Assembly: GCA_030267565.1 (NCBI GenBank)
Contig: BRXU01000019.1
Location: 918,501 to 982,500 of the forward strand
Direction: 5' to 3'
Length of the DNA stretch: 64,000 nt
DNA from: Pleodorina starrii
Taxonomy: Eukaryota; Chlorophyta; Chlorophyceae; Chlamydomonadales; Volvocaceae
Notes under the pieces: generated by a model
What the model was told of the DNA's origin: nothing
Seen by the model: the letters and a program-made list of their open reading frames with translations, nothing else
Database searches by the model: none
Position numbers and translations under genes: made by a program
Shown: positions 1 through 64,000 of the stretch, in pieces
How positions within the stretch are numbered: position 1 is the first letter of the stretch
Layout of the letters: each line of letters opens with the position of its first letter

Positions 1-212
1 GATGGGCCTGCCCGTTGCGCTGGCAGCGGCAATCACGTGGCCGACACAGCATGCTTGCGTTTTTATTCCACGCGCTTGCTTCATTACTAACTTCTCATAT
101 CATCCAACAGTCCTCCCGTCCTAGACGTGCATGCTATGGTTTTGATATTACGTACATCGATCCTTTAGCAAATAAGACTGCTACAGTGTGTCGATCGATC
201 GATGCATCCTAC

Positions 213-471
213 CAGGGATGAAAGATGAAGAAGAGGTTGTTGATGTACTCCGAGCCCGTGTCGTCCAGTCGTGTGGCGCCACCAATGCCGGCCAGTATGC
301 CCGAGTTGGGCTCCCGCACCGTTTCGGCGGTGTCGCATGAAGCCTTACCGCTGCGCAGCACCCCACCAAATGTGGTGATGATGCACAACGAGCCCAGAGT
401 GACAGTGTTGCGGCGGTGCGAGTCCTCGGGAAGATCCAAGAACGCCAGGCTTACACGAAGGATGCGCTCAC
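213..471 (-). pseudogene. Exon 3 of the duplicated lectin-gene copy, left of the insertion
   Basis: Nearly identical to 50658-50916: same acceptor (GTGCACAG), same donor after CATCCCTG, same 259-nt length and still open. The encoded segment (LRVSLAF...GILAGIGGATRLDD...YINNLFFIF) matches no family I recognise. The gene would continue leftward off the window. It is separated from its exon 2 by the 11.3-kb retroelement, which sits inside the intron, so splicing across it is conceivable. Other lesions make this copy a pseudogene. Confidence 0.75.
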
Positions 472-482
472 CTGTGCACATG

Positions 483-494
483 CATGCAGTTACA
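483..494. repeat. Target-site duplication, 3' side of the element
   Basis: CATGCAGTTACA, identical to 11791-11802 and immediately next to the (AAT)n block that is the element's 3' tail on the minus strand. Confidence 0.9.
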
Positions 495-617
495 AAATAA
501 TAATAATAATAATAATACGCCCGACAGAGCCGAGGCGTGGGTTATGGGAGCAGGAGGGGTGGGGTGTCGGGTTGCCCCGATCCCAGGCCTCTCCCGCTAC
601 CGCGGTGAGATTGGGAG

Positions 618-634
618 CCCGCCGTTGCGGCGGG
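618..634 (-). promoter_or_regulatory. GC-rich hairpin directly after the polyprotein stop
   Basis: Perfect 7-bp stem (CCCGCCG/CGGCGGG) with a 3-nt loop, starting at the base after the TAA stop codon, at the start of the 3' UTR. LINE reverse transcriptases often recognise 3' structures. That role here is inference. Confidence 0.5.
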
Positions 635-3600
635 TTAGGGCGGGTCGGCGCTGGTTGTGCTCTGTTGGCGGGGGTCCCGCTCCAGTTGCCTCCTGGCCGC
701 GACAATTGCGTTCAACGCTCGGACAGCGTGGTCGTGGAGGTCGTTGCAGCATTTTTTGGCCGCTTCGTTGCTCGTTCCCAGTGAGGTCAGCAGTTGTCGC
801 AGGTCTTTGCGGATGGTGCCGGCGAAGCCCAGGCTAATTGCTTCCTGTTTCGTGTAACATACTTTCCATCCGTGCGCCGTCAGCATCTGAGCTAGTTCCG
901 CGTGTTGATGGGCCTTGTCGTTTTGTTTCTGTGTGTGATTTGTGTCGGCTGTGTAGCCTACTTCGATTATGTGTACAGTGTGCTCGCTGGGGTCATCTGG
1001 TCCCATGTATTTCGGTGAGCATGTGTCGCTGAGGGGTATGCTGGGGATAAGCAGCAGGTCAGGGCGCTTTTTGGACCGATCGTCGTCGGGGATGTTGGGT
1101 AGCAGCCACTTGGGCAGGCGTGTGCCGGCCACGTAGTCCGGCTTGTCCTCCATGCTGCATGCGTCCATGACGATAAAGCAGCCTCCATGGGCCCCTCTGG
1201 ACAGTGTTCTAGTGATGGTTTGTACCGCTTGGTTGTGTCGCAGGGTATAGAGAGCGTGCATTCGCGCGTGTTGGCAGCCTCCCAGGATGTGTGCTCCTGA
1301 GTCAGGGATGCGTGTCTTTGTTTGGGGGTCTTTGCACACAGGGCAGTAGCCTGTGGACGTTGGGCCGCCCGGTACAAGGGGCATTCGAAAGAGCTTTGCG
1401 AGTTTGGCATTCCAGAGCTGTCCGTACAGGTAGTCGAGGCACCGTTTGTAATGCCGGTGCCGGCCCGTGCCCCGCTGCAGGGTTCTGGTGCTGGCATTGA
1501 TCTCTAGGTCCGGTAAGGCATCCTCTACGTATTTGACGTATGCGGTCTCGTTGGTGTACCCATTGTGTGTCGTCTGGCTGACCAGAGTGTCGATGCCGCG
1601 GTTAAGGTCGTTGGCGTAGCGACCGGCGTTTACGTCGGTCCCCTCGGACTTCCGTAGCCACCAGTGTTTACTTCTTGGATTATTGTCTGCTTTCTCTATT
1701 ACGGCTTCTGCCGGCAGCATTCCCTGCGCCGCAAGGATAGCAGCCTGTACGGCGGCTTTGTCCGCTTCTTCATTATATCGAACTCCTGTGTGTGCTTTGA
1801 CTTTCAATAGCGACGTTTTAAGCTTGGCGACGGCCCGGGCTTTAAGTGCGGCAACGATGTCCTCGAGCAGTGCTCTATGTTTACTCAGCCGCAATTTTTG
1901 CGGGTTGTTTATCATCTTCTGGATCAATTGGAGCGATGCTTTGGAGTCCGTCCAAATGCTGAGGTGGGCTTGGTTGTGAGGTAGGCCGCGTCGCATGGTG
2001 AGTGCCTGATGTATCGCGCTTAGTTCACAGCGCGTAATTGTTTGACATCCGTAGGCTCCTGGGTTGACATCTATGAGGAGCGTATGTCCAGTCAGTGCGT
2101 CGACTGCTGCGGCGCCGAGTCCTAACATCTTGGTGTTCCCGACCTCGACTTCCCTAACCGACCCATCAGTATAGATGGAGGCGTGGGCGTTGTACCGAAG
2201 CGGGTTTGCTGCATGGAACGCCAGGTGCGCGGAGCGTCGTTCAGCGGGTGTGGGGTTGCTGCACTTACGAGAGGACACCGCCTGGTCAGGCGCTCCGGCA
2301 GTCATTTTGCGGACGCGTTTCCGTACCCACTGGGGGGCTATCCACGGCTGGGCTTGACCTGTAGGCGCTGGCAGGGTGGTGCGCATACCTAGCGCCTGCC
2401 GGAGGCTGCTCACGTGTGATTTGCCCGCGTCGTTACTGACCAGTAGCAGGGTCAGGCCAACCGGGTAAGGCTTGGTGTCCACGTTGAGCGTGGCGCTTTG
2501 CAGTATCCCCTTGGCGGCGAGCGAGTCGATGCTACCCACTTGCGTGACCAGGGGGTGCGATAGGTACCGGGTATACGGCGCTGTACGGGACGTGGGGACT
2601 ACGATAAGGGTGGCGGTCTGCGTAGCCTCGGTCTTTTTGGCTTCCGCCCAGCCCAACGCCCACCGCAAGGCATGGTGGCCCTCCTCGGGTGTGGGTTCCG
2701 GGTGTGCGATGGACAAGCCGGTAAACGGTTGGGAGTATGCGTCATGGTTGGCCCCAAAGAGCATGTCTTCTGGGAAGCGTGAGAAGTACGTTTCAGTGCA
2801 GTTAGCCACATTTAAAGGGGACGCAAAGCGTTCTGTGCTTGAACCCATGGCATTCATGAGACGTGTTGTAAACTGTTCTCCGAGTCCTTGCTCGTGTGCC
2901 GCCTTAACGGGGTGTGTTTTGGTGCCCCCTCCATCACGGTAGCGCAGGAGGAGGCGTGCCACGTCTTCCTCGAAGCCACCCGCCGCTGCAAGCTTGGCGT
3001 GCGCCTCCGGCCTCTTACATTTGGCGTCGGAGTGCCTTAGCCACAGGCTGCGCAGCAAGCTGTCCAGGAGCGTGCCGATGCATCGTCCCTGGGGGTCGTA
3101 AACAAGCGCGACTCCCTGCTCTAGGAGGCCTGCAGGAGTATCTCCGCTGCCGTCCCAAGGTGCGCGGTTAGAGGGGTCGGGGTCGCTGTGTTTGCCAATC
3201 TGGATGGTGTACCGCCCTGTCGGGCGGATGTCCCTATCCGGGTTGCCGGGATGTACATCGATTTCTACGTGTTGGCGTAGGAGCCGTTGTCCTCTGGCCT
3301 GGTTGAGGCATTCAGAGGCCCATTGGCCTTGCTGCTGCCTCGGATTAAGGTGCTGGTCTCGGGCTGGCGCAGTGCGCCCGGGGGCCGTCTCGGCTGCCGC
3401 CTCTAGGCGGTGTCGGAATGCATTGAGCAGCTCGTTCCAGTTGTCTTGGGTGGCCAGGCGCGTGCCTTCGTCCTCGGTTCGCGCCCAGTCTACTTCGATC
3501 CTTTCGGTGGGGGTTGCCGGATCTGCTGCGGCCTCGTACGGACGTGTTGCCGTGGGTAGGTATCCGTGCGCTGCGTACAGCTCGAGCGCCCCTTTGGTGA

Positions 3601-6600
3601 TAACTGTGCTTTCCCACTCAACTTGGTAGAAGGTGCTGTGTGTGGGGTGCCGGGGTGTATCTCTGCGTTGCCGCTTTGCGGCTCGGGGGCCTGCTTCCAC
3701 CCGCTTGCGGATCTGCGCGTGGATAAGGGCTACCCTCTCTTGCTCGCCGAATAGATATTGGTTGATGTTGTGGCCGTATTTAAGGGCAACCCCTGTGGGC
3801 CATTCTCGCTCTCCCCGCAGCATTTCTTCAAGCTGCGATGCGGTCCCCACTTCGGCTGCTAGTCCTGGGAGGTCGCGGTGACGCAGCAGGGCTTCACAGT
3901 GCGTGACGGTGAGTGGGCTTTCTCTGGGGTCCCATCCGGAGGCAGTTGTGTCCGTGATGTGGCGGGTGGGTTTTGGGCGCTGCCTCCTGATGTATGCCGT
4001 CATGGTTTCTTCGGTAGCGTTGCGTCGGGGCATGTGGCGCCGAGCTTCCCTTTGTTGCGCTGGGCGCCTCACCTGGCCCTCCTGGGATTCGACTTCCCGT
4101 CTCGGGGCCGCCGGATCTGGGCTGAGGTTGTGCGCGGCGGGCGAAGGGTCTGGCGGTGGGGCCCCGGTCGTGTCCCGGGGGCGTGACACCACATATCGCA
4201 TGATATTTCCATGAGGAAGCGGCGTGGGTCCGTGTGTGTCATTCATGAGGTCCGTCATAATGGGTTCATTGGGGATGGCCCGCAGCTCCGGGGGCAGCGC
4301 AGTCACCCCTCGGTGCCTCGCCGCGCGGGCGCGTACACTGAGAACGGGGTTCAGTGCTAGGCTGAGTTGGTTCAGGGCGATGAGGTGTCGGGGCCCGACA
4401 CTCCGTCCACCGATGCGTCGGAGCTGGTCCGTGGTAATGAAGTGTGCTCCTGTGTTCTTATCTTTCAGGACTCGGAGATCCAGGCCCAGCTCAAGCAGAG
4501 GCTGTACGCATCTGGAGAGGAGCGCGAGGGTTTTGGGCTCCGTCCCCGAGTTGCACGCCGCTAGAAGGTGAATGAGAGTGCTTGCTTTCCGTTCGTACCC
4601 TTTGCCACAGTCCGTGAGCTCAATGCCCGCCTCCTGCGTGATGGTCAGCTGCTTTAGCGTCGTGTAGAAGCGGCTTTCCTTCTTGAGGGCGTGCACCGGC
4701 ATGTCGCCCATGTATCGGCTTTGCAGGCTAAGGAGAGCCCTAGTGACTACCCCAAGCCGGCCTTCGTCATTCAGGGAGAGGACGAGAGCTTTGGCCGCCT
4801 TGGCGACATAGAGGCTGCGTATGGTGCCGACCCCCAGGCCGAGTTGCTTTACTGGGCCGAGGATTGCGCGGGTGGGAAACCCCATTTTAAGGCCATAGCT
4901 GCGCTTAGCTATGCCAGCAATTTGGGAGTCGAAGCTGGCGATGTCTTGGGGGGTGTACGCCATAGTGGCCAGGCTGTACGCGACGAATGGGTGGATCAGG
5001 GTTTTGATCATGTTGATGCGCTGGTCGGGAGACGCCATGGACTCCTGGATGCCCTGTCCTCGCCGCGTGATCTCAGCGCGGACATAGGCTACTTGAGGTG
5101 CCCAGTCGAGGGTAGGGGTTACATGGACTCCCAGGTATTTGTACGAGGCGGTCGGGGGCGCGTAGGGTATCGGTGATCCGTCTATACGGATTTGGTCTTT
5201 TAGCAGTCGCTCAAGGGCAGTCTGATATTTGCGGGTGCCGGGTCCCCGGCTCAGGTCCTGGTCCGACCGTGCGCGGCCGTGCAGGATGCCTTGCAGCTGA
5301 CATTTGCCAACGTTGACCTTCAGGGCTCCCCATTGCGCGTACTGCTCGATTTTCGCACATTGGAGACGCATGTCTGAAACGCTGTTTGTGAGTGTAACCA
5401 AGTCGTCTGCGAACGCTCCCGAGCTGAAATGGTGCCGCTCATTTTCCTCGGCCTTGAGGCATCCGTACTGGTATCCCCGTCCTCCGCTGTGCAGCCACCT
5501 GAGTAGGGGTTCCATATAGATGATGAACAGCACCGGGGACAGCGTGTCACCCTGAATTGTACCGCGTTCGATGGCTATGTCCGCTGTGCAGCCGTGCTCT
5601 GTCCGGATGCGCGTGGTGGCCCGTGAATATAAGTTGGCTACCACCTCGATCAGGTCGTCCGGGTAGCCCAGGTCGTACATGATCATGAGCAGCTTGTCGT
5701 GATCGATCGTGTTGAACGCAGACGTGAAGTCGATGTATAGAAGGAAGAGGTCACGGCTGGTGAGGCCCGCGTCCTCGATTGCGTGTAGCACGTTTTGGAG
5801 TTGGCGCTCGGTGTTGCGTTGCCTCAGGTAGCCCTCCTGAGCTTCCGTAAAGATGTGCGCTTGCTCACTGTAGAGTACGATATTCAGCGTAATGTGGCTG
5901 GTGTACAGCTTGTAAATTGTGTTCGCCAGGGCGATGGGCCTTTTGTTCTTAATGAGGAGCGGGTCGCCCTTCTTGGGGATAAGGACCGTGTCGGATTTCG
6001 TCCAGTGTGTGGGGATTTCGGCCTTCACCCACATGACCGTAATGAGCTGGTGGATGGCGGTCTGGAGGTCGGCGGGTAGTGTTTGTAGAAGTTCGTTGGG
6101 TATCCCGTCGGGGCCTGGGGCCTTGTTTCTCGCGAGGTGGTCGATAGACGTGCGGAAGTTGTGTGGATCTAGTACACCCGGGAGGAGCGATGGGGGGGCG
6201 TCTCCCCACTTGGCCAGCCCTTCCCTAAGCGGGTCTTGCGCGCCCGGTCTGGTCCAGGGATAGTTCCGGGGGGCTTCGTTTGGGAGGTACTTTCCCGTTC
6301 GTGGGCCAGAGACGGGTCTCGCAAGAAGGGCGAAGTGCGTGTGAAGCGCATCGAGTATGTTTTTGGAATCAGTACACAGTCGTCCATCGGTTGGGTGTCG
6401 GATGGCCGCGATTCCGCGGGGCTGGTCATCAGGTTCAAGGACCTGTCTGTGCGCCTGCCGGGGCTTTTTGGTTAGTAGCCGCTGGAAGCTTTTCTTTGCC
6501 TTGCGTGCGTTAGTTGCGCGAATCTCTCGAGCAAGCTTGGCTATTTCCCCTCCGGTCTCTTTAATGGCCGCACGCAGGGTGCGGGCTGCGTCTGGTTCTT

Positions 6601-9600
6601 CGCGCTCAGTGGCGGCATGCTGAGTGGCGGCGCTGCGCTCGGGTGTTGCCCGTTCCGTTGTGCCGCTGGTGCCTGGGGGCGCCGTGGCCGGATTGGGGGG
6701 CGTCGTGCCATTGGCTTGACCCTCCGTTAGTGTAGGTGCCCCTTGCTCCTGGGGGTCCGTGCGCAGGGCTTTTGCGAGATTATCTTTCATGGTTTTGTGG
6801 TCGTTGTGCAGCCTGGCGAGGCGCCTGCCGATGCCACGTCGCGCATGCAGCTTCCCCGTGCAGGGGGGTTTCTGTTGACAGTGAGATTCCAGTATCCCAA
6901 GGCAGCGGTCGAGCAGGTCGCCTAGTTCATGGCTGAGAGTAGTGACGTCCGTCGCCCGGACGGTATCGTGGTTGCGCAGGTTAGCCAGGAGTGCTCGTGC
7001 CTCTTCCTTACCGGCGGCACGTTCCAGCTGTTCGGCGACGTGTCCGATGGCTTCGTACGCCGGGTTTAAAGCGCTTAGCAGGTGGGCGATTTCAGAAGTG
7101 AGCGTCGCTTCCATCTCCATGTGCGCCCGGATTTTACTCTCTTTAAGTATTGGGAGTTGTATGCGGCTCCACGAGCTGGCTGCGTGGTCAGCCGCGGCCT
7201 GAGCCGCGGGCGCTGGAAGGAGACGAATACCCGCCAGCGGGATGAACGTGCAGAGGGGTTTATGGTCGAAGTTTCCTCCGCATTCGTACACTTGTTCGTA
7301 CACTGTGCCCTCCTTGTCTGCTGCCGCTCCGGTGTGGGCGGCTAGCAGGACGTCGTCTATCCGGCTGTGGTGAGTGTCGTGGTCAAGCTGTGTCTGCGTG
7401 TAGGTGTAGGCACGCCGCGGAGTAACGACGGGGTTTAGGTTCGCACTGCTCGAGAAGCTACGATGCGCCCTGTCAGCCGGGTAGCATGTGCCCGTGGACC
7501 GGTCGCTAGGATGGAGCGTTGCGTTCCAGTCGCCCGCCATGATGAGGTGCTCCCCCTTGGCGCTGGCCTGTGTGGCGGCGGTTTGTCCGTACTCGTATAT
7601 CGCTTGCCTGATCAAGGGATCCGCCGGGCAGTAGACCCCCAGCACGTGTAGGGGGATGCTGCCTGGGGTTTTGATGCGAACGTGTCCGATGTAGCCCTCA
7701 AGGCCCGGAGAGACGGGCTCGGCACTCGTGCTGCCTTGGCCGCTAAAGCGTTCCGCTACCCCAACAATGACACCCGCTTCACGCGTCTTGTTGTGCTCCG
7801 GGTGGGGACGGTTGCTCATGTATGTCTGGTATGGCCGGAGGGCCTGTTTAACGCTGACAATGCCTCGTCGGTTGTGCGCACTAAGTTTGGTCTCGGTCAG
7901 GACTATGACGTCTGGCTTATGTTCGTCTAGCATGTGTGCTACTCCCTCGCGGTGGCCCTGAAGGCCCCGTGTGTTCATCGTGAAGACTTTGAGGTGCCCG
8001 GACTGCGGGGCGCCCGGTGTTGGGGGGCTTGGGTCTGCTGCGGCCGGCGGCGGCTGCTTATCGGGTGAAGTGTGCGCTATTGCCCTCGGTGTCTTGGGCT
8101 GCATGTATCGCGCGATGCCTTGTTGCCGCTTTTTGGGCTGATGGGCGGGTTGGGGCCTGCCGGCGGGGGGTGATTCTGCGGCGCGTTCGCGGGCTGACTG
8201 GTCCCTGGCGGGTTGTGTTTGGGGCGCGCTGGGCGTGGCGTCCCGGCAAGCCGGGTCCAGGGGCTGGGCCCCTGCACTTTGGTTAACGTCTGTGGCTTCC
8301 CTGCCGGTTTCCCTTTGCCGGATGGGTAGGCCTTGGTTGCGTAGCAGGTGGTATAGGATAGTGTGCGTATGAGGTGCTGGTCCGATCTTCCTACGTTTCC
8401 TCGCAGCTGTCGCCGTGCGGGGAGCTGCGTCGTGCTGTATCACCGTTGTGGCGCGCTCCACCGCATGGTTGAGTCGGCGTGCCGTCGGGCCGTGGTGAAC
8501 ACGCGGGGCGGCATGTCGCACTTCGGGGTGCGCGCCGGTCTCGCGCCGTGCCGCTTCTGCGTTGGTGGCGCGGTGCTCTGGTGCGCCTTCTGCTGCCTCT
8601 GCGGGGACCTGGATTTCCAGTGGCTGGGTTGGCCAGATGGGGTTCGGTGCTGGAGGCCCGTCCGGGTCGCGCCCATCGGGGTCCAATGCCATGTGCATGG
8701 GTTCAGTCGCTGGGTGCTTCGTCACTCGCCCTTCACGGTCATCAGTGTCCATGGGCTCCTGGTTCGGCGGTGACTGGTCAGTGGGTGCATCTTGCTGGGT
8801 GCCGTCCACTGGGGGGGTTCCGGTGTGTGTTTCCGGGGGCGGCTGTGTCGGTTGCTGGGTCCCGCCTGGGGGCAGGGCCCAGTCCTCCGGGAGTTTGACC
8901 TCCTTCAGGTCTGTATGGGTAGCGATCCCTTCGCGGTTCGGGCGGAGGTGGAGGCAGTAGACCGCCCCCTCCCCCCGAGGCCAGAGCGGCTCTTCGGGGC
9001 TGATCAGTTGTGTGCTGTCGTACAGGGAGTCGATAATGTACCAGCACTCGCCTTGCTTCTTGACTGCTACGGCGTGTCCGTTGAGGTGGACAATAAAGCC
9101 CCAGTTTCGGGCGTGTGCCGGCAAGAGTGACACAACCGTGTTTATGTTCATGTTTCGTGTCAGGGTAACGGTTTGCCCCGCGTGTTGGCAGCTCGCACTG
9201 GCGATGTGGGCGTCTCCGATGGGTATGCCACCGGGGTCTTGCAGCCGTACGCTGTGGCGGAGGTAGTGATTCACCACTATTGTGGAAAACAGACCTTCGT
9301 CGGGGAGGTGTGCCGCATTCCAGATGGCAAGCGCCCCGGTGAGCCTCCAAGTCGCCATGTGTGCTTGCATTGCTCGGCAGTAGCTGAGAATGTGCTCGGG
9401 GTCGATATACGGCCCCCCAAGCAGGTTGTTTATGGAGTGTATCATACATAGCTGTCTCTGCTGTTTCTCGTGGTACAGGGGCGCGCCCGGCGCAGCGGGA
9501 CCGGGGGGTGGCCAAGTGATGTCTGCGGGTGGGCTTGGTGCGTGGCCCCCTCCGCGATTCCCCCCGAGCCTTGTTCTCTTGGCGGGTCTATCGGGTCGGC

Positions 9601-11743
9601 CGGCGCAGGGCGCGTATTCGGGGTGAGCGCAGCGCGAGCTGTGCTCAGGTGGGTTGCCGGGGTTTTTTGGTATTTGGTATTTTGGCGCAGGTTGATTGCT
9701 GGTGCACCCGCGGTTGCAGGTGTGTGAGTGGGGGTGGTTCCAGATGGCCAGGGCGAGAAGTGTTAGTACTCTGGTGAACGGGTCGAGCGTTGCGTTGAGG
9801 TGGGCCGTGGTGAGTCCTACTGCGGCGCAGGCGGTGAGTAGGTGCCGCGTGTGGCGCGCCGCGAGTGGCACCGCTTGGAGCCCAGGGGTAACGATGGGGA
9901 TTCCCAGGGTTAGGATTGGCACGTGTGCGTCGGCTGTAGCAAGTAGCCAGCACAGCGACGCTAGGGCCAGGAGAGACGTTGCTGCCCGCGCGTATAGGCC
10001 TGGGGAGTTCTGTACCGTTCGGACTGCTGAGCGGGTGACAAGTGCAGCATGCAAGATTGCCTTCACAGATGTTATTCCTGCCGGTATAACTATGAGAACT
10101 GTGACAACGTATGCCAGTCCATATAGTGTCAGGGCCCCTAGCACGAGCCAGATCGCCTCAGTCAGTGGGGGGAGTGAGACTGCAAGCGCTCCAGGGATCA
10201 GAGTGTACGGAAGGAGGAGGATGCAGTACCAGCCCTGTCGCCATTCGGACAGCGTTCGAATTGCGCTCCCTTTGACGGTGAATGTCCGTTTCACTACGTT
10301 GCATGTTCGACGGGCAAGGTTGCCGCCCCACGCGTAGGCCAGGTAGGCGCAGCCTAGCGCGCAGCCGACAGCGATGGTGTCGACAGTCGCATAGGATACG
10401 TCTGCCGCAAGGTGGAGGGTCAGGTCCGCCACCGATAGGGCTATCTTCGCGGTCAGCAGCCCGGTGTTGCAGGCTAGCCACACGATGGTGGCCATGATAT
10501 ATGCTGTGCCCGTCGAGAGGTTTTGCAATATTCGTAATGCACCCTGCCAGGTGGTGCACGGCTTGGGGAAAGATATAAAGCGGGGAGTGGCCGTGCCGCT
10601 GGTAGTGCTTCGGTGCTGTACGTCAACGTCAGGTCGTTCGTGTTCCGGTATTCTTTGGATTGCTTCCTTACTATTCACCGGTTGCTTGATGGGTCTTCTA
10701 AGTTGCCCCCATGTTCCTCTTTTTGACCTGTTGTGGCCTTTGTGGGCTACCAAGTCGGTCGCCCGCCCATTACTTAGGTCTCCGACGTTCCTGCCTTCGT
10801 AGCTTTGACATGTTCCCATAACCATGCTTGTGCTGCATCTTGTTATTATCAAGCTGCGATTGCCTGTCTGGTGGTCGCACTCGGGAACTGCCCCTCTGTA
10901 GGAGTGATATGTTTCAGGCGCCCTTTCGTAAGTTGCGTTATACTGCCTTATAGATAACGGATAAATGTCTGCTACCGGACAAGGCACATTTCTGCCGTTA
11001 AGCGTGCTCGCGGTGCTGCCGATACTTCCGATGGGCTGGAGACCCTGGCTGAGCTCGTCGCCATTCCGGTTACATAATATTGTCCAAATATCATTATAAC
11101 CGGCTATTGCGACGGGTATGGTATCCTGGCTGGAGGCCTGGGAAATGGTGACCTGGCTGGAGTCCACCCTCAGGCCCTTGGCCGAACCTTTCCGAACCAC
11201 CTCTAAACCATTAAAGTAAGTCTTAACGACCTCATACATGGTCGCAGTCGAGAGTGGGGTCTGGGCTCCCCCGATTTGAGTAATCGGCAGCGTCAGCTGG
11301 GCGTTTGTCGCCGCTGCTGAAATCCAAATAGCGCCTACATTTTTGGAGTGTTCTGAGTGGCAGTTTGTTTGATTGTAAGAGCGGTCTGTGAGACTGGGAC
11401 GGGTCCCCGCGATAGCTGTCCATGGCCTTCGGGGAGAGTTTGTCTCCCGAAGAATTGGTGTTCCGTTGGCTCCCATAATGCACCAGCGGCAGTCCTCACG
11501 GTCCTTAAATGCCAGTCCGTCCCGCCCCTCCGATCCCTGGCTACAGTCAAAAGACCTTCGCCAGGTGGGGCGGGGGGATGCAGGAAGCCGAGGGACTGCA
11601 GAGTCGCTGGGCGGGCATGCCAGAGTCGGCCTGCAGAATACAAGGCTTATCAGCACGAGAATAACGTGCTTGCGCCATACCTTTCGCCGACTTCGTGCGC
11701 CATCCATGGTCTTGTCACTGGGTTGGGATATCTCCCTATTCAT
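635..11743 (-). CDS. Dualen-like retrotransposon polyprotein, 3,702 aa
   Basis: A single polyprotein read from the first ATG after the 47-nt leader. Approximate domain map by residue: signal-like segment 25-43; ectodomain 44-342; multi-pass membrane region 410-670; Josephin-like protease 756-932; Pro-rich linker with a basic RKRRK patch near 1115; AP endonuclease 1248-1505; reverse transcriptase 1865-2210; unassigned 2230-3180; RNase H 3185-3335; CX2CX14HX4C finger plus restriction-like endonuclease 3465-3635. No retroviral aspartic protease and no gag-type CCHC knuckle were seen. An N-terminus aimed at the secretory pathway and nuclear-acting enzymes in one chain imply proteolytic processing or alternative starts. 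The element family assignment is strong; the role of the N-terminal third is unknown. Confidence 0.95.
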   Translation of the reverse strand: MNREISQPSDKTMDGARSRRKVWRKHVILVLISLVFCRPTLACPPSDSAVPRLPASPRPTWRRSFDCSQGSEGRDGLAFKDREDCRWCIMGANGTPILRETNSPRRPWTAIAGTRPSLTDRSYNQTNCHSEHSKNVGAIWISAAATNAQLTLPITQIGGAQTPLSTATMYEVVKTYFNGLEVVRKGSAKGLRVDSSQVTISQASSQDTIPVAIAGYNDIWTILCNRNGDELSQGLQPIGSIGSTASTLNGRNVPCPVADIYPLSIRQYNATYERAPETYHSYRGAVPECDHQTGNRSLIITRCSTSMVMGTCQSYEGRNVGDLSNGRATDLVAHKGHNRSKRGTWGQLRRPIKQPVNSKEAIQRIPEHERPDVDVQHRSTTSGTATPRFISFPKPCTTWQGALRILQNLSTGTAYIMATIVWLACNTGLLTAKIALSVADLTLHLAADVSYATVDTIAVGCALGCAYLAYAWGGNLARRTCNVVKRTFTVKGSAIRTLSEWRQGWYCILLLPYTLIPGALAVSLPPLTEAIWLVLGALTLYGLAYVVTVLIVIPAGITSVKAILHAALVTRSAVRTVQNSPGLYARAATSLLALASLCWLLATADAHVPILTLGIPIVTPGLQAVPLAARHTRHLLTACAAVGLTTAHLNATLDPFTRVLTLLALAIWNHPHSHTCNRGCTSNQPAPKYQIPKNPGNPPEHSSRCAHPEYAPCAGRPDRPAKRTRLGGNRGGGHAPSPPADITWPPPGPAAPGAPLYHEKQQRQLCMIHSINNLLGGPYIDPEHILSYCRAMQAHMATWRLTGALAIWNAAHLPDEGLFSTIVVNHYLRHSVRLQDPGGIPIGDAHIASASCQHAGQTVTLTRNMNINTVVSLLPAHARNWGFIVHLNGHAVAVKKQGECWYIIDSLYDSTQLISPEEPLWPRGEGAVYCLHLRPNREGIATHTDLKEVKLPEDWALPPGGTQQPTQPPPETHTGTPPVDGTQQDAPTDQSPPNQEPMDTDDREGRVTKHPATEPMHMALDPDGRDPDGPPAPNPIWPTQPLEIQVPAEAAEGAPEHRATNAEAARRETGAHPEVRHAAPRVHHGPTARRLNHAVERATTVIQHDAAPRTATAARKRRKIGPAPHTHTILYHLLRNQGLPIRQRETGREATDVNQSAGAQPLDPACRDATPSAPQTQPARDQSARERAAESPPAGRPQPAHQPKKRQQGIARYMQPKTPRAIAHTSPDKQPPPAAADPSPPTPGAPQSGHLKVFTMNTRGLQGHREGVAHMLDEHKPDVIVLTETKLSAHNRRGIVSVKQALRPYQTYMSNRPHPEHNKTREAGVIVGVAERFSGQGSTSAEPVSPGLEGYIGHVRIKTPGSIPLHVLGVYCPADPLIRQAIYEYGQTAATQASAKGEHLIMAGDWNATLHPSDRSTGTCYPADRAHRSFSSSANLNPVVTPRRAYTYTQTQLDHDTHHSRIDDVLLAAHTGAAADKEGTVYEQVYECGGNFDHKPLCTFIPLAGIRLLPAPAAQAAADHAASSWSRIQLPILKESKIRAHMEMEATLTSEIAHLLSALNPAYEAIGHVAEQLERAAGKEEARALLANLRNHDTVRATDVTTLSHELGDLLDRCLGILESHCQQKPPCTGKLHARRGIGRRLARLHNDHKTMKDNLAKALRTDPQEQGAPTLTEGQANGTTPPNPATAPPGTSGTTERATPERSAATQHAATEREEPDAARTLRAAIKETGGEIAKLAREIRATNARKAKKSFQRLLTKKPRQAHRQVLEPDDQPRGIAAIRHPTDGRLCTDSKNILDALHTHFALLARPVSGPRTGKYLPNEAPRNYPWTRPGAQDPLREGLAKWGDAPPSLLPGVLDPHNFRTSIDHLARNKAPGPDGIPNELLQTLPADLQTAIHQLITVMWVKAEIPTHWTKSDTVLIPKKGDPLLIKNKRPIALANTIYKLYTSHITLNIVLYSEQAHIFTEAQEGYLRQRNTERQLQNVLHAIEDAGLTSRDLFLLYIDFTSAFNTIDHDKLLMIMYDLGYPDDLIEVVANLYSRATTRIRTEHGCTADIAIERGTIQGDTLSPVLFIIYMEPLLRWLHSGGRGYQYGCLKAEENERHHFSSGAFADDLVTLTNSVSDMRLQCAKIEQYAQWGALKVNVGKCQLQGILHGRARSDQDLSRGPGTRKYQTALERLLKDQIRIDGSPIPYAPPTASYKYLGVHVTPTLDWAPQVAYVRAEITRRGQGIQESMASPDQRINMIKTLIHPFVAYSLATMAYTPQDIASFDSQIAGIAKRSYGLKMGFPTRAILGPVKQLGLGVGTIRSLYVAKAAKALVLSLNDEGRLGVVTRALLSLQSRYMGDMPVHALKKESRFYTTLKQLTITQEAGIELTDCGKGYERKASTLIHLLAACNSGTEPKTLALLSRCVQPLLELGLDLRVLKDKNTGAHFITTDQLRRIGGRSVGPRHLIALNQLSLALNPVLSVRARAARHRGVTALPPELRAIPNEPIMTDLMNDTHGPTPLPHGNIMRYVVSRPRDTTGAPPPDPSPAAHNLSPDPAAPRREVESQEGQVRRPAQQREARRHMPRRNATEETMTAYIRRQRPKPTRHITDTTASGWDPRESPLTVTHCEALLRHRDLPGLAAEVGTASQLEEMLRGEREWPTGVALKYGHNINQYLFGEQERVALIHAQIRKRVEAGPRAAKRQRRDTPRHPTHSTFYQVEWESTVITKGALELYAAHGYLPTATRPYEAAADPATPTERIEVDWARTEDEGTRLATQDNWNELLNAFRHRLEAAAETAPGRTAPARDQHLNPRQQQGQWASECLNQARGQRLLRQHVEIDVHPGNPDRDIRPTGRYTIQIGKHSDPDPSNRAPWDGSGDTPAGLLEQGVALVYDPQGRCIGTLLDSLLRSLWLRHSDAKCKRPEAHAKLAAAGGFEEDVARLLLRYRDGGGTKTHPVKAAHEQGLGEQFTTRLMNAMGSSTERFASPLNVANCTETYFSRFPEDMLFGANHDAYSQPFTGLSIAHPEPTPEEGHHALRWALGWAEAKKTEATQTATLIVVPTSRTAPYTRYLSHPLVTQVGSIDSLAAKGILQSATLNVDTKPYPVGLTLLLVSNDAGKSHVSSLRQALGMRTTLPAPTGQAQPWIAPQWVRKRVRKMTAGAPDQAVSSRKCSNPTPAERRSAHLAFHAANPLRYNAHASIYTDGSVREVEVGNTKMLGLGAAAVDALTGHTLLIDVNPGAYGCQTITRCELSAIHQALTMRRGLPHNQAHLSIWTDSKASLQLIQKMINNPQKLRLSKHRALLEDIVAALKARAVAKLKTSLLKVKAHTGVRYNEEADKAAVQAAILAAQGMLPAEAVIEKADNNPRSKHWWLRKSEGTDVNAGRYANDLNRGIDTLVSQTTHNGYTNETAYVKYVEDALPDLEINASTRTLQRGTGRHRHYKRCLDYLYGQLWNAKLAKLFRMPLVPGGPTSTGYCPVCKDPQTKTRIPDSGAHILGGCQHARMHALYTLRHNQAVQTITRTLSRGAHGGCFIVMDACSMEDKPDYVAGTRLPKWLLPNIPDDDRSKKRPDLLLIPSIPLSDTCSPKYMGPDDPSEHTVHIIEVGYTADTNHTQKQNDKAHQHAELAQMLTAHGWKVCYTKQEAISLGFAGTIRKDLRQLLTSLGTSNEAAKKCCNDLHDHAVRALNAIVAARRQLERDPRQQSTTSADPP
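839..1351 (-). other. Zinc finger and restriction-like endonuclease (RLE)
   Basis: CPVC followed by H3485 and C3490 forms a CX2CX14HX4C finger. Downstream come RHN (3502-3504), KKRPD (Asp3562) and HIIEVGY (Glu3594), the PD-(D/E)xK-type layout seen at the C-terminus of R2-like elements. With the APE domain this gives the element two target-nicking nucleases, the hallmark of Dualen. Confidence 0.85.
1739..2191 (-). other. RNase H domain
   Basis: IYTDGS (Asp3193), RCELSA (Glu3240), IWTDSKAS (Asp3266), KAHTG (His3318) and NEEAD (Asp3328) give the full D-E-D-H-D set of a type I RNase H. In some LINE clades this domain removes the RNA strand of the cDNA hybrid. Here it lies about 950 residues after the reverse transcriptase. 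Confidence 0.9.
5114..6151 (-). other. Reverse transcriptase domain
   Basis: The order is NKAPGPDG (fingers, near 1873), YIDFTSAFNTIDH (motif A, Asp2005), QGDTLSP (motif B, about 2064), FADD (motif C, 2111-2114, catalytic Asp pair) and YKYLG (about 2201). This is a typical non-LTR reverse transcriptase with an intact active site. Confidence 0.95.
7229..8002 (-). other. AP-type endonuclease domain (APE)
   Basis: Motifs of LINE apurinic/apyrimidinic endonucleases occur in order: MNTRG (Asn1257), LTET (Glu1284), AGDWN (Asp1405, Asn1407), SRIDD (Asp1463) and a terminal DH pair (1493-1494). All expected catalytic positions are present. In LINEs this enzyme nicks the target DNA to prime reverse transcription. 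Confidence 0.92.
8948..9478 (-). other. Josephin-like cysteine protease/deubiquitinase domain
   Basis: Residues 757-777 read YHEKQ...LCMIHSINNLLGG, matching the Josephin signature: catalytic Cys766 with the oxyanion-type Gln761 five residues before it, followed by HxxNNLLGG. A later GHAVAV block supplies His890. WYIID supplies Asp905 exactly 15 residues further on, the same spacing as the His-Asn pair of ataxin-3. All four catalytic positions are therefore present, with Asp replacing Asn. Josephin enzymes cleave ubiquitin chains. In the element the domain could remove ubiquitin from the ribonucleoprotein or cut the polyprotein; both roles are inference. Confidence 0.82.
9734..10516 (-). other. 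Multi-pass membrane region of the retroelement polyprotein
   Basis: Residues about 410-670 hold six to eight hydrophobic stretches, for example around 412-430, 452-470, 503-522, 528-556, 587-603, 608-625 and 655-668, separated by short basic loops. A sequon lies at 408. The second element copy (22,660-23,340) has an equivalent region with the same spacing of hydrophobic blocks but little sequence identity. That indicates a constrained membrane property and argues against accidental hydrophobic coding. Confidence 0.65.
10718..11671 (-). other. Signal-like segment and envelope-like ectodomain of the retroelement polyprotein
   Basis: Residues 25-43 are a basic-then-hydrophobic stretch ending LAC, resembling a signal peptide or signal anchor. 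Residues 44-342 contain ten cysteines (43, 67, 86, 88, 128, 224, 255, 289, 303, 312, counting the one at the signal border) and N-X-S/T sequons at 93, 124, 269, 295 and 338. The segment ends with RSKR at 339-342, a furin/kexin-type dibasic site, just before a glycine. This layout is what a secreted or surface glycoprotein precursor looks like. I recognise no family, and 'envelope-like' describes layout only. Confidence 0.55.
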
Positions 11744-11790
11744 AGTTGTCTCTGGGGGCTAATATCGAATATTGCTTTTTTTTGGCAGTC

Positions 11791-11802
11791 CATGCAGTTA
11801 CA
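11791..11802. repeat. Target-site duplication, 5' side of the element
   Basis: CATGCAGTTACA, identical to 483-494. It abuts the first base of the element's leader. Confidence 0.9.
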
Positions 11803-12047
11803 TGAATGTGTTGTAAAGGGGGGAGATCGAACTAACTGTGTGACAGCAGCAGCAGCCGCAGTCCGCCATTCAGACATCGGTATCAAAGCATGTTTACGGC
11901 GGCCAAGTCTACCTGCATTTCCACACCGCCGACCGGACACGCATGCAACTGACAATTATCTTGCGATCCAGCCAGTCCTACCAGTCCTACCCGGCCAAGA
12001 AAACCTAGGCACGCACGCGTACACGCACGATGATACGCACGCACCCG

Positions 12048-12185
12048 GGAAGATGTCCATCTGCTGAGGCACCCCGAAGGGGCAGTGCTGCCCAAACGAG
12101 TAGCTCTGCCCGCCTCGAGTGCGGATGTCAATCTTGCATATCCGTGAGTTTCGGGACGTATCAAGATAGACTGATGATGGAGATC
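12048..12185 (-). pseudogene. Exon 2 of the duplicated lectin-gene copy, frameshifted
   Basis: Matches 51131-51267 but carries a 4-base insertion (ATAG, plus strand) near the exon start that breaks the frame. It encodes the segment with TSRNSRICKIDIRTRGG and ends at the same CCCGG|GTGCGT donor. Confidence 0.7.
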
Positions 12186-12472
12186 CTGCAAAACAGGGGA
12201 TGGAAGGCGAGGCAGACATTACAATATGAGCTAGAGACCACCGGCGGACACACACACCCCAGCAACTGCCGGCCGTGCTCGTATCATCGCAACGCGCGAC
12301 CCCATCGTCCCTGAGCCGAACGAAGGCACAAGCGAATCGACCCGGGAGAGGACGTGGCTGGAGTCAGCGGCTCGCTCATATAGCTCTTCCAGGTGAATAC
12401 AACCGTCGCTTCTCGGGACGAGAACACTTCGCGTTCGCAAGCCTTAACAGCCCATGATAGCAGCCGCTAAGG

Positions 12473-12864
12473 GTACTCGTCGCATACGGTGGTTTTTACC
12501 GCCATATATTATGAGGGCTGAGGTGGAGGTCAAGAAGACTGAGCAATGTCACCGCTAACCCTAAGCAATGTAACCGGCAAGACGGGTAAATGTGCTCGGC
12601 TTTGATAAGACCATCCATCTATTACGACTCTTTAGACGTGTTTATAGTCGATAGCCTTTAGGCGAGCGCCTTTAACTGAACGCACAGACGATCACTAGAC
12701 GACCGTGTATACATCAACTATAGACGACCCGTCTTATAGACGACCCACAGACTATCGGCGATCGTCTGAGATCGTCTATTTAGGCTCGTCGATCATCGTC
12801 TAAGAGACTAGCCTATAGACGACCCGTGTATTTTTCCAAATAGATCGTTTTTACAGACGTACTC
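12473..12864. other. Extra DNA in intron 1 of the pseudogene, rich in TAGACGA words
   Basis: About 390-500 bases present here but absent from the corresponding intron near 51,370-51,390. Between 12,640 and 12,850 the words TAGACGA, GACGACC and their complements recur in both orientations. GTACTC occurs at both edges (12473-12478 and 12859-12864) and may be a short duplication. A small non-autonomous element is a plausible reading. Confidence 0.4.
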
Positions 12865-13310
12865 ACTGGTTCACGACGTCCGGCTCCAAAGGTCCGCAGT
12901 GCTGCCATCCCTTCGAGATGTCCGCGGGCCGCAGGCGGGAGCTGTCGTTAAGGGTCCAGTCTCGATGGACCAACCACCTGGTAGTACGCCTCAGAAACTG
13001 GATCACGGCGGGTGCCCCATTGAGGAACTTGATCGAACCAGGAACACTCGTAAAAGGCGTGCGTCGCGGACAGCGAGGCTGCCAGAAGTGCGATAGCCAC
13101 AGCCAGCTGCTGTTGCGATTCCTAAGAATGATCTCCCGAAAAATATTAATGTAAGTTGAGTAGCCAACGAGGCCTTCATCTTCCAGTTACTTCCACACAA
13201 TCGACGGCGGCCATATACTCCGAAATAATAATGCACCACCGTTGACACAAAAGCACGCCTTGGGGTGCCCCAGTTGTGACGTTCAACTTTCAAGAGAGGC
13301 AAGGACATTA
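12862..13310 (-). pseudogene. Exon 1 of the duplicated lectin-gene copy, signal peptide lost
   Basis: Counterpart of 51393-51739. Relative to that copy it lacks about 34 bases covering the signal-peptide start (the MSMSN region) and 7 bases further downstream, so the reading frame is broken twice. Flanking DNA up to about 13,900 also aligns with 51,740-52,330, so the duplication included the presumptive promoter. Confidence 0.72.
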
Positions 13311-14127
13311 AATAAAACTCGACAGCTGCCAGTCAGGTGCATATGAAGATACGCCTCGGACCGTATAGTCTGACATGCATTAGAGGCGGGTAACGTATGT
13401 TGGCGGGTTACCCGAAACTGTCGGTGCCAGCCGCCAGCAGCGCGCACAGCTGCAACAGAATAACAGCATGTTATTATCCATTGAATACAGTAGCTTCACT
13501 TCAGTATATGAAACGTATTTTCCACATCCAAAACAAGCCATGCCAATGTAGAAGGAATCGTATTTTCCACCCCCAAAACAAGCCTTGCCCATGTAGAACG
13601 AAGGAATTGTAGTAGTGGTAGTGATTACGGCGGTCGGCTCCACTACGTACTGTAACCACTCTAGTAAGCGTCGTAACCAATGTGCGTGCAAGGCTGGCTA
13701 CTCTGCCTAAAATGCAGAAGCTGGCTTGTTGTAAAATTCATATCATATTTGTGCATTTGTAGGGTGCAAGACTACTGAAACTGGAAGTTCAGCAGCAGAT
13801 ACAGCTAGAGGTAATGACGGGCGCGCGTGTGTCGTACGTACGCCAGAACGAAAGGCCGCTGAGCAGGGCGCTCAGCGCTGAGCGGCTGAGCTCTTTCTTA
13901 CCTTCGCCATTACCATAGGCTGCTCTTAGGGGATAATATACAGGGGCCAATATACATGCATGGGCCAGTTATAAGGCGAAGGTTACAAGGGGACGTATTG
14001 TAGGAAATGTAGGATAACATTGTTGGACGACTGAACGTATAACGATTTGACACAATCATGCGAAGTCCTAAGCAGTGATTGTATTTTGGAATATGAATTG
14101 TGTTGTTATAGGGCACGATGTCCAGCC

Positions 14128-14350
14128 ATGTTTGCATAGCGAACATTCGATAGATTGTTCCCCCGACCACACCACATGCGGTTCTGCTAGCCGGTCGGAC
14201 CGCCTTGACGCATCGCACATTACTATTACATATACTATTACATAGAATAACAAAGGTGGCAAGATACAAACGATGAGGGGCAAACTGTTTGTTGGACGCC
14301 AAGCCGCAAATGCACATGCATACGATGCCGTCGTATGCGGGTCCGCCCAA
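14128..14350. repeat. Dispersed repeat, first and most diverged of three copies
   Basis: Shares ordered blocks (TGCGAACATT, GACCACACCACA, TTGACGCAT, TTGTTGGACGCCAAGCCGC, GGGTCCGCCCAACA or variants) with 15,430-15,620 and 18,355-18,550. The later two lie inside the 1.1-kb duplicated unit. Confidence 0.6.
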
Positions 14351-14472
14351 CACTACGTCTGTAATCTTGAAGGCCGTGTATAAATGGCAACCCCGTGTAA
14401 TAAACCAGGGAAATTTTGACACCGTTTCAACACGGCTCGTGTTTGACACGGGGCGACACGGGCTGTTTCAAC

Positions 14473-14502
14473 ACGGGGCATGTACACGTGTACATGCCCC
14501 GT
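14473..14502. repeat. Perfect 30-bp palindrome
   Basis: ACGGGGCATGTACAC followed directly by its complement, within a cluster of ACACGG words. Confidence 0.85.
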
Positions 14503-15079
14503 CCTAATTTTACAAGAAGGGCCTGCGGCGATCCCGGAATTTGGTTGTACCGTAGAGTTGTGGAAAGCGTGTGTTGATAGAAAGACGGACGACAGTTAGT
14601 GTGCCGCAGCCTGTAACAGGTCGGCTTGCTTGGAAGTGTGGACCTGTGTGGATTGCAGGTTCGTTCCGTCTCGCACGGGGTACGTAGGTCGAGGTACGAA
14701 GAACCTGTATCCCACGCTATTGTGAAAACGATTATCATACTACAGGAACAGCTAATGCAGCACCTTCGGTGCACATGGTCAACGAACTGGCTGACGGTCC
14801 GCACGGCAGTTTCGCAGCTCCATCGTAGACGCGGCGAAGAGGACGACCTGCACACCCAAGGTGTTGTCTTCAATGCGAGCCCTACCCTACTACCCTACCC
14901 TAGCCTACCGTAGTCTAGTCAGTGGAACCGGGCTGCGGCTCGCTCCTGGGCATCATGCGCAGCCCGCTCCAGCACATCCTGGCTCTGTTCGGCCTGCACC
15001 TCGCTCGCATGTCTTGCCCCCAACAACCGTGCCCGCTCCCGGGCACTGTGTACAGCCTGCTCGAGACAGCATTGCCCCT

Positions 15080-15124
15080 TTTTGGGCGGGGCCCCAGCGC
15101 GAAGCGCCCAGGGGGGCCCCCGCC
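15080..15124. repeat. GC-rich palindromic repeat
   Basis: GGGCGGGGCCCC, a short core (AGCGCGAAGCGCCC) and GGGGGGCCCC can fold into a stable hairpin. Similar units occur at about 16,288-16,341 and, inverted, 42,645-42,692. Half-sites lie at about 16,248, 19,160, 28,330, 42,440 and 53,095. Palindromic GC-rich repeats are known to be abundant in volvocine genomes. Confidence 0.65.
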
Positions 15125-15129
15125 CTGTA

Positions 15130-16260
15130 GGATTGCCCATGTCCGTGCGTGCATGCGTGCATGCGTGTATGTGAAGTAATAGGGGAAGTCAAGAATCTCG
15201 GCCATCGGAAAGGCTGCATAAGTAAAAGATTACATTCTTTATTGCACGGTAAATTTATTATTGGAATCCAACCTCGTTTAGGAACCCAACCAGTTTGGCA
15301 GTCTCCATGGACCGAGGTCGAGGTCAAACCAACACCTCTCGGCCTATAATTAATTCCAGAAGATTCATCGTTCCTCAAAGTGGAATTCTGACATGACGGC
15401 GTGAAATGAATCTTCGTTTCGGCAACAAACTATGTTTGCATTGCGAACATTCTTCCCGCGACCACACCACATCAGCTCTGCTTGCCGGTCCGATCGTCTT
15501 GACGCATATTACTATTACAAAGGTTGCAAGGAGCAAACCATGAGGTGCCAACTGCTGGTTGTTGGACGCCAAGCCGCCAATGCACGCACGATGCAGCGGT
15601 CTTCTGCGGGCCGCCCAACAAGTCCAGTCGGCAACCTAGGGGATGGACTTCTACGTTCCCTGTCCTAATGTTAAAGCACTCAAGCCTCCTCTACGGTGAA
15701 TACCTCAGTAGCGAAGCCTGTGCACTCTCGTCGGCAACTGCACGTCGTCGCAACCCTCGCAAACAGTTCCGCTGTCCTTCTATTGGCAAGTCAGCCTGCG
15801 TGATGTGTAAATGATACACTCCATACACTTCATGTCTACTGTCATGTAACTTCAGCCAATGCGCTGGCCGGAAGAGTTGCACAGTGCCGAGACGGCGCGC
15901 GATGCTAAACATGGGTCGGATTGCTGAAGCCGCAGGCATTTCAGCTATAAAGGTGCTATTTCAGCTATAAAACCCTAAAGGCTGCCTATCAGCAGGAATG
16001 TCGACACTCTCACAGTTGGCGCCCTCGCCGCTCGCTTTGGAAATGCCGTATTTCGGTCGATGCGCACATGCGCTCATGCACCCGACGGGATGACGCGCTT
16101 CGCGCGGCGCCGGCAGGCCTTGCTAACGACTCGGCTAGCAGGCATTTCGGGAAACAGCTCTGGCTGTCTATCAGCAGGAATGTCGACACTCTCACACTTC
16201 ACGCCCTCGCTGCCCTAGCACTCAACTTAACCCGTACGGATTTAGTGGGGCCCCGCCCTT
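15130..16260. repeat. 1.1-kb dispersed repeat, copy a
   Basis: Runs from TAGGATTGCCCATGTCCGTG to the GGGGCCCCGCCC palindrome and matches 18,061-19,180 closely apart from small indels. No intact ORF with recognisable domains. Both ends meet GC-rich palindromes, suggesting a non-autonomous mobile element. Confidence 0.7.
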
Positions 16261-16287
16261 TTTCCGGCTTCAAGGAAGCCGACACCA

Positions 16288-16341
16288 ACCCCTTGTTGGG
16301 CGGGGCCCCAGCGCGAAGCGCCCAGGGGGGCCCCGCCCTGT
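16288..16341. repeat. GC-rich palindromic repeat, second copy
   Basis: Same unit as 15,080-15,124, directly after the right end of repeat copy a. With the half-site at 16,246 it bounds a segment of about 95 bases. Confidence 0.65.
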
Positions 16342-17880
16342 AGCCGTAGCGCCTCTAGCGTAGCTAGAGAAGCGGAGGCCTTACCCCGACTGAAATGTAG
16401 TCCGTCCGATGTAATGCCTTTTTTTTGGCTTTTCGCTTTTCGTTTCGGCATTTCTCATCGCATATTACATTCTGTATTTCGGGATATGCATCCGTACGCA
16501 TGTTCAGCCATGTTTAAATTTGTGTTACTTTCCGCTGATCGCGGCCGAAGTCGCATGAGCGCCTCCGCACCGGGAAATCATCGCAATCGCTGTTAAAATC
16601 GTTATAATGGAATTGTGACATGGCGGCGCGATGTGAATCGTATTGCTATATCGTGAAGTGGAATAGAATTCTTCCGCTCCGAAACCCCGACGCGTAAAGT
16701 GCGTAAATTTGTTTTGCGTCGCGGAATGTACTGCTCGCCTTGCATAGTATTGCGTAGCGGATCGTAACGAAGCATAGCGGAGCGTATCGCGGAGCGTCGC
16801 GTGGTCCGCGATTAAAGTCGTGCGCGCCTGCAAGCGCTGCTGCTCGCTCACTCGCTCGCTCGCTCGTTCGCTCGCTCGCTCACTCGTGAAGTATAATTGC
16901 TCGGCTCCGAAACCCCGACGCGTAAAGTGCGTAAATTTTTTTTACGTCGCGGGATGTGCTGCTCGCATATAGATATATCATAGAAATCATTTATGTGCGA
17001 TATCATAGCGTTAGGCTTGTCAAAGTTAGTCGCCTTGCAATTTGTGAGGAAAATGCGATCGTGCACTCGCGCTACTTAGGATGCTGCATAGCATAGCGTA
17101 GCGTTGCATAGCGTTGCGTAGCGGATCGTAACGAAGCATAGCGGAGCGTATCGCGGAGCATAGCGTCGCGTCGTGTAGTCGGCGATTAAAGTCGTGCGCG
17201 CCTGCGCAGCGCTCCGCTACGTTCTGCTGCGCTTCGTTACGCTGTCGCTCGCTCGCTCGCTCGGTTTCATCACTTTAACGCAAGTCGGCGATTAAAGCCG
17301 CGCACGCTTCGCTGCGCTTGGCTCAAAGTTAGTCGCCGCTCGTCGCGGCTCGTCGTGTCTCGCGTCGTCGCCGCTCGTTATTCGTTGCCGCTCGCCGCCG
17401 CTCACCGCCGCGTAGCGTAGCGTAACGTAGCATCGCGTCGCGTACCATAGTGTAGTGCAGCGTGAACGATCGCAAATCGCACGTCACATTTCAACGTGCA
17501 CGATTGAAGTCGTGCACGCGCCTTCCCGTGGAGCATAGTGTAGTGTAGCGTCGTGTCATGTTGCGTCACGTTGCGTCGTGTCGCATCGTGTAGTGCAGCG
17601 CAGCATGCACGATCGCATTGCAATGCTACGCAACGAACGCAACATGACGTCGCGTCGTCGCGTCATGTAGCCTAGCGTAGTGTAGCGTAGCATAGCGTAG
17701 CATAGCGTTGCGTAGCGGATCGTAATGGAGCGGAGCGGAGCGTAGCGTGGAGCATTGCAGAGCGTAGCATCTAGCATAGCATCACGTCGCGTCACGTAAC
17801 ATGGTGTAGCGTAGCGTCGCGTCGCGTCGCATCGCATCATGTAGCCTAGCATAGCGTAGTGTAGCATAGCGTTGTGTAGC
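16340..17880. repeat. Low-complexity GTAGC/CGTCG-rich DNA
   Basis: Built from recurring words such as GCATAGCGTAGC, GGATCGTAACGAAGCATAGC and CGCTCGCTCGCT. A longer unit (GTAGCGGATCGTAACGAAGCATAGCGGAGCGTATCGCGGAGC) occurs near 16,752 and near 17,116. Open frames here translate to repetitive Tyr/Ala/Thr/Arg strings and are not genes. Confidence 0.6.
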
Positions 17881-17885
17881 GAATC

Positions 17886-18008
17886 GCAATGGAGCATAGC
17901 GTCGCGTCGCGTCGCGTCCCGTCGCGTCCCGTCGCGTCGCGTCGTGTCGCGTCGCGTCGCGTCGCGTCGCGTCGCGTCGCGTCGCGTCGCGTCGCGTCGC
18001 GTCGCGTC
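17886..18008. repeat. CGTCG pentamer satellite
   Basis: About 24 head-to-tail GTCGC units with few interruptions, ending at CGTCCGCATCCG. Confidence 0.85.
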
Positions 18009-18060
18009 CGCATCCGCAAGGGGCGCTACGGCAGCCCGCGGCCCAAAGGGCGCGCGCTTG

Positions 18061-19205
18061 TAGGATTGCCCATGTCCGTGTGTGGGTTCTGGGTTCTGGG
18101 AAGTAATTGGACAAGTGTAGACTTTCGGTCAACGGAAAGTCTGCATAAGTAAAAGATTACATTCTTTATTGCACGGTAAATTTATTATTGGAACCCAACA
18201 TCGCATGAGTACAAACCAGTTTGGCAGTCTCCATGGACCGAGGCCGAGGTCAAACCATCACCTCTTGGCCTATAATTAATTCCAGAAGATTCATCGTTCC
18301 TTAAGGTGGAATTCTGACATGACGGCGTGAAATGAATCTTCGTTTCGGAAACAAACTATGTTTGCACTGCGAACATTCTTCCCGCGACCATACCACAGCA
18401 GCTCTGCTAGCCGGTCCGATCGTCTTGACGCATATTACTATTACAAAGGTTGCAAGGAGCAAACCATGAGGGGCAAACTGCTGGTTGTTGGACGCCAAGC
18501 CGCCAATGCACGCACGATGCAGCGGTCTTCTGCGGGCCGCCCAACAAGTCCATTCGGCAACCTAGGGGATGGACTTCTACATTCCCTGTCCTAATGTTAA
18601 AGCAGTCAAGCCTCCTCTACCAGGCCTCTACGGCGAATACCTCAGTAGCGAGGCCTGTGCACTCTCGTCGGCAACTGCACTTCGTCGCAACCCTCGCAAA
18701 CAGTTCCGCTGTCCTTCTATTGGCAATCAAGTCAGCCTGCGTGATGTGTAAATGATGCACTCCATGTCTACTGTCAAGTAACTTCAGCCAATGCGCTGGC
18801 CGGAAGAGTTGCACAGTGCCGAGACGGCGCGCGCGCGATGCTAAACATGGGTCGGATTGCTGAAGCCGCAGGCATTTCAGATATTAAGCTCTGGCTGCCT
18901 ATCAGCAGGAATGTCGACACTCTCACAGTTGACGCCCTCGCCGCTCGCTTTGGAAATGCCGTATTTCGGTCGATGCGCACATGCGCTCATGCACCCGACG
19001 GGATGACGCGCTTCGCGCGGCGCCGGCAGGCCTTGCTAACGACTCGGCTAGCAGGCATTTCGGGAAAACGCTCTGGCTGTCTATCAGCAGGAATGTCGAC
19101 ACTCTCACACTTCACGCCCTCGCCGCCCTAGCACTCAACTTCACCCGTACAGATTTAGTGGGGCCCCGCCCTTTTTCCGGCTTCAAGGAAGCCGACACCA
19201 ACCCC
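18061..19205. repeat. 1.1-kb dispersed repeat, copy b
   Basis: Direct repeat of 15,130-16,260. Its right end (CTATCAGCAGGAATGTCGAC... to CCTTTTTCCGGCTTCAAGG) occurs a third time at 28,238-28,384, next to the broken second retroelement, and in inverted form near 42,431-42,466. Confidence 0.7.
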
Positions 19206-19209
19206 TTGT

Positions 19210-20130
19210 CCCTTTACTGCCGCGCGCATCCCGTCGCTATGCAAGACGCGCCCGCGGTCGGTCGCGGCTGCTGCTGATGCGGTTGCGCCGATTGCTGTCA
19301 CAGCTGCTGTTTCCGGGCGTTCAGAAGTTCGTGCAAAGCCGGCCGGCCCCTCCCACACTCTCTTTGCCTCCAACACCCGGGTTGCGACTCGCTCCTGAGC
19401 ATCCAGCACGGCCCGCCCCAGGTATGTGTCGATGGCGTTCCTAGCTAGCCGGCCGTACAGCTGATGGCCGTCCGCCAGGTGCGTCCCCAAAACGCGTCTC
19501 TAGGCTTTGACAGCGAAAGGAGAACACCTATACTGACAGTAGTGACAAGCACGTATAGCGTTCGGCAAGCCGCCTTTGCCGCATCGCTCATGCCGGCGAC
19601 ACTTTTCTTCCTGCCTGAGAGAGGTTTGGGGTGGCCTTCGGCGGACCGCTCTTTTTCGGATACGTGCGCTTGGTCGCTTTACCTCTTCATCACCAGCCTG
19701 GAATGTCACCTTCGCGTGTAAACATCCGATTCACGCACACTTTCCTGTGTCGTTTTCGTTGTCCCGCAAACAGCCTTCGGACGCGTGTAAACCTGCGCAG
19801 CGCATGTATGCGCCGGTTTATTTCGGCCTCCTACGTTCTGCGCCTCGCGCATGCGTGACCATCGCTTTGCATCCAAGCGCAATGTATATTAGATTTGTTC
19901 TTATAATCGCGGTGGCGGTCCAGAGGTCTCCGCGTATTGCTTCAACCGTTCCGTAACCGTCACAGCTCGCCATCTGGTCTTAAAGTCGTGTTGCCTTATC
20001 TCGCTATCATTTGTTGATACTCCTTCGCGCTGCCTTTGCATCTTCCGTTTTCGTCTTTGCATTATCCGATTTCGGCCTTCGCCGGCGAATTAATTCTCCT
20101 TCCCGCTGTTCGCGCTGCGGTGCATTGCCT
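19210..20130. other. No recognisable gene
   Basis: Mixed sequence between repeat copy b and the 161-bp tandem array. I see no domain, splice-supported exon chain or RNA gene. Confidence 0.5.
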
Positions 20131-20137
20131 CGCACAA

Positions 20138-20750
20138 ATGGATTCCATTGTTTATGCCATTCTTGCATATGTTTATACACAACGTTTGCGTCCCCCGGGC
20201 GCTTGGTTCTCCTTCCTGCGCATTACGCATGCATGCGTCACCGCGTTCCTTATTGTGGCCGCTTTCCATTTTAGGACCCCGTGCTTTGCCTCGCACAAAT
20301 GGAATCCATTGTTTATGCCATTTTTGCATGTGTTTATACGCAACGTTTGCGTCCTCCGGGCGCTTGGTTCTCCTTCCTGCGCATTACGCATGCGTCACCG
20401 CGTTTCATATATATTGTGGCCGCTTTCCATTTTAGGACCCCGTGCTTTGCCTCGCACAAATGGATTCCATTGTTTATGCCATTCTTGCATGTGTTTATAC
20501 GCAACGTTTGCGTCCTCCGGGCGCTAGGTTCTCCTTCCTGCGCATTACGCATGCGTCACCGCGTTTCATATTGTTGCTTGCCGCTTTCCATTTTAGGACC
20601 CCGTGCTTTGCCTCGCACAAATGGATTCCATTGTTTATGCCATTCTTGCATGTGTTTATGTTTATACGCAACGTTTGCGTCCTCCGGGCGCTAGGTTCTC
20701 CTTCCTGCGCATTACGCATGCGTCACCGCGTTTCCTATTGTGGTCCTGTG
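20138..20750. repeat. 161-bp tandem repeat, four copies
   Basis: The block ATGGATTCCATTGTTTATGC recurs with starts at 20,138, 20,299, 20,460 and 20,621, exactly 161 bases apart. The last unit is partial and carries an extra GTTTAT. Units differ by few substitutions, which indicates recent amplification. The open frames inside are periodic artefacts. Confidence 0.85.
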
Positions 20751-21522
20751 TGGTCCGTTCGGGCAAACGATGGGCGACTTCAATTCAAAAGCATGTCGCC
20801 TTTCACATACGCTTTTATGGGCCCTCGCAGGCACACAGCGCAGTGTGTCCTGCACTGCGCTGGCGTCCTCAAGGCGCATTCCCTTGTATGACTCCGTTTC
20901 GTCTCCCCGTGTCTCGCCGATCCTCGCTTCCGCCCTTGCCATTCTTCCGCCCTTGCCATTCTCTGCATTTTATCATGTTCTCAGCGTGCTTCGAGGCCGC
21001 TGAAGATGCAGCGGTACTGCCCCATTACCGCCCACATGTGTACTGCGGGCCCACATATATATTGAGCCCACAACTCCTCTGGTGCTTAACCCTTCACTTC
21101 ATTGGTCTGAGGACCACGCAATTCCGGGTAAAGCTTGCAAGCGTCTCTATGCGAGTACTTGTAGCGGAGCCTTGCACTCTCGTCGGCATGTGCACAATGC
21201 GAAATGCGAATGGCTGCACGTTGCATGTTCCGGATCTCTGGCAGGACCATGGAAGCACGGTTGGAACGGACACTGCAATTCGGAGTGCCCGGGGGGAAGG
21301 GGGGTGTGGGGGGATGGGGGCCCTACCAAACGAGCCCCGGTTTAAGTCTGGCTAAGGCTGTGGCCTTATTAGCCTAAGTTGGCCTAAGCAGGATTATTGC
21401 GGCATGTGCGGATTAAGCACAACTTATAACCGACTTTGAGTTAGTGTGGTATTAGCCCCCACTTATAGCTGTATAAGTCCGAAATGTTGGGTTAGCAGCA
21501 CTTAGCCCCTGGCCGCCACCTG
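20751..21522. other. No recognisable gene
   Basis: Single-copy-looking sequence between the tandem array and the second retroelement, with no supported feature. Confidence 0.5.
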
Positions 21523-22655
21523 AACACCCGCCCGCACAGGAAACCCCCACCTACCACGAAAGGCAACGAGCGCAATGTGCATGATTCACGCCATTAACAC
21601 CTGCTCGGGCGCCCGTACATCGACCCCCCCCCACGTACTTAACTACTGTCGTACCATGACAAGACACATGCAGCAGCAAGGCCTCCATGCAGCGGCCGCC
21701 ATCTGGAAGCACGCGCACAACCCTAGCACGGGCCTCTTCTCCACCATAGTGCTTAACCACTACCTACGCCACAACGTACGGATCCGCGACGCCAGCGGGA
21801 ATACACTCCACGACACACACATCGCATCACTGAGCAATGAGCTTCCGATAAGCAAAGGGGACCAGCTCGACACCCTCTGGGCACAACTACCCCCCCCCCC
21901 CCTGCCCAAAGCTGGGGTTTCATAGTGCATCTCGAAGGCCATGCCGTCGCCGTCCGAAGGCAACACACGCATTGGTTCAATGTCGACTCGCAATCACCGC
22001 GCCCAATACAGCCGACAACCAATTGGCCCCTCGCTCACGGCACAATCTACTGCCTCCAACACCGGCACAACAGCGCCCCGTGTCAAACACATGTCGACCT
22101 CCGGAATGTCACGCCACCTGAGCAATGGACCGCAGCAGCCCTGACGACCAACACACAGAACGGACCTGACCTACCGACCAGTCGCCACCATCACGGACAC
22201 GACGGAACAACACCAGACCGGCCACGACACACGCACAATACCGGAACCCACCCCCACCGAAGCGCCCCCCTCGCCCTCCCACGAGGTGAGAGCGTTTGCA
22301 GAGCACGAGGCACCCCGGCACACCGCCGCCAGCCCAGACCCCATCCCGATGGAGGTAGATGACGCGGGCTCCCCCGGAAGTAAGTCACACATGCAATCGA
22401 CGGAACCCGGAGGCCCCGAGGGCCACCCGGCACAAACTCCTGCCGACCCCAGCCCCATGGACACTGACGACGCGGAACTCGATGCGGAAACCCCGCAGCC
22501 TCCGCCAGATGCCGCGGGCCGCGGGCCCCCCCTGCGGCCCGTGCAGCAAGACCCCCTAGGCCCCGTAGAGCAACCGCGAATGCTCCTGAAGCGCGCCACG
22601 CCGACACGAGACGGGCCACCAGGCGCGCCTCCACTCCGGAGGCCGCGGCACATGT
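21523..22655 (+). pseudogene. Duplicated, decayed Josephin-plus-linker segment of a Dualen-like element
   Basis: Near-identical to 23,455-24,587, giving a 1.13-kb direct repeat about 1.93 kb apart. The Josephin region is broken: bases are lost around the catalytic Cys and the NNLLGG block, and a C-rich run at about 21,889-21,903 adds a frameshift. The linker still has the acidic MDTDDAE segment. It was probably made by local duplication or by nesting of a related element, then decayed. Confidence 0.75.
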
Positions 22656-24291
22656 ACATACGCATGCACTTACGCACCTTGCCCTTTACTGTGCACGCAC
22701 CGCCGCTCTGATCACCAAACACCTCGCACACAGACTTTTGGCGGCGACACGACTAACCATGCAAGCCAACAGAACGCGACGAATACATGCCGAATGGACT
22801 CGAGTCGCCCATACAATACTACTCATGCCCCTCGCAGTCACCCCAACCGCCCTAACCCTCGCCCTACAACCCCTGTACGACGTCGCCCACTATCTGTTCT
22901 CTGCATTCCTCCTGATCTGGGCGGGACGCCTGATCCTCGTAACACTAATTCTACCCCGAGGTGCCGCCCTGCTCCGCACCGTACGACATGCCGTTCACAC
23001 CATACGCGTCGGCACCCGCCGAGTATGGGACGCAACCGGACCCCTTGCACATCAGCTGGCATTCCTCACCATTCTCACCCTGATCTGCTGGCAACTGATC
23101 ACAGGGGACATCATAGCACCATACCTCGCAGCCGGCATGCTCACCATCTCAAGATGCGTGCAGGCCACGCCACCATTAACACGCCGCGTGCACGGCCACG
23201 TCTGTGCCTGCGTTCTCGCCGGTCTGCTCACACACGTCCCAAGCACGAGCCAAGGCGCGGTTGCGCCTCTCGCAACGGCGCTCGCTCTGCTAGTCTTGGA
23301 CATCCCGGAAGCGACCCGCCTCAGCCGACCACAACATGAGCCCCAGTACGGAGGGCCCGACGAGGGCATGACACGCCGCGCTGCAACACCTGCCCACACA
23401 ACCGGCACAAACAACGCGCCGCGACGCCCCCAGGACGTCCCCTGGCCACCACCGGGACACCCGCCCGAACAGGAAACCCCCACCTACCACGAAAAGCAAC
23501 GAGCGCAGATGTGCATGATTCACGCCATTAACAACCTGCTCGGGGGCCCGTACATTGACCCACCCTACGTACTAAGCTACTGTCGTACCATGACAACACA
23601 CATGCAGCAGCAAGGCCTCCATGCGGCGGCCGCCATCTGGAACCACGCGCACAACCCCAGCACGGGCCACTTCTCCACCATAGTGCTTAACCACTACCTA
23701 CGCCACAACGTACGGATCCACGACGCTAGCGGCAACACACTCCACGACACACACATCGCATCAGTGAGCACCGAGCTTCCGATACGCAAAGGGGACCAGC
23801 TCGACACCCTCTGGGCACAACTCCCCTCTCACGCCCAACACTGGGGTTTCATAGTGCATCTCGAAGGCCATGCCGTCGCAGTCCGAAGGCAACACACGCA
23901 TTGGTTCATCATTGACTCGCAATCGCAGCGCCCGACACAGCTGACAACCCATTGGCCCCTCGCTCACGGCACTATCTACTGCCTCCAACCCCGGCCCAAC
24001 AGCGCCCCGTGTCAAACACATGTCGACCTCCGGAATGTCACGCCACCTGAGCAATGGACCGCAGCAGCCCTGACGACCAACACACAGAACGGACCTGACC
24101 TACCGACCAGTCGCCACCATCACGGACACGACGGAACAACACCAGACCGGCCACGACACACGCACAATACCGGAACCCACCCCCACCGAAGCGCCCCCCT
24201 CGCCCTCCCACGAGGTGAGAGCGTTTGCAGAGCACGAGGCACCCCGGCACACCGCCGCCAGCCCAGACCCCATCCCGATGGAGATAGATGA
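22656..24291 (+). pseudogene. Dualen-like copy 2: membrane region and intact Josephin domain
   Basis: One open frame covers a multi-pass hydrophobic region (blocks near codons 25-45, 50-75, 105-125 and 128-140 of the ORF starting at 22,738) and then a Josephin domain. The latter has YHEKQ...MCMIHAINNLLGG (catalytic Cys codon 23,512-23,514), GHAVAV and WFIID, with the His-to-Asp spacing of 15 preserved. Linker homology then shifts to another frame (24,215-24,922), so the element is broken. Upstream ectodomain sequence is missing. Confidence 0.82.
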
Positions 24292-24922
24292 CGCGGGCTC
24301 CCCCGGAAGTAAGTCACACATGCAATCGACGGAACCCGGAGGCCCCGAGGGCCACCCGGCACAAACTCCTGCCGACCCCAGCCCCATGGACACTGACGAC
24401 GCGGAACTCGATGCGGAAACCCCGCAGCCTCCGCCAGATGCCGCGGGCCGCGGGGCCCCCCTGCGGCCCGTGCAGCAAGACGCCCCTAGGCCCCGTAGAG
24501 CAACCGCGAATGCTCCTGAAGCGCGCCACGCCGACACGAGACGGGTCACCAAGCGCGCCTCCACTCCGGAGGCCACGGCACATGTACGCACCAGCAGGAA
24601 GCGGACCAGAAGGCAAGTAGGGCCCGCGCCAGCAACCCACACCATCACACATCACCTGCTCCGCATGCAAGGCCTCCCCATCCGACCGGGCCGTAACCGC
24701 AAGGCCGCCGACGCACCTGTCGGAGCCGAGACAACTCAGGCACCGCAACACAACCCATCCAACACGGCCCCCGACCCTGTACGAATGGCCGCGCACGGCA
24801 CGACGCGCCCCTCTCCGGAACAAAATGCAACACGCCCACGCCCACGCAAGCGCCCAGCGGAAAGCTCCCCCCCTCGCAGTCCCTCCCGAAACCCAAAGCA
24901 GGACCTCAGCAACAACACATGA
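24215..24922 (+). pseudogene. Dualen-like copy 2: Pro-rich linker
   Basis: Acidic and Pro-rich, then a basic patch (RTSRKRTRRQVGPAP) and ITHHLLRMQGLPIR. These match the linker of the intact element (RKRRKIGPAP, then LYHLLRNQGLPIR). It is out of frame with both the Josephin part before it and the endonuclease part after it. Confidence 0.75.
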
Positions 24923-25830
24923 CGAAGTACGCCCACCCAAAAAAGCCAAGGACGGACGCCCCCGCCGCACCTGCCAAAGCGCCAGAGCAGACCGCCAGCG
25001 AGCTGCCCCCGGCCGCACCAGGAGCACCGCCGATAGGCTATCTCAAACTTGTTACGATGAACACGCGGAGCCTGCTAGGGCACCGTAAGAGAATTATGCG
25101 CTTAGTCGATGACCACAAGCCAGATGTGCTGGTGCTAACCGAAACCAGGCTAAGCGCCCACCATCGGCGTGCTATTGCTAGCATAAAGCAGAGCATGAAG
25201 CCCTACCAGACCTACCTGAGCAACCGCCCGCATGTCGCTGACCGCGCCAATCGGGAAGCAGGCGTCCTGATCGGAGTGGCGGAGCGCTTCAGTAGACAGG
25301 GCAGCGCCACCGCAGAACCTATACCCACTGAACTGGAAGGGTACATAGGGCATGTGCGCATAGCCCCCCCGGCCAGCTCCGCCCTCCACATCATAGGGTT
25401 GTACTGCCCATCCGACTCCACCACACGGCAGAGGATATACGACTATGGGCCAGCGACGGGCGAACACCTGGTCATGGCGGGCGACTGGAACGCCGTGCTC
25501 AAAGCGAGTGACCGGTCGACAGGCATCTGCAACACGGACGACAGGGCACACCGATGCTTCTCGACGGACAACGACCTGCAACCAGTCAGCACCATGCAAC
25601 GAGAATACACCTACACACAGACACAACTCGGACTCGACACCCACCTGAGCCGCATCGACGACGTCCTCCTTGCCCCCCAAACCACCGCCGCTGTGGCCAA
25701 GGAGGGCAATGCGTACGAACAAGTGTACGAGTGTGGAGGCAACATCGACCACCGACCGCTGTGTACCTTCCTACCCCTAACGGGACTCCGCCTCTTCCCT
25801 GGCCCCGCGGCCCAGCCCCCCACTACATGA
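24919..25830 (+). pseudogene. Dualen-like copy 2: AP endonuclease, domain intact
   Basis: An open frame of 303 codons with MNTRS, LTETR, AGDWN, SRIDD and DHRPLC: every catalytic motif of the LINE AP endonuclease is kept. It aligns with residues 1248-1505 of the intact element with many conservative changes, so the two copies belong to different subfamilies. Confidence 0.85.
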
Positions 25831-28236
25831 ACCCAAGCTTATGGAGCCGCATCCAGCTGCCAATCCTCACTGCCACTCCACTGCCAACACCCCCCCCCCC
25901 CGCTCAGGGAGATTGCACGCACGACGGGGCATTGGCAGGAGCCTGACTCGTTTACATGATGAGCACAAAGCGCTGAAACGCGACCTTACGCACGCACTGC
26001 ACCCGCAGGGCACCCCCCCACCCGACGACCGCGACCCAACAGCCCCCACCACAACACACCCAGGCGGCAACGCTGGGCCCGAACACCACGGATCAGACCC
26101 CCGACCTACCTGAAGCTGGTACCGCCCACAAACCACAAGGCCCGGGGGACCCGTGGGACAACCTTGAGACCCGCGACCTGCGCAACGCGATCCGGAGCAA
26201 GGGAGACGAAATGGAAGGTAGTTAATGAGACACGCAAATTGCACATGCGCAGAGCAAGCAGGCGGCTCCAACGACTTCTCACAAAGAAGCCAAAGCAGGC
26301 GCACAGGCAAATCCTAGAGCCTGACGATCAACCGCGAGGTTTCACGGCCATACGCCATCCCGCGGATGGACACGTATGCACGGACTCAGAAGGCATCCTC
26401 GACGCGCTACACGCACACTTCGCCCTACTAGCCAGGCCCGTCTATCTCCGGCCCTCGCACAGGCAAATACCTCCCAGGCGAGGCCCCACGCAAATACCCC
26501 TGGGAAGAGGCCGGGGCCCCCGACCCGCTCAGACAAGGCCTGGCACGCTGGGACGGCGCGCCCCCGTCCCTCCTCCCAGGAATCCTCGACCTACCCATGC
26601 ATCTTCCGTACCTGCCTGGGCCACCTCGCCCGCAATAAGGCCCCTGGGCCGGACGGCCTGCCCAATGAACTCCTCCAAACCCTCCCAGACGACCTCCAGA
26701 CCGCAATACATCACCTAATCACCGTGATGTGGGTCAAAGCCGAAATCCCCCCAATGGACACCATCCGACACGGTACTCATCAAGAAAGGAGACCCACTTC
26801 TTTTCAAGAACAAACGCCCGATCGCCCTGGCAAATACCCTCTACAAGCTGTACACCAGCCACATCACCCTTAACATAGTAACCTACAGCGAGCAAGCACA
26901 CATCTTTACCGAGGCCCAGGAAGGGTGCCTCCGGCAGCGCAACACAGAACGGCAAATCCAGAATGTGCTGCATGCACGCTATCGAAGACGCGGGCCTCAC
27001 CGGGCGCGACCTGTGCTTACTATATATCGACTTCACATCCGCATTTAACACCATCGACCACGACAAGCTGTTTATGATCATGTACGATCTGGGCTACCCA
27101 GACGACCTCATCGAGGTGGTTGCAAACCTGTACTCGCACGCCACGACACGCATACGGACCGAACACGGCTAGCTGCACCGCGAACATTGCGATCGAGCGC
27201 GGAACGATCCAGGGAGACACGCTGTCGCCCGTACATTATCTACATGGAACCCCTCCTACGCTGGCTGCACAGCGGAGGTAGGGGTTACCGATATGGCTGT
27301 CTCCGGGATGAAGAAAACGATCGCCATCTTCAGCTCAGGGGCATTCGCTAACGACCTAGTTATCCTTACGAACGCGGTATCGGATGTACGGCTCCAATGC
27401 TCAAAACTTGAACGGTATGCGAGGTGCGTGGGGGCCCTCAAGGTCAACGTGAGTAAGTGCCAAGTGCAAGGCATTCTGCATGGTCGCGCGCGCTCTGACA
27501 AGGATCTAAGCAGAGGCCCCGGCGCCCAAAAATACCAGACCGCCCTGGAACGCCTTCTGAAAAACCAAATGAGAATAGACGACATGCCTATCCCGTACGA
27601 ACCCCCACGCGGCCGTACAAGTATCTGGGAGTACACATCACCCCCACGCTAGACTGGGCAGAACAGGTGGCATACGTGCGCGCCGACATAGAGACAGACG
27701 AGGGCGAGGCATTCAGAGTTCCCTCGCGACCCCCGACCAACGCATCAACATGATCAAAACCCTTTGTGGCGTACAGCTTGCCCACCATGGCGTACACCCC
27801 ACAAGACATTGCCAGCTTCGATGCGCAAATCGCTGGCATATATAGCAAAACGCAGCTACGGACTAAAGATGGGCTTCCCCACCCGCGCCATTCTCAGCCC
27901 GACCTACCGCGAGGGTCGGCCTGGGGGTTGGCACCGTACGTACCCTATACGCCGTCCGGGCGGCAAAGACCCTCGTCCTCTCCCTCAACGATGACGGCCG
28001 TCTCGGAGCGGTGACCAGATCCCTCCTCCGCCTGCAAAGTCGATACATGGGAACCATACCGGCACATGAACTCAAACGTGAATGCAAATTCTACACCACA
28101 CTGAAACAGCTCGCTCTCGTGAGGGAAGCGGGGATGGAACTCACGGACAAAGAGACAGCGTACGAACCGACAATGAGCAGCCTCGCCCACCTGATCGGAT
28201 CTCTCAAGCAACCCAGCACCCAGGCACTTCGGGAAT
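25831..28236 (+). pseudogene. Dualen-like copy 2: broken reverse transcriptase, 3' end missing
   Basis: Fragments in several frames match the intact element: NKAPGPDG (about 26,632), YIDFTSAFNTIDH (about 27,026), QGDTLSP (about 27,212), then FAND at about 27,343 where the active site should be FADD, and the segment ending ALKK/ELKR...KFYTTLKQL (about 28,050-28,110). Homology stops at 28,236, about residue 2,410 of 3,702, so RNase H and the restriction-like endonuclease are absent. A missing 3' end is unusual for a LINE, which normally loses its 5' end. Confidence 0.82.
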
Positions 28237-28237
28237 A

Positions 28238-28384
28238 AACCTCTGGCTGTCTATCAGCAGGAATGTCGACACTCTTTCACATCACGCCCTCGCCGCCCTA
28301 GCACTCAACTTAACCCGTACGGATTGAACGGGGCCCCGCCCTTTTTCCGGCTTCAAGGAAGCCGACACCAACCCCTTGTCCCGG
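28238..28384. repeat. Right-end fragment of the 1.1-kb repeat
   Basis: About 147 bases match the ends of copies a and b, from CTCTGGCTGTCTATCAGCAG to ACACCAACCCCTTGT. The fragment begins directly where homology of the second Dualen-like copy stops, so it marks the breakpoint. Confidence 0.7.
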
Positions 28385-30675
28385 CTAAACACGGCCCCGG
28401 GAGATATCATGCCCACCTGTGAGGCCGGATTAATATAAATCTTCGGCTTTTTGATTGCACGGCAAAAGTATCTTCAGATTTCCGAAATTTCCCCCCGAAT
28501 ATATACCCATCTTAAGATAGCCACCCTGTTCCCAACTCACGCCAAACCCCGCGCGGCCGCACACATGTACGTGCGTGGCACAAACAGACCTGACAGCAAC
28601 TTGTGGGCTGCAAATGGATTAGGGCTGTGCCCTGGATAACCAAAGTACAGGAAGAGGATTCGGATCAGAGGCAAGTTAATTTTACATTTGCAGTCCCTAT
28701 CCGCAAGCAAACCAACTTGTCTGACACAATGTGTAACGAAGGTGGGGTAGGTGATGTAATAACCGACCCCACAGCGACCCCACCAAGTCCCACCCTGTTA
28801 CATACCCGCCGGACGAAGTACCTGATAATAATAACAGAGCAAAAATGCTAAAATAGCATTTGTCTGACAGAGAAACACAAAAACACACTCATACACGCAT
28901 ACAGAAATACGGCGTAGCCTCCATCCCGGTGGCTAGCTGTCCCTTTGAAATAATTAAAGCCTCTGCTGTCCTCCGCAGCCCCTCGTGCCGCTCCGGCCCT
29001 GGCGGAATTCCGGAAATCCTGAGCATACATACGTGTAGCTCTCATAGAAATTCAAAAGCAAATATTATGTATCGAAAAGGTTTCCTGGAAAGCAGGAAAA
29101 CCATCTCCGTATAACCAAGAAACCAACTAAACTAATGACTTACGCCACGTCGGAACTGAAGTAAGCTGAACGCACACACCCATGCCATCTCCTCCTGCGG
29201 GCACTACTTAAACACAGTTAGGCTTCCTAGGCACATGCCGGAGCGGCAAAAAGTTCAACACACGGGAACCGCACCACCACGTATCGGTAAGCTGCTAGCG
29301 GAACCGGCGGCCGTCGCTGAGGACGGAGAGCCATGACCGCTGCTTGCATGCTGGACACAAAAAACAAGACCCAAACTGCTACTTACAACAAACAGACCAT
29401 CACAGAGGGTGTGTATATTCGGTTCGGGTATATATACAACAGCAGCTGACTTGGAATGCTGCTGTATGTTATGTTTCACTCCCGCCGATTACGTACCACT
29501 CACATTCACACCCGCAACTGGCGCCCTGACCCGCACCCGAATCCCGACAGGGCAGATCTGCTGGCCCCGGGGAAGGGAAAGGGAGCGCTGTCGGGTGCTT
29601 GGGGTGTGACAAAGCTGCACAACTAGCTCGCTTGCGAACCCGTCGCACCTTTGCAGCACAGTGCCCGGCCAGCTCCTTGCAATAGCCCACGCAAGCAGAT
29701 AGGAGAACCCTTCAACCCTGCATGCGGCATGCGGACGTTTGCGCTATGCCCGCGGCAAGCTGCACAACCATTCCCGCAAAGTTGCTTCTGCAGCTGCTGC
29801 AGTATTCGCCAGTACAGTCAAAATTGTTTATATTAATAGCCTAAAACTATACTGTAAAAAAGCGACCTTCGCTATAAACGCTGGAGGAGGGCAACCATGG
29901 CCAACTAACGTGAGGAAACCTACACCCTGCTAAGCTGGAGTATTTGCATGCACTACTTGTTACCGAAGTACAAAAGTCCTAGGGCGGTTGGACCTTTAGG
30001 GCACACCGTAAGGCCATATTTTGCCCTTTAGAGCGGTTTGACTGCCATAACGTTAGAAGTAGTCTCCAAACTGTTCCTACATATACTATCAAGCATATTT
30101 CGCTTGTGGACAATGAAGAGGGGCAAAGGACCGCCGGTCTTCATGGCGAACTTGGTTTCGTTATTAAGACGGTTGCTGCCGTATGAAGTGGCTCACCCTG
30201 TTCATGCCGACGACCACCCTTCATGCCGGTACCCAAACATCTTCATGGCGGCGGCATATGCTGGCCATGAAGAGGCCATGAAGTGGCCATGAAGTGGCCA
30301 TGAAGGGATTTCACGCCATTAAGGCCTGGCCGTTCCCAGAGTGCGCCCCGCGTTCCACCTCATTGCAAAGTCAACTACGTGGCAATCAAGCAGTGAGATA
30401 TTTATCACTCTGCTCCATGCAAACCGACATAACAAGGAAGCCATCAACGCTCTCGTGCACCTGTACCGCCGCGCATACATACGTGTGTATTTAAATGTCG
30501 GAGTGGCTGGGTTCTCCATCCTCGCCGTCTTGAATTGATTTCCCCTTTTGCATCACGTACCATGCATACCACGCACTACTCACCTTCAGCACCAGAACAC
30601 TAACGAGGATATGTTGGGCAAACACACAATTATGAGTTCCATTCAGCCAGTTGCATGTGTGTATGCTCAATACAC
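28385..30675. other. No clear gene; possible 3' end of the lectin locus
   Basis: Follows the repeat fragment. It contains a short tandem of TGGCCATGAAG-like units at about 30,262-30,306. Minus-strand exons of the lectin locus may continue below 30,676, but I could not identify a terminal exon or polyadenylation site with confidence. Confidence 0.4.
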
Positions 30676-51739
<21,064 letters not shown>

Positions 51740-52330
51740 CTTCCAGTTACGTTAACACAATAGGTGGCAGCCATATATTCCGAAACGATGATGCACCACC
51801 GTTGAAGTTGAACACACAAGCACGCCTTAGAGTACCCCAGTGGTAGCATGCGATATGCCAAGAGACATGCGCATTAATACAAGTCAACAGCTTCAAGTCA
51901 GGCGCATCTGATGATACGCCTCGGGCCGTACAGTCTGACATGCATTAGAGGCGGTTGGCGTAGGCGATTAACCCGAAACCGTCGGTGCCAGCGGCGCGCA
52001 CACCTTTTTAAAAATTACAGCAGTTGAGTAAGTATTGGATACAGTAGCTCCACTTAAATATTATTTGCAACATATTATCCACCCCCACCACCGCCCTGCG
52101 CATGTAGAAGGAATCGTAGTAGTGGTAGTGGTTACGGCGGTCGGCTCCTGTCGGCTCCACTGTAACCTGCTGTAACCATGCATCCAACCAATGTGCAAGG
52201 CTCGCTTCTCTGCGAACATATAAGTTTCATATTTGCGCATTTGTAGATTTCAAGACTGCAACTGAAAGTTCAGTGCCCGAGGTAGAGGTAATGTGCGCGC
52301 GTGGCGTATGTCAGAATGAAAGGACTCAGC
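51740..52330 (-). promoter_or_regulatory. Upstream region of the lectin gene, duplicated at 13,311-13,900
   Basis: Blocks such as GATACGCCTCGG, GTCTGACATGCATTAGAGGCGG and GTAGTAGTGGTAGTG occur in both copies in the same order. Conservation of this non-coding stretch is consistent with a promoter carried in the duplication, although simple recency would also explain it. Confidence 0.45.
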
Positions 52331-54309
52331 GCTGCCCTCTGCTAGCTGTGTTGTTACCTTAGGCGGCTGCTTTCAGTCGCTACTGCTGTTTAGTGGCCAA
52401 ATAATACATTGCCTTCTAGCCCCAGTGTACTTTAACCCGGCACCTCCCGGCCAGGACGAAAGAACAATCCTAGTCATATATAATCGTAGGCACAAATAGC
52501 TAGATATGTATTGTTTTAACAGCAATGTTGTATTGATTGTACTCCCTTAGAATAACGGATTGACCTGTTCCGATCCGACTTGGCAACCTGGAAACGCAAT
52601 AGCTCGCGGAAAGCTCATCATGTACACATCCGGCGGCCGTTATTGTTACCTTTTATTACTCTTTCACTCGATCGTCCGGCCGTCAACATCCTGTCTCATA
52701 TTTTAGGCAGGCCGAATAAATATTCCGTGAAGGCCAGCCGAGCGAGCGGAAAACGCGATAATATTTAAAGCATAAACTGATTGGCAGGTAGGGATGATCG
52801 GATGGACGTCTTCCACTAAAAGCGCTAACCGACCTTTACGGTTGCCGATCCCCAGTCGGACAGAACTATGGGCACGCCGTAAAATAAACAAATGCTTAAT
52901 TCAATAATACCCAAGTTTTAGATGTCTTACGACGTGAATATCGCGCCATTAGCTCTTAATCTGTACGGCAAAGTTCAACAGCTGATTCTGCGTTTCCTTC
53001 CGTATGTGTGTCCACGTACGTATGCGTATGTCCCATGAAGGGGGCCTGCGCTCCGTACATTTATAACTCGGAATGGGATTAAGGCTCGTCCGGGCGGGCG
53101 GGGGCCCCGCCCAAGAACTCACATACACGCACACGGGACCCTGCTTACGTCGATGTTGCACCTAAGATGGGGGCCGCCGACGGCATCATCCGTCCTCATT
53201 CGGATTCTCGGAACACTACGAACGAACGTTGTATGCACGCATGTGCGCATGTGCGCTTTGTTGGGTGACATCTAGAAGCCTTGAAATCATGACGACTATC
53301 TAAGCGGCCTTTCGCCGTTCACAACCTAGCAAGGCGCTTCTCCGTTACCTGCAAAGGCCCCGCCTCCGCCATTTAATACCGTAGCGAATGAGGCGTCACG
53401 GCGGCGAGAATGCACGTGAACCACTGGCAGCAGGCCTCGGGGTTTGTAAACGACGTACGCAAACCGAACCGTCCCGTTCAACAAAGCACAGCTTATCGGT
53501 TGTATGCCTGCTCACAGAAAACGCCGGACTGGGAACTGCTGCGGGCGCTGTTTAGTGAAAGGTAGATAGGGGGTCCTCGTAAAGTTAGCGGACGGGCCGC
53601 GCCCTCCTACACCTTCCCCGCGCAATCCCGATACTGCGGCTGCCCCACTCCTCCCTCCCAGGCTGACGCAGGGCACCAGACCATAGATGCCTTCATGGTA
53701 GGGTCTCTACTGCAGGACGTTTGGTACAAAAATCTAAACAATTCCGAGTCTCTTGATCAAACTAACATAAGTAATGCTAGAATCATCCAGGACGACCGAC
53801 AATCAGTCTACACGCCACCTCTGTCCCACAAATCATGCGTGACGCGAAGATCCGTATCAGGCCGCACCTAGCCGCACAACCCATAACGATAAATAACGAT
53901 CAAAGTACAGATCCACGGCACTGGACGACACTACCCTGGCGTTCGTACAGTAATTAGTGCGCTGCGCCCCACGTGCGCGCCCAAAGAGACTTCCACCTGC
54001 TTCTACTGTGTGTGGCCTAGGTGGCCTTCGCACCGTCGCCTGCCGCCTCGCAGCGGTGGGCGGCCTTCCTTGCAGCCAGCTCTCGTTCTGTGACATCAGG
54101 TCTATCTCACCCCGACCGGCCGTTTGTGGTCGTTTCACCACACCAGCCACCACCCAGCAATGGTTTCCGAAACCATGCGGATGACAGGAGTCCTGTCATC
54201 CGCATACCTCAAAAAGTCATCTTTCTTCACTACACACCAGGCGCACCACCACCACCACCACCACCACCACCACCACCACCACCACCACTACAAAGCCCTC
54301 CGAGTCAGG
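52331..54309. other. Intergenic, no recognisable gene
   Basis: Contains a GC-rich palindrome half-site near 53,090-53,112, a (CAC)n run at 54,246-54,290 and the hairpin at 54,175-54,205. No supported coding exon. Confidence 0.5.
54175..54205. repeat. Perfect 15-bp inverted repeat with 1-nt loop
   Basis: ATGCGGATGACAGGA, a G, then the exact complement, about 100 bases beyond the stop codon of the SAM/EF-type gene. It could lie in that gene's 3' UTR. Confidence 0.8.
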
Positions 54310-57300
54310 CTACAAAGCCAACTCAGGCGCCTCTCCTCCGACCTTGCCCCTCCGCTGCCGCTTCTCCTCCCGCGCGTCGTTGTCACTCTCGCCGCCGCCG
54401 CCGTCGCCGCCCGCCACCCCCAGCGAACCATTCTCGCCCGACACGGCCGCGGCAACGTTGGCGCTGCTGGCTCCCGCAGCGACAGCGCCGGCGGCGGCGC
54501 CGCCACCGCCGTCACCACGGAACTCTTCCTTTCCGCCGCCGGTGGCGACTGTCGGAATCCCCCGCGACACCGACACCGACTGAGACTGTGACTGCGACTG
54601 CGACTGCGACTGCTGCTGTTGCTGTTGCTGTTGCGCCGTCCCCATGAGCTCCAGGGAGCGAAAGGCCTGAATGAACTGCCTGAAGCACAGCGGCTCGTCG
54701 AGGGGCACCTGCAGACACAGGGCGCCGCGGCCCGCCGGTTCCGGAGCCGTGCGGATGTGCACCCAATGGTTAAGGCGGGCGAGAGAGCAGGCCGGCAAGA
54801 TAGCGGGCGTCCTAGCCAGTATGGGTCGGATGTACTACAGGAAGGATGGGTCGCGCAGTCGTGTACATAAAGGGTGAGCTCTAAAGGAGATTGCTTCGTT
54901 CCCAGCAATGAACCAAATATTATATTATGCCGCACACAAATGAGCTGCGTGGTATTGCAGTGGATTTCCCAGGGTAGCGTGAAGAGGAACAGAAATGGCC
55001 CGCCAACAGGCCGGGGCCAATCGACACGCTAGCATGACGCCGAAGTCGGTGCCTAGCAAGCTGCCCACCGCCGCCTGCCTGCGCAACAGAGAGATGAACC
55101 GGCCAACAAGACCTCCCTGCCTGCATCTGCGTACCCGGATGCTCTCTCCCCCTCTCATGTCCGCCGGCCTGCAGCGAACCCTTTTCGCGGGTGGCTGACA
55201 GGGAACCCGCTTTCGGCTCATCAGCTGCTGCGCGGCGGGCATTCTTCCCAGCTGGTGTCCTTTAGCCCTTAACCCCACAAGCCCTCGCCGCACTTGCCCC
55301 ACACGGTATCACACGCCCCACACGCCCCACCTGCAGCCTCGCGAACGTCTGCGTGCACAGCGCCCGGGCTTCCTCCGGCGCCACACCCCGCGCCGTTTCC
55401 AGGTACCTCTCCAGGTGTGCTGCGGTGACGCAGCCGTCCAGTCGGCCGTCCACCGCATCGATGGCGGAGAACAGAGAGTGGGCGTCACGCAGCCGGGATA
55501 CCTGCACGCAGGTAAGGGGGTTATCCACGTATAGGCCGGGGGGGCCAGGGGCCAAAGATGGGGAGGGGAGGGGAGAGGTGACGAGCAGCGAGGTGGGCGC
55601 GAGGAACGTGCAGGAATGGAGGCGGCGGGTTCAGGCGCCGGGGATTGATGATGGCCGCATGCACGAGCTTGGTTGGGCCTGCGGTACAGCGCTCACCCGT
55701 CCGCGCAGACCCGACCATACCTGCCCTGCCAGCAGGTCGATCTGCTGCAATCCCAGTCGTCTCCTAGCGGTTTCCCACCTAACCGGTATACAACGTACAC
55801 AGCGCATCGCACTGCACGGCGCAACGCCATGCCGCACTCGCTCGAGAGGCACCGGTGGGTGCAACGGGACGCATCCACTGCTGCACACCGACATACCGCA
55901 ATACACTGCTGCGCATCCGCCCACCCACCCACCCACCCACCCACCCACCCACCCACTCCGCTGCGGTATCTTCTTTATCACAACCCACCCAACCACCCAC
56001 CCACGTCCACCCACCCACCCACGTCCACCCACGTCCATCCACCCACCCACCTGGAACAGCTCCACGTCCCCCAGGTCCAACTGGCGCTGCAGTTTGCTCA
56101 GCTCCAGCCCCAGCAGTACCGCCCCGTCCACGTGGCAGCGCACAAAGGGCGCTGGGTCCAGACCCTGGGCCACCAGCAGTCGCTCCAGGGGTCCCCCCCG
56201 GTACTCGGACACGGGCTGGTACTCGACCTCCTCGCAGTCACCCAGCAGCTGCAACAGCCGCTGGACCTTCCACTGCGTTGCGCGAGGGAGTGGGAAGGCG
56301 CAGCGAGGCAGGTCGGGTACGGTACCAGTCTGACGGAGATACCGGGGCTGAATTGTTGCAATGGTTTTGATCGGTTGGTGAGAGCCGGCTGTGACGGGCC
56401 GCCCCGGCCTCAACATAACCATCAAATCTCATTTCCGCCTCGCCTCGAACCCTTCTGATGACTCCAGCGTTCCGACCCGCGGGTCGCTCCCTCCCTCTCC
56501 CCAAGCTGGTGCGTAACCCGACAGACGGTGTTCATTCGCTGCCCCGCTGCCCCAAGCACCCCCCACACGTACACGCACTCACCTGCACCTGCTTCCAGGG
56601 CAGCAGCCTTCTCGCCGCCTCCGACACGCCCATGTCCCTCAGCGCCGGCTGGTGGACGGGGTGCTGCGCCAGGTCGCCCAGCAGGGCCAGCAGCAGAGGG
56701 GCGCAGGCGCGGAGGTCGGACGACATGCGGTGACCTGAGGCGGGGGCGCGGTGGAAACGGCGCAACCGGGAGGGCAAGCAAGGGCCGAACCGGTGTCAAA
56801 ATGTATGGGGGCACGTTTGGATGGGGCAAGACCTTGTCACGGAGGCGCCAGGCGCGGCTTCGCAGTTTTTATGTCCAGCCAAACCGTGCTGCAGGCGGCT
56901 ATTGCCAGTGCACGGGGTCTCAGGAAAAATTTGGTGACTAAGCACAAATGGATCTTTCGTTATGTGGTTCGGCCCTTCAACGGCGGGGCGCCCTGGGGTA
57001 GCTAGACGGCGCCCGGCATCCGCTGCGTCAAACGTACTTGACTGAACTGGCAAAGCCGCACCCGCACGTGCAGTCGCACCCGCACCCGCATCCGCAACCG
57101 CACGTGCAGTCGCACCCCCACTCGCATCCTCATCTGCACCCGCACCCACCCTCCGAGTCCAGCGCCTCAGCCAGAGACTGATGTGGTTGCTGCTGCTGCT
57201 GCTGTGCCCGCGGTGCCACGCGCGCCGCATCGAGAAGGGCCGGCCCCGTCACCGCCAGCAGCAACACCATCTGATGCAGCCGACCACCCGGCAGCAGCAG

Positions 57301-59341
57301 CTGCTGCTCCTGCCGCCGCTGCTCCTCCCGCTCGCCCTGGCGGATCGCCTCCTGCATGGCCTGTGGGCGGGGCGGCAGCGCACATATACGGTACATTGGC
57401 GCGACACGCACGGCGAGCAAAAGTCTACATACATAAGGGAACTGGAACTCAGGAGCTGGAGCGAGGTTGGGGACGGTCATTACTCATGCGCGTGCGACAC
57501 TTGCAGAGTGTGCGTGCGTGGGCGTGGATGGCGCGATATGCGCCGTGCTGTGGCCAAGTGCCAACCATCTGGAGGGCGGGCGGGTCCCCGCTGCGTAGAA
57601 TGCAGTGAGAACGGGCGGGACAGGTCACATACGTGCTGACCTGGCGACGGTATGCCTGCGTGCCACACAGTTTGCTTGACTATGCGCTCCATTACGTAGA
57701 CACGGTAGACGTGTGTGCGGCAGGTCAGAGTCTGGTTCCACCGCCTCCTGCCCGACCCGCGGGTCGCTTCAGTCGACTACTTGGCTGCAGTTCTCCTTTC
57801 CTGAACCCCGCCGAACATCAGGTGCCTTCGCCGCAAGCACTGCGGGCCAACGGATGCCTCCAGCAGCTGTACCCGCGAACACATCCACACACACATACAC
57901 ACACGCACGCACGCTAGCCCACGCACCCACACACAACGCACCCTGCACAGCAGCCCCGCGGCACACCAGGCTCCATGAAGCAGCACCCGCGCGTCCCGAT
58001 CCGGACCCGCGGCCGCACTGTCTCCATACTCGTAGTCGAGTGCTCGGGCCACCAGCTTCATCAGGGGACCCGTGACGTTGGGGCCGCTGAGCGCGGGGGG
58101 CAGCGGGGCGTCGGGTCGGCTTCTGGCCAGTCGGAACAGCACCTGCGGAGGGTGTGGGGGGGACGCGGTGTGGGGGAAACGGGGAATACGGTGTGGGGGA
58201 ACAAGCTCGAGGTACGCAAGGCCGAGTGCGTCCTTCGAGTCAGCTGCTTTCAAAGCGCAACCCGCCCGCCACTGTTCCATCCACGACCCCTTGCCCAAAG
58301 CTGTCCTGCCAAGGTCGCCGCTTGCGCCGAACGCACACCCCGTCCCCACGCTTCCTTCCCGACAACCGAACCGCGCGGCTCGCTCGCAATCCGCCCTATG
58401 CACCCACCTGCGCCACCCCCGCCGCCAGCCGGATGCCTTCTCCGGAGAAGTGCGACACGCCGCCATCAAACACCCGCATAAGCCGCTCCATCTGCTGCTG
58501 CTCTAACAGCGGCAACTCGCCCCCGTCGCCGCTGCCGCCAGCAGCGGCCGCGTCCGGGTCGCCTGCGTTCAGCCTGATCAGCCCCAACAACTGCTCCACC
58601 ATGGGCGCGCCAGCAAGCGCACTGCTGCTGCCGCCGCCGCCGGCCGAGGAGACGGCGCCCGTCGCTGCCGGTGGGCTGCTGCCCGCTGCCGCGCCCCTTG
58701 CGGCGGCGGCGACGCCGGGAGCCGCACGCGGCACGAGCGCTACGGAGCACACCGACTCGTCCGGCGCTGCCCCTTCCGGACCCCCTGCGTGGTCAGCCGG
58801 GTACCAGCAGGTTGGGAGTGCGGCAGGATGGGAGGGAGTGACGTCCGACGGAAGGGGCACCAAGACGCGCTGAGATTAGCGAGGCAAGGTAGGAACCACG
58901 CATCCAACCCATCACACGCATGCGGCCCATCTACCCACCAATCTCACCTACACACGCACACGCGCACACACATGCACGCACGCACGCACCCTGTTCCTGC
59001 TGCCGCGGCGACGGCGCCTCCGTCGTCGCCTCCGTCACCTGCCCCGTCACCTCCGTCGTGGCCGTCATCGCCGCTGGCCATTGGCTCACGATCGCGTCCA
59101 GAAGCGCTGTGATGGTGCCCAAATGGTCCTTCACCAGAAAGGCGGCGGTGGAGCCCATGGCAGCCAACTGGGCCACCCGGGGCAGCCATTCCAGCCAGGA
59201 CGAGTGGAAGGTGGGCACCGCGCTCAGAAGCAGGCGCAGGAGCAGCGCGTAGTCAATGTCCGGATGCGGATGGGGTGCGGGCGCCTGCTGCCGCTGTCCG
59301 CGTTGCGCCTGCGGTCGGCGGGGCGCGCCACGGTCGGCGCC
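54310..59341 (-). CDS. Helical-repeat, SAM-like and EF-hand-like protein gene (copy 1), 5' end unresolved
   Basis: Exons by splice reading: 58990-59341, 58408-58784, 57942-58142, 57150-57360, 56583-56734, 56051-56272, 55331-55501 and 54310-54708 with the stop. The first five give Leu-rich helices (LLLRLLLSAVPTFHSSWLEW, MVEQLLGLIRLNAGD, LLLALLGDLAQHPVHQPAL) that look like ARM/HEAT repeats. 56051-56272 (VDGAVLLGLELSKLQRQLDL) resembles a SAM domain. 55331-55501 (LFSAIDAVDGRLDGCVTAAH) is a degenerate EF-hand. The last exon ends in a Gln/Ser run and a basic EEKRQRRGK tail. ARM-SAM scaffolds mediate assembly; function here is unknown. Confidence 0.6.
55505..55538 (-). promoter_or_regulatory. Conserved intron-end motif (copy at the EF-like exon of gene 1)
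   Basis: GGGTTATCCACGTATAGGCC (plus strand) directly upstream, in the transcript sense, of the acceptor of exon 55331-55501. The same words sit before the acceptors at 62,241 and 62,929 and, interrupted, next to exon 63671-63892. Confidence 0.6.
55917..55953. repeat. (CCCA)n tandem
   Basis: Eight to nine CCCA units. Related CCCACGTCCA runs follow at about 55,996-56,050, just inside the intron next to exon 56051-56272. Confidence 0.8.
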
Positions 59342-61932
59342 CTGCGAGTGAGAGGGCTGGATGGGTGCAAGAGCGGGAGCACGAGGGAGGCCTAAGAGCG
59401 TAAGAGGCAAACAATATGCGTGAGACGGAATGAGGTACGATGCATAGGAGATATTGTGAGCACATGCAGGAAGCGAGGCGCTTCGGGGGCGAGAAAGCGC
59501 CTTGCGGAAAGTTTTGTCTCGGCTCTCTGACCTCATAACATATGGAGCTCGAACGGCCGAAGTTAGTTTAGAACATCATGTGGAGTAATGGGGGTGACGA
59601 GTCGATGGCTTGAGGGGCTGGTTGCTGTCTTCGCCAAACAGCTAAAACTCTTCCAAGGTTTTCGATGGACACCGCGACCTTTCTGGTGGATGGCACGGTG
59701 CCCAACCCGCAGCCCCTGTGCCACCTGGCTATCTTGCGTCGTGGCGCTGGAGGTCGCCGCCATCACCTCCCGCCTGGTCTCCCGCGGGCGCCTCGCCCCG
59801 GTGAGGCGCATCGCCAATTGCTGCGGAATCGAAACGGCGGGAGCCCATCGGCTTGTCACGAGTTGGAGGAAGGAGGAAGGAGGAGCCCAAGCCTACAAGT
59901 CGCTCGTCGCTTGGCACACACAACACGGAGCCCGGCAGTCCATACCTGCGCCGAGCCGCCGAGCCATCGATTCATCTTTGGTAGGGATACACTTTGTCGA
60001 TTAAGTTATATTGGGTTGGAAAAAGCTGAGTGAGTGATTTGGAAAAGCTTAAAAAGAAATTAGAAAACGTACGTGGACTAAGCCGGACGACCTGCTGCGG
60101 TGCCAATTTGGTTTAGGCGGAAACCCGGTTTAGGCGGTTACGGAGGTGCGCCCGCCATCCGTACACGCTGGCGACATCTCCAGGTCTCCCAAAAGGTTTT
60201 ATGCTCCAGCACATTTGGATGGACAACACGGGGACTTAATCTGGGCAGGCACAAACCTTTATTATTCATTACCAGGCGGTAGCGTGCGGAAAGGGTGCGA
60301 TCCGTGGCTGCGGCGCGACATACGCGCGACATAGATGGGTCTGCTGAAGCGCGCGTTTGCCCGCCCGCCCGCATCGGCGAGGAGGGATAACATCCGCAGC
60401 AATGGATAACCCCCGCCTGTATGGGGGCCAGCGTGCCTCCGCCTCACAGTCGCCCTCCACGCACGGATGCTGCAGTGGCGGGGACCTGGGAGGCGCAGAA
60501 GGCACTGGCGAACCCGTTATTCCTAAGCCTACATACTTTACGCAACCCATTCATTTTAGTGTTACAACGAAGCGCACTTCTTCTACCGTGTCTGGGCTGG
60601 GGTCAGGTCGGTGCGGGTCGGTACAGGCCTTCACCCGAAGGCCAATAACTTCCAAAAGGGGAGATGCGCGTCGAGACGTGACGCGTCCACTCGTGCCCGG
60701 GACCGCTTGCATGGGGCCGCCCGTACCGACGAAGCTGCGGCTGTGTGACCGCAGCGATGGGGCACAGAGCCCGAATCCCCGACATGGCAAAGACCTCGCT
60801 TGCTTACGTTGACCCACAGACCTTCCCGACGCGTGTCATATTGCGGACCCGTCGGGGCCCAACTGGGCCCAACACATGTACAACAATTGTCGGGTAGCCG
60901 AGCGCCGGCTCCCCTGCCTCCTCCGGACCCGGAAAGGCTCGGGTGCATAGCCGCACATCCGATCTCCCCCCAGCTTGGGTGCAACGGCGCCGGCCTGTGG
61001 GGCGCAGACACAAACGAAGGCGGGCTGCACTGGCTGGGAAACGCTGTCAACCTTTTGAGCCCTAAGCCATATCGGCTCAACAAAGCGGCAAGCGCTCTTT
61101 GCTGCGCAGGTATCTCCCGCCATGGCGCACTACCGGCACTGCGGTGCAGCCTCCCATCCACCTTCCCCGCGCAAAGGCCCGCTGCATCGCCCAGCGCACA
61201 CACACACACCTCACCCTCACTCGCGCCAAGACTTGCGCAAGGCGTGCACAGGTTGCGTCGCGTCCCGTCAAATGCCACGCCCGCCGTGCCACGTCGCTGT
61301 GGAATGCGGCATACACACACGTGGTGTTGGGCGCAGTAAAGGAGGCCTGTGACGTACGGCATGGCTGCCGCTGGCCCCACGAAACCTCTGTTGCTTTCAT
61401 GCTGCTGCTGTGAACAGACACCACCACCACCACCACCGCATTCCCGGCGGCTTTGGGGGCCCTGCGCCCCACACGAGGACGCGTGTCCTGGCGGTACGGC
61501 ACGGCGTTGGGCAAGGCGATGGGGACCACCGTGACACTCATTTCATTTCCAGGCCCACACCTCCCACGTCCTGTCAACCGAGGCAACGAACCGAAGCTCC
61601 ATACCCGCGCTCGAGACGGCGGCACCGCAGGCCCCAAAACACTTTTACGACCACACGGAGGGAAGGTTGGGCCAACTGCTCTTCAGCGCCTCCACGTTCC
61701 ATCTTCCGTCAGGCCAAAGGTCAACTTGACGGAACGGCCAACTGAACCCTACCTACTTCAGCCTCCATCGGTCCCCATGCGCGTGAAAGGCGACAGACCG
61801 GTTCACCCGAGGGCGCACACCAGGCGCCCCGTTCCGTTCTGTTCCATGTCGGCACATCGGGCGCGGAAGCCCCATCCTCAATTGCTACCCTGGATGGATA
61901 CGCTACACGGCCTTAGAAGTGGCTACTCCAGC
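59342..61932. other. Interval between the paralogues, no clear gene
   Basis: It may hold the 5' exons of copy 1 near 59,350-59,900, but I could not choose a frame. (CAC)n and CACACA microrepeats occur around 61,200-61,440. No recognised domain. Confidence 0.4.
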
Positions 61933-63892
61933 TCAATGACCGTCCCGTGCGCCCCCGTCCGCGCCTTCGCCGCCCACCCGCTGCCGCTTCCAAGCGCGCG
62001 CTGCGCCGCCGCCCTCGCCGGCCGCGAATGCACCGGCGCCGCCAGAGGGGCCGGCGGCACTGCCGCCGCCGCCGCCGTAGGTGCCGTAGTTGAAGGCGGC
62101 CGCCGCGCTTCCGCCACCGCCGTCGCCTGCTCCGGCCCCCCGACCCGTGGGTCGCTGTGGCATGACCGCCTCTAGCTCTCCCTCCAGGGAGGGGTACACC
62201 GCCAGGAACTGCATGAAGTTGGCGGGCTCGCCGGGGAGGACCTGCAGCAGGGGGTTATCCACGTATAGGCCGGAGCCGGGGAGAGGGCGGGGAGGGGAAT
62301 GGGAAGGGAAGCGGCGGTGAGGCGGTGAGGGACTGTTGGCGAGGAAGCGGTAGGGGGGAGGCAGGTGCGACGGTCAGGCGCATGGCCGGGGTGCATTCGC
62401 CATCGTGTGTTCCGAGGCCGGGGCAGCGCTGGCGAGCGCGCAAAAGCAAGCCGCGAACGGGGCGGGAGGTGGGACAGAGCTGGACGCAGCAGAGGGCAAC
62501 GGTGCTTGCCGTGACGTGCGCGCGCATTCCCAGCGAACAGAGTATCCCTGTGTCACGGCCAAGATTCCAGTCCTCTCGAATACTCTCGACTATTTCCGAC
62601 CTTCACAGGAACCAAGCCATGCAACCGATGCTTGCCCGCAGTCAAAGGCCGCGGATCAGGTCAAGGCCCCCGCGGCAAGCGCCCTGTATAGTGATTGACA
62701 TGCAGCACTTCACGGGGGGAAGGGGGGTTGCCAACCCCGCCCCGCCCGCGGCGCCCACCTGCATCTGTCGGAAGGTGGTTTCGCTCAGCTCCTGCGCCTC
62801 CCTCTGCCTGAGGCTGCCCACGGTGGTCAGGTACTTCTCCAGGTGTGTGGCGGTGACGCAGCCGTCCAGCCGCCCGTCCACCGCATCGATGGCGGAGAAC
62901 AGAGAGTGGGCGTCACGCAGCCGGGATACCTGCACGCAGGTAAGGGGGTTATCCACGTATAGGCCGTGGTGGAAGGGGCCAAAGATGGGGTGGGGTGGGG
63001 AGGGGAGGGGTGCGAAGGTCGGAGCGGGAGCCAGGGAGGGAGGCGGATGTGTGAGCGGCGCATGTCCAGCTGGAATCCAGAGGGAGTTGCTGTGCGGCGT
63101 CGGGGGCTGCAGGGCTAGCGGGCAGCGCACCGACCCGTGGTTCAGCCGCGGGTGTTGCAGTAATGCCGTCGCTGAGAGATACGGGAGTGCGGCCGCCTCG
63201 CCACTACTCGCCAAGGCCGTCCCCAACCCTCGCCGGGGACCCCCACCGCCGGGACAATCCAAGGCCGGACACGCGAACACACGCCCGCCCCCCCCGGGTT
63301 CCTTGAGCGCCACCTTCCCCCATCCCCCGCAGTCTCCCCTCCCTCCCCAACCCTTCTTTTCCTTCCCCCAACCACTCCGCTCCGCCAAAACCAACCTCCC
63401 CGTGCGTGCTCCCTCCCTGTGCGATACTCCATCGCAGTCCCGAACGCATACAGTACTCCGCCCCCCGCCTCCGCTTCCTCCCCCAGCCCCCGCCCCCGCC
63501 CTCCCCGCTGCACCCGCTCCCCCCCCTGGCTCCGGCCTATACGTGACTCCGGCAGAGACCCACAGAGTCGTACGATCGCACTATGTAGCTGTTATCCAGC
63601 TCCCCTGTAATTAATTAATTATTCTATACGTGGATAACCCTCCGGTTCACACCCTCCCCCTCCCAGGCACCTTGAGCACATCCAGCTCGTCCAGCCCCAG
63701 CCGCTCCCTCATGTGCCCCTCCTCCAGCCTCAGCAGCAGGTGCGCGTCCACCCCCGCCTCCAGGAAGGGCCGCGGGTCCAGCCGCTGACTCGCCAGCACC
63801 CCCGCCAGCAGCGGCCCGCAGCCGTAGGCGGTGAAGGGCTTGTACTCCACCTCCAGCTCGCCAAGCAGGTGAAGCAGCCGTTTCACGCGCCA
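61933..63892 (-). CDS. Paralogue (copy 2), C-terminal three exons
   Basis: Exons 63671-63892 (SAM-like: VKRLLHLLGELEVEYKPF, VDAHLLLRLEEGHMRERLGL), 62759-62929 (same LFSAIDAVDGRLDGCVTA segment as copy 1) and 61933-62241 with the stop (FMQFLAVYPSLEGELEA, then Gly/Ala-rich and a basic WKRQRVGG tail). Exon order, sizes and phases mirror 54,310-56,272. Upstream exons lie beyond the window. It is probably a tandem duplication. Confidence 0.65.
63537..63632. mobile_element. 78-bp insertion flanked by a 9-bp duplication
   Basis: CTATACGTG occurs at 63537-63545 and 63624-63632 around 78 extra bases (63546-63623) that split an inverted copy of the conserved intron motif. The inserted piece ends in TTAATTAATTAATT-type sequence and has no clear terminal inverted repeats. 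Confidence 0.55.
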
Positions 63893-64000
63893 CTGCAGCG
63901 AGAGGCGAGGAGGCAGGGTGGCTATCTTGGTTATAGGAGTATCTTATTTTTAGGGGTATCTGAGTACATTTCCTTCGGGCGGAATCCCACGCCGCTGCCC

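Follow-up and report, generated by a model that had tools for sequence, protein, structure and literature searches.

LINEs are generally taught as cytosolic and nuclear RNP parasites that have no membrane phase, and we know of no mechanism by which they could move between cells. Many RNA viruses build their replicase at a membrane, and the polyproteins of positive-strand RNA viruses carry a glycoprotein-like part, a membrane part, a cysteine protease and a polymerase in one frame; in gypsy/errantiviruses, Env serves cell-to-cell passage. The Dualen/RandI non-LTR retrotransposons of green algae, reportedly described by Kojima and Fujiwara in 2005, are said to combine an APE with an RLE-like end, an RT, an RNase H and a cysteine protease; APE, RT, RNase H and cysteine protease recur in the element reported here, along with a putative RLE-like end.

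A precedent for membrane use by LINEs is the esterase ORF1 of CR1/L2/RTEX-type elements, an upstream product that the consulted excerpt describes as thought to act in membrane-dependent transport (PMC5408684); unlike the unit described below, it is an enzyme without TM segments, signal peptide or ectodomain. According to another partial text, a 2A skip separates products in APE-type LINEs, and in sea-urchin NLR proteins an N-terminal 2A doubles as signal sequence (PMC4981915). The Env ORFs of LTR elements sit downstream of pol and some show clear viral homology (PMC5408684, in part).

Here we analysed a window of 64,000 nucleotides (the whole stretch of DNA under study) from Pleodorina starrii, in which an element adds to Dualen/RandI, as described in the consulted portions of the Dualen literature, an N-terminal signal peptide, a Cys-rich part and a membrane block, none of which is mentioned in those portions. 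Our searches of the literature turned up no LINE that carries a secretory/membrane module of this kind. The host is Chlamydomonas-like, its RbcS agreeing in 74 of 75 residues with 1uw9_C, an entry from C. reinhardtii.

Results

The element and its insertion are laid out in Table 1. It has no LTR and is flanked by a 12-nt target-site duplication, CATGCAGTTACA, whose two copies set its ends at about 495 and 11790 and the ATG, at 11743, 47 nt from the 5′ end, as the preliminary description had stated; the paralogous empty site in the same window supports the insertion point. That description had also argued against a chance upstream fusion. In 10 other near-full-length F1A copies homology to the window starts 9–34 nt 5′ of the same ATG (query starts 24–49, ATG at query position 58). 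Nine of these 10 were read base by base; L009 is without an anchor, and L008 and L010 have common flanks. With the window copy included, the 5′ ends fall 9–47 nt before the ATG, which, as far as DNA tells, argues against transcripts starting downstream of the unit. The F1A element is young and multicopy: 11 near-identical copies bear the signal peptide and the membrane block, and the N-terminal 735 codons are open in all 11, all of them young copies.

Table 1. Features of the F1A element and its insertion site in the window
Feature	Positions	Strand	Details
Whole Dualen-type LINE, subfamily F1A, (ATT)n 3′ tail	495..11790	-	TSD at both ends, paralogous empty site, 10 further near-full-length N-terminal copies
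ORF	635..11743	-	3702 aa, ATG start
Target-site duplication (TSD), element's 3′ side	483..494	.	CATGCAGTTACA
TSD, element's 5′ side	11791..11802	.	CATGCAGTTACA
Leader	11744..11790	-	47 nt; homology of other F1A copies from 9–34 nt before ATG
Empty site (paralogous sequence without element)	50826..51282 (about)	+	79% identity to joined flanks across insertion point
Signal peptide, residues 1–42	11618..11743	-	predicted cut TLA^CPP; von Heijne score 10.65
Cys-rich part, predicted lumenal/extracellular, residues 43–342	10718..11617	-	10 Cys, 5 sequons; ends in RSKR (10718–10729)
Hydrophilic stem, residues 343–410	10514..10717	-	F1A/F1B dN/dS 0.65, not distinct from neutral
Multi-pass hydrophobic block (predicted), residues 411–690	9674..10513	-	peaks at residues 506, 535, 600
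Josephin-like cysteine protease, residues 761–916	8996..9463	-	PF02099, E 4e-8, above Pfam cut-off
APE-type endonuclease, residues 1255–1438	7430..7981	-	PF03372, E 9.5e-9
Reverse transcriptase (RT), residues 1922–2207	5123..5980	-	PF00078, E 1.4e-23
PCIF1_WW-like part, residues 2923–3001	2741..2977	-	PF12237, E 3.2e-7, 30.5 bits, slightly below cut-off 31.1
RNase H, residues 3188–3335	1739..2182	-	PF00075, E 1.2e-13
C-terminal part, Cys/His cluster and RPD...E motif	824..1426	-	read by eye as restriction-like endonuclease (RLE); sequence only

Within the single 3702-aa ORF the order is signal peptide, Cys-rich part, RSKR, multi-pass block, Josephin-like part, APE, RT, PCIF1-like part, RNase H and RLE-like end, so that the multi-pass membrane block is in frame with the LINE enzymes, as had been claimed. 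The APE (PF03372) lies upstream of the RT (PF00078), RNase H (PF00075) and a cysteine protease (PF02099) are present, and the nearest proteins belong to algal-type elements that share these domains; judged by this domain content, the ORF is a Dualen-type LINE. The Josephin-like part could be aligned with ataxin-3 in the region of the LC.xH.xNNLL motif and at an H further on, and the C-terminal RLE-like part matched no Pfam family.

The earlier observation of a signal-like segment, ten cysteines, five sequons and an RSKR site is confirmed throughout the first 342 residues, its interval (10718–11671) corresponding to residues 25–342. None of 2000 shuffles equalled the signal peptide score, and a second in-frame ATG occurs at residue 13. 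Exactly 10 cysteines lie in residues 43–342 (at 43, 67, 85, 88, 128, 224, 255, 289, 303 and 312), a content above chance that was matched by one of 54 windows taken from the Josephin-like part onward, and the hydrophobic block likewise exceeds chance. The five sequons (93, 124, 269, 295 and 338) and the RSKR site (339–342), on the other hand, are within chance: shuffles of the same residues gave at least 5 sequons in 784 of 5000 cases and an R-x-[K/R]-R in 912 of 5000. A single-sequence AlphaFold2 model reached a pLDDT of 32.9.

The N-terminal part had no homologue, at the thresholds used, among about 5.8 billion proteins, and none in IMG/VR, PDB sequences (best E 0.047) or PHROGs (best E 0.017); it matched no Pfam family. 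No fusion-peptide-like hydrophobic stretch follows RSKR; GTWGQLRRPIKQ comes next. Among the traits of a viral envelope or class I fusion protein, the signal peptide was thus found, while glycoprotein homology and a post-cleavage fusion peptide were not.

Four of the eight N-terminal types in this genome (F1A, F1B, F2b and F3) have a signal peptide, with scores of 10.65, 9.95, 11.37 and 9.82 that 0–8 of 2000 shuffles reached, and no sequence similarity was found between these N-termini. The first ~128 residues of F1B are unalignable to F1A, the signal peptide being kept nonetheless, and in F2b and F3 a strong signal peptide close to the 5′ end of the element is followed by an unrelated ectodomain. 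In F2b the signal peptide is common to all 8 copies read; in F3 it is present in 4 of 4, with an in-frame stop 18 codons upstream of its ATG and 9 further copies matching from about 70 nt 5′ of it. Neither F2a, F2c nor F2d has a signal peptide at the first ATG, and F4, read directly without scoring, lacks both the signal peptide and the hydrophobic block; therefore, the unit is not required by all Dualen lineages. Among 53 ATG-starting relatives, a score of at least 7 was found in 5, about 0.15 being expected from mock starts (8 of 2757), and a score of at least 3.5 in only 14, a level that 8.7% of mock starts reach.

Hydrophobic segments are concentrated in the N-terminal parts of relatives, at 1.30 per 1000 aa before Josephin/APE versus 0.024 after (~50-fold), and at least two occur in 12 of 51 N parts versus none of the 51 remainders (51 of 64 proteins were counted, 13 with N parts <160 aa being left out). 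The search for a homologous N-terminus in other Dualen copies yielded, besides the 10 further F1A copies, a membrane block homologous to that of F1A in F2b, F2a and P0002. Of 63 relatives, 6 carry a 2A-like motif that parts the N-terminal region from the replicase, comparable to the 2A skip between products of APE-type LINEs; in P0038 it comes immediately before Josephin. The window element has none, and differs from 2A signal sequences in its plain signal peptide before a long ectodomain. In L055, an F1-like copy, a minisatellite stands where the N-terminal unit would be.

Selection differs along the ORF. Between F1A and F1B, dN/dS was 0.03 in the RT and 0.47 in the ectodomain (one-sided p 0.035–0.11), and among F1A copies the ectodomain gave no sign of constraint, with values close to 1; constraint on it is weak or undetected. 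The membrane block was constrained in the two more divergent pairs (0.44–0.55; F2a/F2b, p 0.0002; F1A/L074, p 0.003) and near neutral in close ones (F1A/F1B, 0.82; F2b against the second window copy, p 0.51). For the ectodomain, the proposed dN/dS check gives an ambiguous result.

Discussion

F1A, F1B, F2b and F3 share one plan: a strong signal peptide near the 5′ end leads into a Cys-rich part of low conservation and a multi-pass block, after which come a Josephin-like protease and the replicase. Independent Dualen families thus have this plan in different sequences. That unrelated sequences give the same start in some relatives points to a cell membrane as the likely site of action of these elements. 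We propose, with about an even chance of being right, that replicase synthesis is brought to the ER or nuclear envelope by an exchangeable secretory/membrane unit at the front of the polyprotein. Translation would be directed to the rough ER, with cleavage of the signal peptide and entry of the Cys-rich part into the lumen, while the membrane block, of predicted topology and TM number, would anchor the product in the ER, whose membrane passes into the nuclear envelope. The front end could then be separated by the Josephin-like protease from the putatively cytosolic APE-RT-RNase H replicase, a step that a 2A skip may perform instead in other Dualen relatives, and replicase and element RNA would assemble at the membrane beside the nucleus. 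The ectodomain would be quickly exchanged or rewritten, a pattern to be expected if it meets host partners that vary.

If so, a membrane would be the site of replicase assembly in one lineage of LINEs, as it is in many RNA viruses, and the processing of large LINE polyproteins, by Josephin-like protease or 2A, would gain a testable account. Such a unit would also offer LINEs a possible route of movement, and cell-to-cell passage may be compatible with it. The order of parts in positive-strand RNA virus polyproteins, as generally known, matches that of the window ORF, with no sequence relation found in IMG/VR.

Alternatively, the unit could be a dispensable passenger, a captured or randomly extended frame that is tolerated since the downstream enzymes are unhindered. 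The near-neutral ectodomain among F1A copies, its dN/dS not clearly below 1 between F1A and F1B, the replacement or absence of the unit in F2a, F2c, F2d and F4 and the minisatellite of L055 fit such a passenger; we nevertheless consider it unlikely, because strong 5′-end signal peptides recur in four N-termini without detected similarity, the membrane block is kept across families, and the N-terminal frame is open in every F1A copy, though these are young. A bolder extension of the membrane-placed replicase, which we regard as distinctly unlikely, is a LINE lineage with a true surface or secretory phase, virus-like and membrane-using, whose hypervariable, repeatedly swapped glycoprotein-like module is parted from the replicase by protease or 2A, and which may pass between cells or species.

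Another reading, quite improbable, is that the unit yields a secreted or membrane protein, released on its own, whose target is the host (ER quality control, silencing signals or competing elements, for instance) and which takes no part in the element's own assembly: fast-changing ectodomains and the 2A-like motifs that split off the N part in some relatives would suit it, but the window element lacks 2A and no effector-like homologue was found in Pfam or PDB sequences.

The preliminary description had likened the start to an envelope precursor, and what stands of this is a secretory signal, a Cys-rich segment and a membrane block at the true 5′ end, whereas homology is absent, sequons and RSKR are at chance level and the ectodomain evolves fast. 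Env-bearing LTR retrotransposons (gypsy, bdelloid TelKA) likewise combine signal, Cys-rich ectodomain, RxxR and membrane part, but in the window element the unit lies ahead of the enzymes, is multi-pass and shows no homology. The data do not support descent from a viral envelope, given the lack of any homologue in the searches, RSKR and sequons within chance, no fusion peptide and a multi-pass anchor instead of a single stalk. An envelope-like surface glycoprotein, by which particles or RNPs of the element would travel from cell to cell in vesicles or at cell contact, agrees with the signal peptide, the sequons and RSKR ahead of the membrane part, the rapid ectodomain turnover and sequon numbers above composition in F1B (7 of 1000 shuffles) and P0039 (0 of 1000). 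It is very unlikely, however, in view of the F1A motifs at chance level, the empty searches, the multi-pass anchor, the lack of R-x-[K/R]-R in 6 of 8 other ectodomains counted and the absence of a capsid-like domain from the Pfam results.

An organelle transit peptide, in place of an ER signal, is an extremely improbable reading of the hydrophobic N-terminus, since, although algal transit peptides are likewise basic and short, four unrelated N-termini have a compact hydrophobic core with (-3,-1) sites scoring 9.8–11.4, and the Cys-rich part and multi-pass block come next.

At its other end, the element's (ATT)n 3′ tail resembles the (ATT)n tail listed for DualenCr3-linked SINEs in the consulted part of the source (PMC3747384).

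Domain plan and boundaries of the element

The domains of the minus-strand LINE are collected in the table. Its C-terminus, with a cluster of Cys and His and an RPD...E motif, was read by eye as a putative restriction-like endonuclease (RLE). The Dualen plan unites APE and RLE in one element (PMC4640811), and the predicted domain plan of the window element is of this kind. The host is Chlamydomonas-like, its Rubisco small subunit agreeing with PDB 1uw9_C at 74 of 75 residues. The element ends in (ATT)n, and the site without it is represented by paralogous sequence at ~50826-51282 of the same window (empty site), while its surroundings at 75-481 and 12013-13107 are paralogous to 50542-51641.

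Features of the Dualen-type LINE in the window (residues are those of the polyprotein)
Feature	Position	Strand	Remark
LINE ORF	635..11743	-	3702 aa
Josephin	residues 761-916		Pfam E 4e-8
APE-type endonuclease	residues 1255-1438		Pfam E 9.5e-9
RT	residues 1922-2207		Pfam E 1.4e-23
PCIF1_WW match	residues 2923-3001		Pfam E 3.2e-7, just below cut-off
RNase H	residues 3188-3335		Pfam E 1.2e-13
Target duplication flanking the element	483-494 and 11791-11802		12 nt

Full-length copies of F1A, the subfamily of this element, have their 5′ ends just ahead of the signal peptide. Ten other genomic copies match the window starting 9-34 nt upstream of the same ATG (nine were inspected base by base, two of these having common flanks), which bears out the claim of the preliminary description that the N-terminal part belongs to the element. 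The N-terminal 735 codons are open in 11 of 11 F1A copies, four of which lie in frames of at least 3707 aa, and this intact N-terminal frame indicates that the family is young. Subfamily F1B was found at 8 loci by DNA search, with a 3700-aa open frame in the copy on contig C50; its first ~128 residues are unalignable with F1A, ~45 additional residues bear sequons, and its start, MVSQRKVRCKSAFYCVLLSLTLCRLTIA^F, has a signal peptide score of 9.95 (reached by 4 of 2000 shuffles). The F1-like copies L056 and L057, on contigs C32 and C30, are decayed. In the F1-like locus L055 (G000:C37:794200-796900), the ectodomain is replaced by a Cys-rich minisatellite of ~12 tandem repeats of ~76 codons each, in frame ahead of the membrane block; its opposite strand is also open, so that coding is uncertain.

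Signal peptide, Cys-rich ectodomain and membrane block

In residues 13-42 of the frame, a basic n-region leads into a hydrophobic core that is followed by TLA^C; the score with the von Heijne weight matrix is 10.65, which was equalled by none of 2000 shuffles and, when read from M13, by 2 of 2000. Mock starts, namely the 2757 methionines past residue 1000 of 64 proteins, scored at least 3.5 in 241 cases and at least 7 in eight. Residues 43-342 contain 10 Cys (3.3% versus 1.3% from Josephin onward, where 10 Cys per 300 aa were reached in one of 54 windows). The sequons and the RSKR site named in the preliminary description are present here, five and one in number, but of 5000 shuffled versions of this segment 784 have as many sequons and 912 have an R-x-[K/R]-R; after this comparison neither motif was used as evidence any longer. 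What stands out is thus the signal peptide and the number of Cys, and not the potential glycosylation and cleavage sites. Further downstream, hydropathy peaks exceed the threshold at residues 506, 535 and 600, with weaker segments on either side as judged by eye.

N-terminal types in the same genome

A genome search with Josephin, in which 150 matches were scored out of 164 candidates, separated identity classes of ~89-100% (F1), ~52-58% (F2), 34-36% (F3) and 38-42% (F4), with fragments in between. A predicted signal peptide is present in four of the eight N-terminal types. The F2b start, MLCLLMLTVFLLGAEA^C, was found in 8 of 8 copies read and scores 11.37, and that of F3, MEISSFCCFVLLLLTHTRAHA^N, scores 9.82. 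For F3, whose 5′ ends were located through DNA search, the signal peptide occurs in 4 of 4 copies read, three of them having a common leader of ~105 nt and one (L083) a stop 172 codons into the frame; nine more copies match from ~70 nt 5′ of the signal-peptide ATG, an in-frame stop lies 18 codons 5′ of that ATG, and one copy begins at residue 37. Within a 12-sequence set, the ectodomains of F2b and F3 had no similarity to that of F1. Counter-evidence comes from the other types: the two F2a copies, F2c and F2d score at most 2.3 at the first ATG; the F4 start, MALCVNAASLTQLRQ, was classed on reading its sequence, and no above-threshold hydrophobic peak occurs in the 1028 aa of F4 read. Since F2a, F2b and F2c have a common membrane block behind unalignable N-terminal parts, the front part is swapped as a module.

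The F2a copies (L059, L051) have a hydrophilic part in place of this N-terminus, with an acidic LVDLMVLSDDEED stretch that by eye resembles a SUMO-interacting motif. A second, more divergent Dualen-type element, related to F2 and sharing both the membrane block and the Josephin part, lies at 21500-27800 on the plus strand of the window; its Josephin region is tandemly duplicated (21625-22193 and 23559-24122, spacing ~1.93 kb).

Relatives in other organisms

With residues 730-2260 as query, 63 relatives were retrieved. Hydrophobic segments (19-residue mean of at least 1.8) were counted in 51 of 64 proteins, P0001 included and the 13 with an N-terminal part under 160 aa left out: 51 segments lie before Josephin/APE (1.30 per 1000 aa) versus 3 after (0.024), and at least two lie before it in 12 of the 51 proteins versus none after. 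Among the 53 relatives starting with ATG, at predicted gene starts, the signal score was at least 3.5 in 14 (~4.6 expected from the mock rate) and at least 7 in five (P0004, P0013, P0025, P0041 and P0052; ~0.15 expected). The predicted site of P0041, at residue 60, comes late by the standards of signal peptides. A 2A-like motif, D/G-V/I-E-x-NPGP, precedes the replicase in 6 of 63 relatives (P0004, P0009 twice, P0016, P0038, P0039 and P0045), three of which are from Haematococcus lacustris with an identical motif; it stands immediately before Josephin in P0038 and accompanies a leading hydrophobic signal (score 3.9) in P0039. NPGP is absent from the window element. In P0009 the two motifs lie either side of a shortened Josephin-like stretch, and the ~1000-aa N-terminal part of P0039 (H. 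lacustris) consists of sequon-rich repeats, its 21 sequons in 1057 aa being reached by none of 1000 shuffles.

Proposed role, selection and homology

We propose that the N-terminal unit, from signal peptide to membrane block, is most likely an ER-targeting and membrane-anchoring front end from which the replicase is released. The unit would draw translation to the ER, the Cys-rich part would be left in the lumen and the anchor would remain in the ER/nuclear-envelope membrane, while the replicase could be freed by the Josephin-like protease, which is ataxin-3-like in the surroundings of its catalytic Cys and of a His further along, or by 2A in other elements; ER entry, topology, cleavage and their purpose are what we infer from these features. 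In the open-licence PMC literature searched, no report was found of a Dualen element with either a signal peptide or a membrane module.

That the unit is a passenger with little function is unlikely. Between F1A and F1B, dN/dS (NG86, with one-sided tests against neutrality) was 0.47 for the ectodomain (residues 144-342; p 0.035-0.11, depending on transition weight), 0.65 for the stem and 0.82 for the membrane block (neither significant), 0.52 for the linker, and 0.19, 0.15 and 0.03 for APE, APE-RT and RT (APE and RT p <2e-4). Among the F1A copies no constraint on the ectodomain was seen (e.g. 2 synonymous and 9 nonsynonymous changes in L008), and the check suggested for this part, a dN/dS below 1 across copies, cuts neither way for the ectodomain. 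Constraint on the membrane block is seen in the more divergent pairs F2b/F2a (0.44, p 0.0002) and F1A/L074 (0.55, p 0.003), and is not clear in F1A/L073 (p 0.09) and F2b versus the second window copy (p 0.51); in the 12-sequence set it aligns F1 with F2b (E 3.6e-22) and with the relative P0002 (E 3.4e-13).

A host-directed role of the unit is distinctly unlikely. An envelope-like role, along the lines raised in the preliminary description, is about equally unlikely; viral contigs gave two pattern matches and none confirmed, and the best PHROGs match (E 0.017) was a family of unknown function. Residues 1-720 had no homologue at E≤0.1 among 2311 scored candidates of known proteins, and a five-sequence alignment of the N-terminal part (A1) returned nothing at E≤0.01 among 8000; both protein searches require shared 5-residue words and the former is also length-limited, so that distant relatives can escape, and P0002, with its homologous membrane block, was not returned by it. 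AlphaFold2 gave no usable model for residues 13-422. A PDB lipocalin (best match, E 0.047) was not accepted as real, and a Pfam match to DUF5313 (residues 466-526, E 0.0042), under its cut-off, was disregarded. A host-gene origin of the ectodomain was likewise rejected, as outside F1 copies and fragments only a 44-aa stretch at C2:246178 matched (E 0.0018), and 71 bases of DNA at that place match F1 as well.

The PCIF1-like part

At the presumed place of the catalytic NPPF of PCIF1, the PCIF1-like part of the window element (window 2741-2977) reads AHPE, and that of the relatives P0003-P0055 shows NPEY, NPPP, AHP and the like; this part may perhaps be a methyltransferase put to a different use.
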